Shown here: positions 1 to 57,465 of the stretch, one piece after another
How the letters are laid out: each line of letters starts with the position of its first letter
Numbering within the stretch: the first letter of the stretch is position 1
Virus record (IMG/VR): IMGVR_UViG_3300013132_000059
Span: 1 to 57,465 of that record
Source of the DNA: a virus
DNA length: 57,465 bases
Reading direction: 5' to 3' (one strand)
Notes under the pieces: model-generated
The model's input: only the letters and a program-made list of their open reading frames with translations
Told to the model about the DNA's origin: nothing
The model's database searches: none
Position numbers and translations under genes: made by a program

Positions 1-1330
1 CAGATAAATTTGGAAAGGTGGTGTAAAAATTTTTATTTCGTCGTTGATCATATTGTAAGTAAAATGATTTAAAATCCTTTTCTGCTTTGATTTTATCAAA
101 ATTCTCACCGTGAGGAATTTCAATTATGTTTAGATAATCAATCAATCTTTCAATATGATTCTTTTCAAATTCGCTTAACATGTTCTTTTCTTCAAAGCCT
201 TGACTCCACTCTATAAGTTTTTGTTTATAGTTTTCCTTAATTTTATTTGGTAATACTATTGGTCCTTGAAAACTAGGAAATCTCATAATGTTTAAACTAA
301 AAGATATGGATTGAACACCATATTGTTTTTTCCACGCTATTATCTGGCTTAAAAAGTCTGTCAAACTGTCTAAACATAAAGCATTAATTGTACACATAAC
401 ATTCAAACTTCGTAATTTTTTAGATTCTAACAAAAAACACATGTTAGATTTCCAATCCTCCCAATTTAATCCATCTCTTATATATTCAGATTGTTTTCCA
501 AAAGATTCATTACTAGTATACAAAGTTAAAGAAATTCCTTCTGTAGAAGATAACATTTTTTCAAGAACTGATACGTCAAACCCTAGGTTACTGTTTATGG
601 CTAGTCTAGTTTTACTTTGACCTTTATGTTCTTTAAACCATTCAAATAACTTCCAAGTGTGACCACTCATTAAAGGTTCACCACCTGTAATTCTTAATTC
701 AGTTAAAGTTCTATGTAAATCACTTTCCCACCATTTAAAAAATGCTTCAATATATGGATTAGTATCATTATAATCATATAATTGATCTAATTCGTGTATA
801 TGAGTAAAATGCCCACGACCATCTGAAGTTAAATTAATATATGGACCATTTTTTTTAATATCTTTAACCCAAGTTGTACTGAATGCTGGATTGCAATAAC
901 TACAAGCAAATTGACATGTGCGATCAAAAGCAATTTCTAAAGTTCGCAGATCTACATCAGCATCAATTGGGGTTTGAGTTGCTATGTATAATTCCTCATC
1001 TGTATACGTCATACTTTTAAAAGGTCTATCACTAATAGCATCCACACCCATATCTTCTATTTTCCAACAATAATCACATCCTGGTGGACGTTCACCTGAT
1101 AACATCATCTTACGGTCTGCTTTTTTTTGTGGAGTATTATGTAATGTTTTATAATTTTCTTTAACACTTTCAACACTAACATAATGTGCTGGTGGATGAT
1201 GACAACTTGTAGTTCTACCGGATCCTAACCAAATTGTAGCATTATACCATTTAGCTCCACAAAAACTGGCGCTTATGGGGTCCAGCACTCTTTTTTTATA
1301 TTCTAAATTAGTTTCGTTATCTTTTTTCAT
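1..1330 (-). CDS. Twitch-type radical SAM protein (3' end outside window)
   Basis: The frame is open from the ATG at 1330 to the window edge: 443 codons, no stop, so the C-terminus is missing. A Cys-x3-Cys-x2-Cys motif (C139, C143, C146) that would bind the radical SAM 4Fe-4S cluster lies in a segment reading RTCQFACSYCNP. It is followed by a GGEP motif near residue 220 (ITGGEPLMSGH), the usual SAM-contact strand. Further cysteines at 24, 43, 85 and 88 (the last two as GCDYCW) precede the core and could hold an auxiliary cluster, as in twitch or SPASM enzymes. The ATG directly abuts the TAA of the upstream gene, so translation is probably coupled. The substrate is unknown; sitting in a glycosyltransferase block, it may modify a sugar or a peptide. 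The class is firm, the reaction is not. Confidence 0.9.
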   Translation of the reverse strand, partial: MKKDNETNLEYKKRVLDPISASFCGAKWYNATIWLGSGRTTSCHHPPAHYVSVESVKENYKTLHNTPQKKADRKMMLSGERPPGCDYCWKIEDMGVDAISDRPFKSMTYTDEELYIATQTPIDADVDLRTLEIAFDRTCQFACSYCNPAFSTTWVKDIKKNGPYINLTSDGRGHFTHIHELDQLYDYNDTNPYIEAFFKWWESDLHRTLTELRITGGEPLMSGHTWKLFEWFKEHKGQSKTRLAINSNLGFDVSVLEKMLSSTEGISLTLYTSNESFGKQSEYIRDGLNWEDWKSNMCFLLESKKLRSLNVMCTINALCLDSLTDFLSQIIAWKKQYGVQSISFSLNIMRFPSFQGPIVLPNKIKENYKQKLIEWSQGFEEKNMLSEFEKNHIERLIDYLNIIEIPHGENFDKIKAEKDFKSFYLQYDQRRNKNFYTTFPNLS

Positions 1331-2245
1331 TTAATCAATTTCTATTTTATCAACTCTATTATGCGGTTTATAAACTTTCTTAAAAAAGTTCGACTGCTCT
1401 TTATTAAATGTAACAATATCTAAATCTAAATTGTTATGCAATTCTTTAGCATAAAAATCTAATTTTTCGTTTACTTTTACTAAATCATAACTTTTTATAT
1501 GTTCATCCCAGTATTCAGTAAGATAATCAAAATCTCTTACATTACGATAGTCCCACTCTGTTAGATTAGTCATATAACAACCTTCTCGTGCACCTAACAT
1601 TGCCCATATACCATTAGATACATCAGCACCAATATTACACCAAATAAGAAGTCTATGAAGATTTTTCCAATGTATACCTTCTTTTACAGTAGTTTTAGTT
1701 AGTTTAACACCACGATCTAGACTCATTTTGACGCCTTCGCGAAATCCAGCACGCCATGCTTGAAAAGGTGTGGCATTGTTATACACATCACTATAACAGT
1801 CGTTCATCTGTATATATTTATTATCCCAACAAAAATCAACTTGACCTATTTTATCTTTTGGATCACTGTTTTCATGTGTACGCATATCCATGACGAATTC
1901 TACAGTCCAACATTTCAATCCGCCGTTACCGTACATTAGGCCATTTATAATATTATACCCACACCAACTGATTACACTATTTTCTAGGGTAGGATATTTT
2001 TCCATATCTATTTCTACATTTAGAAATTCTGGTTTAATAATATTATCACCATCTACTGTAGTAAAACGGGGTGTCTCACTTAACTTAGCACAGGCTTTAT
2101 GTGCTGCATCACTGCCTTTTACTCCATGCACACGTTTAGCCCAAGGTACTTTGGTTAATAGGTCAGCATAATTTTTCTCAGCATTTGGCTCGTCATAACT
2201 GAGATAAATGATATCATAGTCAATAGGTCTAAAAATTTTACTCAT
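1331..2245 (-). CDS. Putative GT-A-type glycosyltransferase
   Basis: A 304-residue protein. The N-terminal half has the pattern of a nucleotide-sugar transferase: an early strand (YDIIYLSYDEP), then FTTVDGDNIIKPEF, whose D65-G-D67 fits the metal/UDP-sugar DxD motif of GT-A enzymes. The second half carries a conserved-looking PFQAWRAGFREGVK segment that I cannot assign to a named family. The start ATG overlaps the stop of the upstream gene as ATGA (2242-2245), and its own stop abuts the radical SAM start. It is one of several sugar-transfer genes at the distal end of the fibre operon. Target (host surface glycan, phage fibre or DNA) is not shown by the sequence. Confidence 0.6.
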   Translation of the reverse strand: MSKIFRPIDYDIIYLSYDEPNAEKNYADLLTKVPWAKRVHGVKGSDAAHKACAKLSETPRFTTVDGDNIIKPEFLNVEIDMEKYPTLENSVISWCGYNIINGLMYGNGGLKCWTVEFVMDMRTHENSDPKDKIGQVDFCWDNKYIQMNDCYSDVYNNATPFQAWRAGFREGVKMSLDRGVKLTKTTVKEGIHWKNLHRLLIWCNIGADVSNGIWAMLGAREGCYMTNLTEWDYRNVRDFDYLTEYWDEHIKSYDLVKVNEKLDFYAKELHNNLDLDIVTFNKEQSNFFKKVYKPHNRVDKIEID

Positions 2246-2910
2246 AGTTTTGTTTTAATATATTGGTATTTTGAAAATAATTTACGTGAATAGATACTTA
2301 TTTTAGTTTCATTATAATCTAAATCATCAAAAGGTAAAATATAATGAAAATTAGTGATTAATTCTTTAAGAGGGATTCTCATAATTTTTAATAAAATATT
2401 AGGATCATTAAATGCAGTTACATATAATTCATGAACATTATCAAAATAAAGTTTTCTTTTTCCTAACTTGTAGGCAAGATCATTATTAATATAAAATTTC
2501 CAACATGTATCTGTATAGTCTTGTATTACTGTTATATCATTAGTTGGATCGTAAACTAAAGGAATACTAGTATCTATTTTAAAAGGATATTGATAAATGA
2601 CTTCATGTATAGATTGTAATACATCCTCCTCCTCATCTATATGAATTAATACAAATTCTTTTTCATTTGGGCTGAATACGACCTTATATTCGTGCATCGG
2701 ATGTTTACCGTCTATAATACTATTAATTTCATCGACACTAAGGCTTATATAAGGCAGATCTAACTCATTATTTTGATTTGATATAGCCTTAATACTGCCA
2801 TCAGTATCGTAAAAGATATATTGATCTAATACAGGATTAGATATTTTATTTTGATATTCAGTTAGAACTTTTTCTTCGATATCCCATACTACAGTTAATA
2901 CTTCACTCAT
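2242..2910 (-). CDS. Conserved-looking hypothetical protein, 222 aa
   Basis: I do not recognise a family. The protein is acidic, rich in Ile/Tyr/Asp, with no signal peptide or clear membrane span. A segment FNDPNILLKIMRIPLKELI near residue 185 looks like a helix packing against a preceding beta-rich region. The ATG at 2910 abuts the TAA of the preceding gene without a gap, and its end overlaps the next gene by ATGA, so it is an integral part of the glycosyltransferase operon. A role beside the flanking transferases is inference from position only. Confidence 0.7.
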   Translation of the reverse strand: MSEVLTVVWDIEEKVLTEYQNKISNPVLDQYIFYDTDGSIKAISNQNNELDLPYISLSVDEINSIIDGKHPMHEYKVVFSPNEKEFVLIHIDEEEDVLQSIHEVIYQYPFKIDTSIPLVYDPTNDITVIQDYTDTCWKFYINNDLAYKLGKRKLYFDNVHELYVTAFNDPNILLKIMRIPLKELITNFHYILPFDDLDYNETKISIYSRKLFSKYQYIKTKL

Positions 2911-3747
2911 TTAGTTCAATCCTAAGTCTTTTTCTAATTGGCTGATTATATATTCATTTAAAAAACTGTATTCTGTATAATGAAAAACACCAGTTTGCTG
3001 ATAGTTACCTATTTTTAAATGACAGTCTTCATTAAAATATACACCTACGCTGTCTTGCCAAGATTCTGTTGGATACTCCCAATTTTGTATCATTGACTTC
3101 ATATGGGTAAATGTAATTATAGAATTTTTACTGCTTGTTTCTATTTCACAATCCAAAATTTTGGCTACTAAACTTGATGTGACGTCCATACTTGGAGTTT
3201 TTGGATAGTTATTTTTTACAAATCTACCATAAAATAATTCCCAATTTTTAGTTATATCCTCTATCCATTTAAAATATTCTTTAGCATATTCAGTTTTTTT
3301 AAAATAGCATAAACCAAAATAATAATTAGGTAAATCATTAGAGTCAAATGCTTTTCTATAATATCTACCTGTTGCAATTTTTCCTCTATAATCCTTAACT
3401 TCACTAGTAAAATAAGCATCATATTTTTTTAAATAATCCCACCAGTGGGTTAAGTCAGAAAGCACAATCATATCAGAATCTAGAATAATAGTTTCATCGT
3501 ATGGGCTACAATGATATAACTTCCAACGATCTTCAACCTTCAATATTGTTTGAGCATTATTTTTCCAAGGAATATCTATAATATTATCAAAAATTAAATT
3601 ATATTTTTTTGGTAAATCATTATCTGTTACTAAACTAATATTTGCATTAGGCATTTGTTTTTTAATACTCAATGCCAATACATATGCACATTTTGTATAC
3701 TTTTTTAACTTAGCATCAGTTGCATATATTAAAAAACCTTTAGACAT
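2911..3747 (-). CDS. Glycosyltransferase, GT8-like GT-A fold
   Basis: A 278-residue protein from the ATG at 3747. The frame also opens at a TTG two codons earlier (3753), but only the ATG has a good ribosome site (AAGGA, about 8 bases upstream). The N-terminus (KGFLIYATDAKLKKYTKCAYVLALS) and SLVTDND are typical first strands of GT-A enzymes; DETIILDSDMIV supplies the DxD motif at D90-x-D92. It is paralogous to the first 65 and last 200 residues of the adjacent 638-residue gene, which has the same order of motifs with a large insertion between them. The start overlaps the end of that gene by 8 bases. Donor and acceptor are unknown. Confidence 0.75.
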   Translation of the reverse strand: MSKGFLIYATDAKLKKYTKCAYVLALSIKKQMPNANISLVTDNDLPKKYNLIFDNIIDIPWKNNAQTILKVEDRWKLYHCSPYDETIILDSDMIVLSDLTHWWDYLKKYDAYFTSEVKDYRGKIATGRYYRKAFDSNDLPNYYFGLCYFKKTEYAKEYFKWIEDITKNWELFYGRFVKNNYPKTPSMDVTSSLVAKILDCEIETSSKNSIITFTHMKSMIQNWEYPTESWQDSVGVYFNEDCHLKIGNYQQTGVFHYTEYSFLNEYIISQLEKDLGLN

Positions 3748-5656
3748 ACTCAACTTCCTTAAAAATTCTAGATAAACTAAACTTATTCATAACATGAATA
3801 TTTAAATTTTTAGTTTTTAATAAAGTATATTCTCCATTATATTTTTCTTTTTCAATTAGAAATTTCATTGAAGCATCTTTATATTCAATAAGTATGTCTC
3901 GATCAGTAACATAATACAATTTACTAGGTAAAGGATGTGCCCAATTACCTTCCTGATAACCATTCATAACATGAATTGCTATACTAAAAGCAAAGTCATT
4001 CCTATATATACTATTTTGAATTTGGTAGACATATCTATAATAATCCCAATTATCTTGAATATGACCTAAATAATTGAAAAATATTTCTGTATTTTTATTT
4101 TTTCTAAAAAAGAACACTGTGGCCCAATAAAAATCAATGCTTTTATCACTAAGAGTATGTACTCTTGGATCGTAACGATAACCTGATAAATCCAAAGCCT
4201 CTTTGAAAATTAAAAAATCATGAGATTGATTCCAACAATAGTTTAATGTATTATTGTTAATAAAATAATCGCAATCAATAACTAAAGTTTCATCAAAAGG
4301 ACTAAGTTCAAAACTTTTTATTCTAATATCATTCTTAAATTTTAAACGCTTATTAGATAGCGTACCATCAAAATATCTTCTGTATTGATTACTTGGATTG
4401 TAGACAACATGTCTTTCTTTTGTATCTTCCCAAATATCATCCCTAATTTTATCATCATTCAGAGTAGAATCATAATTAACTTTACTCATCCATAAAACAC
4501 GATCGTGCAGTACAATATTACCTATGCTAAATTTTACTAAATTAAGTAAGTCTTTAACATCATTAAGGACAATATCATATTTGTCTATACTAAATTCATC
4601 TTGTTCTTTATAATCAGTATGACATATATAAAGTGTGTTGTCATACCATACATGTTGACCTTTTAAATAAGGTAAATTTGGGTACCATTTGTCTATATCA
4701 ATACCTTCATACACTCTTTCTAAATCTTCCATATTATACCAAACTGATACTAGTTCATTATCTAACCCAATACTAGTATTGGCTTGCCAAATAGTTCTAT
4801 TATGTATTATTAGATCGCCTTTATTATACTTTTCTATTTGTTCTAATTCATAAACATTTTCAACTAATACAATATATTTGTTTTTGCTAAAAGTATCTTG
4901 TTCAGTATATCCAAGTTCACAACGATATAGAGTATTTTCGTACCATACATGTTGTCCTTTAAGGTAAGGTAAATTTGGATACCATTTGTCTATATCGATG
5001 CCTACATACACTGGATCAAAATTTTCAGATACAAAATGTAAAACTTCTTCTTCATTTTTATTCTTATTTGCTTGCCATAATGTTCTATTGTAAAGAATTA
5101 TATCTCCTGAAATATAAGATGGCTCATCATCATAATCTAATACTTTTTCTATTAGTACGTCGTATTTGTCTATACTAAATTCATCTTGTTCTTCATAATC
5201 AGTATGGCACTTGTATAGTATGTTTTCATACCAAACATGTTGACCAGCAAGATAAGGTAAATTTGGGTACCATTTGTCTATATCAATGCCTACATACACT
5301 GGATCAAACTTAGACTTATCAAATACTTTTTTATAAATTTTATTAATAATATTTACGGTTTCATGACCATCTTTTATTTTGCGCCATATAGTTCCATTGT
5401 GAAATGCTAAACTTCCCACACCATAATGTTTGTTGCTTTGCCAATTTTCAACAGTACTTTCATGAACGATTTTTATGACCATATCAAAAACTTTTTTGTA
5501 ATCTGGAAATTTATGATATAGCCAATCAGCACTATCTGTTATAATAGCCACTGGTAAGTTAAGATGATTTTTAGCACGTAGGGCAGCATGATATGCTATT
5601 TCAACATAATCAATTTGTTCATTGTTCAAAGCATAAATTAGAATGCCTTGTTTCAT
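3740..5656 (-). CDS. Glycosyltransferase interrupted by tandem carbohydrate-binding-like modules
   Basis: 638 residues. Residues 1-65 (KQGILIYALNNEQIDYVEIAYHAALRA) match the start of the neighbouring 278-residue transferase. Its DxD counterpart, SPFDETLVIDCDYF (D461-x-D463), appears only after about 390 residues. Between them lies a half-unit (78-100) and three near-identical units of 96-101 residues starting at 117, 213 and 314, each with IDIDKWYPNLPYLxGQHVWY followed by a second W/Y-rich half. The pattern W..Y..G..V.Y...Y resembles CBM5/12 chitin-binding-type folds. The C-terminal part (FYWATVFFFRKNKN, IQDNWDYYRYVYQIQN) continues the transferase. The modules may hold a polysaccharide acceptor; this is inference. 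Confidence 0.75.
   Translation of the reverse strand: MKQGILIYALNNEQIDYVEIAYHAALRAKNHLNLPVAIITDSADWLYHKFPDYKKVFDMVIKIVHESTVENWQSNKHYGVGSLAFHNGTIWRKIKDGHETVNIINKIYKKVFDKSKFDPVYVGIDIDKWYPNLPYLAGQHVWYENILYKCHTDYEEQDEFSIDKYDVLIEKVLDYDDEPSYISGDIILYNRTLWQANKNKNEEEVLHFVSENFDPVYVGIDIDKWYPNLPYLKGQHVWYENTLYRCELGYTEQDTFSKNKYIVLVENVYELEQIEKYNKGDLIIHNRTIWQANTSIGLDNELVSVWYNMEDLERVYEGIDIDKWYPNLPYLKGQHVWYDNTLYICHTDYKEQDEFSIDKYDIVLNDVKDLLNLVKFSIGNIVLHDRVLWMSKVNYDSTLNDDKIRDDIWEDTKERHVVYNPSNQYRRYFDGTLSNKRLKFKNDIRIKSFELSPFDETLVIDCDYFINNNTLNYCWNQSHDFLIFKEALDLSGYRYDPRVHTLSDKSIDFYWATVFFFRKNKNTEIFFNYLGHIQDNWDYYRYVYQIQNSIYRNDFAFSIAIHVMNGYQEGNWAHPLPSKLYYVTDRDILIEYKDASMKFLIEKEKYNGEYTLLKTKNLNIHVMNKFSLSRIFKEVEYV
4457..5425 (-). 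repeat. Tandem coding repeats inside the split glycosyltransferase
   Basis: Three near-identical units, roughly 5308-5021, 5020-4718 and 4717-4457, plus a diverged half-unit at 5425-5355. They are visible in DNA as recurring blocks such as ggtaaatttgg[g/a]taccat near 4672, 4969 and 5256. Units differ by synonymous as well as coding changes, so they are not a simple assembly duplication. They code the W/Y-rich modules described for the host gene. Confidence 0.85.
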
Positions 5657-6000
5657 TTAACAAGTGCCTCTACATTTCTATTTTTCTTAAGTAATTGATA
5701 ATCATTATAGTATGAATTCGAAGCAATAAAATACTGATCGATAATATTATCTAAAAATATTTTTAAATTATCTACTCTAATAGGTAGATCATTGTCATCA
5801 ATTACAGTTGTTTCTTGCTCATTGCCAAGATCAATAAGAACTTTAATAAAAGTAATTAAATCCTTAGTAATTTTAAAAGTTCCACCATTGTGGTAATACA
5901 TACAATCAGTATAGTATTTTTCTTTTAAACTTCTTTTTTGATTATTAAGAGTTACCATAAAATTGGCGAACTCTAGTGCTTTTTCAAGGCGCTCGTCCAT
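5653..6000 (-). CDS. Small hypothetical protein, 115 aa
   Basis: Start ATG at 6000 has a GGAG ribosome site about 6 bases upstream. The protein is mostly helical (MDERLEKALEFANFMVTLNNQ), with a central DCMYYHNGGTFKITKDLITFI segment and a C-terminal helix. I recall similar small proteins in marine T4-like phages but cannot name a function. Its stop overlaps the next gene as ATGA (5653-5656), making it the first gene of the glycosyltransferase operon. No membrane span or metal motif is visible. Confidence 0.7.
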   Translation of the reverse strand: MDERLEKALEFANFMVTLNNQKRSLKEKYYTDCMYYHNGGTFKITKDLITFIKVLIDLGNEQETTVIDDNDLPIRVDNLKIFLDNIIDQYFIASNSYYNDYQLLKKNRNVEALVK

Positions 6001-6057
6001 ATAATCTCCTACAGTTTAATTAATTATCTGTATGATTAGGACGAACTTATTTTTTTT

Positions 6058-6996
6058 TTACATTGCTACAGCAGTTATTGTTGGCGCTGCTACTGATACA
6101 TAACTTCCTGTTGCTCTAAAAGATCCCACACTGCTAGTAGTAGTTCCATCAACTGCATCGTCTATAGTTCTTGAACCTGCTGGTTCTAGAGGAGTATCAT
6201 CTCTAAACATAATGTTAATGATCATTTCACCTGGTGTTGCAGTTGTTCTTGCTGTTACATTAAAATCATTGCCAGAATATAGTCCAAAATCAATAACTTC
6301 ATAAATCTTTTGTGCAGTAGTGGTTAATTGATAATACCCACCTACATATGTTGCAGCAGTATATGATGGTGCTGTAGAAGTAGGTGCAGTGGTTGCATTC
6401 GCCCCTATTCTTACACCTTTAGCACCAATAAAATCAAATATTGCTTTCCATCTTCCGCCCTTGGTGACACTACTAGAATTTCCGCTATGGCGTGGTACTA
6501 TCCTTATTTCACCACCAGTATTGAAAAAATATCTAGCAGCCGCAGCACTACCAAAATTTACTGTAACCACGTGTGTTCTATCACCGTTCCAGTTTGAAAT
6601 GGCTGATGTAACAACGTCAAGTAGCCAAGTACTTTGGGCAGTAACCACTGGACTTGTACCTTCTTGTCCTACTCCAAAAATAGTTAAACGTGTATTGGTT
6701 AAGTTAGTGATCTGTGAGTTATAAGTCTGCCAATCACTAGCCAATATTGTTCCACCTACACTAACTGATGGCGCACTACTTGCTGCATTAGTTTGATGAA
6801 AAGATATTTTATCAATATCTGTTTTAAGATTAACCATGTGTTGTGCAGTAATTAAATTTCCTGCACTAACTTGAGCACTTGTTACAGTTTGACCATATCC
6901 TCTGTCACCTGATCCTACTCCTAAAGTATTCTGTACAGAGGATTGTATTCCATTATAATCTGCTGCTAAAATTAATGAATTTTGTGCTATTGTCAT
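6058..6996 (-). CDS. Putative virion structural protein (tail-fibre region)
   Basis: 312 residues from the ATG at 6996, with AAGGAAC 5 bases upstream. The composition is low in Cys and rich in Thr, Ser, Ala and Gly, as in secreted or fibrous virion proteins. The N-terminal third is helical (DYNGIQSSVQNTLG, TAQHMVNLKTDIDKI). The middle holds beta-strand-like segments (THVVTVNFGSAAAARYFFNTGG, RWKAIFDFIGAKG) and ends TAPSYTAATYVGGYYQLTTT. It lies directly after the three paralogous fibre genes, so a part in the fibre or its attachment is likely. I do not know the exact family. A run of T (A on the coding strand) lies just beyond the stop. Confidence 0.6.
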   Translation of the reverse strand: MTIAQNSLILAADYNGIQSSVQNTLGVGSGDRGYGQTVTSAQVSAGNLITAQHMVNLKTDIDKISFHQTNAASSAPSVSVGGTILASDWQTYNSQITNLTNTRLTIFGVGQEGTSPVVTAQSTWLLDVVTSAISNWNGDRTHVVTVNFGSAAAARYFFNTGGEIRIVPRHSGNSSSVTKGGRWKAIFDFIGAKGVRIGANATTAPTSTAPSYTAATYVGGYYQLTTTAQKIYEVIDFGLYSGNDFNVTARTTATPGEMIINIMFRDDTPLEPAGSRTIDDAVDGTTTSSVGSFRATGSYVSVAAPTITAVAM

Positions 6997-7005
6997 AACT
7001 GTTCC

Positions 7006-8835
7006 TTATAACACCACACATTCTACTAAATGAATGCCAATATCTATATTAGTTTCTAATGCTATTGCAAATACATCTAAGCTAGTTTGTCCTTTAATAG
7101 CAGTTCCTTCACTGTGTGCTACTAACTTATCACCTTTATTAATAGGGCATACAACTTTGACTGGTACTCGACCTTTCAAAGCAACTGCTGTACCATTTTC
7201 ACATTTATCATTCATTAAAAATGCAGGATCTTCACTTACAACACCAATAGCCCTTTGTCCAATATTAGAGGAAGTTACCTCTTTTTCCCCACCAACTACT
7301 AATACAGTACCTACTTCATAGTCCTTATCAGCAACAAATTTTTCTGCCAAGTCAGCATATGCTGCTCTTGATGATTGACCTGTAAAGAACTGTGTGGTTA
7401 AAGTATTTGTATTAGGATTATATGTAAGTCCTGTAGCATCAATTTTTAAATCTTGATATCCTGAACTACCACTTGTGAATGTTAAATAATGAGTTGCATC
7501 TACTATATTAGCAGTCAATACGCTGATTCTATCAGCATCACCCGCATTAACTAAACTTGTAATAGGTACCCAATCTAATAATCCTGAACTACTAACGCTC
7601 AAGATTTCATTTACATTGCCAATACTTAAAAAAGATGTACTATTTGGACTTGATTGATATGGTATTGCGTTAGACGTCCCACCGTTTAAATTAGTTGTTC
7701 TTGAAGATAACCCTATAAATTGAGTAGCTGTCAATGCTCCGTTGCTATCTCTTGCTGCAACAGTATTAGCATCTGCTGCTACACTACCTTCTCTATAAGT
7801 TCCATTAACATTTAAATATTCTGCATTAAGGGCAGTTCCCCTTAAAGTTCCATAAAAATCTAATGCATATACACTATTAAATTTTAAATCACTTCGACCT
7901 ATATTGCTTATTAAATTTGACCCAGGTAATATATCATTACCTTGTAACTTCATAGGGGTTTTATCTGTGGCTCCTTGATCTGCTGTAACTCTTGTTAAGA
8001 AATTTATAATACCATCAAGTTTTATAGACCTAAAAGAAACATCACCATTATTATTGATAAATGTTTGTAGTGTATCTTGAGATCCCAATGTAAATCCATT
8101 ATTACTAAAACTTACTGTACCAGTAAATTCAGGGCTATTAGATAAAACAAAATCAGAAGCAGTCTTACCACTAAGTTTTAAACTATTACTGCTAGTGCCC
8201 CAAAATCTGTAATCAGAACTTGTAACACCATAATTAATATCAGAACTTGACGTAATCATTGTGTCTACAAGAGTGATACCCTTTTTAATTACTTTAAACC
8301 CATCAATAATTCCGTCTGGTAATATAAATTCTGCACTGCTTGTAACAAAAATAGTTTTATTATTGACTAAGGCTTTAACAATAGCGTGTACAGTACCATT
8401 TGTATCAGTTATGCTAACACTCTTAAGTTCTGTAGTGCCTGCATTTTCAACAGCCTGTGGACCTACTAAAATAAAACTAGCACCACCCCAAGCATAAAGT
8501 TGGTTAGTTTCTGTATTAAACCAAAAGTCACCAGTAGTCAATCCGCTAGGTTCATTACCACCTACCTCTGCACCACCAGTAGTTCTAAACTTTGTTCCGT
8601 CGTAAAATTTTAATTTTTTATTACCGCTATCGTACCAAATTTGACCTGATATTCTACGGGGTGGCTCACTAGTACTGGCAAAATTTTCCAGTAAATGAAC
8701 CATGTTTTCATTTTGTACCTCGCCATAACCGGCATAATTCCTACCGATTAATTTGATATCTAAGGTATTATCAACGGTACCATCTTCAACTGTAGTAAGA
8801 ATTGTACCATTGTACCTATTAATATTGTATGGCAT
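7006..8835 (-). CDS. Tail fibre-like structural protein, paralogue 1
   Basis: 609 residues. The first 130 residues form a domain shared with the two upstream genes: NGTILT, then a YGE..NEN...LLENFA segment, then a GQIWYD(S)G..KLKFY(D/N)G segment, then GDFWF(N) and QLYAWGG. The body has beta-structured repeats (FSNNGFTLGSQDTL, VNGTYREGSVAADANTVAARDSNGALTATQF). The C-terminal 120 residues (YADLAEKFVADKDYEVGTVLVVGG, GVVSEDPAFLMN, LKGRVPVKV) resemble the intramolecular-chaperone-like or knob ends found on other phage fibre proteins, without a catalytic dyad I can confirm. Start ATG 8835 has AGGGG upstream and a late-promoter-like motif at 8854-8860. Probable host-contact fibre. Confidence 0.7.
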   Translation of the reverse strand: MPYNINRYNGTILTTVEDGTVDNTLDIKLIGRNYAGYGEVQNENMVHLLENFASTSEPPRRISGQIWYDSGNKKLKFYDGTKFRTTGGAEVGGNEPSGLTTGDFWFNTETNQLYAWGGASFILVGPQAVENAGTTELKSVSITDTNGTVHAIVKALVNNKTIFVTSSAEFILPDGIIDGFKVIKKGITLVDTMITSSSDINYGVTSSDYRFWGTSSNSLKLSGKTASDFVLSNSPEFTGTVSFSNNGFTLGSQDTLQTFINNNGDVSFRSIKLDGIINFLTRVTADQGATDKTPMKLQGNDILPGSNLISNIGRSDLKFNSVYALDFYGTLRGTALNAEYLNVNGTYREGSVAADANTVAARDSNGALTATQFIGLSSRTTNLNGGTSNAIPYQSSPNSTSFLSIGNVNEILSVSSSGLLDWVPITSLVNAGDADRISVLTANIVDATHYLTFTSGSSGYQDLKIDATGLTYNPNTNTLTTQFFTGQSSRAAYADLAEKFVADKDYEVGTVLVVGGEKEVTSSNIGQRAIGVVSEDPAFLMNDKCENGTAVALKGRVPVKVVCPINKGDKLVAHSEGTAIKGQTSLDVFAIALETNIDIGIHLVECVVL

Positions 8836-8853
8836 TACTAGACCCCTTTGAAA

Positions 8854-8860
8854 TATTTAT
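8854..8860 (-). promoter_or_regulatory. Late-promoter-like motif ATAAATA
   Basis: Reading the minus strand, gATAAATATTtc ends 18 bases before the ATG at 8835. The T4 late promoter is TATAAATA at -10, recognised by gp55. The same ATAAATATT with the same spacing recurs before 14524, 33968 and 39886. No promoter was tested. Confidence 0.6.
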
Positions 8861-8864
8861 CAAT

Positions 8865-11800
8865 TTAAGCATTATCATAGCACCAACCCCTTGTAGTACC
8901 TGTATAAACTAGTTTAAATGCTGCTCCAGCAGTTGAAATAGTAAGATCACTGTTTGCTCCATTAATTAAACTACCATTTCTTAGTATTATTAATGGTTTA
9001 AGTGCTGTTAATCCTTTTTGATCCATGAACTGTATAGTATCACTTATTGCAGGAGTTGCTGGTAATGTTACAGTAATATTGGATATTAATGGGGCAGAAT
9101 TATCTATTAATAATTTATCACCATCTACTGCTGTATAATTAGCCTTAATTTCCTTCCAAAATTCTTTATCCCAACACCATCCTCTAACAACACCAGTATA
9201 AGTTAGACTGAATATTCTATTTGGAGTAGTAATTTCAAGATCAGATTCTATACCATTAATCTTGTGACCATTGCGATTAATAACTAATTTTCTAGTTCCT
9301 ATGCCATTTTTATCAGCAAAGTGAATAACATCACCAAAATCTGCTGTGGCAGGTAATGTCACTGTAACATTAAAACTAGTTGTATCAACTAATAAAAAGT
9401 CGCCTGAAACTGCTGTTCTTGTAGTCGTAACAGTTTTCCATGTACGTTTAATATATCCAGGCACATTTAGTATGCTGGTATTTGAACCAATGTTTAAAGT
9501 ACTTGCTGGTTTACCACCGAAATTAATAGTTTCTACACCAGTATTAAGAATACTAACAGTTGTAGTTGTTTCATCTGGAATAATGTCACCTTTAAGGACT
9601 AGAGTAGTTATGATAGGTCTTGGGATATTTACTGAACCTAATGGGTCTAGAGAGGAAACATTACCAGCTACCCATATGTCCCCACCAATACTGAGCCCAG
9701 TACCAATCATACGAACAAACTTACTGGCATCTAGTTCATTATAACTGTTTCTAAACAATACTCCTGCGCCTGAACCAGGACCTAATTCAATATCTACTTC
9801 AGGGATAATTAACCTATCTCTAACTAGTACGTTTTGTCTAAAAATTACAACAGGTAATTGGTTACTTCCAGGATATAGTTCACTCCAAGTTTTGTCAGTT
9901 CCACTTAATAAGCCAGGTTGCCATAGAGTAGGTTCACTTTCAGGAACTGTACCTCTGCCTATTTCTATAACATCTGCACTTGCACCAAATTTTAAATCTA
10001 ACACATTAGTTGGCAATAAGTTGAAGAAAGCAGTTGTCTCACCTACAGTCATGTTGCCGATACTGGCTGTGCCACTACCAGGATCCACACCTAATGCAAT
10101 TTCACCAGCAACTTGGCCAATCTTAATATTATTACCCACACGTACAGTTGTAGCACTACCACCTAATTCAATCAAGTTACTGGCGCCACCTATAGTGACA
10201 CGACTTGCACCAGTATTAAATAATGTTACGTTAGGAATACCTAATGGTACACTAATGTCACCGCCTCTTAGTATAATATCACCATCAAAGTAGCTATCTT
10301 CGGCATATACATTAAAGGTCTTACCAATAGTAGGGTTTGGATCTCCTGGTACTTGTGGTTCAAATAATATATTCACTTCATCGGCTTGTCCACCAATAAA
10401 GATCTCTTTAGCCACAGTATTAAACAAATGTACCAAAGGACCATTACTATCTATAGTAGCAGGACTACTATCTATTTCACCTATTGAAATATCACCATTT
10501 ATTTGTAGATTATTTTGTACTGTAGTTGTTCCTACAAAACTACCTATTTTAATATCTGTAGCAGCACCACCAAAATTAATTTTATCAACTATACTGTCAA
10601 GTAATTGAAAGGTTCTAGTAAACCCTGCAGGAACTGTTATGGTACCTAATCCGTCAAAAATAAGTCGTTCTTGTATAAAAAAATCTTGTTCTGCGGTAGT
10701 ATCTTTTTGTAGAAATATAGTACCAGAGAATGCATTTAATTTTAGATCATGACCAGTTACTGCGGTTACGCTGTCATCTTTAATTAACACTTGGTCAATT
10801 TGCATTTGTCCAGTTATACTCAATGTGCCAGAAATATTAACATTGTTAGCAAAATTAACATTACTGATTACACTACCTACATTGATAGTATTAGCAGTTC
10901 CACCAAAATTAATAGTTGTAGCAGTATCATTTATCAAGTTAAAAGTAGTTGTAGCCGAATTAAGATCACCGCCTTCTATTAATAAATCCTTTCTAACAAC
11001 TAGATTATTATGAACTATAGTTTCACCTAAACTAGAACCTATGTTCATTAATGTGGATGCACCGGCAAAATTTATAGTTGTAGCAGTAGTATTAAAAACG
11101 TTTATACTAGTTTTGTTAGTAATTAAACTTTGTCTAAAGTTAACATTTCCATCTATGTCTAAAGTAGATAAGGGATCAGTAATGTATATGCCAACTCGTG
11201 AATTATTTGCATCAACAAATACAGCATCTTTAAATCCTAAACTATTTCTAACTGTTAAAGCAAGATTTTGATCAGTAACTTGATTTTTAATTCTTACTGG
11301 TGGTATATCAAGACCTGTTTGTGTTGCAATTTCAAATGTCAAATTGCTGGCTGTTCCTAATGTTAATGGCTTAGAAAAATTTGGATCTGCTTGATCATTT
11401 CCTGTAATTTCTAAACGTCCATTTATGTTATTATTACCAGTAGTTTTAACAAACTGATCTACGTTAATAGGTTCACCAAACTGTGTTACCAAGTTTTCAG
11501 CATTTTTTACCGTAACATTAAACTTAAAATCAATGCTGATAGGATTAAATCCATTAATAATAGCACCAGTAAATCCTTCTGATTCTAAAATTTTGGCTTC
11601 AGTAGTTTGATAATTTGGGGTAAAATTTGCTTTGGCAAAAACGCCTACTAAACTATTTCCAATTTTTAACTTAACAACAGTATGTGTAACACCATTTATA
11701 TCAATAATATTAACTACTTGGTGTCCTGATAACCCTTGTTGAGCAGTATATATTGGTCCAGCAAGCCTGTTTCCTTGCCCATCATTAAAGTATAGTTGTC

Positions 11801-12131
11801 GACGATTGTTATCTATCCATAAATCACCTGGTAAAAGAGTTGGTTCAGTAGATCCGACAAAAGGCCTATTAAATTCTTTAAATGCACTACCATTGTAAAA
11901 CTTAAGTTTATTTTCCCCACTATCATACCATAATTGGCCTTTTATAGGGGCTCTTGGTGGATCAGTATTAGCAAAATTTTCTAAAAGTCTTATAAAGTTT
12001 TCGTTAAAATATTCACCGTAATTTGCAGTATTTTTTCCTACTAGAACTAAATCTGTAGTGACTCTGTCTATACTATTATCAAGTACATCAGTTAAAATAG
12101 TGCCGTCAGTTTTGTTTATAGTATAGGCCAT
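8865..12131 (-). CDS. Large tail fibre-like structural protein, paralogue 2
   Basis: 1088 residues; the ATG at 12131 overlaps the upstream stop as TAATG. Residues 1-130 are the N-terminal domain shared with the 609- and 593-residue genes (GEYFNENFIRLLENFAN, GQLWYDSGENKLKFYNG). The shaft is built of at least six degenerate repeats with the pattern FNT.ATTINFGGAA..INIGS followed by a V.NNL.I.G.I strand, consistent with a beta-helical or beta-prism stalk. The end is a tandem duplication of an about 90-residue domain (VTVTLPAT..., RNG..ING..SDL.I.T, then YTG..RGWC.D). Each copy finishes with a WC-Asp motif. The tip copies are the likely receptor-binding part (inference). Confidence 0.75.
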   Translation of the reverse strand: MAYTINKTDGTILTDVLDNSIDRVTTDLVLVGKNTANYGEYFNENFIRLLENFANTDPPRAPIKGQLWYDSGENKLKFYNGSAFKEFNRPFVGSTEPTLLPGDLWIDNNRRQLYFNDGQGNRLAGPIYTAQQGLSGHQVVNIIDINGVTHTVVKLKIGNSLVGVFAKANFTPNYQTTEAKILESEGFTGAIINGFNPISIDFKFNVTVKNAENLVTQFGEPINVDQFVKTTGNNNINGRLEITGNDQADPNFSKPLTLGTASNLTFEIATQTGLDIPPVRIKNQVTDQNLALTVRNSLGFKDAVFVDANNSRVGIYITDPLSTLDIDGNVNFRQSLITNKTSINVFNTTATTINFAGASTLMNIGSSLGETIVHNNLVVRKDLLIEGGDLNSATTTFNLINDTATTINFGGTANTINVGSVISNVNFANNVNISGTLSITGQMQIDQVLIKDDSVTAVTGHDLKLNAFSGTIFLQKDTTAEQDFFIQERLIFDGLGTITVPAGFTRTFQLLDSIVDKINFGGAATDIKIGSFVGTTTVQNNLQINGDISIGEIDSSPATIDSNGPLVHLFNTVAKEIFIGGQADEVNILFEPQVPGDPNPTIGKTFNVYAEDSYFDGDIILRGGDISVPLGIPNVTLFNTGASRVTIGGASNLIELGGSATTVRVGNNIKIGQVAGEIALGVDPGSGTASIGNMTVGETTAFFNLLPTNVLDLKFGASADVIEIGRGTVPESEPTLWQPGLLSGTDKTWSELYPGSNQLPVVIFRQNVLVRDRLIIPEVDIELGPGSGAGVLFRNSYNELDASKFVRMIGTGLSIGGDIWVAGNVSSLDPLGSVNIPRPIITTLVLKGDIIPDETTTTVSILNTGVETINFGGKPASTLNIGSNTSILNVPGYIKRTWKTVTTTRTAVSGDFLLVDTTSFNVTVTLPATADFGDVIHFADKNGIGTRKLVINRNGHKINGIESDLEITTPNRIFSLTYTGVVRGWCWDKEFWKEIKANYTAVDGDKLLIDNSAPLISNITVTLPATPAISDTIQFMDQKGLTALKPLIILRNGSLINGANSDLTISTAGAAFKLVYTGTTRGWCYDNA

Positions 12132-13912
12132 TATATAATCTTCCCAGTATAAATTATATACGAAGTGTTAACAAGTGGAATGTCGCTTGTAAGATTAGGC
12201 AGTGCAAATGTTAGTATTCCTAAAGGCGGGCCTATTAGTTGTTCATAAGGTTTATAATTATATCCAATAACACTGAATAAGGCTTGGTACTGATTTTGAC
12301 TAATTTCTGAACCGTCACAAACTAGATAACCATTAGGTAATTGACTACTGTTACCAGAAAAAAGTAAAATGGAACCTGTGGGAACTAGTGGCAATTGACT
12401 AGCAATGCTAGATTTTTTGATCTTATATAGCGTTTGGTTTCTTTCTACTAGAAAAAGATCATTTGGTTGGTACAATGATGTTTCTGCTTTTTGACTAATA
12501 AAATCTGTTTTAAGTGCTGTTGAAATATTTTTGGTATCACCATCATCTTTAATAGTTATAGTGGCTTCAATATCACCAACTAAACTTAATGTCAAAGTAT
12601 CCTTAAATCCACCTGAGTATCCAGTTACGTTACCATTTACGTCACCGTTTAGTGTGCCGTTAACAGTTACTTTCCTAGTATTAGTTCCAATTTTCACAGC
12701 ATAAATGGTGTCCCATCTTGCGGTTTCAGTACCTAAATTTTGGGCGCTGTCTTGTAAAGGTTCTAAAGAATTCGTTCTTGTCAATCCACTTACAGTTAAT
12801 GAACCGCCTACAAGAGCATTTGTTGTAACATTAATACCACCATTAGTGCTTATGCTGTTAGCACTAGTACTTGTTGTTATAAACCTATCTGTAGTCTTAA
12901 TATTTCCTACTACATCTAAACTTTCTACTGGTACTAGATTGTTGACTCCTACTGCTCCAGTATTTGCATTAGTAGTTGCTATTCTTAGTATATTTTTAAT
13001 TTGATTATTTTGACGTAGTCTTAAATCAATGCTAGCACCTTCAAGTTTATTATAGATATAAGATCCTGAAGTATCAGTACCTAAAGAAAAAGATAAATCA
13101 TTACCAATGTTTATACCATTATTGTTTCTTACGTTAAAATTAAAATTAGTAGTACTGCTTTGATCACTGCGTATAAAATTTCTAGCAGATACAATTTCAT
13201 CACCACTGATCAATGATTCTGCTTTTTCTGCGATACCCCAATATTTTGTTTCTGTAGTCGATGTGTTTAAAACTGCTGTACTTAAATTAATGCCTTGTCT
13301 AATAATTCTAAAACCTGATATTAATGACTTTGGTGTAAATTCAAAATCACTGATAATTACAACTCTCTTAGTTTTAACAAATATACTTAATATTGGTCTG
13401 GGCGTAGAAGCATTGGCATCTTCAATATATTCAATTTCTGCACCAGTTTTCTCAGCAGCATTAAATGTAGGTCCTACAAGAGTCCAGCCCTTATCTCCAT
13501 TACTAATATAAAGTTGTTGCCTTTCAGTATCAACAAATAAGTCACCAGTTTTTAAATTACTACCACCACTTGTAGGATTTTCAGCATATTTTTTAATAAA
13601 CCCTATAGGTAACCAAGTTTGTCCATCAAATATTTTTAATCCATAACTATCACGAGAGTTATCACTTAAAGAATCTGATACTAGATCTGCATTATTATTA
13701 AACCATATTTGTCCCTGTACTGGATTTTGTGGTGGGGTTGAAAAAGCAAAATTTTCTAATAAGTGTAAAAAATTTTCACCTATTGGTTGTGTATATCCTT
13801 GAGTATAATTTTTGCCCAAAAAACTTAAGGAAGTATTTGAATTATTAATCTGTCCGTCTAGAACTACTACGCTAGGATTAGCAGAATCTGACTTATTCAA
13901 TATTGTGGACAT
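12131..13912 (-). CDS. Tail fibre-like protein with tail-collar-type C-terminus, paralogue 3
   Basis: 593 residues from the ATG at 13912, three bases after the upstream stop. It shares the N-terminal domain of the two downstream genes (GENFLHLLENFAFSTPP, GQIWFNNNADLVSD). The C-terminal 85 residues match the phage tail-collar pattern: PTGSILLFSGNSSQLPNGYL, then CDGSEISQNQYQALFSVIG, ending in FALPNLT. This domain caps short tail fibres in T4 gp12 and many other phages. The middle contains beta repeats (SLTVSGLTRTNSLEPLQDSA). Of the three paralogues, this one has the clearest fibre signature. Its place in the particle (baseplate-proximal or distal) cannot be told. Confidence 0.8.
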   Translation of the reverse strand: MSTILNKSDSANPSVVVLDGQINNSNTSLSFLGKNYTQGYTQPIGENFLHLLENFAFSTPPQNPVQGQIWFNNNADLVSDSLSDNSRDSYGLKIFDGQTWLPIGFIKKYAENPTSGGSNLKTGDLFVDTERQQLYISNGDKGWTLVGPTFNAAEKTGAEIEYIEDANASTPRPILSIFVKTKRVVIISDFEFTPKSLISGFRIIRQGINLSTAVLNTSTTETKYWGIAEKAESLISGDEIVSARNFIRSDQSSTTNFNFNVRNNNGINIGNDLSFSLGTDTSGSYIYNKLEGASIDLRLRQNNQIKNILRIATTNANTGAVGVNNLVPVESLDVVGNIKTTDRFITTSTSANSISTNGGINVTTNALVGGSLTVSGLTRTNSLEPLQDSAQNLGTETARWDTIYAVKIGTNTRKVTVNGTLNGDVNGNVTGYSGGFKDTLTLSLVGDIEATITIKDDGDTKNISTALKTDFISQKAETSLYQPNDLFLVERNQTLYKIKKSSIASQLPLVPTGSILLFSGNSSQLPNGYLVCDGSEISQNQYQALFSVIGYNYKPYEQLIGPPLGILTFALPNLTSDIPLVNTSYIIYTGKII

Positions 13913-13915
13913 TTA

Positions 13916-14524
13916 TTAGGCTCCCATAAGTCCTGTTAGACTCTGAATTCTTACAGTATAGTCGATTTGTATAAGTCTATTAAGACTTTTTTGTACAGGA
14001 TGAAATATCACATGAGTTAATATCCTTTTTTGCCCAGATTCATTATTGGCTATTAGTCCTAATTCATCGAAAGTAAACAAACTGTTATTATCATTAGTGT
14101 TATCAAATGCTTCTTGACCATCAGGCTCACCATAGTCCAATAAACAAGTTATAAAAACGTCTGTATAATTAGTGCCAGTTACATGTCTAGTTTCTAAATA
14201 ATTTCTTAAAGGATTACTATTAGCACTACTTGTATCATCTACTACTTTACTATAAGTTTCGTTGTATAAACTAGCATTTATACCAGTAGTATTCGGTGTC
14301 AAATATGTAATGATCCCGGTAGGATCCACAGCAGTTCCGCCGTTGCCAAAAGCCATTTCATTGATTACTCCACTTCCAGAATTCGCTATACTATTGGCCA
14401 ATGCTACACTCATATTTTCGTAGTGTATGGCATTACGTTTATTCACGTAGATTTCTTGTGAATTTGGATCCCAAATTTTAATGTGTCCTTCTACATGTAT
14501 CCCACCAAAATCTTTGTTTTGCAT
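13916..14524 (-). CDS. Putative virion structural protein, 202 aa
   Basis: Begins GGIHVEGHIKIWDPNSQEIY and contains MSVALANSIANSGSGVINEM with AFGNGGTAVDPTG. This is an opening I associate with structural proteins of marine T4-like phages, though I cannot assign a role. The C-terminal half is beta-rich (TDVFITCLLDYGEPDGQ, RILTHVIFHPVQKS). A late-promoter-like motif at 14543-14549 precedes the ATG by 18 bases, so this gene begins the fibre sub-operon. A weak ribosome site (GAGAA) lies upstream. It probably anchors or caps one of the following fibre proteins. Confidence 0.6.
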   Translation of the reverse strand: MQNKDFGGIHVEGHIKIWDPNSQEIYVNKRNAIHYENMSVALANSIANSGSGVINEMAFGNGGTAVDPTGIITYLTPNTTGINASLYNETYSKVVDDTSSANSNPLRNYLETRHVTGTNYTDVFITCLLDYGEPDGQEAFDNTNDNNSLFTFDELGLIANNESGQKRILTHVIFHPVQKSLNRLIQIDYTVRIQSLTGLMGA

Positions 14525-14542
14525 ATTATTTCTCTATCAAAA

Positions 14543-14549
14543 TATTTAT
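14543..14549 (-). promoter_or_regulatory. Late-promoter-like motif ATAAATA
   Basis: On the minus strand ttaATAAATATTttg ends 18 bases before the ATG at 14524, in a 46-base gap. A 7-base inverted repeat (AATATTA / TAATATT, 14551-14557 and 14566-14572) lies just upstream, overlapping the end of the protease gene, and could be a weak terminator. Same motif and spacing as at 8854, 33987 and 39906. Confidence 0.6.
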
Positions 14550-14570
14550 TAATATTAAAAAGTGCTAATA

Positions 14571-16172
14571 TTACCTTCTAACTTTAACTCTTGGATATAA
14601 TCTTCCTGAACTTGGTCTAGGCAAGTAATTTAACTTAGGCCAAGTTTTTCCTGTTTCTGAACGCTCCTTGTTGTAGTAAAGGTATCTATTTGAGGATCCT
14701 TGTAGGCTAAAAACATCATTATAACTACCGTTAGTGTCGGTGATTTGGTCATATTTGCTAGTTTTATTTAGATAATCCACTATATCATTTTGAGTAAAAT
14801 TTGGATATATTTCTAATAAACAGGCCAAAACTCCACAAACCTGAGGACTTGCCATACTAGTCCCGTTATACTTACTGATTCTAAATAACGAACTTCTAAG
14901 ATCAATAACACCACCAGTATGCACGCTACTCATTATAGCGACTCCTGGTGCATATATATTAACCCTTGGACCACAATTACTAAAATTAGCCTTTGAATCA
15001 TCGTTACTTGTGCCTATAGCCCCTACACAAATACCAGTTCCTGCATTGGTTGGTGCCATACCTTGGTGATAATATATAGTATACCCATACCAAATGAAAT
15101 AATTATTGTAATCTAAACCGCCTTCTACGTCAATTTTATAACTTTCGTTGCCAGCGGCACCGACAAAAATTATACCATCATTAATAGCATCTATTTGATC
15201 TGCTTCTAAACTTGAATATGTAGCAGGAGTATCTGCATATAAACCATCATTCATTACTCCAAGACTATTTAAAAATACACTAGTTAATCCTGTAGTGTAA
15301 TTTACTCCCCTTAGGTTAACGCTGCTAATTCCAGAAATAAGCAACGAATATCCATAACCCCAACTATTATTAACAATAGTCGGGTTTTTTCTTCCTGTAG
15401 CAGGATTAACAGGTTTATTTTTATGAAATTCTATTATATAGTTGAATATAAACAGTGAATTGATACCATTAGGATCCGTAGAATAAGGATTAATATTGTA
15501 GATGTTGGCTTTTCTAGCCCAACCTTGTGTATTACCTGCTACAGTGCCAGCAACATGCATACCATGATTATTATCGGCGCCACTATAAGGACCATATACA
15601 TAAGTGTTTCCAATATTATCAGTATCTCCAACTGTTGATGCATGTTGAAACCAATTGTATTGAATTACCTTAGTGCCGCCACTTCCATCACTATTTACGG
15701 ACATTTCAGGATGATCAGGATTTATAAATCCATCGACTATTACCACGTCTACATTGCGTCCTTCTGCATTGGCTGTTATTGTTGCTGTTTGAGTAGCAGT
15801 ACCATTACTACCCCAATTACTTCTTTGAGCACCTTCTAAACAACGTAATAACCCCCAATTTTTATAATTACTATCATTTATCCCAGACTTATCCCAGTAA
15901 CTACTGGTTTGAGTCCACAAGGGCTTAACTATTATACCTAAATCTCTTGGTGTTAGTTCAACACTTAATACTCTTGGATCATTCTTAAGAAGGTCTGCTT
16001 CTTCATAAGTCAGCATATAATGCGTACTACGACTGATTGGTCTACGTAATGCTATATCAACTTCTCTATCTGGTATGTATAAATCCCCACCAGGAGTTTC
16101 CATATCATCATAAAAACTTTCTAGATCCTCAAATCTTTTTAATGTAACTACATATTCTCTTTGATCGCTCAT
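14571..16172 (-). CDS. Subtilisin-like serine protease (S8 family)
   Basis: 533 residues. The catalytic triad is complete: Asp147 in VDVVIVDGFI, His203 in NNHGMHVAGTVAGN and Ser439 in YNGTSMASPQV. The oxyanion Asn342 sits in GAAGNES. Residues 1-80 (REYVVTLKRFEDLESFYDDM, then LTYEEADLLKNDPRVLSVEL) look like an inhibitor-I9-type propeptide that is removed on maturation. No signal peptide or membrane span is visible, so it probably acts in the particle or in the infected cell. The ATG overlaps the stop of the collagen-like fibre gene (ATGA, 16169-16172), so the two are translated together. It may process fibre proteins or digest host surface protein during adsorption; the sequence does not decide. 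The C-terminal 70 residues end in a basic PRVKVRR. Confidence 0.93.
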   Translation of the reverse strand: MSDQREYVVTLKRFEDLESFYDDMETPGGDLYIPDREVDIALRRPISRSTHYMLTYEEADLLKNDPRVLSVELTPRDLGIIVKPLWTQTSSYWDKSGINDSNYKNWGLLRCLEGAQRSNWGSNGTATQTATITANAEGRNVDVVIVDGFINPDHPEMSVNSDGSGGTKVIQYNWFQHASTVGDTDNIGNTYVYGPYSGADNNHGMHVAGTVAGNTQGWARKANIYNINPYSTDPNGINSLFIFNYIIEFHKNKPVNPATGRKNPTIVNNSWGYGYSLLISGISSVNLRGVNYTTGLTSVFLNSLGVMNDGLYADTPATYSSLEADQIDAINDGIIFVGAAGNESYKIDVEGGLDYNNYFIWYGYTIYYHQGMAPTNAGTGICVGAIGTSNDDSKANFSNCGPRVNIYAPGVAIMSSVHTGGVIDLRSSLFRISKYNGTSMASPQVCGVLACLLEIYPNFTQNDIVDYLNKTSKYDQITDTNGSYNDVFSLQGSSNRYLYYNKERSETGKTWPKLNYLPRPSSGRLYPRVKVRR

Positions 16173-17545
16173 TGTTCCGCCTGCAATACAGTTAAACTTA
16201 CTATGATATTATTATTACTGCCACTTATATTCTTTACGCTTACTGGTATATTTGTGGTGGGTGTTGCTTCATCATTAAACCCAAAAATAGCAGGAGCCAT
16301 AACAACTGTTTGATCACCAGTTGTGATAACTTCTGTTATAACACCTGCATCATAACTAGGATCGGCGCCTTGAGCACGACCTACATCTGCGCTTCTATTT
16401 GAAGTTGTAGTATAAATCCTTACCCATGCTGCATGAGTTGTAGTAATTTTGTATAGGACATATCCTTTAAATCCAGTAAATTCTAAATTTACTGCTGCTC
16501 CATCATTAATGCTGCCAGTATTAAGACTTAGTGTAGTTCTACTTCCTACAAATCCAGTACCAGTTGTTCCAGTACTACCTTGTGTACCAGTACTACCTTG
16601 TGTACCAGTACTACCTTGAATACCATCTGCTCCTGGTAATCCTTGTGCAGCCTGTGTACCTTGACGCCCTTGTACACCTTGAAAACCAGTTGTACCTATT
16701 GGTCCTACTGGACCTTGTGCTCCAAAATCACCTTGTAATCCTTGACTACCTTGTACACCTTGAGGTCCTTGTAGGCCCTGTGTTCCCTGTGCACCTGTGG
16801 GACCAAGATTACTGATATTAATAGTACCTGCCATTGACCCATGTAATTCGCAATTATAATATAATGTATTTGGTGCATCATAAGGTACAACAAATGTAAT
16901 GGTACCATTAGCAGTACCATTATTGGTTACTCCAGTGTTGTATTGGTTACCTGTACCAGTAGTTTGAGTAGTTTTAATCCAAAATGGATGACCACTAGCA
17001 GATATAGAAAAATAATAGGTAAATCCCCTTATAAGATTAAGAGTAGGATTATTGGATCCATTAATTACATACGCACCACTTCCAGAATTATTAACAGTAA
17101 AGGTAGCACCTCCTGATAATCCTTGGGCGCCTTGACCACCTTGAAGTCCTTGTGTACCATTTGTACCTTGACTACCTGTAGTACCTTGAGTGCCACTACC
17201 TAAACTTGGATCACCTGCTGGACCTTGTACTCCTTGTGATCCTTGTACTCCATCGGCACCTAAGTATCCATCAGCACCTTGGGCACCTTGGATACCTACA
17301 CCATCATTTCCTTGTAGACCTTGACGCCCTTGTATACCCTGTGTACCTTGTCTACCATTAGAACCAGCACTACCAGGTGTTCCTTGACGTCCTTGTATAC
17401 CTTGTACACCTTGCTGAAATTGTATATTTTGTATACTGTCATAGACTTCGGTAAAGTTTTCATTAATTTTAATGGCGGCCCGTCTTAGAGTATCCCCACT
17501 ACCATCATTGGGTCTAGTACCTACATTGATCGTTTGTTTAGCCAT
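16169..17545 (-). CDS. Collagen-like fibre protein with cupredoxin-like domain
   Basis: 458 residues. Residues 1-45 (TINVGTRPNDGSGDTLRRAA...ENFTEVYDSI) are a virion-attachment-type N-terminus seen in marine T4-like phages. Gly-x-Gln/Gly-x-x triplets (GIQGRQGTPG and similar) run from about 48 to 142 and again from about 245 to 330, predicting a collagen-type triple helix. Between them, residues 146-243 form a beta-sandwich segment ending TLYYNCELHGSMAG. H186, C232, H235 and M238 match the ligand order of type-1 copper proteins. The C-terminal 130 residues are a beta domain with NDGAAVNLEFTGFKGYVLYK. Gln-rich triplets are the usual phage version of collagen. A stalked adhesin is likely; metal binding is inference. 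Confidence 0.85.
   Translation of the reverse strand: MAKQTINVGTRPNDGSGDTLRRAAIKINENFTEVYDSIQNIQFQQGVQGIQGRQGTPGSAGSNGRQGTQGIQGRQGLQGNDGVGIQGAQGADGYLGADGVQGSQGVQGPAGDPSLGSGTQGTTGSQGTNGTQGLQGGQGAQGLSGGATFTVNNSGSGAYVINGSNNPTLNLIRGFTYYFSISASGHPFWIKTTQTTGTGNQYNTGVTNNGTANGTITFVVPYDAPNTLYYNCELHGSMAGTINISNLGPTGAQGTQGLQGPQGVQGSQGLQGDFGAQGPVGPIGTTGFQGVQGRQGTQAAQGLPGADGIQGSTGTQGSTGTQGSTGTTGTGFVGSRTTLSLNTGSINDGAAVNLEFTGFKGYVLYKITTTHAAWVRIYTTTSNRSADVGRAQGADPSYDAGVITEVITTGDQTVVMAPAIFGFNDEATPTTNIPVSVKNISGSNNNIIVSLTVLQAEQ
16569..16618 (-). repeat. 18-base tandem repeat in collagen-like region
   Basis: Two perfect copies and one nearly full copy of ccagtactaccttgtgta on the plus strand, coding Gly-Ser-Thr-Gly-Thr-Gln steps. 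Such repeats allow the stalk to change length by slippage. Larger collagen-coding blocks lie at 16561-16800 and 17110-17420. Confidence 0.85.
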
Positions 17546-17547
17546 TT

Positions 17548-20500
17548 TTATTCCTCATCCATGATTATATCATCTGAATCAGCAGAATATAATCCGCTAT
17601 CAGCACTTAATTCTGTTCCTACTATATTTTCAACATTATATTTTAAGAAATATGCCACTTTATTATTAGATTCTGACAAACTTTTATCAGGATCTCCCCA
17701 ATAAGTTAATTTTTTAATAACAACAGTAATAGGTATATTAGGCAAAGGCATTTCTTTTAATACAACATACCCAATTCTATTACTTGTTGTGCCATGATTT
17801 ATGCCGTCAGTAGTGAATTCTGCCAATTGTACCTCATCACCTTCTGGGCTTTCTGGATGCACATCTTTATTATGTAAGATATATTGATTTTTCTTTAGTC
17901 TGCGAGTACCAATAAAAACTTCTATGTTGTTTTTATTTGCTACAAAAGGTATAGTAATAGTCTTAGTTGAATCATTAAAATCAACATCACTTATACGATA
18001 TATAATATCCTCATCTTCATATGGTACAGTCTCAGAATCACCTATATCATAAACTTTGGTAAACTTTTTATGCACGGTAGGTACACCAGTTCCATAAGTG
18101 CCTCTTCTAAGTTGTCCAATTCTATTGCCTACTCTAAAGTAATATTCAATTCTTTCACCATTAACATATAGTACCCCTGGTGCATTATTAATTTTACTTG
18201 GATCTTCTACAAATAATTCTTTATCATTATAGTGTAAATCTACTTCTAAATTAGTAGTTCTATTTCTAGTAATACGCTTATAATGGAATCTATTCAACAT
18301 ATCTTTAAACTTCATAAAACTTACTGGGTTTCTAACTACATTACCGCTAAAAGTTATAATGCCAAACTTATCTGTAGGGCTCGGTTGACCAGCGATTCTA
18401 ATGCTTTTTTTGTCGTCAAGTAGAATATAATCAATATTTGGTGTTAATAGTTTTTTATTTTTTGTTACCCAAATATAACTACTGTCTAAAACTTCTCTAT
18501 CAAAAGTAAATATTCCAGCACTAATTTGAACTAAACTCAAATAATATACACTATTAAAAAAGTTATTAAGTTTTGGCTCAATAATATAGTACTTTCTTTC
18601 TATGTTTAAAATATCGTGATTAAACATAGCAATAACTTCTATCTCAGAACCAGCAGTGTAAGCCGATTTAAATTGAATATAAGTACCATCTGTATCAGTT
18701 CTTATAAAATAATCAGCATCTTTAATTACTGTTACAATAACTTCTGCTTGATCTTTATAATAATTGGTTTTAATATTCAGTTTTGAATTAATTAAATCCA
18801 ACGTATACCCAATACCTAATTCAACTTGTTCTCCATTAATGTAAATTATGTAATCATTAAGTGAATAGATATCAATATCAGCTTTACCTGCCGGTATATC
18901 GTATACTAAATTATTGTTACTTAAGGTATATTTGAAAGAATCAGTAGAATTTAATATAATATCATTAATTCTAACAATAGTATTAGGATCTAACGGTATT
19001 TTTTTACCAACTGGATTATTGAGATAATACTTTTTACTAGTACCATTACTTACAATAGTTTCTCTACTAACTATACTTTGATTTAATGTATCCCCTAAAA
19101 ATATTGAATAATTTACTACTTGTCCTATTTCTAATTCAAATGGAAATCTAATTCCTATTTTGTTGTCTAAAGTTTGTAAATTTTCAGTTCTAAATAGTTC
19201 ATGATTGGTTATATCACCAGATACTAAGGTATATGCAACAATATTTTCTTGCCAATCAACATCCGTTATTATAGTATTTGTGTTTTCAGAGACTACTTGT
19301 AAATCATTTATTAATAGATTTTCACCATTAAAACCTAAACTCGTAACACTTATTACACTGCTAATAGGTGCTGGATCATTTAATATTACTATTAAGTTGT
19401 CATAGTTAAACTTATAATCTATATTTGGTTTTAGTATATGATTGTTAATTTTGACAATTATAGCATTTTTATTATTGGGATATTGACTAATTTTGAAAGA
19501 CTTATTAACTCCATCACTAACAAAGTTATTGCTAGTTATGTTAGAACTTGTTGTTAATGATCTTTCAAAAACTGTAATTGCTACACTATCAACTACGTGT
19601 CCTGGTAACATTTCTTCTGGGGCAGGACTTGTATTAGGAGTTATAAATCCGTCACCATCTATAATAATGTCATCTGCACGTAAACCACTGGCTGTTCTAT
19701 AGGCACTGCTAGCATTTAAATTTCCACCGTCAATAATAGTATCGTAGATTTCGTCATCTGTAGGTACTGAAGCATCCCATGCTTTCTCTCCCCAACCATA
19801 AACTCCGTCCCAACTATTTGGTTTTTCAAATCCTACACCTATTATATTGACACCACCATAATCAATACCGTTCATTAGTTGTGCAAAATCACGGCCAATC
19901 ATACCTGATTGAGGGTCATAATAATGATATATTCTTTCTAGAGCATTAAGATGTACAAAATCTTTTTGGTATGTAACTTTAATAATGCTATTATCGTCAG
20001 GTGGTTCTACAAATACTATTTCAGCATAGTATTCTGTAAATCCTCTGCTTAAACTAGTCAGGGGGTTAATATTAAAAGATCCAATAACTTGGTCTTGCTC
20101 ATTTATTTTTACAACAACGGTGTTGGAATTTAAATTGGGTTTATATCTTAGCCTAAATATTGTTTGAACATTGTTGCCTTCAAATGTGTCTTCTATAGTT
20201 ATAGGTCTAATATCTTCAAACTTTTCTTTTAAATATCTATCAAATTTCATAGAAATTTTATTTGTTCTAATAAGATTACTACCTATTACAGCATATGCTT
20301 TGGCTATAGTTCCATCTTTAGATATATTACTGTTAATGATCACTTTAGGTGGTATAAAGTATCCTTCTCCTTGATCAAGTATTTCTATTTTTGCTATGGA
20401 TCCTTTTACGATAAATGCTCTCGCTTTTGCAGGTCTAGTACAAGGTCCTTCAAATTCTATTATAGGTCGGTTTAAGTAGCCACTACCAGAATCACTTATT

Positions 20501-23500
20501 TTAATTTCAGTTATATTAAAGCCGATGTTTGAATACCATGATTTCCAAGGTTCTTGATTTACTAAGTCTAAGTCGTTAACAGTTACTAGACTATTTTGAA
20601 AATTAGTAGATAATGCCTGTATTTTTAAATCTTTAAGATATGAAGGCAAGTCAAAATCTGTAATTAGACTTTGACTATTTTCTATATTAGAGTATATACT
20701 GGTAAATTCTCTAATTTTTGATCTATATGGCTTTACTTCTTGAATATATTTTTCAAAATCAGGTAAATTATCGCTATTATAATTAATTTTTTGACGTAAA
20801 GATCCTACATTATGCAGTGCTTTAATAAAACTAGTTTTACTAATCCAATCTACAAATAACTGTTCTGATAACACATATCTTAATGTAACAAAGAATAATT
20901 TAAGATAAATTTGTCTACGATCATCAACTAATAGTTTGTTTTTAAGACTGTTTAAAATTATTCTAAATTCTATAGAACCAAACCCATCATATAAATTAAT
21001 GTCATATAATGATCCATCAAAACCTAAACTAGTTAAAGGGTAATCATAAAATTTTGCACTTAATTGTATGCTCCCATTTTGTCTACCAATAACTTTATAT
21101 GATCTAGTATAGTCAATGTCAATGGTATCTGAATATTTTTGTAGCAATAACCAATCTGAACCAGGATTGTTAACTTTAACCAACTGACCTATATTTACAT
21201 TTAATGTGAAAAGTTCATAAGTAGCATTAATAATATAGTCAACTTTAGTAAATTGGTTATATCCATCACTATACCAATCTACATAATTCCAAAAGTTAGT
21301 TACATCATATTCCTGAGTTTTAATTTTAGTCCAAGTTCTACTATTAGAATTATATGAAAACATTGACCATAAATTAGATTCATTGGTTCTAACTAATGCA
21401 GTCAAAGGTCTAATAGTTAGACTGGTTGAATTAATATCATATCCTTGACCAGGATTTACTATAATAATTTTAATGATTATGCCCTGATCATTAATTTCGC
21501 TTTTTAGAACAGCATCTTTTCCTAATCCAGTTATTTTTATTTCAGGAGCAAATTTATAATTTAATCCACGATTAGTAAATTCAACATCTATAATTTTACC
21601 ACTTTTTATAATTGGTTTTATAAATGCTTGTCTGTGTGATTCTGCACTTATAAATTGTAATTCATCTTCGGTATCAATAATATAGTCGTATAGCCCATAG
21701 ATACTGTTTGGTATTTCGTCTTTTTTAAAGAAATCACTTAAGTCTAGATTATCAATTTGAATATTTTTTATTTCGTAATTAAATCTTTCAATAAATTGTT
21801 TTACTGCTTCTATTCTATTAATGAACATGCTTTGTCTAGGTTTAAACTTAACACCATACTTTTGTTTAGGGCTAAGATTTATATCAGGTACAGTATACCC
21901 ATTTTCATCTGATCCAATCAAACTATCAAACCATTTCCTTTCTAATTCAGTAGGAATTTTAGTTTTTTCATTTTCACTTATAATTTTCCATTCATTATGA
22001 ATAATAAGTTTTTCTTTTTCAGGTACAGTCCAATATTGAACACTTAGAACAACATTTTTATCTTCTACAACATTATATACGTTGGCTAACCCAAACGAAT
22101 TAGGACTTAAAAATTGTATGTATTTGATACCATAGTTAATTGGATTGGCTATTTGACCAGTTATATCAACTGCATTTACTTTTCTACCATTTACTGCTGG
22201 GGTTATTTTTTTATTTTTTACCCAAAAATAGTACACATTGCTGAATGTTTTACTTATAGAATCAAATTTTCTTTTTACACTATAAATTTTATTTCCGTAA
22301 AGACTAGTTCCGCTTATATTTCTAGTGAATCCTTCTTCTGTGCCTGATAGTGTATCCCATTGATCAGGGGTATATCTAGATTCTACCCATTCATAAATAT
22401 CTATGCTAGCAGTTGGGTATAAAGAATTCCAAGTAAAATTCCTAAAGGTTACATCACCCATAGTGCTATCTAGGAACTTGGCCCTTCTTAAATCCCACCA
22501 TAACATACCTACGTGTTTATCTAACCAATTCATACCATCATCTATATTAACTTTTATAGTATTTGAGTTAGTTTGAAAATTATAAATTGCTGGATCGTAG
22601 TATGTTTTGTATTTTATTTCTTGTTCAGCAACTCCTGCAATTTTACCCTGTACTGGATCTATTATATCTACATATGATACAAGTTGACTTGTCTTTTTAT
22701 TATATAAAAATATCTTCTTAAAACCATTAATGTCAATTTTAGGTTGTTGTTCTAAATAAAGGCGCCAACTATATTCGTTATTTTTCTTTGAATACACATA
22801 AACTTTGCCGATAGAATTTGCAGCAGGAGCACCAATTATAATATTATTATTACAAGCATCAAACCCTATACCGTATTCTTCTATTGAGTTTGGGGTAGGT
22901 AACGATTCTGAGAATATATACTTAGTAATATATCTATCATATACATCAATACGTCCAGAATCTCTGTTAATTCTACTAGAATCCTCACCTATTAATAGAT
23001 CCTTACTACTATCTCCGTACTTACTAAAAATTACCAATGTTTTTTCATCGTTGGCAAATTTTAGATAATAACCATATTGTTCACCTAACACTTCATCTGA
23101 TTCTGCATTTCTATTATCAATTGTTTGTAACAATGTATAGTTTACAGGCGGGACGGTTGAATCATCTAATGCATTTTCAGTTTTATAAATTCTTACTCTA
23201 CCTTGATTAGTATAATCAACAGTTTCATATGTGCTAGATATTGCTAGAAGTTCACCACTGTCTGAAATTGCCATTGCAAAGCCAAAACGTTCAGTGCGTC
23301 CTGGCAAGTCTAATATTTGTTGTCTTTGATAAAAATCAACTTTTCTTTCATAAGCGTAAACTTTACCGCCATCATTTAAACATGCACTTAAAACCAGTAT
23401 AGATCCATCTTTATTAACATCAAAATCATATGCAAACGGTTCTTCATCACAGTCACTAGGTTCTAGTCTATCAAATATTTGAAATGGTATTTGGTTAGTG

Positions 23501-26500
23501 CTAAGGTTAATATCGGATAATGTAGCATCGTATATGTAAATTTTACCAGAAATGCTTACTCCATTGGTAGAACTTATAAACAAACTATATTGGTAACTTT
23601 CTCCTACTTGCTTTTTTGTAAATCTTATTTTGTATCCATAAAAATTATCTAAGATTGGTGTATTAGTATAAACTTGTTCAGGATTAACAAGAGATTGTCT
23701 TAAATCATAATCACCTGTTATAGATAATTTGTATATTTTAACACATCCATTAGAATTTAAATTACAACCTATGGCAATTAAGGTATTATCTTCTGATATA
23801 GATAAGGATTTACCAAAATTTGTTGTATTAGAATCTTCTATGACCTGTGATTTTATCCAGTTTAGATTACTTTTTTTATAGACTCTTACTTGATTATTAG
23901 ATGAAATTAGTAATATGTTAGCATCTTTACTGATACAAACATATTGTCCCAGTCTAGATCCAATTGTTAATATAGAATCTGATATTTCTTTTTGAGAATA
24001 TACTGGTAAGTTTTGCCATATTATATGATCGCTATTGTTATTAAACCAAACTATTTCACCATAAGGCCAAAGTTCAGTTACTGGTCTAATATATTTAGGG
24101 ACTTCTAATTGATCAATATTTTCAAATCTATATTTTGCTATTTTAAAGGTTTTAAGTGGTGCAATTCCAGGTACTTCAATTTTAGAAATTAAATTAAATT
24201 GTACAACTTTATCATTAACTTGAACAACTTTTTCTATAACTCCAATGCCTTGATTATTTTTGAAAATTATTATATCGTTTACCATTAGTTTAGGATTAAT
24301 ATTGAAAGTAACTTGCGTTCTTTTGTTAACATTTACTATATTTGTTATTACTAAATCTAAATGATTTACCCTATATATTGACCAATCATCTTTAAACTCA
24401 TTGATCTTATTTTCAAATGCACACCATATATAATCACCATCTTCTAAAATCAAAGGATCTACTAGTAAAATATCATCTTTTTTGTCTAAAGCATATTTTA
24501 CCATGTCTAATCTACAAAATCCTGGTGTTTTTAGAAATGGCCTATAATTTTCATTCACAGGCCATATATTATCAGAATAATTTTTTGGTTTTAAATATAC
24601 ATCGTTCTTAGTTTGTCGTATAACATAGTCAGTAAGAGCATTATTAATAGTTGGTACTAATTCTAATGCTTGCGGTTCTATTTTAAATTGTGATTCATCT
24701 AAGACAAATTCAACTTCTTCAAATGCATCACTTGCTCCATATTCTCCAACTCTAACAGCCCATTCTTCAATAAAGTCAATACTATCAGTATTATTAGCAC
24801 TTAGTACATCAAAAAGTTTGTTTAAACTATTTACAGTACCTTTTTCAGTAATCATTCCTTGATAAAACTTAAATTCGCTAACATCATTTTTAATAATATT
24901 TTCTAAATATTGTCTTTTTTGATAACCAATTAAATGTTGCGCTATTCTTTGTTGGTTAATATCAAAGTTATCACTGTCTAAGTCATAAAAATCAGTGAAT
25001 TGAAGAGCCTTATAATCCCAATTAGGAAGCAGGCTAGATTCAGGCTTATCCTCTATTCTTATCCAGTAATTATTATCAAATTCCTCTGATCCAGGTATCG
25101 TTTCATTTGCAGTATAATAAAATTCTTTATACTTAATGATATCACCAAGACTATAATCTGTCCAAGGAATCCATTCTTTAATTATAGATTGGTCATAGAT
25201 AAATCCTGGGGCATCAAAACTTCCATTCCAATCGATAGTCTTATACCCCGCAATTCTTATTTTTTCTTGTCTATACCCTGTTTCAAGATTATAAATTATG
25301 TCATTAAATTGACTTGTATTATCAATAATCAATACATGCTCTTTTTGAACTAGGTAAATTGCTGCACCATATATTCCAGTTTCAGTTTTAGGATATAGAC
25401 TAAACTTATTATCATATCTAACGTAACTTAGTAATTGAGGATCATATTTGACACCATCAGCACTAAAAATTTCATAAACATTATTAGTTTCTCTAAGATC
25501 ATCTACTACACTATATGAAAGATTTAAGTTAATTTTTAAGGCACTAGGACTTAATGAAATTGCTGCTGCACCACTAGAGTTTAATTCATTTAATTTAATA
25601 TAATAATTAATATCAAAAAATGAGGAAGTTATATGGTCTCTTATAGCACGATAAAATTCGCCTTCGTAGTAAACTATATTATCTTCTTTATAACTTTTAT
25701 CTGATTCCCATTCAGTATATTGATCAACTCCTGAACTCCAATTTTGTGTAGTCCAAAATAAAAATTCTTTTATACTTGTATCCCAATTAGTTATTACTTT
25801 TAAATTTGTGTTAAATTCATCAAATTCAAATCCTTGATCTTTTAAATATTCGCCATAACCTTGTAAAAAGTCTACTACCTCTTGAATACTTAACAATATA
25901 GTACCATAGTTTAACATTACAGATTCTTTAATGAACGATGATCTTAAGTTAGCATCACGTCCACCAACTATAGGCAATTCAGGTATCTTTTGTAATAAAT
26001 CATAACTTGGTAATGTGCTACTAGTATGACTTATTTTGACTCTATAAAATAAATTATTAATTTTTACTATATTACCTGCTACATATCTTTGATTAGAATT
26101 CCACTCGATATAACTCTCACTAATTCCACCAACATTAATATTATACCCAGGTTTGTCCCATGAATAATAGTAAAAATAAGGTTGTGTTTGACTATATCCT
26201 TTTATTTCATAACCCAATCCACTTTTAGTTAAGAGTTTAGTTATTATAACACCACTATAGAATAACTTTTTAATAGGAGAACTTGAATTTAAGAAAATCT
26301 TATAATTTTCTTTCGGAACAAATACCCCAGATGATGAACTTACGCTCTTACTATCTAAAATTAAATTAAATTTTTCTCTACTACTAAATCCTCCCAATCT
26401 ATGACTTAATTTGTTAGTTAAGTTTTTTAAATCATATCTATATTGATTAATTGCATTGGTATTATCACTAATCAAATAATCTGTAACATAATTAACTAAT

Positions 26501-29500
26501 CCAGATGTTTGTACTCTTGAATTATCAGAAAATATACTTGTTGTTAAAATATCCTTAAGTCTTAAACGTAGTCCTGTATCTTTATAAACAAGTTGATCTG
26601 CTTGATTTCTTATAATTTTAGATCTATCATATAATAATGCAAAAACTTTATTTGGCTGCATTAGTAAAATTGTTTTAATTAAACTGAATGCATAGTAACT
26701 ACTTCTACGCCAAGTGTTTTCTACAGGTCCTTGATCCCCAAATATAAACCCTTTATCAGTTTTTATATTAAAGATACTGGAAGTGATATTAGTTTCTATA
26801 GGATTTAATAAATTACCAATTTCGTCTACAGGAATATTTACTAAGTGTGGTCTTATAAATTTAGGATGTTTTTTAATAGGTTTATTTGGCTCTCTTACTA
26901 TAGCATCTTTTAAATCGTTCCATAGAATTAAATTGTTATTGGTATATGGTGCAGGGCCATAAACTTGATCCCACCAACTTGGTTTTATACTAAACCCTAA
27001 ACTTTCCCATGGACAAATATGTATACGATCTGTATCATAATACCATTTGTAAATACCTCTCCAAAAACCTTGTAAACTATCGCCATCATTGTTTACAGCC
27101 TCATTGTAATTGTAGGTAAAAGGATTAGAATTTAAAAAAAGTAACTGTTTAGTATAATCAGTATCAATTAATGTAGTCCATTTAAAAAAGTTAGGTGATA
27201 ATATTTTATTAAATTCTTGGAAACTGTAGGCTGTGTTTCTGTTTATACCAGGTATATAGTCGTAAATATCAAATAATTTAGGATCATATTCAACTTTAAT
27301 ATTGTTAAAAATTCTTTTTTCTAATTCTAAAATTAAATCATCTCTATTGTCATCATATGCTAATATGATACTGCCATCATGTCCTTGTATTACATTTCTT
27401 GGCTCAATTAATGTAGTATCTAAATACTTTTTAGGTTCATATTTTGGATACATTCCTAAACTTGTAGGAGTAGATGGTATAAAACAACCATCTGTTCTTT
27501 CATATTCTACTAAGGTTATTAGATCATTTTCGTTTTTTAAAGCAGTAATTCTAACAAATCCATCACCTGTAAATATGTAATCTCTGTCATGAACTAATTG
27601 TACTTCATTTAAGTACACATATAAACTTTTTGGACTGATTTCTTTTAGAGTAAAATTGCTTGACAAAGGATATTTTTCTGTTTTAGGATCTTTTACTGTA
27701 AAATTAAAAACACTTTTAGCACCATATCCTATCATGTCACTAAAATAATAAGGACTTTGTTTTGTTTTTCCTTTATTAACTATGTCTAAAACTTCGTCAA
27801 TTATTTCTCTAACTAACAGAGTTTCATTTACATTAGTGATATTGTATAAAAAACTTCTTTTAAATTTACCATAATCGTCTCTAGCCTGATCAATGCTTTT
27901 TACAATACTGGCATTTTTATCAGTTAAATGATATAAACTTAAATTTAAACTTCCACTGTGTTGTACGAACTTAGTTCCAAAACTGCTTAAATTAGATATA
28001 TCTCTTAAATTTCCACTACCTGGATATATTCCCTCAAAGTTAGGCAAATGATCAATTATTGAGTCAACATGATCAATAATTTCACCTAAAGTAAAATTTC
28101 TAATTTTATTATTTTCAGGATTATTTTGAAAATTTAACGGAAATTCATAGTGACCATTGTTGTTCTTTCTCTGTTTAGCATAACATTTTATTGATACAAT
28201 ATCAGATTCTAAAATATCATTATCAAGTATAACAATTTTATATTCAATATCGTTTAGAACATTGTAATATTTTTTATCTAATCTTATACCATTAATATAA
28301 ACTTTTACAATTAAGTCATCTAAATTATTAATATCATCATAAACATCAATTAAAAATTCATTCCTAGTATTATCATTGTATATTCTTATAATAGGTTGTG
28401 TATTTTCTATTCTGCACTTAGTCCATCCATTTACTAGTTTTTCTTCTCCTACTGGGGAGAAAACTTTTAGAAATTTATTATCAATATTTTCTACAACAAT
28501 AGATTCATTAACTTTGTATTGATAAGTTTGATCACTTAAATCAAAATTAAATAAAATATCGCCTATATTATTGATATTCTTATAACTAAGTGCAAAGCCA
28601 AGTTCCTTATCCTGTGTTCCTGAATTTTGTGAATAAGAAAATATTTTTGTTCCTTTAAAAGTTGAACCAGTATATTTAAAATTATCATTTAAAGAAATAC
28701 TGTCTTGATCAAATAGATCAAAAAATGGACTTTGATTTACTGAGGATTTAGTTTGGGCAAAGATCCAATCGCTGCCATCAAACCAAAACATCTGACCGGC
28801 ATATTGGTTTCCTAACATGACCAATGCACATTCATTTAACATAGGCTCAGTATCTGGTTCTAATGCTAAATGTATTCTTCTTGAAGTTACTCCTGTATCT
28901 TCATCGTATAAATTCAGAAATTCTACTTTATAAACTCTGTTTTTAACCAGTATATCTTTATCTGCATTAAAGATTACTCTATGACCGCTTACTAGTTCTA
29001 CACCATCTATATAAAAACCTAAAGCACCTTCTACAGTACTAAATGCATCTTTAGTAAAATTATCAACTAAATCTACATTCTTTTTACTAAAAGATCCAAA
29101 ATTAAATAATTTAATATTAGGTTTAAATTCAATTATCGGTCTTGTGCCCCTTTGTGCTTGATCAAATATTGGCTGTTTTCCTAAAATTTCAGCAGTTTTT
29201 ACTATGACATCTTGATGAAACCATCTATTGTACCTACTCCAAGGGTTACGATCTCTACTTGCTCTATTAATTGTTATATAATCTTTTTTAAGAGCAGCAT
29301 ACTTTACTTCGCTGTATGGTAATTGATCAAAATTAGATTCATCAAAGTTCACAGTAAAATTTTCTGTGTAAGTTGCGGCTAGTTCTAAACTTTTTTCTCT
29401 AATTAATTGTATTGACTCACCTACACCTTCAACATAAAATATTTCATCTTCATATTCTTTTGGTGTCACTTGTCCTACAAACTTAATCTTCATGCCGTTT

Positions 29501-30390
29501 GTTAGACTAATACCGTTACTCAAACTAAAATTTTTCTTTCCTATAAATTCTTCTTCAACATTAATTTTAGTATTTTCAATTATATCAAATATTTTTATTA
29601 TACCACTTGTATCAATATTATTTTCACTAACATAATATAAGACATCTGGAGCATCCATAGGAACTTGAAAAGTTATTACACCTTCAGTTACAGCAAAATT
29701 ATCTATTCCTTCTAGATATCTAAATTCGGACCCAGTAACTCTATCAGTCTTAATACTAAATGGCTCCGTCAATGAAGATATATCAAACTTATAAGTTTCA
29801 CCTCTATATAATTTTAGTACTGGATTTCTTGTTAATCCATCTGGGCTAAAGAGATAAGCAAAATTATCGCCTTCATCTACTGTGGTAATTGTATAGGTAC
29901 TAACGGTATTAAGTATTTTTGTTCCACTAACAGGTACAATATCAGGACCAAAAGGTAACCAATAATACTGTAAGTAGTTTACAATTTTATCCCAATCAAT
30001 ATGAGGTTCCCAACTATACATCTCTTGTTGATTAAGTCTTTGATGATTATCAGTAATTCCACCTAATACATTAATGGTATTGATATAATCCAAGTAGTCC
30101 TTAAAAAAGTTTATATTTCCTAGATTATCTTGAGAAACTAAAGATGGTTCTAGTTGATAATCTTGTCTATCTTTTAAGGGTGCTTGCAAAAATACATCTG
30201 ATTTTGTTACAGACTTAGCATTTTGTCTACCAATGTAACCATTAAGACGCCGTACAGTTCCATTTTGAATTAAATTATCTACAGTTGCAGCAAGGAATTT
30301 TTTGTTAGAATCAGATCTGAAAAATCTTGGTAGAAATCTTTCTGATTTTCTTTTTTCATTACCATCAATAGGAACTCCAAACTCTTCCAT
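17548..30390 (-). CDS. Giant virion structural protein, 4280 aa
   Basis: A single open frame of 12.8 kb. Residues 1-150 (FLPRFFRSDSNKKFLAATVD, SWEPHIDWDKIVNYLQYYWL) match openings of very large structural proteins in marine T4-like phages. Residues 177-268 are a cupredoxin-like segment related to that in the collagen fibre but without its ligands. Three W/Y-rich carbohydrate-binding-like modules lie near 1424-1469, 1555-1600 and 1738-1782. About 2130-2540 is a seven-blade-type beta-propeller of FG-GAP-like repeats (GKSLSISEDNTLIAIG, YGIGFDACNNNIIIGAPA). Four GxGY...P.I motifs lie around 2850-3330. The ATG overlaps the gp6 stop as TAATG. By position it may replace T4 gp7 or gp8-10 in the baseplate; I see no direct similarity to those. 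Confidence 0.8.
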   Translation of the reverse strand: MEEFGVPIDGNEKRKSERFLPRFFRSDSNKKFLAATVDNLIQNGTVRRLNGYIGRQNAKSVTKSDVFLQAPLKDRQDYQLEPSLVSQDNLGNINFFKDYLDYINTINVLGGITDNHQRLNQQEMYSWEPHIDWDKIVNYLQYYWLPFGPDIVPVSGTKILNTVSTYTITTVDEGDNFAYLFSPDGLTRNPVLKLYRGETYKFDISSLTEPFSIKTDRVTGSEFRYLEGIDNFAVTEGVITFQVPMDAPDVLYYVSENNIDTSGIIKIFDIIENTKINVEEEFIGKKNFSLSNGISLTNGMKIKFVGQVTPKEYEDEIFYVEGVGESIQLIREKSLELAATYTENFTVNFDESNFDQLPYSEVKYAALKKDYITINRASRDRNPWSRYNRWFHQDVIVKTAEILGKQPIFDQAQRGTRPIIEFKPNIKLFNFGSFSKKNVDLVDNFTKDAFSTVEGALGFYIDGVELVSGHRVIFNADKDILVKNRVYKVEFLNLYDEDTGVTSRRIHLALEPDTEPMLNECALVMLGNQYAGQMFWFDGSDWIFAQTKSSVNQSPFFDLFDQDSISLNDNFKYTGSTFKGTKIFSYSQNSGTQDKELGFALSYKNINNIGDILFNFDLSDQTYQYKVNESIVVENIDNKFLKVFSPVGEEKLVNGWTKCRIENTQPIIRIYNDNTRNEFLIDVYDDINNLDDLIVKVYINGIRLDKKYYNVLNDIEYKIVILDNDILESDIVSIKCYAKQRKNNNGHYEFPLNFQNNPENNKIRNFTLGEIIDHVDSIIDHLPNFEGIYPGSGNLRDISNLSSFGTKFVQHSGSLNLSLYHLTDKNASIVKSIDQARDDYGKFKRSFLYNITNVNETLLVREIIDEVLDIVNKGKTKQSPYYFSDMIGYGAKSVFNFTVKDPKTEKYPLSSNFTLKEISPKSLYVYLNEVQLVHDRDYIFTGDGFVRITALKNENDLITLVEYERTDGCFIPSTPTSLGMYPKYEPKKYLDTTLIEPRNVIQGHDGSIILAYDDNRDDLILELEKRIFNNIKVEYDPKLFDIYDYIPGINRNTAYSFQEFNKILSPNFFKWTTLIDTDYTKQLLFLNSNPFTYNYNEAVNNDGDSLQGFWRGIYKWYYDTDRIHICPWESLGFSIKPSWWDQVYGPAPYTNNNLILWNDLKDAIVREPNKPIKKHPKFIRPHLVNIPVDEIGNLLNPIETNITSSIFNIKTDKGFIFGDQGPVENTWRRSSYYAFSLIKTILLMQPNKVFALLYDRSKIIRNQADQLVYKDTGLRLRLKDILTTSIFSDNSRVQTSGLVNYVTDYLISDNTNAINQYRYDLKNLTNKLSHRLGGFSSREKFNLILDSKSVSSSSGVFVPKENYKIFLNSSSPIKKLFYSGVIITKLLTKSGLGYEIKGYSQTQPYFYYYSWDKPGYNINVGGISESYIEWNSNQRYVAGNIVKINNLFYRVKISHTSSTLPSYDLLQKIPELPIVGGRDANLRSSFIKESVMLNYGTILLSIQEVVDFLQGYGEYLKDQGFEFDEFNTNLKVITNWDTSIKEFLFWTTQNWSSGVDQYTEWESDKSYKEDNIVYYEGEFYRAIRDHITSSFFDINYYIKLNELNSSGAAAISLSPSALKINLNLSYSVVDDLRETNNVYEIFSADGVKYDPQLLSYVRYDNKFSLYPKTETGIYGAAIYLVQKEHVLIIDNTSQFNDIIYNLETGYRQEKIRIAGYKTIDWNGSFDAPGFIYDQSIIKEWIPWTDYSLGDIIKYKEFYYTANETIPGSEEFDNNYWIRIEDKPESSLLPNWDYKALQFTDFYDLDSDNFDINQQRIAQHLIGYQKRQYLENIIKNDVSEFKFYQGMITEKGTVNSLNKLFDVLSANNTDSIDFIEEWAVRVGEYGASDAFEEVEFVLDESQFKIEPQALELVPTINNALTDYVIRQTKNDVYLKPKNYSDNIWPVNENYRPFLKTPGFCRLDMVKYALDKKDDILLVDPLILEDGDYIWCAFENKINEFKDDWSIYRVNHLDLVITNIVNVNKRTQVTFNINPKLMVNDIIIFKNNQGIGVIEKVVQVNDKVVQFNLISKIEVPGIAPLKTFKIAKYRFENIDQLEVPKYIRPVTELWPYGEIVWFNNNSDHIIWQNLPVYSQKEISDSILTIGSRLGQYVCISKDANILLISSNNQVRVYKKSNLNWIKSQVIEDSNTTNFGKSLSISEDNTLIAIGCNLNSNGCVKIYKLSITGDYDLRQSLVNPEQVYTNTPILDNFYGYKIRFTKKQVGESYQYSLFISSTNGVSISGKIYIYDATLSDINLSTNQIPFQIFDRLEPSDCDEEPFAYDFDVNKDGSILVLSACLNDGGKVYAYERKVDFYQRQQILDLPGRTERFGFAMAISDSGELLAISSTYETVDYTNQGRVRIYKTENALDDSTVPPVNYTLLQTIDNRNAESDEVLGEQYGYYLKFANDEKTLVIFSKYGDSSKDLLIGEDSSRINRDSGRIDVYDRYITKYIFSESLPTPNSIEEYGIGFDACNNNIIIGAPAANSIGKVYVYSKKNNEYSWRLYLEQQPKIDINGFKKIFLYNKKTSQLVSYVDIIDPVQGKIAGVAEQEIKYKTYYDPAIYNFQTNSNTIKVNIDDGMNWLDKHVGMLWWDLRRAKFLDSTMGDVTFRNFTWNSLYPTASIDIYEWVESRYTPDQWDTLSGTEEGFTRNISGTSLYGNKIYSVKRKFDSISKTFSNVYYFWVKNKKITPAVNGRKVNAVDITGQIANPINYGIKYIQFLSPNSFGLANVYNVVEDKNVVLSVQYWTVPEKEKLIIHNEWKIISENEKTKIPTELERKWFDSLIGSDENGYTVPDINLSPKQKYGVKFKPRQSMFINRIEAVKQFIERFNYEIKNIQIDNLDLSDFFKKDEIPNSIYGLYDYIIDTEDELQFISAESHRQAFIKPIIKSGKIIDVEFTNRGLNYKFAPEIKITGLGKDAVLKSEINDQGIIIKIIIVNPGQGYDINSTSLTIRPLTALVRTNESNLWSMFSYNSNSRTWTKIKTQEYDVTNFWNYVDWYSDGYNQFTKVDYIINATYELFTLNVNIGQLVKVNNPGSDWLLLQKYSDTIDIDYTRSYKVIGRQNGSIQLSAKFYDYPLTSLGFDGSLYDINLYDGFGSIEFRIILNSLKNKLLVDDRRQIYLKLFFVTLRYVLSEQLFVDWISKTSFIKALHNVGSLRQKINYNSDNLPDFEKYIQEVKPYRSKIREFTSIYSNIENSQSLITDFDLPSYLKDLKIQALSTNFQNSLVTVNDLDLVNQEPWKSWYSNIGFNITEIKISDSGSGYLNRPIIEFEGPCTRPAKARAFIVKGSIAKIEILDQGEGYFIPPKVIINSNISKDGTIAKAYAVIGSNLIRTNKISMKFDRYLKEKFEDIRPITIEDTFEGNNVQTIFRLRYKPNLNSNTVVVKINEQDQVIGSFNINPLTSLSRGFTEYYAEIVFVEPPDDNSIIKVTYQKDFVHLNALERIYHYYDPQSGMIGRDFAQLMNGIDYGGVNIIGVGFEKPNSWDGVYGWGEKAWDASVPTDDEIYDTIIDGGNLNASSAYRTASGLRADDIIIDGDGFITPNTSPAPEEMLPGHVVDSVAITVFERSLTTSSNITSNNFVSDGVNKSFKISQYPNNKNAIIVKINNHILKPNIDYKFNYDNLIVILNDPAPISSVISVTSLGFNGENLLINDLQVVSENTNTIITDVDWQENIVAYTLVSGDITNHELFRTENLQTLDNKIGIRFPFELEIGQVVNYSIFLGDTLNQSIVSRETIVSNGTSKKYYLNNPVGKKIPLDPNTIVRINDIILNSTDSFKYTLSNNNLVYDIPAGKADIDIYSLNDYIIYINGEQVELGIGYTLDLINSKLNIKTNYYKDQAEVIVTVIKDADYFIRTDTDGTYIQFKSAYTAGSEIEVIAMFNHDILNIERKYYIIEPKLNNFFNSVYYLSLVQISAGIFTFDREVLDSSYIWVTKNKKLLTPNIDYILLDDKKSIRIAGQPSPTDKFGIITFSGNVVRNPVSFMKFKDMLNRFHYKRITRNRTTNLEVDLHYNDKELFVEDPSKINNAPGVLYVNGERIEYYFRVGNRIGQLRRGTYGTGVPTVHKKFTKVYDIGDSETVPYEDEDIIYRISDVDFNDSTKTITIPFVANKNNIEVFIGTRRLKKNQYILHNKDVHPESPEGDEVQLAEFTTDGINHGTTSNRIGYVVLKEMPLPNIPITVVIKKLTYWGDPDKSLSESNNKVAYFLKYNVENIVGTELSADSGLYSADSDDIIMDEE

Positions 30391-33300
30391 TAATAATTCC
30401 CTAATCCACTTATAATTCTTTGTTGACTTACAATATTTGAACTAATTGATATTGCACCTTCAGCATTAAGTTGACTGGCTGTAAGTGTATCTATGACTTC
30501 AATATCATCACTTGTAGTACCATTTATAAAAATTTGATCACTTTCACTAGTAATTTCAAATAAACTTCCAAATTTTAAATTACTTTGACGGGGCACTATT
30601 ACTACATTAACAAGATAAGGAACCACTCTATTCATTATGTACGTGACTAATTCACTAAAATAAAAACTATCCCCAAAATCCCAATTTTCAACAGTAAAAA
30701 ATTCATTAATTGCAGCCAAAACTTTTGCTTTTATTTCATTATCACTAATAGTTTGTTCTGAATTTTTTACTAATTTAAAAATAGCACGTAAATTAGGATT
30801 GGCTTGTGGCCCAAATAAAACTTTATATTTTACTGAATGATAAACGATTTCATCACTCATTGCCTTAATAGAATTTAATGATGAACTCATTGTGATACTT
30901 AATTGATCACTACTAGGTGGTAATGGTTCTGTATCTAAAGAACCTGCTAGCCATCTTCTAAATTCTAAATCATAATTTCTTGTCAGTACATAAAGATCAA
31001 TAATATTTGTTTGACCAGGATCTAATCTTGTTTCATAATCTGCACTATGAACATATTGAAACTTAAGATCAGATCTTCCTAAAAACACTTTATAATCTAA
31101 ATTATAAACCAATCTACCTTCTTTTGTACTATATTTGGCCACTGTATTATTGTCAATAAAATAATAATATTGACCATCACTGCTGCTTAAAGGTGCTTGT
31201 GATTCAGTTTCAAAAATAATAATATTTGAACTACTTGTGTATCTGTAATCATATTGACCTGTTAGAGTTTCATACTTTTCTAATACAACAAAATTACCAT
31301 AGTCTAATTTCCATTTAGAATTATTTACTATGGATACTAGACCAATTTTTAATACTGGTTCGTTGTTTAGATTATTATCTATTTGACTAATATATATGTT
31401 ATTATTATACAGTACAAAATCATCTTTAGAATATGTGGATGTTGCATTCCATACAGTATAGTAAGGTACAACTAGTGTATCAAATAAATCAGGATCATCA
31501 ACAACTCCGTCATCATTGCTATCGAAAAAACTTAATTCTATTTTTTTATTGTCAACATAGCCATCAGAACCAATAAAATCATTGATTATTTCCCACTCCA
31601 AATCGTAAGTAAATGATTTAGTGGAGTTTGGTTTATTATTGATTGATAGGAGTTTGATCTTATCCTTTACAATTGTATTTGATCTTGTATCAAATACCTT
31701 ATTTGTGCTGTCAAAATAAAATCTAACTTTTTTATCACTTTCAAAAATATACCTAAGTCTTCTAGAAGTTACAGTATAAAATTCGCTATTAGTTGTAAAA
31801 AGTAATAACCAACTAGCGTCTAATTTTTGATTAGTTGTGTCCCCTGCTTTACCTATATTAAAGCTACTAACTATGTTTAAATCATTTTCAAATATAATTT
31901 TCCATGATTTAGTAGGTACATCATATCTCAGTCCAAATGGTTTATTTGAAAATATTAAATTAACCATTGTACTAATTATAGTATCTGTTAAATTAGTTTT
32001 CCAACTAGGGATAATTTGTTCTAAAATAGCATTTGATGGTATTTCATTACTGAGTTTTATTGGTCCAGTACCATCCGTTAATTCTGCTACACTGCCATTT
32101 TCACTAACACTTATTACTTTGGCCCATACATATTCACAAGCATAAGGTGTATTTTCTGATACTGTTTCTAAAATATTACCTTTATTTTTATTAAAATATT
32201 TTCCTGTTGGTGGTATGAATTTTAATATGGAGCCAACTTCTAAATTCCTTAATATGGTCGTAACATCGTAGCCTACAATATTATTACTGGCATCTGTAAG
32301 ATATCCAGTACTTTCATTTGAACTTGATGTTTTTTGGACCCATTTATAATTTAAATCAGTACCAATTCTTATTCTACTAAACTTATTATAATAATAATTT
32401 CTTATACTAGTTTCTTTTAGAATAGGTAAAATTTTATTATAAATTATACCTTCAATATCCACAGTAGTAGAGTAACTAAATTTATAAGTATCTTCAAACT
32501 CTTCTTTGTAGATTATACCATCATCACTAAACAAATTTGTACTACTATACTTTCCAGTAGGATCTATTAAATCAAAATATCTACTAATACCACTGCTACT
32601 TCTATTAATTGCTTTAACTTTTAGTATATCTTGGTTAACACTAAGAGGACTTAAATTATAGTCCTCACCAGTTATCATTCTATTTTGAGTATAATAAGTA
32701 CTTGGTGCTTTTAATTTAATTTGTTCATTAGATTCAGGACCAGCACTATTACTAACTGATGTTTGTAAATTCATTGCAATGCTAAGAACTTCTAATTGAC
32801 CACTATTACTAAAATAGGGAACGTCAATAGTAACACTACGCATATCTTTAGGATTAATTATGTAAGATAAAGCGTTGCTAGTTCTATAGTATATTCTAAA
32901 AGTTCCTAAAGGTAAATTACCAAAAGTGCCATCACTAAATGCAACACTAACCCTATCATTTACTCTTGTAATTACGCTGTATATGTTTCTTATATTTTTA
33001 TCTAAACTATTGTAAATTACATTATTAGCCTCAAAATTAGGCACCTGGGCCCAATATTCCATTTCTACACCTCTTGAGTCTAATTTATAGAGCCAAACAT
33101 CTGTATCATTGATGTTCACTGCATCAATATCTATAATTTCATTAGTACTTGGCTGGTCGATAGTAAATGAACCAGTCTGTAAAGTACCTTGTCTAAAATG
33201 ACTGAAAAATCCGTTGGCTGTACTTGCACTACCTTTACCATCATCTCTATAGATAAAACTTAAGTTGTTTCCACCTAATGGGGGATCTTCTACAATGTCC

Positions 33301-33968
33301 TTGCCATCTTTAATTATAGTACTGGTAATTTCAAACTGCATAGTTCTACCATCAACAGTTTTATTAAATCCATAAACTGGTATAGTAGTTCCAGTAGTTT
33401 GTATTCTATATTGTTCTGTAGGAATACTATAAACCACAGCCTTATTATTTGGAGATCCAAATTGGGCAGTGATAGGCATAGCACTATTAATTACTCTTAT
33501 GAATTGATCGAACCACTCATTGTTGCTAGGGTCATTCCATAAAATTTCTTGTCCTGCTAAGTTTCTACCATTACTATCAATTACAGTTTCCGTAGTAGTG
33601 ACACTTTGCCATTTTAATAACCCATTAGCAGCTATATTTCTTTTGGCATTATAACTCAATGTACGTGCTAGTCTTAGTATACTTTCCCTACGTTCAGCAA
33701 GTTCTAAGAAGTTTTCTCTAGCATTAAGATCTACACGAAATGCTATACTTTGTCCTAAAAAAGCAATCATATCTATTAGAGCAAGATATTCACTGCTTTC
33801 TATATAATCGTTAAAATCTTCTGGGTAATTTTGTCTCAAATAGTCAATCATTACTCTGCGTAAATTTTCAAAATCATAACTTTGAAAATCAGCATTACGA
33901 AAACTTTGATATATTCTACGCCAGTCTTCGGCTACTAGTAATCTATTTTGTCTATCAGTAGATGACAT
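30390..33968 (-). CDS. gp6: Baseplate wedge protein gp6
   Basis: The N-terminus (DWRRIYQSFRNADFQSYDFE, RVMIDYLRQNYPEDFNDYIE, LIDMIAFLGQSIAFRVDLN) is the hallmark of gp6, whose dimers form the inner ring of the T4 baseplate wedge. A gpJ-like core follows (YTQNRMITGEDYNL, then NQDILKVKAINRSSSG). T4 gp6 has 660 residues and this has 1192, so there are large insertions. One, at about 836-888 (VWNATSTYSKDDFVLYNNN), is the same W/Y module found in the giant protein and the split glycosyltransferase. The C-terminal 130 residues (LRAIFKLVKNSEQTISDNEI, NRVVPYLVNVVIVPRQ) rejoin the family. AAGGAT lies 7 bases before the ATG. Followed without a gap by the giant protein. Confidence 0.93.
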   Translation of the reverse strand: MSSTDRQNRLLVAEDWRRIYQSFRNADFQSYDFENLRRVMIDYLRQNYPEDFNDYIESSEYLALIDMIAFLGQSIAFRVDLNARENFLELAERRESILRLARTLSYNAKRNIAANGLLKWQSVTTTETVIDSNGRNLAGQEILWNDPSNNEWFDQFIRVINSAMPITAQFGSPNNKAVVYSIPTEQYRIQTTGTTIPVYGFNKTVDGRTMQFEITSTIIKDGKDIVEDPPLGGNNLSFIYRDDGKGSASTANGFFSHFRQGTLQTGSFTIDQPSTNEIIDIDAVNINDTDVWLYKLDSRGVEMEYWAQVPNFEANNVIYNSLDKNIRNIYSVITRVNDRVSVAFSDGTFGNLPLGTFRIYYRTSNALSYIINPKDMRSVTIDVPYFSNSGQLEVLSIAMNLQTSVSNSAGPESNEQIKLKAPSTYYTQNRMITGEDYNLSPLSVNQDILKVKAINRSSSGISRYFDLIDPTGKYSSTNLFSDDGIIYKEEFEDTYKFSYSTTVDIEGIIYNKILPILKETSIRNYYYNKFSRIRIGTDLNYKWVQKTSSSNESTGYLTDASNNIVGYDVTTILRNLEVGSILKFIPPTGKYFNKNKGNILETVSENTPYACEYVWAKVISVSENGSVAELTDGTGPIKLSNEIPSNAILEQIIPSWKTNLTDTIISTMVNLIFSNKPFGLRYDVPTKSWKIIFENDLNIVSSFNIGKAGDTTNQKLDASWLLLFTTNSEFYTVTSRRLRYIFESDKKVRFYFDSTNKVFDTRSNTIVKDKIKLLSINNKPNSTKSFTYDLEWEIINDFIGSDGYVDNKKIELSFFDSNDDGVVDDPDLFDTLVVPYYTVWNATSTYSKDDFVLYNNNIYISQIDNNLNNEPVLKIGLVSIVNNSKWKLDYGNFVVLEKYETLTGQYDYRYTSSSNIIIFETESQAPLSSSDGQYYYFIDNNTVAKYSTKEGRLVYNLDYKVFLGRSDLKFQYVHSADYETRLDPGQTNIIDLYVLTRNYDLEFRRWLAGSLDTEPLPPSSDQLSITMSSSLNSIKAMSDEIVYHSVKYKVLFGPQANPNLRAIFKLVKNSEQTISDNEIKAKVLAAINEFFTVENWDFGDSFYFSELVTYIMNRVVPYLVNVVIVPRQSNLKFGSLFEITSESDQIFINGTTSDDIEVIDTLTASQLNAEGAISISSNIVSQQRIISGLGNY

Positions 33969-33986
33969 ATATTATCCTTATCGCAA

Positions 33987-33993
33987 TATTTAT
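33987..33993 (-). promoter_or_regulatory. Late-promoter-like motif ATAAATA
   Basis: Minus strand reads caaATAAATATTgc, ending 18 bases before the gp6 ATG at 33968 and before its AAGGAT ribosome site. Nearly identical to the motif at 39906-39912 over more than 12 bases, including flanking CAA and GC. Confidence 0.65.
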
Positions 33994-34014
33994 TTGCAAT
34001 TTAAAACTGCTAGT

Positions 34015-34455
34015 TTAACCAGTTAGCCCTGCACTTTGATCAAATCTAAAACGTAATACTTCACTCACGTTATAAGGTGAATAAGTTAGTTGACATTCAA
34101 TTTGAATCCCTGATTCATATGCTGTGATGACAACTTCATCTGCTGTAACTCTTGGGTCATAATTAATAATTCTTTCTACATCTTTTATTATTAATTCTTT
34201 TAAATCTTCAGTCATAGGTTCAAAAATACAGTCCCAAATAATAGTGCCAAAGGTGGGATCACTGAGTTTTTCACCTTGTTTTATGTGAAAATGGTTAATT
34301 ATATCCTGTTTTATAAGGCTCATATCATATAAACTATAGTTTTCGCTATCCTCACTTATAGTACTGAATCCCCTATAAGTCCTTGGTAGAGGTGGTAAAT
34401 CTTTAGGTGGATTACCTTTTACAACTATTTTTTCATATAATCTTTGAATTGCCAT
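34015..34455 (-). CDS. gp25: Baseplate wedge protein gp25
   Basis: 146 residues, against 132 in T4. The core SLIKQDIINHFHIKQGEKL, then DPTFGTIIWDCIFEPM and IIKDVERIINYDPRV, is the gp25/GPW family, conserved from phage wedges to type VI secretion sheaths, where it nucleates sheath assembly. The N-terminal 45 residues (KIVVKGNPPKDLPPLPRTYR) are a Pro-rich extension. ATG at 34455 lies eight bases after the gp5 stop, without a clear ribosome site; a TAAATAC sits just before it. Position between gp5 and gp6 matches the T4-like baseplate block. Confidence 0.93.
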   Translation of the reverse strand: MAIQRLYEKIVVKGNPPKDLPPLPRTYRGFSTISEDSENYSLYDMSLIKQDIINHFHIKQGEKLSDPTFGTIIWDCIFEPMTEDLKELIIKDVERIINYDPRVTADEVVITAYESGIQIECQLTYSPYNVSEVLRFRFDQSAGLTG

Positions 34456-34463
34456 ACTAGTAT

Positions 34464-36101
34464 TTAATCACGTTTGTTCTTGGCAAAGGTATCTAGTTTT
34501 GTTGTATACTTTTTAAAATATTCAGGCTTGAATAAGAAATCGCCTGTATCCTCATTTCTTCCTTCAATATCCCTATCAGTTTTATCAGGCTTAAATTCTA
34601 AAGGATCCAAGTTCTCATGATGCTGCCAGGGCTCTTTAATAGGCACTCTACGCATAATAGTTTGAAATAATTCATTACCTTCTTGGTCTGGAACACTGTG
34701 AACTTTGAGTAATTTGGGTAATTCTGCTTCATCTGCTACACTGGCCTGTGATGCTCCTGGGCCATTCATATGTATATTTGGTGCTGTTTCTATAATATTA
34801 CCACCAGATCTAGTTTCGTTAGTACCACCGCTGGTCATATAAATGTGTCCACCTACACTGATATCATAGTAATCAGCAGCATAGTGTCTAAAAGCATTGC
34901 TATGATAAATGTCAACTCTACCTACAACCTTTTGTTTATATTCTTGTTCTATAGTTTCATCACGTTTCATTTTAATGTGTATTTTTTGATTTTCGTCAAC
35001 CATTAAAATATGATCTTTTAGAACATGAGTATGCATTTCTTCCTTAACTTTAATATTAAAGTTGCGTCCTGCTTCCATATTAATATCACGATCCGCATAT
35101 AGATTAAAGTCATTTTTAGTATGCACACTGATACTATCTTCACAGAATATGTCCATTTTACCATCACTGCTTAATTCTATCCAACTTGTGCCCCTAGCAT
35201 TACCTATATAGATGAGATCTTCACTGTTATGTAATAAGATTTGATGCCCAGTACGTGTACGTATGCGTATGAGTTCATTATGTGGTATTTTGTTGTCACC
35301 TTTTTCACCATCTTCTACAGTGGCATAATCTGGTGGTCCTTCACTAGCATTAGTTTTACGTTCAAACTTGTCATCACCGTCATCCATAACAAAACTACTG
35401 CCACCTAATCTGCTTATAGGAGCACCGGTAATTTCATGTTCTGCCTTACCTACTTTGCCTGTTGGACCATCTTTGTCTATAGGTCCAGGTGTACTAATAC
35501 CAAATACCATGCTAGGTACTTCACGTCTAGCACTGGTTGTAGTTATACCTCTTATGTCATCTAACATCAACCCTTGTTCTTTTAAGCGATCCACAAAATA
35601 TTTGTGTTTAGGTTTTTTAACTTTGGTAGTATCTTTGGGCAGGGGTTGATCAATTTTTTTATTATATTCTGCTACTGGTTCACGTTCTTCCTCACCATCA
35701 ACATGAAATCCTGTACTTGCATATCCAGGAGTCATAAAATTCATGTCTAAATCTAAAGTACATGCTATCCAATAGCCTTGTTTAGGATCACTGTCAATAA
35801 AAATTACAATTACAGTGCTGCCTACATCTGGTGGTATAGCCCAAAAGCCATAACTTTTTTGTGTACCATCATAGGTATTCTCTTGGCTATTAAATTCAAG
35901 TCCAGTTTGTCCCCAAAAAGGACTAGCATATTTTACAACATATAATTGTCCTTCGGCTTTGGGAGCATTACCAACTTGTCTTAATAATTGTACTTCCAAA
36001 CTACCCATGTACTTTGGATCTAAGTGACTGACTACTTTAGCAAGATAAGGTCCTGTAAGATTACTACCACTTTCTATCGAACCACGTGACTCTTCACTCA
36101 T
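34464..36101 (-). CDS. gp5: Baseplate central spike / hub protein gp5 (no lysozyme domain)
   Basis: 545 residues from the ATG at 36101, which overlaps the upstream stop as TAATG. A GTG at 36110 in the same frame is less likely, because AGGAG sits only one base before it but about ten before the ATG. Residues about 15-125 form the OB-fold of gp5/VgrG (GPYLAKVVSHLDPKYMGSLE, WAIPPDVGSTVIVIFIDSDP). Residues about 275-440 are the repeat-rich triple-stranded beta-helix (DLNLYAD-type and MEAGRNFNIKV steps, SVGGHIYMTSGG). The T4 lysozyme domain that normally lies between them is absent; in its place is a linker with ITTTSARREVPSM. It should form the trimeric membrane-piercing needle under the tube. 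Confidence 0.9.
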   Translation of the reverse strand: MSEESRGSIESGSNLTGPYLAKVVSHLDPKYMGSLEVQLLRQVGNAPKAEGQLYVVKYASPFWGQTGLEFNSQENTYDGTQKSYGFWAIPPDVGSTVIVIFIDSDPKQGYWIACTLDLDMNFMTPGYASTGFHVDGEEEREPVAEYNKKIDQPLPKDTTKVKKPKHKYFVDRLKEQGLMLDDIRGITTTSARREVPSMVFGISTPGPIDKDGPTGKVGKAEHEITGAPISRLGGSSFVMDDGDDKFERKTNASEGPPDYATVEDGEKGDNKIPHNELIRIRTRTGHQILLHNSEDLIYIGNARGTSWIELSSDGKMDIFCEDSISVHTKNDFNLYADRDINMEAGRNFNIKVKEEMHTHVLKDHILMVDENQKIHIKMKRDETIEQEYKQKVVGRVDIYHSNAFRHYAADYYDISVGGHIYMTSGGTNETRSGGNIIETAPNIHMNGPGASQASVADEAELPKLLKVHSVPDQEGNELFQTIMRRVPIKEPWQHHENLDPLEFKPDKTDRDIEGRNEDTGDFLFKPEYFKKYTTKLDTFAKNKRD

Positions 36102-38617
36102 TAGGTCCACTCTCCTGAATTTTCATCATCACTAACTACTCCTGAAATAGGTTTAGGTGGTTTATGTCCATCTCTTACCTTTGTGGCCACAGTATCTGGC
36201 GGAACACTTGGACCACCGTCTGGTTTTTGGTTTGGTAAACGTACTACATTCAGCAACTGAGTAAAAACTCCTCTATCAAAAGTGCTTTCAACTTGACCTA
36301 CACGATATAGCCCACTAAAACTGGGTGATAGTTCACCTTTAGGAAAATCATATAATCCAGTTTGATGATTTATATCTATAGGATTTCTAAAATTTACTTC
36401 TATAAAAACTTGTCCACGTTGATAATTTATAGCCCAATCTGAGTTCATACCTTTAACATTGGTTTCTCCTGCTGTATAGTTGCCCATACCGCTATCACCT
36501 AAGTAAAAAGGATCCCCTAATATCTTCATTTGTAGTTGAACCATATCTGTAGCAGTGTTTATAGCCTTATGAAATTGACGAGCAGCAATAGTACTTGGAT
36601 CATCACCTTTAGCAGGTCCACCTTGATTACTGCTAAGACTAATTTCTGTATTTCTAATTTGTACTATATTACTCAGTGTATCACCTGGTTTTAAATTTCC
36701 ATACTTACCACTTGCATATTCCTCACTGGCATCATACTTATTACCATTCGAGTCTATGCGTTGATTAGATAGTTTACCATTTTCTATTACGGGTTTACTT
36801 TCAGTGGCATCACTGGCTTGTTGACTTCTATTTTGAATATCCTTATTAAATCTTCCTGCATCTGCTGTTAGGGCTGTGTAAAAACTAGTATTAAAATTAA
36901 TACTAAAATCTAAAATGTCTATATTTTTACTAGTATAAATGTAGTCATATTTTTTAATTGGTACTTTTTGTATTGATGCCGTTGCAGCAGGTTGATCAGG
37001 TTTAACAAATATACTATGATGAATAGTATGTGGAATAACTCTATATACTGTTAAGAAAGGATATTTACCATGCTCTGCCATATTTCCTTCACCTTCTAGC
37101 ATATAGATTTGTGTATCTATTCTCCACCAATTCACATTACCATCGTTATCAAAGTTTTTTGAATCAAGAGCATTACGACCATATTCACTGGCCAATATCA
37201 CTTGATTGATTACATTAGGTATACTAGTTCCTTGTGTAAATTTAGCAGTACCTTCCTTACTGGATATTGTGATTTCACCTCTGACAAATACCTTTTTATC
37301 AGGATCCCAAACAGCATTATCCTTACCAAACACTGCTTCAGGTTTATTTTGATCAATAAATCCCATGTCTGCTAGACCAATAGGACTTACATTAGTATTT
37401 TGTACGAAATTGATACCTTCAATATCAACACCTAGTCTTTCTGCCACACCTTTATTATTTTGTCCACCACCAGCACCGGAAGTAGTGGCACTAGGAGGAT
37501 TACTAGTATCATCACTTTGTGCAGTGCCTGAACTAGTAGCTATATCTAAAGGAAATAGTATTAGTACTCTATCTGGAACTATAGGAGCACCACCTTGACT
37601 TTGTGCTATGGCTTGACTGGCTAATGCGTCATTTAACACACTTTGAAAACTGTTCGGACCTTTTTGTAGCATTTCTTGTACTGTGGATCCTGTACAATTA
37701 ATATCATTTTTAATATTAGATACTTGTTTACTGTAGGCACGTTCGTTCCATGGTATAGCACGGCAACTATAAGTACTTCCTCGATCAGTTACTTTCATTT
37801 CTATACCTGTAATTTTTATAGGAAAGTGTTTTTTTCTAATACTTTTAAAATTTTGATTATTTGGGTCTTTATGTCCTATAAACTCTAAAGTCAGTAACAA
37901 AGGCATCTCCACCCAATTTTTATATTTTACAATACTGGCAGCAACTTGTAGACTTTGAAAAAATTGACCTATACTATAAGGCTCTATAATATTAAATTCA
38001 AGACCAGTACTATTAGTATTGCCAGTCATTTTATCTAAACCTGTTACCCCTTTTATTCTTATATTATCTATAAAATAATCATATTTGCCTTCAGGGTTAG
38101 CAGGACTAGTATAGGTGGATAGTGCTATTCTTTCCATAGGCTTACCACTACCAGATTTAAAAATTATAGGTTCTATTATACCCTTTTTATAACTGTCGTC
38201 TGGAAAATTAATATGACTCCTACTTAGAGCACTTAATGTCCAAATACAATTATAACTAGCAAAATCATGTAGTTCATTTGGAAAAGGTGGACTGGCCGAT
38301 ATTTGAGTTTTATTTTTATTTTCAGCATTAGGGTTAGTAATACTTACATTATTTCCAGCAGTAAAATCTACAGCATAGTCACCATTTGTGGCACCTGTAC
38401 CACCTGGTCCGCCTAAATTAGGAACACCTGGAAGACCTAATCCATTGTTTATGGCATTGTTTAAATTTTGTCCTATGCTATTAAGAGCGTTACTTGCTCC
38501 TGATAGTGCAGATTGTATACTGGATGCTGCACTAGTTCCTGTTAAAACTTTTGTAGCAGCATTAACACCTGCTGCAATTACAGCACCTTTTACTGCATTT
38601 TTAAAACTTAGGCCCAT
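36101..38617 (-). CDS. Baseplate hub protein (gp27-like by position and C-terminus)
   Basis: 838 residues. A low-complexity Ala/Gly/Asn N-terminus (residues 1-75) is followed by SYNCIWTLSALSRSHINFPD. Then comes FIDNIRIKGVTGLDK, a beta domain (PIKITGIEMKVTDRGSTYSC) and a C-terminal hub-type segment (ILGDPFYLGDSGMGN, LYRVGQVESTFDRGVFTQLL). The latter resembles the ends of hub proteins (T4 gp27, Mu gp44, P2 gpD). It lies immediately before gp5, its expected partner. I rate the hub role likely, exact orthology to gp27 less so, because T4 gp27 has only 391 residues. The TAATG overlap ties its expression to gp5. Confidence 0.7.
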   Translation of the reverse strand: MGLSFKNAVKGAVIAAGVNAATKVLTGTSAASSIQSALSGASNALNSIGQNLNNAINNGLGLPGVPNLGGPGGTGATNGDYAVDFTAGNNVSITNPNAENKNKTQISASPPFPNELHDFASYNCIWTLSALSRSHINFPDDSYKKGIIEPIIFKSGSGKPMERIALSTYTSPANPEGKYDYFIDNIRIKGVTGLDKMTGNTNSTGLEFNIIEPYSIGQFFQSLQVAASIVKYKNWVEMPLLLTLEFIGHKDPNNQNFKSIRKKHFPIKITGIEMKVTDRGSTYSCRAIPWNERAYSKQVSNIKNDINCTGSTVQEMLQKGPNSFQSVLNDALASQAIAQSQGGAPIVPDRVLILFPLDIATSSGTAQSDDTSNPPSATTSGAGGGQNNKGVAERLGVDIEGINFVQNTNVSPIGLADMGFIDQNKPEAVFGKDNAVWDPDKKVFVRGEITISSKEGTAKFTQGTSIPNVINQVILASEYGRNALDSKNFDNDGNVNWWRIDTQIYMLEGEGNMAEHGKYPFLTVYRVIPHTIHHSIFVKPDQPAATASIQKVPIKKYDYIYTSKNIDILDFSINFNTSFYTALTADAGRFNKDIQNRSQQASDATESKPVIENGKLSNQRIDSNGNKYDASEEYASGKYGNLKPGDTLSNIVQIRNTEISLSSNQGGPAKGDDPSTIAARQFHKAINTATDMVQLQMKILGDPFYLGDSGMGNYTAGETNVKGMNSDWAINYQRGQVFIEVNFRNPIDINHQTGLYDFPKGELSPSFSGLYRVGQVESTFDRGVFTQLLNVVRLPNQKPDGGPSVPPDTVATKVRDGHKPPKPISGVVSDDENSGEWT

Positions 38618-38618
38618 G

Positions 38619-38921
38619 TTATAGTCCCAATGCTCTAGTCAAACTTGTAGGCTTTGGTATGTAAATTTGAGTACCTGCTACAAAGTCAAAAATAGGATCT
38701 TGAAGTACATCCAGATTACGTTGTGTAAACACCCACCATAGTTTATGATCTTGGTATAGGTCAAATGCTAACAAGTCTGGTCTATAAGCATATTGACTTT
38801 CTATGGTATACAAATAGTCATCAGACTCAGCACTAACTGGCCTAATACTCAAAATACTTAATTGGTCCCTTATAATAGGTGTATTATACCAAGGGCTTGA
38901 ACTGGAATATACTGCTGGCAT
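38619..38921 (-). CDS. gp53: Baseplate wedge protein gp53-like
   Basis: 100 residues. The segment YAYRPDLLAFDLYQDHKLWW, then VFTQRNLDVLQDPIFDFVAG and TQIYIPK, is the LysM-like core of gp53 proteins, which clamp neighbouring baseplate wedges. T4 gp53 has 196 residues, so this is a short form as in other marine T4-like phages. ATG at 38921 overlaps the upstream stop (TAATG); its stop is one base from the next start. Short LysM-type tail proteins such as P2 gpX are the alternative reading. Confidence 0.8.
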   Translation of the reverse strand: MPAVYSSSSPWYNTPIIRDQLSILSIRPVSAESDDYLYTIESQYAYRPDLLAFDLYQDHKLWWVFTQRNLDVLQDPIFDFVAGTQIYIPKPTSLTRALGL

Positions 38922-39886
38922 TATAGGTACCCATCCTTTACATAACCGCCTTGTATGAATTTGGCTAAACTGAATTCTCTAATTTTAGTTCTACTATACA
39001 CAGGCATTATAGTCACTGTAAAACTACTTTGAGTAGGAACATGGCTGTCATTTTCAGTACCAGTACCGCTAGGACTTACGCTGCCACCAAACCCTCTGCT
39101 AACTGATTTTCCATTTATGATATCACTAATTGCGCCTGCTGCATTAATCAATCCTGCTGCTTTAGTTTGTCCTGCTGCACCTAATACCCCGCTGGCTAGC
39201 CTAGCAAACCCACCAAGATTGTCCAAAGGTCCTCCCCCCGTATCAGCAGCACCTGCTTTTGGTCTAGGTAATTCATTTATTTTTGTGGTGATATAGTCTA
39301 CTTCTTTAGGTAAACTAACACTAAAACTTTTTACAACTACTGGAATATTTTTAAACACATAATCCCCGTAAGCGTTAAATACTAGTAGAGGTGGAGGGTT
39401 CCCTGCTGTTTGTTGATCTTCACCAGTGTACATTTTAGTAACACTGCGTAAAAAATGTAGAGCAGATAGCCAATACTGTGCTTGTTCAGCATCTTCAACT
39501 ACAAAATCACCCACTATAGTTATATCACTGACCCTACTGTATTGATAAGCAACAAATTGATAGTTTTGATGAGTAATTGGTTGGTCATTATAGTTAGCAG
39601 TGTGATTGATACTAATTGTTGGTGTGTAGGGAAAAATTAACCCACCCGCATTACGCAAAGGAGCAAATAATGGACTATTCCAAGTATCTCCAGGCGGTAT
39701 ACTTAATCTTACACGCCAATCAGCACCGTCCGCCATTGAAGCACTTGCTGGAGTTTTAGGACCTTGTAGTACATTAGGTAAGACATTTTGTGCTCTTATA
39801 CCACTCATAAAATTATTAATTCCAGAAGATAACGTATTTTTTATAGTACCTACAGCATTAGCAAGATTTGGTATATTGATTGGCAT
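38921..39886 (-). CDS. Tail tube cap / initiator protein (gp48/gp54-like)
   Basis: 321 residues from the ATG at 39886. The frame extends to a TTG at 39904, but GAGGA lies 8-9 bases before the ATG, which decides the start. Contains DWRVRLSIPPGDTWNSPLFA, then GGLIFPYTPTISINHTANYN and SDITIVGDFVVEDAEQAQYW, and ends TIMPVYSRTKIREFSLAKFI. The pattern fits tube-like proteins that sit on the baseplate and start tube growth (T4 gp48, 364 residues; gp54, 320). Which of the two it matches cannot be settled by eye. First gene of the minus-strand baseplate operon, preceded by a late-promoter-like motif. Confidence 0.65.
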   Translation of the reverse strand: MPINIPNLANAVGTIKNTLSSGINNFMSGIRAQNVLPNVLQGPKTPASASMADGADWRVRLSIPPGDTWNSPLFAPLRNAGGLIFPYTPTISINHTANYNDQPITHQNYQFVAYQYSRVSDITIVGDFVVEDAEQAQYWLSALHFLRSVTKMYTGEDQQTAGNPPPLLVFNAYGDYVFKNIPVVVKSFSVSLPKEVDYITTKINELPRPKAGAADTGGGPLDNLGGFARLASGVLGAAGQTKAAGLINAAGAISDIINGKSVSRGFGGSVSPSGTGTENDSHVPTQSSFTVTIMPVYSRTKIREFSLAKFIQGGYVKDGYL

Positions 39887-39905
39887 ATTAGTAGTCCTCG
39901 GCAAA

Positions 39906-39912
39906 TATTTAT
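39906..39912 (-). promoter_or_regulatory. Late-promoter-like motif ATAAATA before baseplate operon
   Basis: Minus strand reads caaATAAATATTtgc, ending 19 bases before the ATG at 39886. It lies in the 76-base gap between the divergent tube-cap and gp55 genes. No matching motif is seen facing gp55, as expected if gp55 is expressed earlier than the structural genes. Confidence 0.65.
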
Positions 39913-39962
39913 TTGACTTTTTTAACTGCGTAGTTTATAATAAACCAAACTAGGAATAATCA

Positions 39963-40784
39963 ATGACTGTAAATTATCTCAATAACAAAGATTTATTAGA
40001 AGAAATACACAAAAGTAAGAATACTTACTGTAGTTACAGTAAACCAGAATATCATCAATATGATATTATTCTCACCAGTAAGGATAAAATCAATATAAGA
40101 ACAATTGCAGAAGCCAAACGTAATCGTGCTAAAAGATTGGGTGATGAGATATTTGTTCAGAGGAAACAAGCAGGTGAAAAAGTTAAACTGGCTGAATGTG
40201 AAGTCGATTATAAGAAAATGATTAAGACTGATTTGGTCTTTAGAATCATGACTTATGAACACATTCCTGTGAATAAAACAAGAAAAAAGAGTCAAAAAAC
40301 TGAAGCGGATGGGCACGATCGTGTAAATTTTCCCCCGTTCCAACATTGGAAGTTTGATGAAAATGACGAACTAATATGTGTTGGTAAAAGTCATTGGCGT
40401 GGCGGAGTAAAAAGCGGTAAGTTTAGCAAGGATCACGGCCAAATAACTAATACTCTAGCACGTATGTATATGAAACTATGTGAACGCTATGCTACCCGTG
40501 GTAATGTACGTGGCTACACTTACAATGATGAAATGCGAGCACAGGCCATATTACAACTCACACAGGTAGGACTACAATTTAATGAAGCTAAGTCGAACAA
40601 TCCTTTTGCTTATTTTACTGCTGCTGTTACTAACAGTTTTGTTCGAATAATCAATATTGAAAAACGTAACCAAAATATTAGAGATGATATTTTAGAGATG
40701 AATGATATGACACCGAGTTATACTAGAACTAGCAATGCTGAACATGCTGCTAGTTTGAAACGATTCGAAAGAGAAGAAGAATGA
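39963..40784 (+). CDS. gp55: Late-transcription sigma factor gp55
   Basis: 273 residues. The C-terminal half carries the gp55 signature: HGQITNTLARMYMKLCERYA, then YNDEMRAQAILQLTQVGLQF and NNPFAYFTAAVTNSFVRIIN, ending IEKRNQNIRDD. This is a minimal sigma region 2 that binds host RNA polymerase and melts the TATAAATA late promoter. T4 gp55 has 185 residues; here about 90 extra residues lie at the N-terminus, including a basic stretch (RNRAKRLGDEIFVQRKQAGE) and FPPFQHWKFDENDEL. The start ATG has TAGGA 7-8 bases upstream. It overlaps gp47 as ATGA, so sigma factor and replication nuclease share one transcript. It presumably serves the ATAAATA motifs listed elsewhere in this window. Confidence 0.92.
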   Translation: MTVNYLNNKDLLEEIHKSKNTYCSYSKPEYHQYDIILTSKDKINIRTIAEAKRNRAKRLGDEIFVQRKQAGEKVKLAECEVDYKKMIKTDLVFRIMTYEHIPVNKTRKKSQKTEADGHDRVNFPPFQHWKFDENDELICVGKSHWRGGVKSGKFSKDHGQITNTLARMYMKLCERYATRGNVRGYTYNDEMRAQAILQLTQVGLQFNEAKSNNPFAYFTAAVTNSFVRIINIEKRNQNIRDDILEMNDMTPSYTRTSNAEHAASLKRFEREEE

Positions 40785-41791
40785 GTTTATTTAAAAAGGC
40801 AGCATTTTTTACAGACATACACTTTGGCCTTAAATCTAATAGTCAAATACATAATCAAGACTGTGAAGATTTTGTAGATTGGTTTATTAAAACAGCAAAA
40901 GAGAATGGTTGTGATACTGGATTTTTTCTTGGTGATTGGCATCATAATCGTAACAGTCTTAATATTGTTACTATGGATTACAGCCTTAGAAGTTTAGAAA
41001 AACTAGGCCAAGCATTTGATCAGTTCTACTTCTTTCCTGGTAATCATGATCTATACTATAAAGATAAACGAGATATTCATAGTGTGGAGTTTGGCAAATA
41101 TATACCAGGTATCACCGTTGTACATAAACCTATGACACAAGGTGAAGTTACTATGTGTCCTTGGCTTGTAGGTGATGAGTGGAAAACTGTAGGAAAAAAA
41201 GATGCACGTTATATCTTTGGTCACTTTGAACTGCCCAGTTTCTTTATGAATGCCATGGTACAGATGCCTGATCATGGTGAAATACAATTGAGCCAATTTA
41301 AAAAATATGAAGTTGGCCTAAGTGGACATTTTCATAAACGCCAAAATAAACAGAACATGCACTATATTGGCAATGCCTTTCCACATAACTATGCTGATGC
41401 TTGGGATGATGATAGAGGTATGATGATCTTAGAGTGGGGAGGCGAACCTGAATACTATGCTTGGCCCGATCAACCTACCTTTAGAACTATTTCATTGAGT
41501 AGGCTTATTGATGAAAAAGATACATTAATTAAACCTAAACAACATCTTAGAGTAACATTGGACATACCTATTAGTTATGAGGAAGGCAGTTTGATCAAAG
41601 AAGATTTTATTGGAAATTATAACATTCGTGAACTCACACTGATTCCTGAAAAGCGTGATGTTGAAATTAATAGCGATTTAGAAATTACAGCGTTTGAAAG
41701 TTTAGACCAAATTGTAATAAATCAGTTGACAAGTTTAGAAAGTGACACTTATAATATTAAACTTCTTATGGATATCTATAAAAATATATGA
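40781..41791 (+). CDS. gp47: Recombination endonuclease subunit gp47 (Mre11/SbcD-like)
   Basis: 336 residues, close to T4 gp47 (339). All metallophosphoesterase motifs are present in order: FFTDIHFG (D and H), FLGDWHHNR, FFPGNHDLYY and GLSGHFHKRQ. These bind two metal ions for DNA end processing in recombination-dependent replication. ATGA overlaps at both ends, with gp55 before and gp46 after, support co-translation with its ATPase partner. No missing catalytic residue is seen. Confidence 0.95.
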   Translation: MSLFKKAAFFTDIHFGLKSNSQIHNQDCEDFVDWFIKTAKENGCDTGFFLGDWHHNRNSLNIVTMDYSLRSLEKLGQAFDQFYFFPGNHDLYYKDKRDIHSVEFGKYIPGITVVHKPMTQGEVTMCPWLVGDEWKTVGKKDARYIFGHFELPSFFMNAMVQMPDHGEIQLSQFKKYEVGLSGHFHKRQNKQNMHYIGNAFPHNYADAWDDDRGMMILEWGGEPEYYAWPDQPTFRTISLSRLIDEKDTLIKPKQHLRVTLDIPISYEEGSLIKEDFIGNYNIRELTLIPEKRDVEINSDLEITAFESLDQIVINQLTSLESDTYNIKLLMDIYKNI

Positions 41792-43560
41792 TAAAAATAA
41801 AAGACTTAACCGTTAGAAATTTTATGAGCGTGGGTAATAATACTCAGGCAGTAGATTTTTGTAAGGAACAACTGACATTGGTCTTAGGCGAGAATCTGGA
41901 CCAGGGTGGTGATGATAGTGGCAGTCGTAATGGTACAGGTAAAACTACCATCATTAATGCTCTAAGCTACGCTCTTTTTGGACAGGCACTGACCAACATC
42001 AAGAAGGATAATCTCGTCAACAAGACCAATAATAAAAATATGTTAGTCACACTGAACTTTGAAAAGAATGGCACTACTTACAAAGTAGAACGTGGGCGTA
42101 GACCTAATGTTTTCAAGTTCTATATCAATGGTGAAGAACAAGAAATCATTGATGAAAGTCAAGGTGATGTAAGAGAAACACAGAAGGACTTGGATGATCT
42201 ACTGGGTATGACGCACGATATGTTTAAAAATATTGTTGCTCTAAATACTTACACAGAGCCTTTTCTCAGTATGAGGGCTGCTGACCAACGTATGATTATT
42301 GAGCAATTGCTGGGTATTACCTTACTCAGTGAAAAAAGTGATGCACTGAAAGAATTAGTTAGACAAAGTAAAGAAGCCATACAGCAGGAAACTGCCAACA
42401 TTGAAGCCACTAAGAAAAGTAATGATCGTATTGAACAAAGTATCCTCAGCCTACAATCAAAACAACGGGCTTGGAGTAAACAGCAGCAGGATGACATTGA
42501 AAAATTAGCATCTAATATTGAGGAACTACAAAATATAGACATTGAGGAAGAATTGGGTCAGCATAAACGTCTTAAAAGTTATCTTGACCTAAGTAATCGT
42601 ATCAGTAGTTTGAACAAAGAAAGTGCTACTCTTGAGACTGCTCTAATGCAGGCTGAAAAGAATTGGAAGAAGTTTGTTAAGGAAGTAGAAGACTTGGCAA
42701 CTCATAATTGTCCCAAGTGTAACAATCCAATTCACGATGCCCAACATAAAGAAATGAAAAAGGCTGCTCAAAAAAGTGTAAGTGAATCAGCCCTCTATAT
42801 GGAAAATGTAGGACAAAAATTAGAACTTGTGATCAGTGAACTAAATGAAATTGGTGATATAAATGGTAGACCAGAAACTTTTTATGACACTGTGGAAGAG
42901 GCTCTAAAGCATCAAAACAATCTTAAAACATTAGAAGATGCCTTGATACGACGCAGTGAAGAAACTGATCCATATCAAGAACAGATTGATGAACTACGCA
43001 ATACAGCAATGGAAGAAATTAATTGGGATCGTGTCAATGAACTCACTGCTATAAAAGATCATCAAGAGTTTTTAATTAAATTGTTGACCAGCAAGGATAG
43101 TTTTATTCGTAAAAAGATTATTGATCAAAACTTGAACTATCTCAATAATAGGCTAAGTTATTACTTGGATCGTATGGGATTGCCACATCAAGTGTTATTT
43201 CAGAATGACCTCACTGTAGAAATTACTCAACTAGGACAGGACTTAGACTTTGATAATTTAAGCAGAGGTGAACGCAATAGATTAATCTTAGGACTAAGTT
43301 GGGCATTTAGAGATGTTTGGGAAAGTTTATATCAGAATATTAATTTATTATTCATTGATGAACTTATTGACAACGGATTAGATTCAAGTGGAGTAGAAAG
43401 TGCTCTTGCTGTGTTGAAAAAGATGGCCAGAGAGCGTAATAAAAATATCTACTTGATCAGTCATAAAGATGAGCTACAGGGTAGAGTAAACAATGTACTC
43501 AAGGTCATTAAGGAAAATGGTTATACTAGTTATGCTACAGACTTGGAGATCATAGATTGA
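41788..43560 (+). CDS. gp46: Recombination endonuclease subunit gp46 (Rad50/SbcC-like)
   Basis: 590 residues (T4 gp46 has 560). The Walker A (SRNGTGKTTIINALSYALFG) lies near residues 48-67. Two coiled-coil arms flank a zinc-hook CPKCN (C308-x2-C311). The ABC signature LSRGERNRLILGLSW is near 490 and the Walker B with D-loop (LLFIDELIDNGLDSSG) near 521. It forms the ATP-driven clamp that works with gp47 to resect DNA ends. The stop TGA overlaps the next ATG by one base. Confidence 0.95.
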   Translation: MIKIKDLTVRNFMSVGNNTQAVDFCKEQLTLVLGENLDQGGDDSGSRNGTGKTTIINALSYALFGQALTNIKKDNLVNKTNNKNMLVTLNFEKNGTTYKVERGRRPNVFKFYINGEEQEIIDESQGDVRETQKDLDDLLGMTHDMFKNIVALNTYTEPFLSMRAADQRMIIEQLLGITLLSEKSDALKELVRQSKEAIQQETANIEATKKSNDRIEQSILSLQSKQRAWSKQQQDDIEKLASNIEELQNIDIEEELGQHKRLKSYLDLSNRISSLNKESATLETALMQAEKNWKKFVKEVEDLATHNCPKCNNPIHDAQHKEMKKAAQKSVSESALYMENVGQKLELVISELNEIGDINGRPETFYDTVEEALKHQNNLKTLEDALIRRSEETDPYQEQIDELRNTAMEEINWDRVNELTAIKDHQEFLIKLLTSKDSFIRKKIIDQNLNYLNNRLSYYLDRMGLPHQVLFQNDLTVEITQLGQDLDFDNLSRGERNRLILGLSWAFRDVWESLYQNINLLFIDELIDNGLDSSGVESALAVLKKMARERNKNIYLISHKDELQGRVNNVLKVIKENGYTSYATDLEIID

Positions 43561-43793
43561 TGCATAGAGATGATAGGCTGCACGATGAATTAATGGCAGC
43601 ATTTAGGGAGTATTTTAAGGCACATACTGATTGGGTAGAGAAAGGCACACGAGTCTCAGGCTTAAAAACACGAAAGACATTAAGTACAATTAAAAAATTA
43701 GCCATGCTGCGTAGAGAAGAAATTATGCAATGGCGCTATGCAATAGATAGAGAAAAGGCAGCACGCAAGGCACTTCAGAAGGATTTAAAATGA
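43560..43793 (+). CDS. Small conserved hypothetical after gp46, 77 aa
   Basis: ATG at 43560 overlaps the gp46 stop (TGATG); a TTG one codon earlier is unlikely. The protein is helical and basic (LHDELMAAFREYFKAHTDWV, then GLKTRKTLSTIKKLAMLRRE). T4-like marine phages often carry a protein of this size and pattern between gp46 and the clamp gene. The function is unknown. Coupling suggests a link to recombination or replication. It overlaps the next gene as ATGA. Confidence 0.75.
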   Translation: MHRDDRLHDELMAAFREYFKAHTDWVEKGTRVSGLKTRKTLSTIKKLAMLRREEIMQWRYAIDREKAARKALQKDLK

Positions 43794-44680
43794 AGATTTT
43801 GCTCACTGGTAGAAAAGAAACTCCTGAAGGATGTGATTATTTGATTGATCCTGTTTTACATGGATTGAGAAATACTATTGGCATAGAAGTTGTTGATGAT
43901 CCTAAAGTGCATAATATGTATTTTTTTGATGATGAAAAAAAATTACAAAAAATGTATGGTCGTGGATTTACCATATACGGGACACTTCCTGATATAGATA
44001 TCGATAGATCAAATATTAATGAAAAAATTAAGGATAACTATTTTGATTATATCTTTATTGGTGGGGCATGGAATAGGCCTACTCCGCATTTGAAAACAAT
44101 ATTATCATGTTACCAAAAAAATAAGATTGTTATATTGGACAGCAGGTTAGATTCAACAGTTCCACAACACTTAGTTGATAATTCAATTTATTTTAAAACT
44201 GCTCTTTATAATGAAATTTCAGGAGTTATTCCAATCAGCTTTGGGTTTCCTAAAGAAAAGATTCAATCTCCTTTAGAAAAAATAAGAAAGGATTCTTTAG
44301 TAAAACCTTCTAACCACTGGCACGGTTCGCAAAGCTATATCTATACAAAAGAACAGGATTACTATGATGATTATAGATACAGTTTATTTGGTCTTACTAA
44401 AAAAAGAGGGCAATGGGAATGTTTAAGACATTATGAAATTATGGCTTGTAGATGTATTCCATATTGGCCTAGTATAGATGACTGTCCATCTACTACATGT
44501 ATAACAATGCCTAAAGAATTATTTAAATGTGCTAATATTTTATATAAAGAATCTTTTGATTTTTTTAAAACAGATATAGGATTGACAGAATATAATGATT
44601 TAGAAGTACAAATTTTTGAACATTTTAACAATAATTGTACAACAGAATCTTTAGTAAAATATATTTTTGACAAACTATGA
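43790..44680 (+). CDS. Putative glycosyltransferase (exostosin/GT-B-like)
   Basis: 296 residues. The C-terminal part has YRYSLFGLTKKRGQWECLRH, then YEIMACRCIPYWPSIDDCP, the donor-site pattern of exostosin-like or CgeB-like GT-B enzymes: an Arg/Trp-x-Glu followed by a helix and 'G/C-x-I/V-P' strand. The N-terminus MKILLTGRKETPEGCDYLID fits a Rossmann start. Starts by ATGA overlap with the preceding gene and ends by ATGA overlap with the next transferase. Codon use is visibly more A/T-rich than in gp46 upstream, so the pair of transferases may be a later insertion into the gp46 operon. Confidence 0.6.
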   Translation: MKILLTGRKETPEGCDYLIDPVLHGLRNTIGIEVVDDPKVHNMYFFDDEKKLQKMYGRGFTIYGTLPDIDIDRSNINEKIKDNYFDYIFIGGAWNRPTPHLKTILSCYQKNKIVILDSRLDSTVPQHLVDNSIYFKTALYNEISGVIPISFGFPKEKIQSPLEKIRKDSLVKPSNHWHGSQSYIYTKEQDYYDDYRYSLFGLTKKRGQWECLRHYEIMACRCIPYWPSIDDCPSTTCITMPKELFKCANILYKESFDFFKTDIGLTEYNDLEVQIFEHFNNNCTTESLVKYIFDKL

Positions 44681-45321
44681 ATATTGAATTACATTTATTC
44701 ACGAATAGTTCAATTAGTTCACCATCAACTTCTCTAATTGAAAAAACTTATAAATCGTTTCTAAAGACTTTTAAAATTAATTTAGAGACTTTTGTATGGG
44801 TAGATCCTAATCCTAATATTAAAGAATTTGAAGAATATCAAAAAAATTTAAAAAAAATATTTAAAAATATACAAGTATCAAATAGTTTGAGTGATGGTTA
44901 TGTTAGAGGAGTTGATCAATCTAATAAAGACTTCTTGTTCATGTTGGAACATGATTGGATTTTTACAGAAAACTTGAAACACTCTTTAGAAGATATATTA
45001 AAAGTAATGTATGATAATAATTTGATACATTTAAGATTTAATAAAAGAAACAATATAGTAAAAAATTGGGACAAAGAATTATTGGAAGTGAAAACTCCTA
45101 TATTTGATTATTGCTTAACTTCAAATATTAGCAATAATCCACATATTATTAATAGAAGTATATGGCTTACTGAGGCAAAAAAATATATTAAAATTCAAAA
45201 AGGCAATACAGGCATTGAACAAGAACTAATAAAGGCAAACTTAAAAGGCGCTATATATGGTGGATTAAATTATCCAAACACTATACAACACTTAGATGGA
45301 AAGGCAAATAAAAATTTTTGA
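44677..45321 (+). CDS. Putative GT-A glycosyltransferase, 214 aa
   Basis: MNIELHLFTNSSISSPSTSL opens like a GT2-type strand. FLFMLEHDWIFTENLKHSLE holds an E-H-D in the place of the DxD motif, typical of small phage transferases. NPHIINRSIWLTEAKKYIKI and GIEQELIKANLKGAIYGGLN follow the pattern of the C-terminal acceptor half. Only 214 residues, so near the lower limit for a GT-A domain. Coupled to the preceding transferase (ATGA). AT-rich like its partner. Acceptor unknown. Confidence 0.6.
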   Translation: MNIELHLFTNSSISSPSTSLIEKTYKSFLKTFKINLETFVWVDPNPNIKEFEEYQKNLKKIFKNIQVSNSLSDGYVRGVDQSNKDFLFMLEHDWIFTENLKHSLEDILKVMYDNNLIHLRFNKRNNIVKNWDKELLEVKTPIFDYCLTSNISNNPHIINRSIWLTEAKKYIKIQKGNTGIEQELIKANLKGAIYGGLNYPNTIQHLDGKANKNF

Positions 45322-45337
45322 CCATGATATATAATAG

Positions 45338-45775
45338 ATGTCATGGACACATCAAGGCCAACTAGTCACAGAAATCCTAGAGGAATATATAGGCTTCGTT
45401 TATCTTATAACCAATACAATATCAGGCAAAATGTATATTGGCAAAAAGTTATCAAAGTTTGCCAAAACTACTTACAAGGTCGTAAAATTAAAAAATGGCA
45501 CTAAGAAACGTAAAAAAATTAAAGGCAAAATAGAAAGTGATTGGCAAGATTATTATGGCTCAAACGACGCATTAAAGGCAGATGTAATAAAATTAGGTCC
45601 AGAAAAATTCCAACGAGAAATATTATACTATTGTAAAAGTAAGGCAGAATGTAGTTACATAGAGGCAAGAGAACAATTCTCAAGGCGTGTATTGGAAAGC
45701 GATGACTACTATAACGGACAGATCAGTGTTCGTGTTCATGGTAGTCATATCAAAGGCAAAATTTTAAACGGTTAA
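45338..45775 (+). CDS. GIY-YIG-like nuclease-domain protein, 145 aa
   Basis: Residues 18-36 (IGFVYLITNTISGKMYIGK) match the GIY...YIG core of GIY-YIG nucleases, here GFVY and YIG (33-35). A basic insertion (KLKNGTKKRKKIKGK) follows, then DWQDYYGSNDALKADVIKLG and the Glu-containing helix CSYIEAREQFSRRVL. The C-terminus YYNGQISVRVHGSHIKGKI is conserved in my memory among T4-like marine phages. It could be a homing endonuclease or a fixed phage repair/degradation nuclease. No ribosome site is visible before the ATG at 45338. The structured non-coding region starts directly after its stop. Confidence 0.7.
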   Translation: MSWTHQGQLVTEILEEYIGFVYLITNTISGKMYIGKKLSKFAKTTYKVVKLKNGTKKRKKIKGKIESDWQDYYGSNDALKADVIKLGPEKFQREILYYCKSKAECSYIEAREQFSRRVLESDDYYNGQISVRVHGSHIKGKILNG

Positions 45776-46107
45776 GGCTTGGCACCGGCTAAACTTCAGG
45801 TGCCTCTATACCTGGACAAATGTATCGCAGGGATGATTTCGCTGCCGTAGCGAGGACTCAGCCACTACCCGCAAGGATGACGATCACTTAACTGCCGTGA
45901 TTTGGCTGTTTGAATAGGATAAAGGCCAAAAGACGCTGATTTTCAGCACGTTTTACAAATATGTTAGCGTATATTTGTAAAGCCGCCGTTGTATGAAGAC
46001 TGTGCTCGAGGTACCGGACAACCGCCTCTGTAATGCACTAACGCTAATGACCGAGCAACTCGCATAATGTTCTTCGCCCTGTGTGGGCGAAGTGTGACGT
46101 CACAATC
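45776..46107 (+). ncRNA. Candidate structured non-coding RNA (strand assumed +)
   Basis: This stretch has no open frame of note and about 48-50% G+C, against roughly one third in the flanking genes. It is packed with consecutive inverted repeats: GGCACC/GGTGCC (45781-45786 with 45799-45804); ATCAC/GTGAT (45883-45887 with 45897-45901); TTTGGC/GCCAAA (45901-45906 with 45925-45930); GCTGA/TCAGC (45935-45939 with 45943-45947). An 11-base perfect stem (45952-45962 with 45971-45981, 8-base loop) and CTTCGCCC/GGGCGAAG (46072-46079 with 46085-46092) follow. I see no tRNA, tmRNA, RNase P or group I intron core. It may be a phage RNA of the GOLLD/ROOL kind or an unknown class. Ends are estimates. Confidence 0.6.
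46093..46104. promoter_or_regulatory. 12-base palindrome TGTGACGTCACA
   Basis: Perfect palindrome immediately after the CTTCGCCC/GGGCGAAG hairpin. It could be a protein-binding operator (it resembles half-sites of CRP-type regulators but with too short a spacer) or simply the base of the preceding structure. It lies about 105 bases before the start of the following gene. Confidence 0.4.
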
Positions 46108-46145
46108 TGCATAATATTAAAAAAAACAAAAGACGAAGAAAAAAC

Positions 46146-46193
46146 TTTTTAGGACGACTAAGTCCTAAAAAAGAGTGAGCGTAGCATCACTCT
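46146..46193. promoter_or_regulatory. Two tandem hairpins before the 310-aa gene
   Basis: TTTTTAGGAC / GTCCTAAAAA (46146-46155 with 46162-46171, loop of six) is followed directly by AGAGTGA / TCACTCT (46172-46178 with 46187-46193, loop of eight). Neither has a clean downstream T-run on the plus strand, so a classic terminator is not certain. The first is preceded and followed by A/T runs and could terminate in either direction. They sit between the structured region and an ATAAATA motif. Confidence 0.5.
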
Positions 46194-46198
46194 CCTTA

Positions 46199-46205
46199 AT
46201 AAATA
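46199..46205 (+). promoter_or_regulatory. Late-promoter-like ATAAATA abutting a start codon
   Basis: AATAAATACAAG runs straight into the ATG at 46210. If used like a T4 late promoter, transcription would start about at the ATG itself, giving a leaderless message. No ribosome site is present. The same arrangement occurs at 54481-54487. Confidence 0.45.
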
Positions 46206-46209
46206 CAAG

Positions 46210-47142
46210 ATGAAAATCTTAGAAATAATTGGTGCTTTATCAAGAGTTGGTGGATATTTAATGAATCCTGTAACTACTAAAGGAATATCTCAAACGGCTA
46301 AACTGTCTAAAGACACATTGCCTTTTAAAAATGCTGCTAAAGCAACTAAAGCTGGAGAAAAGGCTGCAAAAAACATGCGTAAGGTTATACCTTTCGCTAG
46401 TAAAGGTGGGTGGATTGAGAAAACTCTGACTAAGTCTTTTGTAAACAGAAATCTTAAAGCTCTCAATGCTGCTAAAGCAGAAATTGCTCGTAATGGAACA
46501 CAGGTATTTGGTGATACCATATTCAAATTATTTTGGGCAGCGAACATTTGGGACGCAGTCACTGATTATTATGCAGCAAAGCAAATATTATTAGAAAATC
46601 CACCTCCTGATGCTGATGCTCAGTTGAAAAAATTACAAGGTCAATTTATGGCACAAGTTTTATTACCTGGAATAGCCATGGGTGGTGCAAAATTATTAGG
46701 AATGATTCCTAATGCATTGGCCAGCGTAGCAAAGTCATCACCGGGAACTACATTACCTAAATTGGGTATGACTATAAATGTAGCCACTGATTTCATAGTT
46801 AGAGCAGGAGCAGCCGGTGCACTGGCAGTATTCATGACTGATGAAGGTAAACAAAAAATTTCAGAATGGTTAGGTGGAGTTATAGATGGTCTAGGATTTG
46901 TTAGTTCTCCATTGTTTACTCTACTTGAATATGCAGTACCGGCATTAGAAATGGCCACAGGTATGAAGGCTCCACAGGTGGTTAAGAATTTTGTAGCGCA
47001 ACCAAAAGCACCTGCTGCTGGTGCTCAAGGTGGTTCAGATCAAAGTGGAGTTGCAGGATCTGTACTAGGCGCACTGGCAGGTGGCGGCACCTTGGATGAT
47101 ATTGCAGCCACCAAATTTGCAGATATGGTCACTAAAAAATAA
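46210..47142 (+). CDS. Hypothetical protein with basic N-terminus and hydrophobic segments, 310 aa
   Basis: No family recognised. Residues 20-90 are basic and Ala/Lys-rich (AAKATKAGEKAAKNMRKVIP). Hydrophobic stretches of 16-21 residues lie near 146-166 (FMAQVLLPGIAMGGAKLLGM), 194-209, 228-247 and 281-292, the last as GSVLGALAGGG. The mix suggests a membrane-active or membrane-associated protein, perhaps an internal protein released with the DNA. There is no signal peptide. It converges with the gp26 frame, one base apart (47142/47144), with no terminator between. An internal Met18 is an alternative start if the upstream motif is a promoter. Confidence 0.6.
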   Translation: MKILEIIGALSRVGGYLMNPVTTKGISQTAKLSKDTLPFKNAAKATKAGEKAAKNMRKVIPFASKGGWIEKTLTKSFVNRNLKALNAAKAEIARNGTQVFGDTIFKLFWAANIWDAVTDYYAAKQILLENPPPDADAQLKKLQGQFMAQVLLPGIAMGGAKLLGMIPNALASVAKSSPGTTLPKLGMTINVATDFIVRAGAAGALAVFMTDEGKQKISEWLGGVIDGLGFVSSPLFTLLEYAVPALEMATGMKAPQVVKNFVAQPKAPAAGAQGGSDQSGVAGSVLGALAGGGTLDDIAATKFADMVTKK

Positions 47143-47143
47143 A

Positions 47144-47376
47144 TCACACTAAAGGTAACCCACTCTTTTTAGTATTTTCTATATTGTTCTTGATAATGTC
47201 ATTGAGTATGGCACGATCTTCTGCGCTATATACATGAAACAAATCCTCGGCAGTGACACCACCTCTCATGTACCAACTTATAGTAAAAATATCGTCTTTA
47301 ATTCTTTTTGTGGCTAATTCCATATCCTTGAAAAAATCTTCAAGTTCAGAATCTGGGATATAAATTAGCCTCTGGC
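47144..47376 (-). CDS. Start-less -1 frame after gp26: tail assembly chaperone-like extension
   Basis: An open frame with a stop at 47146-47144 that has no ATG, GTG or TTG before a Met well inside it. It reads RQRLIYIPDSELEDFFKDME, later ISWYMRGGVTAEDLFHVYSA, EDRAILNDIIKNNIE and NTKKSGLPLV. The WYMRGG-V-T and EDRAIL..IIK..IE..KK patterns look like a real conserved protein, resembling what follows gp26 in other T4-like phages. It lies in the -1 frame relative to gp26 and is open through the slippery run at 47377-47386. A -1 shift would give a 353-residue fusion (276 gp26 residues plus 77). Alternatively, an ATT codon overlapping the gp26 stop (TAATT, 47367-47363) could start it, with AGAGG just upstream. 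Confidence 0.7.
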
Positions 47377-48204
47377 GAAAAAATTTGCCTGATCCATTGT
47401 TATACTGATTTTACTTTGATGACTGCACTCTGGACATTGTACATCTTGTTCTGGAATATCCCATTGACGTTTATTTGCTTCTAGTTTTTCTTTTATTTTT
47501 TTATAAAATTCTTTGTCACTATTTCTAATCCATTCACTGATCATTTCTTTATCATCTACCAGTTGATCAGGTAATTGAACATGTTCTATACTAATTTCAA
47601 ATAGTTCAACTTGCATTTCTGCTATACGTTTGTAGATATCATCTTGAGTTTGCAGTGTTTGTTCTTCGTTGCCAGCACTTTCCATCTTGCTAAGTTGATA
47701 TAGCATTTTTTGTAGTTTGTAATTTTCTACATTAAACTTAGTAACTTCTTCATAGCGCAAAGGTCTAATTGTTACTTGTAGTTCACCTAGATCAATTTTT
47801 CCATCGTAGACCTGTTCACTTAGGTATGATAATACTTGCCCCAAATTCACAGTGTAATCATTCATACTTTGACAGTTTGGACATCTATGCATAACGTCCA
47901 TCTCACTGCCATAAGTGGCTATTCTTATAGCAACAAGTAAGCAGTCAACATCAATACTGGGCATATTCCAAGCATTTTTAATATATGGGCAGCAACTTTC
48001 AATAACTTTTACACTACTTTCACCGTTAAATAAAGCATCAGGCGTTTTCATCAATATTTCGTCCATACCAGTCATACCAAAAATTGGGGCATTTGCACTG
48101 TTACCGACAAAATCTTGTTCACCATAGTAGGCACCTTTGCTGGGTAAAGCAATGTAAATTTTAGGTTGTCTAAAGTATTTCTGTAGAGGGTTTCCTTGTG
48201 CCAT
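47365..48204 (-). CDS. gp26: Baseplate hub / tail assembly protein gp26
   Basis: 279 residues. Begins QKYFRQPKIYIALPSKGAYY, then GMTGMDEILMKTPDALFNGE and SVKVIESCCPYIKNAWNMPS, the T4-type gp26 pattern (T4 gp26 has 208 residues). Two Cys-x2-Cys knuckles, C108-C111 (HRCPNCQ) and C257-C260 (VQCPECSH), are spaced to form a zinc ribbon. GGAG precedes the ATG by 5 bases. The last codons contain the slippery run at 47377-47386. It lies directly opposite the tape-measure-like gene, the place where tail assembly chaperones with frameshifted forms are found in lambda- and P2-like phages. Confidence 0.85.
   Translation of the reverse strand: MAQGNPLQKYFRQPKIYIALPSKGAYYGEQDFVGNSANAPIFGMTGMDEILMKTPDALFNGESSVKVIESCCPYIKNAWNMPSIDVDCLLVAIRIATYGSEMDVMHRCPNCQSMNDYTVNLGQVLSYLSEQVYDGKIDLGELQVTIRPLRYEEVTKFNVENYKLQKMLYQLSKMESAGNEEQTLQTQDDIYKRIAEMQVELFEISIEHVQLPDQLVDDKEMISEWIRNSDKEFYKKIKEKLEANKRQWDIPEQDVQCPECSHQSKISITMDQANFFARG
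47377..47386 (-). promoter_or_regulatory. Putative -1 ribosomal frameshift site (AAATTTTTTC)
   Basis: Read on the minus strand in the gp26 frame as GCA AAT TTT TTC, it contains two overlapping canonical X-XXY-YYZ heptamers: A-AAT-TTT (47386-47380) and T-TTT-TTC (47383-47377). A one-base back-shift at either gives the same downstream frame, which is open for 77 codons and encodes a conserved-looking protein. The gp26 stop comes four codons later. Confidence 0.65.
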
Positions 48205-48214
48205 AAAAACTCCG

Positions 48215-48221
48215 ATAAATA
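48215..48221 (+). promoter_or_regulatory. Late-promoter-like ATAAATA facing the tape-measure gene
   Basis: ccgATAAATAatt on the plus strand ends 40 bases before the ATG at 48262. It lies in a 57-base divergent gap that also holds the motif for gp26 on the other strand. No strong ribosome site precedes the ATG (only ggtaaaaaaat). Confidence 0.5.
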
Positions 48222-48229
48222 ATTAATGT

Positions 48230-48236
48230 TATTTAT
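48230..48236 (-). promoter_or_regulatory. Late-promoter-like TATAAATA before gp26
   Basis: Minus strand reads tTATAAATAac, the exact T4 late consensus, ending 25 bases before the gp26 ATG with GGAG in between. Together with the plus-strand motif at 48215 it makes a divergent late promoter pair. Confidence 0.65.
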
Positions 48237-48261
48237 AAACACACATATCTGGTAAAAAAAT

Positions 48262-51200
48262 ATGGCCAATGATGACGATAGAAAAGCCGCAGCAGCGGCC
48301 AAAGAAGTCAGCAGTGCCTTTGGAGGTGTATCCAAGGTCATAGGTAGAATTGTACCTGGTTTTAGTCAATTGGGTACAGAACTCGATGGCATGACTAAGG
48401 CCTTTACTATCTTAAGTAATACAGGTAACGCATTTAACAATGATATGATAGGTATGCGTGCGGCTGCTGCTCAGGCACGCATGACATTGGATGAATATGC
48501 CAAGGTTGTTGAAGATAATCGTAAAGCATTTACAGGTTTAGGTGGTAGTGTTAGCCAAGGTACTAAGGTATTTGGTGAATTTAGTAAATCATTTTTTGAA
48601 AGTGGAATTACTGAAAATCTTAGACAGATGGGTTATACCAGTAAAGACCTAAATGAAATACTGGCAACACAAATAGGATTTCAAAAATCTACTACAGATA
48701 ATAGCATAGATGGCCAAATGCGTACGGCTAAGGCTGCTACTGAACTTGGTCAAGAAATGGATCTTGTGGCCAAGTTAACTGGTGTTAGTCGTAGAGAGCA
48801 GGAAGAAAAACTTAAAAAGGCTGCTGTAGATGGTCAAGTAGAAGCCAAGTTTAGGTTAATCGGTGCTCAACAAGGTGCCGATGCAGAAAAAGAAGCACGG
48901 GCCAATTATGCCAAACAGATCCTTGCTGCTGATGCAATGGGACAAGGACAACTGTTTAAAGAATTCTTTGCCACAGGAACAGCAACCAGTCAAGAAGCGC
49001 AGGAGCAACTAGCATTATTTGGTGATGCTAGTATGAAAACCGCAGAGAGTGCTCAGCAATTGAGTCAGGCTCAAATAGAACTTAGCAAGAGTTCAATGGA
49101 ATCTGCCAAGATTGCTAACATGAAGAATCAGTCAGATACTACACTAATGACCATTGCTGCCACCGGTGTAGGTAGTGCCAGTAAGGCTGTTATAAAGAAT
49201 ATTGAAATTAATGATGCTGCTTATCAAGGCATGAAAACTTTCATGAAGGGTACAGAAGATGTAATCGAAGCCATGAAAAAGCAGAAAGATGCTATCATTG
49301 CAGAACAACAGAAACGAAATACATTTACTGAAACACTAATTACAACCAATAATAGGCTACAGGATTTTAGAGCAGGTCTTGTTAAGGCATTTGTTGAGAT
49401 TGTTAATAAGAGTGGTGAAACAGGTACTCTCAAAACTGTTAATACTTTTGTAAAACAACTACCTGGATCAGTTGATGCTAAAACAACCAATCAAGAATTA
49501 CTGGATAAGTTCAAGATTGATAAAGGCAAGGATAACCTTGCCAATAGAACAGAAAATGTTCTAACTGAAGGACCTATTGCTGATTTCTTCCAGGGTGTTG
49601 ATACACTGGCAAAAGAAGGTATACAGGCAGTAATCAAAGGTGGTCTAAAGTTAATTGAAGTTGGCAGTGATTTACAAAAGAGTGTGGAAGCAAATCGTCA
49701 ACAGGCATCAGGTATCCCGACAAAAACTGAACCAACAAAAACTGATCAACCTCCACTCAAGAGTCGTGAAGGTGGCAGTATTGAAATGGCTGGTACCATG
49801 TTTGAGGATTGGGGCAAAGGCACTCTAGCAGAATTACACGGACTAGAATCAGTAATTAAGCCAGATCAAATGATGAACTTTGCTAAGGGTATGAGTCAAC
49901 AAGGTGCTAGCACTGCCTTTAACAATATGAAAGGTATGTTGGCAGGTCAAAATAAAGACACAACAAAAGGTATCGATATTGCCAAACTTGTTGGTGATAT
50001 TAAGACTAGTGTAGGCAAAGTTGAGATCATTAATTGGCCCAAAGATTTAATTAGTGAAGTAGAAATTAAAGCACCACCAGCAGCAGGTGCAGCAGCAAAA
50101 CCTGCTGAATCTAAACCCAGTACAACAGAAGAAGATAAAGCCAAGGCTGCTGCTGAGGCTAAGGAAAGAGAAAAAAGAACAGCAGAAGAAAGAAGAAAAG
50201 ACGAAGAACAAGAAGCCAAGTTTAGAATAATTGGCATTCGTGATGGTGCTGAAGCAGAGAAAAAGGCTCGTGATGATTATAACAAACAAAGAGAACAACA
50301 AGAATCTAGTACACAATCACGCACAGAAAAGGCTGCTCGTGCTGCTGAAGAAGTTACAATTAAGAGTGGTGATACATTAACAAGTCTTGCTAAAAAATAT
50401 AATATCAGTGTAGAAGAATTGATGAAGGCTAATCCTGCTATCAAGGATGCTAATAAGTTTACAGCAGGTGCAAAATTAATTATACCAAGTGTAGAGAAAA
50501 AAGAAACAACTACTAATGATATTGCCAAGAAGGCACAGACAGAAGCAGAACAAGCGCAGGTTAAACAGCAAGAACAAGAAGCCAAGTTTAGAATGATTGG
50601 CATAGAAAAAGGCGAGCAAGCAGAGAAAAAAGCTCGTGAAGATTATGCTAAAGAACAAGCACAACAAGCAGCCCTAGCCAAGTGGCGTGAGGATGAGTTA
50701 AAGATTAGAATAACAGGTATACGTGAAGGTGCTGATGCAGCCCAACGTATGCGTGATGCTATAGAAAAAAGAAATCAAGAAGACACAGTCAAAGTTTCTA
50801 AAACTAGTGAAACTAAGGTAACTGTAAATGGTAAAGATGTAGATCCTAATAGTAAAGAAGGTCAGATAGTTTTAAAACAAATGGAAGATAGTAAGGCCAG
50901 ATTAGAAACTATGATGAATAGTCTAATGAATGGTGTTGTAGAAAAACGCACTGAACCAAAGCAACGACCTACAGAAGTAAAAATGTCTGATATGCCAAAC
51001 TTTGACAATTTTATAGCAAAGTTACAAGGCAAGTTGACTACAAGTTTTGAATCAAAAAATACTGAAACAAAATTAACTGTAAATGGTAAAGATGTAGATC
51101 CCGATAGTGCAGAAGGCAAAGAGGCTATGGCTCAATTAGATGAAGCCAAGTCAAGAATGTTTGGACTTTTTGGAAATATAAAAACTAATTTTGAGGATGT

Positions 51201-52731
51201 AGAGAAACTGTCCAAAGAAAGTAATGAAGAATTAAAAAGTATGTTCACTGACATGATTCCTATAACAGAAATGCAGAGTCAGCAAAGTGAATTTAAGAGT
51301 AACTTTACTGATGAGCAGAAAAAATTCATAGATGATTATCAAGGTATGAGCAAAGATAATCAAGATTTTATGAAGTCTGCACTAGAAAGAAGCAATGGTA
51401 TTGATCGTGAAAGTATAGAAAAACACAATGATATTGTAGCAGATTTACAAAAGAAGAAAAACGAAAGAGAATTAACTGCTGAAGAAGAACATCAATTAAG
51501 TGAAAGTGAAGCCATAGCACGAAATATTTCTGATGATGTTAGACGACGTCAAGAACAACTTGATATGATCAATAATATGTCTTCTCTAGCAGATCAAGTT
51601 GAGTTGGAAAGATTAGATGATTATGCACGTAAAGAACTAGCAACGATGCAAGCATCAGATGCAGAAAAGTTAGATGCAACTAAGGCTGCTAATGATCTGA
51701 TACATGCACAATTCTTATTAGCTAATGATGCCATACTTGATAGTGTTGGAGGTATGACAGATGCTGCCATTGCTGCTCAAGATGTTTTTATGCAGGAGAT
51801 CAATACATTATTTGATATGCCTAGTGATGCAGCAGCAGAACATCAACAAGCATTATTAGAAGAAGCCAATGCATTATTTGATATTCCTGAGAGTGCTGAT
51901 ACTGCGGTTAAAACCAGAGGTATAGGAGGTCTAGGTGGTGAAGCCATAAATCAAGCAGTACAGGATCTAGCAGATCAAGTACAAGGGTTAAAAGAGTTTG
52001 AAGAAGATGAAGGTGGTGAAGCCATTGGTGGAGAAATGGACAGTGCCTTTGCAAAGGATGAGGATAGTTATGTAGCACAAGCACTTCAAGATTTTCAAGA
52101 TTTAATTCCTGATAGTATTGTAGATGATGCAGCCTTTGCATCAGGTCCCGGTGATGCCAGTGCAGCGGGATTTGATGCATATGCGCCAAGCGATGTAAAT
52201 GCAGCAGGTATAGATTTTGCTGACGGTGGTCCTAATGATGCTAGCGTAGCAGGTATTGATTTTGTTGCAGAAGGAACTAAAAAGATTGAATCTGCAATGA
52301 AGTCTTTAGAAGGTAGCTTGCCTCAGGCCAAGTCATTAGAAAAAGAAGGCCCTAAATCTACTCCAAACTATAGTAGTATTGACATGGGAGCATTTACATT
52401 AGGTCCAGATGGTATGCCTATTCCCAAGGCTAAAGCACAAGGACAGGCTGCTGCCAATGCTGCAAAACAAGAAAAAGATGAAAAGAAATCTGAGGATAAA
52501 AAGGCTACGCAAGCCAGTGTTCGTGCAGCAGATAATGAAATAGACAAAGATAATGAAACTAAAAAAGAAGGTGAAGGTGAGAAAAAAGTCACTAAAACTC
52601 TAGATGATGTAGTAAAGGCTCTAGAAGTATTAAATAGTAACGTAGGAAAATTGACCAGCAAGGTTGAAGAGTCTGCCAAACAACAGGTACAGGCTACAAG
52701 GAGTTTGAATGGCAATCTTTACAATATGTAA
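48262..52731 (+). CDS. Tape-measure-like tail protein with LysM domain, 1489 aa
   Basis: The N-terminal 500 residues are helical with Ala/Gly-rich stretches (SSAFGGVSKVIGRIVPGFSQ, ALFGDASMKTAESAQQ), as in tape measure proteins. A LysM peptidoglycan-binding domain lies at about 699-745 (IKSGDTLTSLAKKYNISVEE, ending LIIP). A 25-residue motif, EAKFR.IGI..GA.AEK.AR, occurs four times: near residue 194 and at about 650, 770 and 811, around the LysM. A second unit, TVNGKDVDP with a following helix, occurs twice (about 853 and 937). The rest is acidic coiled-coil (LTAEEEHQLSESEAIARNIS). T4 gp29 has only 590 residues. Position next to gp26 and before the portal supports a tail length/ejection role; a pure ejected protein is the alternative. 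Confidence 0.65.
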   Translation: MANDDDRKAAAAAKEVSSAFGGVSKVIGRIVPGFSQLGTELDGMTKAFTILSNTGNAFNNDMIGMRAAAAQARMTLDEYAKVVEDNRKAFTGLGGSVSQGTKVFGEFSKSFFESGITENLRQMGYTSKDLNEILATQIGFQKSTTDNSIDGQMRTAKAATELGQEMDLVAKLTGVSRREQEEKLKKAAVDGQVEAKFRLIGAQQGADAEKEARANYAKQILAADAMGQGQLFKEFFATGTATSQEAQEQLALFGDASMKTAESAQQLSQAQIELSKSSMESAKIANMKNQSDTTLMTIAATGVGSASKAVIKNIEINDAAYQGMKTFMKGTEDVIEAMKKQKDAIIAEQQKRNTFTETLITTNNRLQDFRAGLVKAFVEIVNKSGETGTLKTVNTFVKQLPGSVDAKTTNQELLDKFKIDKGKDNLANRTENVLTEGPIADFFQGVDTLAKEGIQAVIKGGLKLIEVGSDLQKSVEANRQQASGIPTKTEPTKTDQPPLKSREGGSIEMAGTMFEDWGKGTLAELHGLESVIKPDQMMNFAKGMSQQGASTAFNNMKGMLAGQNKDTTKGIDIAKLVGDIKTSVGKVEIINWPKDLISEVEIKAPPAAGAAAKPAESKPSTTEEDKAKAAAEAKEREKRTAEERRKDEEQEAKFRIIGIRDGAEAEKKARDDYNKQREQQESSTQSRTEKAARAAEEVTIKSGDTLTSLAKKYNISVEELMKANPAIKDANKFTAGAKLIIPSVEKKETTTNDIAKKAQTEAEQAQVKQQEQEAKFRMIGIEKGEQAEKKAREDYAKEQAQQAALAKWREDELKIRITGIREGADAAQRMRDAIEKRNQEDTVKVSKTSETKVTVNGKDVDPNSKEGQIVLKQMEDSKARLETMMNSLMNGVVEKRTEPKQRPTEVKMSDMPNFDNFIAKLQGKLTTSFESKNTETKLTVNGKDVDPDSAEGKEAMAQLDEAKSRMFGLFGNIKTNFEDVEKLSKESNEELKSMFTDMIPITEMQSQQSEFKSNFTDEQKKFIDDYQGMSKDNQDFMKSALERSNGIDRESIEKHNDIVADLQKKKNERELTAEEEHQLSESEAIARNISDDVRRRQEQLDMINNMSSLADQVELERLDDYARKELATMQASDAEKLDATKAANDLIHAQFLLANDAILDSVGGMTDAAIAAQDVFMQEINTLFDMPSDAAAEHQQALLEEANALFDIPESADTAVKTRGIGGLGGEAINQAVQDLADQVQGLKEFEEDEGGEAIGGEMDSAFAKDEDSYVAQALQDFQDLIPDSIVDDAAFASGPGDASAAGFDAYAPSDVNAAGIDFADGGPNDASVAGIDFVAEGTKKIESAMKSLEGSLPQAKSLEKEGPKSTPNYSSIDMGAFTLGPDGMPIPKAKAQGQAAANAAKQEKDEKKSEDKKATQASVRAADNEIDKDNETKKEGEGEKKVTKTLDDVVKALEVLNSNVGKLTSKVEESAKQQVQATRSLNGNLYNM
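50209..51110 (+). repeat. Coding repeats around the LysM domain
   Basis: gaagccaagtttagaat recurs near 50212 and 50578, with related copies near 48841 and 50697, encoding the EAKFR-IGI motif. gtaaatggtaaagatgtaga recurs near 50824 and 51079. The copies are close enough to recombine, and the first lies 1.4 kb away in the N-terminal part, so the module has been copied within the gene. Confidence 0.75.
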
Positions 52732-52741
52732 GGCATAATAT

Positions 52742-54481
52742 ATGAGTTGGCGAAGATATTTCACACCTGTTAACAACGATGATCAAGGTGGTAATTTAAG
52801 TCCATTAACTACTAAAAATGGTAATAGACCTGGACCTGCACGTAGCAACTACAGCAGTTTTCTTCCTGACATTTACACTGGTACCCCTAATCGTATTGAA
52901 AGATATATGCAATATGATACAATGGATATGGATCCAGAAGTTAATAGTGCCCTTGACATACTTGCAGAATTTTGTACACAAAAGAATAGAGAAAATAATA
53001 CAACTTTTAGCCTAAGTTTTAAAGATCGTGCCACAAATACAGAGATACGTGTGCTACGTGAATACTTACAACAATGGTTTAAACTACAACAATTTGACAC
53101 AAGATTTTTCCGTATAGTAAGAAATACTTTAAAGTTTGGTGATGCTTTTTTTATTCGTGATCCTGAAACACAAAAGTGGTTTTATATAGATCCTAGCAAA
53201 TTAGTTAAAATTATTGTTAACGAAAGTGATGGTAAAAAGCCAGAACAATATGTTATACGTGACATAAATCCTAATTTTAAAAATCTTGTAGCAACTCAAA
53301 TACAACAAAGTCCGCATCAAACTAACAATAGAGGTAGTAATTATATTGCTGGTGGTGGTATGGCTCGTGGGGCTACAGGAGCATATCCAACTCAGTATGG
53401 TGATCGTTTTAGTTTGAACGAAAATGAGCAGGCAATTGATGCTGCTCATGTAATACACTTGAGTTTAAGTGAAGGCCTTGACAACAACTATCCATTTGGT
53501 AATAGTCTTCTTGAACAAGTTTTTAAAACATACAAGCAAAAAGAATTACTTGAAGATGCTATTCTAATCTATCGTATACAACGTGCTCCAGAACGTAGAA
53601 TTTTCTATATTGATGTGGGAAATATGCCCAGTCATATGGCTATGAGCTTTGTTGAGCGTGTAAAGAATGAAATACATCAGAGACGTATACCTAGTCAAAA
53701 TGGTGGCGGCGCCAACATTATTGACAGTGCCTATAACCCATTAAGCATAGGTGAAGACTACTTCTTCCCACAGACAGAAGGAGGTAGAGGAAGTAAAGTA
53801 GATACACTAGCAGGTGGTACAAACCTTGGTGAAATTGATGATTTAAGATATTTTACAAATAAATTATTTAGAGCATTACGTATACCCAGCAGTTATTTGC
53901 CCAGTGGTCCAGATGATGGACAGCAACAGTACAATGATGGTCGTGTAGGCACTGCTTATATTCAAGAACTACGTTTTAACAATTACTGTATGCGACTACA
54001 AAACCTGTTGACTAGTGTGTTTGATGAGGAATTTAAGAGATTTTTACATTATCGTGGTGTAAACATTGATACTAGTCTATTTGAATTAAAGTTTCAAGCA
54101 CCACTTAATTTTGCTGCTTATCGTCAAAGTGAGATGGATGGACAGCGCATCAACACCTTCAATACCATACAGGCTGTGCCCTATATCAGTAAGCGTTTTG
54201 CCTTGAAGAGATTCCTTGGTTTAAGTGAAGAAGAGATGGCGGAAAACGAAAACTTATGGCGTCAAGAGAAAGGCATGGCACCTATTACTGGCACTGATGC
54301 TAGTGGTGAACTACGTGGTGCAGGACTAAGTGCAGCAGGTATTGACAGCGATTTGGAGATGGCAAGTGATACTACAGCACCAGAGGATATGACAGCAGGT
54401 ATGCCTGGAAGTATGCCTCCAGGAACCGATACAGGTATGGGAATGGCGGCTCCAGCAGCGGCCAGCCCAGTGCCAATGTAA
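52742..54481 (+). CDS. gp20: Portal vertex protein gp20
   Basis: 579 residues (T4 has 524). Opening SWRRYFTPVNNDDQGGNLSP, then FLPDIYTGTPNRIERYMQYD, MDMDPEVNSALDILAEFCTQ, and the strongly conserved LLEDAILIYRIQRAPERRIF, YIDVGNMP. QEGGRGSKVDTL-type residues (TEGGRGSKVDTLAGGTNLGE) and FRALRIPSSYLPSG follow. It forms the dodecameric DNA channel and starts prohead assembly. The C-terminal 50 residues are Met/Pro/Gly-rich and probably disordered. Ten bases separate it from the tape-measure-like gene; its TAA is part of the next ATAAATA motif. Confidence 0.97.
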   Translation: MSWRRYFTPVNNDDQGGNLSPLTTKNGNRPGPARSNYSSFLPDIYTGTPNRIERYMQYDTMDMDPEVNSALDILAEFCTQKNRENNTTFSLSFKDRATNTEIRVLREYLQQWFKLQQFDTRFFRIVRNTLKFGDAFFIRDPETQKWFYIDPSKLVKIIVNESDGKKPEQYVIRDINPNFKNLVATQIQQSPHQTNNRGSNYIAGGGMARGATGAYPTQYGDRFSLNENEQAIDAAHVIHLSLSEGLDNNYPFGNSLLEQVFKTYKQKELLEDAILIYRIQRAPERRIFYIDVGNMPSHMAMSFVERVKNEIHQRRIPSQNGGGANIIDSAYNPLSIGEDYFFPQTEGGRGSKVDTLAGGTNLGEIDDLRYFTNKLFRALRIPSSYLPSGPDDGQQQYNDGRVGTAYIQELRFNNYCMRLQNLLTSVFDEEFKRFLHYRGVNIDTSLFELKFQAPLNFAAYRQSEMDGQRINTFNTIQAVPYISKRFALKRFLGLSEEEMAENENLWRQEKGMAPITGTDASGELRGAGLSAAGIDSDLEMASDTTAPEDMTAGMPGSMPPGTDTGMGMAAPAAASPVPM

Positions 54482-54487
54482 TAAATA
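54481..54487 (+). promoter_or_regulatory. Late-promoter-like ATAAATA abutting a start codon
   Basis: gtaATAAATACACT leads directly to the ATG at 54492 with four bases between motif and ATG and no ribosome site. It overlaps the portal stop codon, so it may also arise by chance from TAA plus A/T-rich sequence. Compare 46199-46205. Confidence 0.35.
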
Positions 54488-54491
54488 CACT

Positions 54492-54734
54492 ATGATTCTT
54501 CGAGAACTTTTTTACTTAGATCCTGAAACAAACAAAGTAGGCAACGACTTTAGGTTTGATTCAGCACGGGATCTTGAAGAATTACAGCGTAGTGACACAA
54601 GAAAAACTAGGTTGACACTAAAACAGATAAATGATTTACGTAAGTCTTCGGAAGCACACATTTTAGAAACAGAAGAAGAAATGGAATTTGTTCAAAAAAT
54701 GTATGGTACTGAACCTGCGCAGCCTGCCGCCTAA
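54492..54734 (+). CDS. Small hypothetical protein after portal, 80 aa
   Basis: Starts MILRELFYLDPETNKVGNDF and continues with a charged helix (LTLKQINDLRKSSEAHILET, then EEEMEFVQKMYG), ending AQPAA. Position between gp20 and the gp67-like core gene, and a length and charge like small prohead core proteins, make a role in head assembly possible. I do not recognise the family. No ribosome site is seen. Confidence 0.65.
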   Translation: MILRELFYLDPETNKVGNDFRFDSARDLEELQRSDTRKTRLTLKQINDLRKSSEAHILETEEEMEFVQKMYGTEPAQPAA

Positions 54735-54737
54735 ATA
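54732..54737 (+). promoter_or_regulatory. Late-promoter-like TAAATA before methyltransferase
   Basis: ccgcCTAAATAATT ends 17 bases before the ATG at 54755, and AAGGAAC lies between. The spacing matches the minus-strand set. The motif overlaps the TAA of the preceding gene and has C instead of A/T at its first position. Confidence 0.4.
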
Positions 54738-54754
54738 ATTTATAAGGAACAATT

Positions 54755-55360
54755 ATGCAACCATTTGAACATGGGCCTATTGAAGGTCTAATCTGTCAAC
54801 AACACAAAAATTTTCAACATCCTTTTCGTAAATTTTTCAATGAAGTAAAACCTACAACAGTAGTAGAAATTGGTATTGGACAAGGTGCTACAAGTCTAGC
54901 ATTAAACAGAATTTTAAAAGAAGTTGGTCATGAATATGAAATGATCAGTTATGAATTATACCCACAAGGATGGTATAGTAAGCTTAGTAATGAAGGCATT
55001 ACTGTTAGAATTTGTAATCTTTTTACAGATGATTATCAAAATATTCGTGATAGCAATCGAGATGAAATTGTAAATAACCTACAACGACCAGGTACAACTG
55101 TCCTACTCTGTGATGGTGGTTTAAAGAAAATGGAAGTAAATTTGCTTACAGATTATTTGAAGCCAGGTGACTTTGTAATGGCACATGATTATGTAAGAAA
55201 TAAAGAATATTTTGAAGAAGCCATTCATCGTCGCATATGGAATTGGTGTGAGATTACTGATGCTGACATTCAAGAAACTATTGATAGGAATAATCTTGAA
55301 GTTTATATGCGTGATGAATTTCAAAATGTAGCTTGGATGTGTCGTCGTAAACCACTATGA
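54755..55360 (+). CDS. Class I SAM-dependent methyltransferase-like protein
   Basis: 201 residues. VVEIGIGQGATSLALNRILK is motif I (SAM-binding glycine loop). EMISYELYP provides the acidic residue of motif II, and TTVLLCDGGLKKMEVNLLTD with KPGDFVMAHDYV gives the later strands. It resembles the cephalosporin-hydroxylase-like/MTase-24 group used on small molecules and sugars. ATG has AAGGAAC upstream. The stop overlaps the next gene (ATGA), so it probably acts with that protein, perhaps on a surface or nucleotide-linked sugar. It splits the usual portal-core-protease head cluster and looks like an accessory insertion. Confidence 0.7.
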   Translation: MQPFEHGPIEGLICQQHKNFQHPFRKFFNEVKPTTVVEIGIGQGATSLALNRILKEVGHEYEMISYELYPQGWYSKLSNEGITVRICNLFTDDYQNIRDSNRDEIVNNLQRPGTTVLLCDGGLKKMEVNLLTDYLKPGDFVMAHDYVRNKEYFEEAIHRRIWNWCEITDADIQETIDRNNLEVYMRDEFQNVAWMCRRKPL

Positions 55361-55944
55361 GACGAAATTTCGTGTTCGGCAATGGCAGAACACGATTAAA
55401 CATAGATTTCGATGAGGTTAGGCCGTATGGTTTAATCTACGCTTGTAATGCAGTATACAGAGAATATACTCCAGATTTTCTAGTATCAGTTGATCGTAAA
55501 ATGATTGATGAAATTGCTAAAAGCAATTATCAACTTAAACACGAAGTCTGGACTTATCCATTTGTGTCAAAATCTCATTATAAAAAATTTAATTTTATAG
55601 ATCCTAATTTAGGATGGAGCAGTGGTCCCACTGCTCTAAATTTGGCTACCAAAAATAAGCCTAATGAAATTTATATTTTTGGTTTTGATTTTGAAGGTTT
55701 AGAAGGCAAGTTAAACAATGTTTTTGCTGATACTGAAAACTATAAACGTAATGTGGACCCAGCAACCTACTATGGTAATTGGCACAAGCAAACAGAAACT
55801 ATAATTAAAGATAATCCTAATTTGAACTATATAAGAGTAAGCATTCCAAATTTCTTTAAACCAAAGTGGAGGTATGATAACTATTCTGAAATAAGTTATG
55901 AAGAATTTAGGAAATTATTAGAAGGATGGAAGAAAATACGCTAA
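55357..55944 (+). CDS. Sialyltransferase-like (GT42/DUF115-type) protein, 195 aa
   Basis: FVFGNGRTRLNIDFDEVRPY, then GLIYACNAVYREYTPDFLVS and VDRKMIDEI follow the N-terminal pattern of CstII-type sialyltransferases and DUF115 proteins: GNGPS-type loop, G-x-N with a cytidine-nucleotide pocket, and 'PD..vs.D'. SSGPTALNLATKNKPNEIYI with FGFDFEG is the second conserved block. It ends in a helical KLLEGWKKI. Such genes are frequent in marine T4-like phages, and the product's acceptor is not known. ATGA-coupled to the methyltransferase. Confidence 0.6.
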   Translation: MRRNFVFGNGRTRLNIDFDEVRPYGLIYACNAVYREYTPDFLVSVDRKMIDEIAKSNYQLKHEVWTYPFVSKSHYKKFNFIDPNLGWSSGPTALNLATKNKPNEIYIFGFDFEGLEGKLNNVFADTENYKRNVDPATYYGNWHKQTETIIKDNPNLNYIRVSIPNFFKPKWRYDNYSEISYEEFRKLLEGWKKIR

Positions 55945-55981
55945 TTTTCTGCCATTATATACCGTTTTTTACAGATATATG

Positions 55982-55988
55982 TAAATAT
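55982..55988 (+). promoter_or_regulatory. Late-promoter-like TAAATAT before prohead core gene
   Basis: atgTAAATATTAG lies 33 bases before the ATG at 56022 within a 77-base gap; AGGAG precedes the ATG by 7 bases. The gap holds no other recognisable element. Confidence 0.4.
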
Positions 55989-56021
55989 TAGTTGACAGCT
56001 CATTACCTATAGGAGACCAAA

Positions 56022-57125
56022 ATGGGAGATCGTTCAAAGTTCGAACAGATGCTTGAATACCTTATTAATGATGAGGAAACAAAAGCACGAGAGTTATTTC
56101 ATGATATAGTTGTGGCCAAGAGCCGCGAAATCTACGAGAATTTGTTAGCCGAAGACTTCGAAGAGGAAGAAGAAAGCCAAGAAGAAGGTCGTTATAACGA
56201 TGATGATGACGTAGAAGAGAATATGGGCATGATGCCACCTCCTGAAGAGGAAGGCATGATGGGTATGCAAGACGCCACAGATGACATGTTAGGCGACATA
56301 GAAGGCGGCGACGACATGGACGGTGACATGGACGATATGGGCGGCGACGACATGGACGGTGACATGGACATGGGTGCTGGTGGAGAAGAAGAACTTGGTG
56401 ACCGTCTAGATGACCTAGAATCAGAATTAGAAGCCTTAAGAGACGAATTCGAAAGCCTAATGGGTGACGAAGGCGGTGAAGAAGGTGATGACATGGGCGA
56501 CATGGACGATATGGGCGACATGGACGACGAAGCAGAAAAAGAGAATTTAGTTGTTGAACCAACAGTAGCTGGTGGTGCTACACCTGTAAGACAAGGTCCA
56601 CATGGCAATATCAAACAAGATACAAGAGACCGTGCTGCTATGGAAAAGCGTGGTGACGATGACGACGACGATGATGATGATGAGAAAACTGACGAAGATT
56701 TTATTCGTGAATATGTAGAAAAAGTAGGTGGTGGTAACTATAACACCTGGGGTAAGATGGGTGATGATGGTGCTAACACAAAGAGTATTATCGACAATAT
56801 GAAGAATGATATGGGCGGTACAACTGCTAACATTCTAAATGGCGGTGAATACAAGGGTAAAGAAGTAGGTGCTGGTAGTACAATTGAAGGCAATGGTGTT
56901 TTCAAACAAGGAAAGCCACAACTACAAGATGGTGGTAACATCAATGTTCCAGGCGGCAAGGCTGGTAAAACAGCGTTCAAGAAGAGAGAGCCAGGACATG
57001 GACCAGAGAAGAAAGGTCCAGCAGAAGGCCAAGGTTGGGGTTCAGGATCAGGTGGTCCACAAGGACAAGTAGGTGGTATTAATACTAAGAGTCCTATTAA
57101 TGGCGCACCAAAAAGAGCCAAGTAA
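56022..57125 (+). CDS. gp67: Acidic prohead core protein (gp67-like N-terminus)
   Basis: 367 residues. The first 45 (FEQMLEYLINDEETKARELF, then HDIVVAKSREIYENLLAED) resemble T4 gp67, an 80-residue internal core protein with a helical start and acidic tail. Here the acidic part is expanded into Asp/Met/Gly repeats (MDGDMDDMGGDDMDGDMDMG). A coiled segment follows (LDDLESELEALRDEFESLMG), then an Asp run near residue 212-220, then a basic Gly/Lys-rich end (PGHGPEKKGPAEGQGWGSGS). It lies between the portal and the protease as in T4 (20-67-68-21). The long C-terminus may combine gp67 and gp68 roles. Core proteins of this kind are cut by gp21 during maturation. Confidence 0.8.
   Translation: MGDRSKFEQMLEYLINDEETKARELFHDIVVAKSREIYENLLAEDFEEEEESQEEGRYNDDDDVEENMGMMPPPEEEGMMGMQDATDDMLGDIEGGDDMDGDMDDMGGDDMDGDMDMGAGGEEELGDRLDDLESELEALRDEFESLMGDEGGEEGDDMGDMDDMGDMDDEAEKENLVVEPTVAGGATPVRQGPHGNIKQDTRDRAAMEKRGDDDDDDDDDEKTDEDFIREYVEKVGGGNYNTWGKMGDDGANTKSIIDNMKNDMGGTTANILNGGEYKGKEVGAGSTIEGNGVFKQGKPQLQDGGNINVPGGKAGKTAFKKREPGHGPEKKGPAEGQGWGSGSGGPQGQVGGINTKSPINGAPKRAK
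56310..56530 (+). repeat. Low-complexity Asp/Met/Gly-coding repeats
   Basis: gacatggacggtgacatgga and close variants recur at about 56314-56370 and again at 56490-56528. They code MDGDMD/MGD steps in the core protein, and the long reverse-strand open frames here are their shadows. Confidence 0.8.
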
Positions 57126-57135
57126 ACACAGATAG

Positions 57136-57465
57136 ATGAGTTACTTACGAGAAAACTTGAGTTTCGATCAGGCGAGAGTCGTGGTCGAAAGTCAAGGTGA
57201 AAACGGCAAAGACCTTTATATGAAAGGTATTTGTATTCAAGGTGGTATCAAAAATGCCAACCAGAGAGTATATCCTGTTGATGAGATAGAGCGAGCTGTC
57301 AAAACTTTGAACGATCAAATCGCAGGAGGTTACAGCGTTCTCGGTGAAGTAGATCATCCAGATGACCTAAAGATCAATTTGGACCGTGTCAGTCACATGA
57401 TTACAGAAATGTGGATGGACGGTCCAAATGGTTATGGCAAGTTTAAGATACTGCCAACACCCATG
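57136..57465 (+). CDS. gp21: Prohead protease gp21 (3' end outside window)
   Basis: 110 codons visible from the ATG at 57136, 10 bases after the core protein stop. YMKGICIQGGIKNANQRVYP, then GEVDHPDDLKINLDRVSHMI and MDGPNGYGKFKILPTPM, form the N-terminal half of the T4 gp21/herpesvirus-fold serine protease. The His in EVDHPD is the expected catalytic histidine; the Ser lies beyond the window. It digests the core and trims head proteins during capsid maturation. Order portal, core, protease is as in T4. Confidence 0.95.
   Translation, partial: MSYLRENLSFDQARVVVESQGENGKDLYMKGICIQGGIKNANQRVYPVDEIERAVKTLNDQIAGGYSVLGEVDHPDDLKINLDRVSHMITEMWMDGPNGYGKFKILPTPM

Follow-up and report, generated by a model that had tools for sequence, protein, structure and literature searches.

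The window, a virus record of 57,465 nt, carried a gp26-like gene on its minus strand (positions 47365–48204) whose short product was 279 aa long. This product matched the Pfam family T4_baseplate (PF12322, E 3e-17) and PHROG 150 (E 1e-18), to which T4 gp26 and gp51 also belong. The 3' end of the gene read GCA AAT TTT TTC GCC AGA GGC TAA. It contained, in the gp26 frame and ahead of the stop, a canonical X XXY YYZ heptamer, T TTT TTC (47383–47377, minus strand), which covered the codons Phe275–Phe276 and is the proposed -1 slip site. The gp26 stop codon, TAA (47365–47367, minus strand), was separated from this site by three codons. A second heptamer, A AAT TTT (47380–47386, minus strand), overlapped the first. 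The -1 frame, also on the minus strand, continued for 77 codons and a TGA (47144–47377; coding part 47377–47147, stop 47146–47144). This extension (RQRLIYIPDSE...KKSGLPLV) was predicted to be all-helical and had no ATG, GTG or TTG near its beginning. Joined to gp26 through the slip site it would give a fusion of 353 residues. The first-pass annotation had described the same 3' end, the heptamer T TTT TTC, the start-less frame of 77 codons and the two product lengths of 279 and 353 residues, and all were recovered on the minus strand.

The surrounding gene order was that of RaK2-like jumbo phages (compare 121Q), with the portal gene, a large divergent ORF, gp26, the gp46/47 nuclease genes, the late sigma factor and the baseplate module. 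The portal protein gp20 was encoded at 52742–54481 on the plus strand (PHROG 213). Between it and gp26, on the plus strand at 48262–52731, the divergent ORF of 1489 aa occupied the slot of a structural protein of RaK2, 121Q and PA5oct. A LysM domain was located at residues 699–742 of this ORF, in addition to repeated segments. The ORF was conserved in the clade and its length was highly variable among close relatives (704 aa and more, some ending at the edge of the locus). The first-pass annotation had called it tape-measure-like. It is large, divergently oriented and conserved in the clade, and is a plausible tape measure candidate, but neither Pfam nor PHROGs recognised it as a tape measure protein. 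The annotated tape measure of Atu_ph07, gp701, was about 200 aa long and gave no help in identifying that of the window. On the other side of gp26, a convergent ORF of 310 aa without a family match (46210–47142, plus strand) had its stop only 1 nt away from that of the extension. Farther away, an ORF of 4280 aa (17548–30390, minus strand) adjoined the baseplate gene in the gp6 position and corresponded in its location to the very large structural gene in 121Q.

In the 32 larger ORFs of the window, totalling 17,995 codons, 158 in-frame X XXY YYZ heptamers were counted, and only the two of gp26 were followed, beyond the stop, by over 50 open codons in the -1 frame. An open stretch of 79 codons was found at 15% of random positions of the window. 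Such a stretch alone is common, so the argument for a frameshift rests on conservation in relatives.

Conservation of the proposed slip site among gp26 relatives

By tblastn, gp26 matched 89 phage records, every one less than 60% identical. The extension matched Atu_ph07 (E 1e-9) and Phosso (E 4e-5), with alignments beginning exactly at the slip codons. IMG/VR contributed 24 and 19 loci with identities of 62–94%, and more loci came from cyanophages and other relatives; none was found in contigs of prokaryote genomes. The distinct gp26 loci in the resulting sample numbered 120 and represented jumbo phages, cyanophages, KVP40-like phages and metagenomes.

The heptamer T TTT TTC was present in the gp26 frame in 116 of the 120 loci and T TTT TTT in another 2, which makes 118 loci with a slip site. 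The -1 frame was open in 117 of these, the remaining locus ending at a contig edge, and the slip site was located 1 to 21 codons from the gp26 stop. The two loci devoid of the heptamer were those of the Ackermannviridae VP-1 and ECML-4. In VP-1 (L056:1267-2195) a -1 extension follows gp26 and the junction reads GTT TTT CGC TAATG; in ECML-4 (L057:1252-1956) the extension is also in the -1 frame, the end of gp26 reads GAA ATT TTC ATT TAA and there is no ATG. In a very distant gp26 of an uncultured phage of 595 kb (LR756511, L060), the slip site preceded the stop by 23 codons and the stop overlapped an ATG.

The first-pass annotation had pointed to both overlapping heptamers. Both are present in the window and T TTT TTC is conserved, whereas A AAT TTT is replaced by AGT TTT in six loci of the window clade (L014, L015, L020, L028, L037 and L039), and it was rejected as the slip site. 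The annotation had also proposed a frameshift reading, with an alignment across relatives as its check, and had noted that the text of the -1 frame looked conserved. This reading held in the alignment, where the in-frame slippery run is conserved, the -1 frame is homologous and open, and no start codon is conserved. The extension is homologous to those of Atu_ph07, Phosso and the RaK2 group.

In 8 of the 118 loci, namely Atu_ph07, Phosso, 121Q, KVP40-like phages, SNUABM19 and one uncultured phage, the gp26 stop is overlapped by an ATG that lies in the frame of the extension. In these eight loci a free extension protein may be made in addition to the fusion, by coupled reinitiation. The existence of relatives with an ATG-started separate gene and no slippery run had been named in advance as evidence against a frameshift. 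The eight loci do have the ATG, yet all of them keep the heptamer; among the 120 loci the heptamer is lacking only in the two Ackermannviridae. In several relatives the extension has been entered as a gene of its own. The 'baseplate hub assembly catalyst' gp51 annotated in the cyanophages S-RIM8 (L054:2232-2369) and S-RIM4 (L055:2193-2324), of about 45 aa, corresponds only to the C-terminal part of the gp26 -1 extension. The true beginning of this small cyanophage 'gp51' is probably the slip site.

Selection on the slip site and on the -1 frame

The codon preceding TTT ended in T in 118 of 118 loci, though it encoded S, N, A, H, D, R or G. In the remainder of the same genes, none of the 109 Phe-Phe pairs was written TTT TTC. 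In the window clade, 12 codons were invariant among 102 invariant residues (Met and Trp left out), and TTT275 and TTC276 were among these 12.

The short segment between the slip site and the gp26 stop was compared in the three frames by pairwise codon counts among 17 loci of the window clade, which share ancestry so that the counts are phylogenetically non-independent. In the 0 frame, 18 of the differences were synonymous and 213 nonsynonymous; the corresponding counts were 119 and 115 for the -1 frame and 45 and 208 for the +1 frame. The pattern, a much larger silent share for the -1 frame than for the 0 frame, was seen again in cyanophages. The first -1 codon was CGN (Arg) in 103 of the 118 loci, where each of the four possible third bases occurred (CGC, CGG, CGA and CGT), and the gp26 residue at the same place in the 0 frame was mostly A, G, E, V, S or D. 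Codon 277 showed four different bases at its second position, which was the case of 8 codons among the 279. Changes that are largely silent in the -1 frame and not in the 0 frame imply that the -1 frame is read, and selected as protein, upstream of the gp26 stop. For the extension as a whole the median dN was 0.23 and the median dS 1.7 (dN/dS about 0.14); judged by its substitutions, the extension evolves as a protein. Comparison of the loci establishes selection both on the -1 frame and on the heptamer.

These observations bear on the possibility that the extension is made by itself as a small protein, through reinitiation or from a non-AUG start, the ATT overlapping the gp26 stop, which the first-pass annotation had put forward as the rival to a frameshift. 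Many genes of the window do overlap their next gene in the -1 frame, and the ATG found at the overlap in eight of the 118 relatives and the annotation of the extension as its own gene in several of them are in keeping with such an origin. In the window clade, however, the supposed start varies between ATT, ATC and ATA, with no conserved ATG, GTG or TTG, and in 40 of the 118 loci the stretch from the slip site to the tenth codon beyond the stop contains none of these three. Neither an ATT start nor any start located at the stop or after it accounts for the selection on the -1 frame ahead of the gp26 stop, where Arg is kept and the 0 frame varies, and the conserved T TTT TTC would be left without a reason. 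A separate protein is thus very unlikely, and the ATT start was discarded.

The fusion might also be produced by transcriptional slippage on the run of six T, with an extra U in some of the mRNAs, rather than by ribosomal slippage. The T run is conserved and one inserted base would give the same frame. Six T is short for polymerase slippage, and the run is just six T in 116 of the 118 loci. Moreover, the tandem-slip phase T TTT TTC is always present, though the conserved Phe-Phe also fixes the phase. We consider this origin very unlikely. An unused frame left open by chance past an ordinary stop, however common open stretches may be, has practically no probability given a homologous extension under selection and a heptamer conserved in very divergent phages.

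The preferred reading is a -1 slip on T TTT TTC, which very probably produces gp26 in two forms, a short and a long member of a tail assembly chaperone pair. Candidate stimulators of the slip were searched for on both sides of the site. On the 3' side, an RNA hairpin (GGCTAAT...ATTAGCC; 47312–47370, minus strand) was predicted at -19.2 kcal/mol with a z score of -3.9, starting 6 nt after the slip site, and it is a plausible candidate for a frameshift stimulator. A hairpin at that place was present only in the window and its closest relatives (L008–L010, z -4.0 to -4.6). Strong structures 3' of the slip site were predicted in Atu_ph07 and the KVP40-like phages, several other members were without any, and no clade-wide conserved downstream structure was detected by alifold. 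Upstream of the site, a Shine-Dalgarno-like element was absent in the window clade and frequent in cyanophages.

Relationship to gp26 and gp51 of phage T4

Both T4 gp26 and T4 gp51 are T4_baseplate (PF12322) proteins, gp51 being longer by a C-terminal piece, and comparison of the profiles establishes that the domain shared by the two forms of the window protein is homologous to them. The cyanophage fusion, when read through the slip site, aligned with T4 gp51 nearly from end to end with the junction included (HHalign E 4e-19), and the cyanophage extension alone aligned with T4 gp51 at E 7e-9. PHROG 634 contains the end of T4 gp51 together with the small cyanophage 'gp51'. The RaK2 group has an extension homologous to the one in the window (HHalign E 2e-7). 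The profile match of the window and jumbo phage extensions with those of cyanophages or T4 gp51 was weak (E 0.003–0.08 overall and 0.003–0.07 against gp51), so that the link of the window extension to them rests mainly on position. No significant match identifying the extension was obtained in Pfam, PHROGs or a sequence search of the PDB. AlphaFold models were obtained with a pLDDT of 78 for gp26 and of 82 for the extension, the latter as four helices; Foldseek searches with the two models returned nothing at E <= 0.001, and no solved chaperone was alike.

The -1 frameshift is a classical feature of tail assembly chaperones. The type represented by lambda G-GT, P2 E-E' and many tailed phages was described in a 2016 review as widely conserved 'except T4' (PMC5009743). 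The gene of the window resembles this type in being a tail assembly gene with a slippery heptamer. It differs in belonging to the T4 gp26/gp51 family and not to that of gpG, and in having its large structural neighbour in divergent orientation and not downstream. T4 gp26 and gp51 are themselves listed as hub assembly chaperones (PMC3004832), and the annotation of Octan calls both of them tape measure chaperones. As quoted in PMC10885494 and PMC12846349, Vladimirov, Gautam and Davidson (2022, Virology 566:9) assigned the chaperones of T4-like phages to the gp26/gp51 gene family. Passages of PMC10885494 describe some T4-like phages with a short gene and a fused long gene in place of the frameshift, and passages of PMC12846349 mention poly-T slip signals in the short chaperone genes of T4-like phages. 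The latter also present the chaperone frameshift of Vandenendeviridae and Andersonviridae, which like that of the window uses a poly-T -1 site where the short chaperone gene ends, but in other phage families and with the motif GTTTTT. Within a partial coverage of the literature, no paper was found on a gp26 frameshift in RaK2/Atu_ph07-like jumbo phages or in the window clade.

The first-pass annotation had suggested that a T4-like gp26 with its extension would be the equivalent of the lambda chaperone pair, and the homology with T4 gp26 and gp51 through PF12322 and PHROG 150 supports it. The comparative evidence makes a strong case that the gp26 frameshift of the window is a real instance of the known chaperone mechanism. 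Most likely, the two products are the short and long tail assembly chaperones of a jumbo phage of the T4 superfamily, frameshifted as in lambda G/GT. We propose that most ribosomes would terminate at the TAA and release the short form of 279 residues. A minority would slip back by one base, both tRNAs re-pairing on T TTT TTC (from Phe-Phe to Phe-Phe), and would read 77 more codons into the long form of 353 residues, which would thus be a C-terminally extended version of the same protein. The slip is expected to occur in the infected cell at some rate, possibly with stimulation by the hairpin, and the two forms would divide the work between them. If this division follows lambda G/GT, coating of the tape measure protein would fall to the domain common to both forms, and the rare long form would use its helical extension to bring in subunits of the tail tube or hub.

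Distribution of the proposed frameshift in the T4 superfamily

Cyanophages such as S-RIM8 and S-RIM4 and the KVP40-like phages resemble the window in having T TTT TTC within the last gp26 codons and an open -1 extension. They differ by an extension that is only weakly similar by profile and to which annotators have given a gene of its own, with a start farther downstream. In T4, Octan, Aes508 and Miro, in contrast, gp26 ends without a slip site and gp51 is a second full gene, where the window has a single gene with a slip site. T4 gp51 shares with the window the domain of PF12322 and PHROG 150, and its C-terminal extension stands in the place of the frameshift extension. In a tree of the gp26 domain, which was unrooted and included some long branches, the T4-type gp26 and gp51 grouped together (91/92), apart from the frameshifting forms, and gp51 was a firm clade (100/99). 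This grouping is expected if the two T4 genes replaced one frameshifting gene. It appears reasonably likely that a frameshifted gp26 is the general state of the T4 superfamily, found in jumbo phages, cyanophages and KVP40-like phages, and that T4 genes 26 and 51 arose by a duplication in which one copy lost the extension and the other fused with it in frame. Such a duplication, if true, would explain the long-noted 'except T4'. With a slip site in most of the sampled relatives and two genes in T4, the exception of T4 to the G/GT rule can be put to the test as a secondary change.

This analysis corrects how a core tail gene is annotated in many jumbo phages and cyanophages. In some of them, such as RaK2 and PA5oct, the extension is currently missing from the annotation; in others it appears as a hypothetical protein with no relation to gp26 or as a truncated 'gp51'. 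Among the phages with two full genes, the arrangement of the pair is variable: in the Klebsiella phage Miro (L059:440-1734) gp51 and gp26 are in tandem on one strand with overlapping ends, while the T4 pair is divergent.
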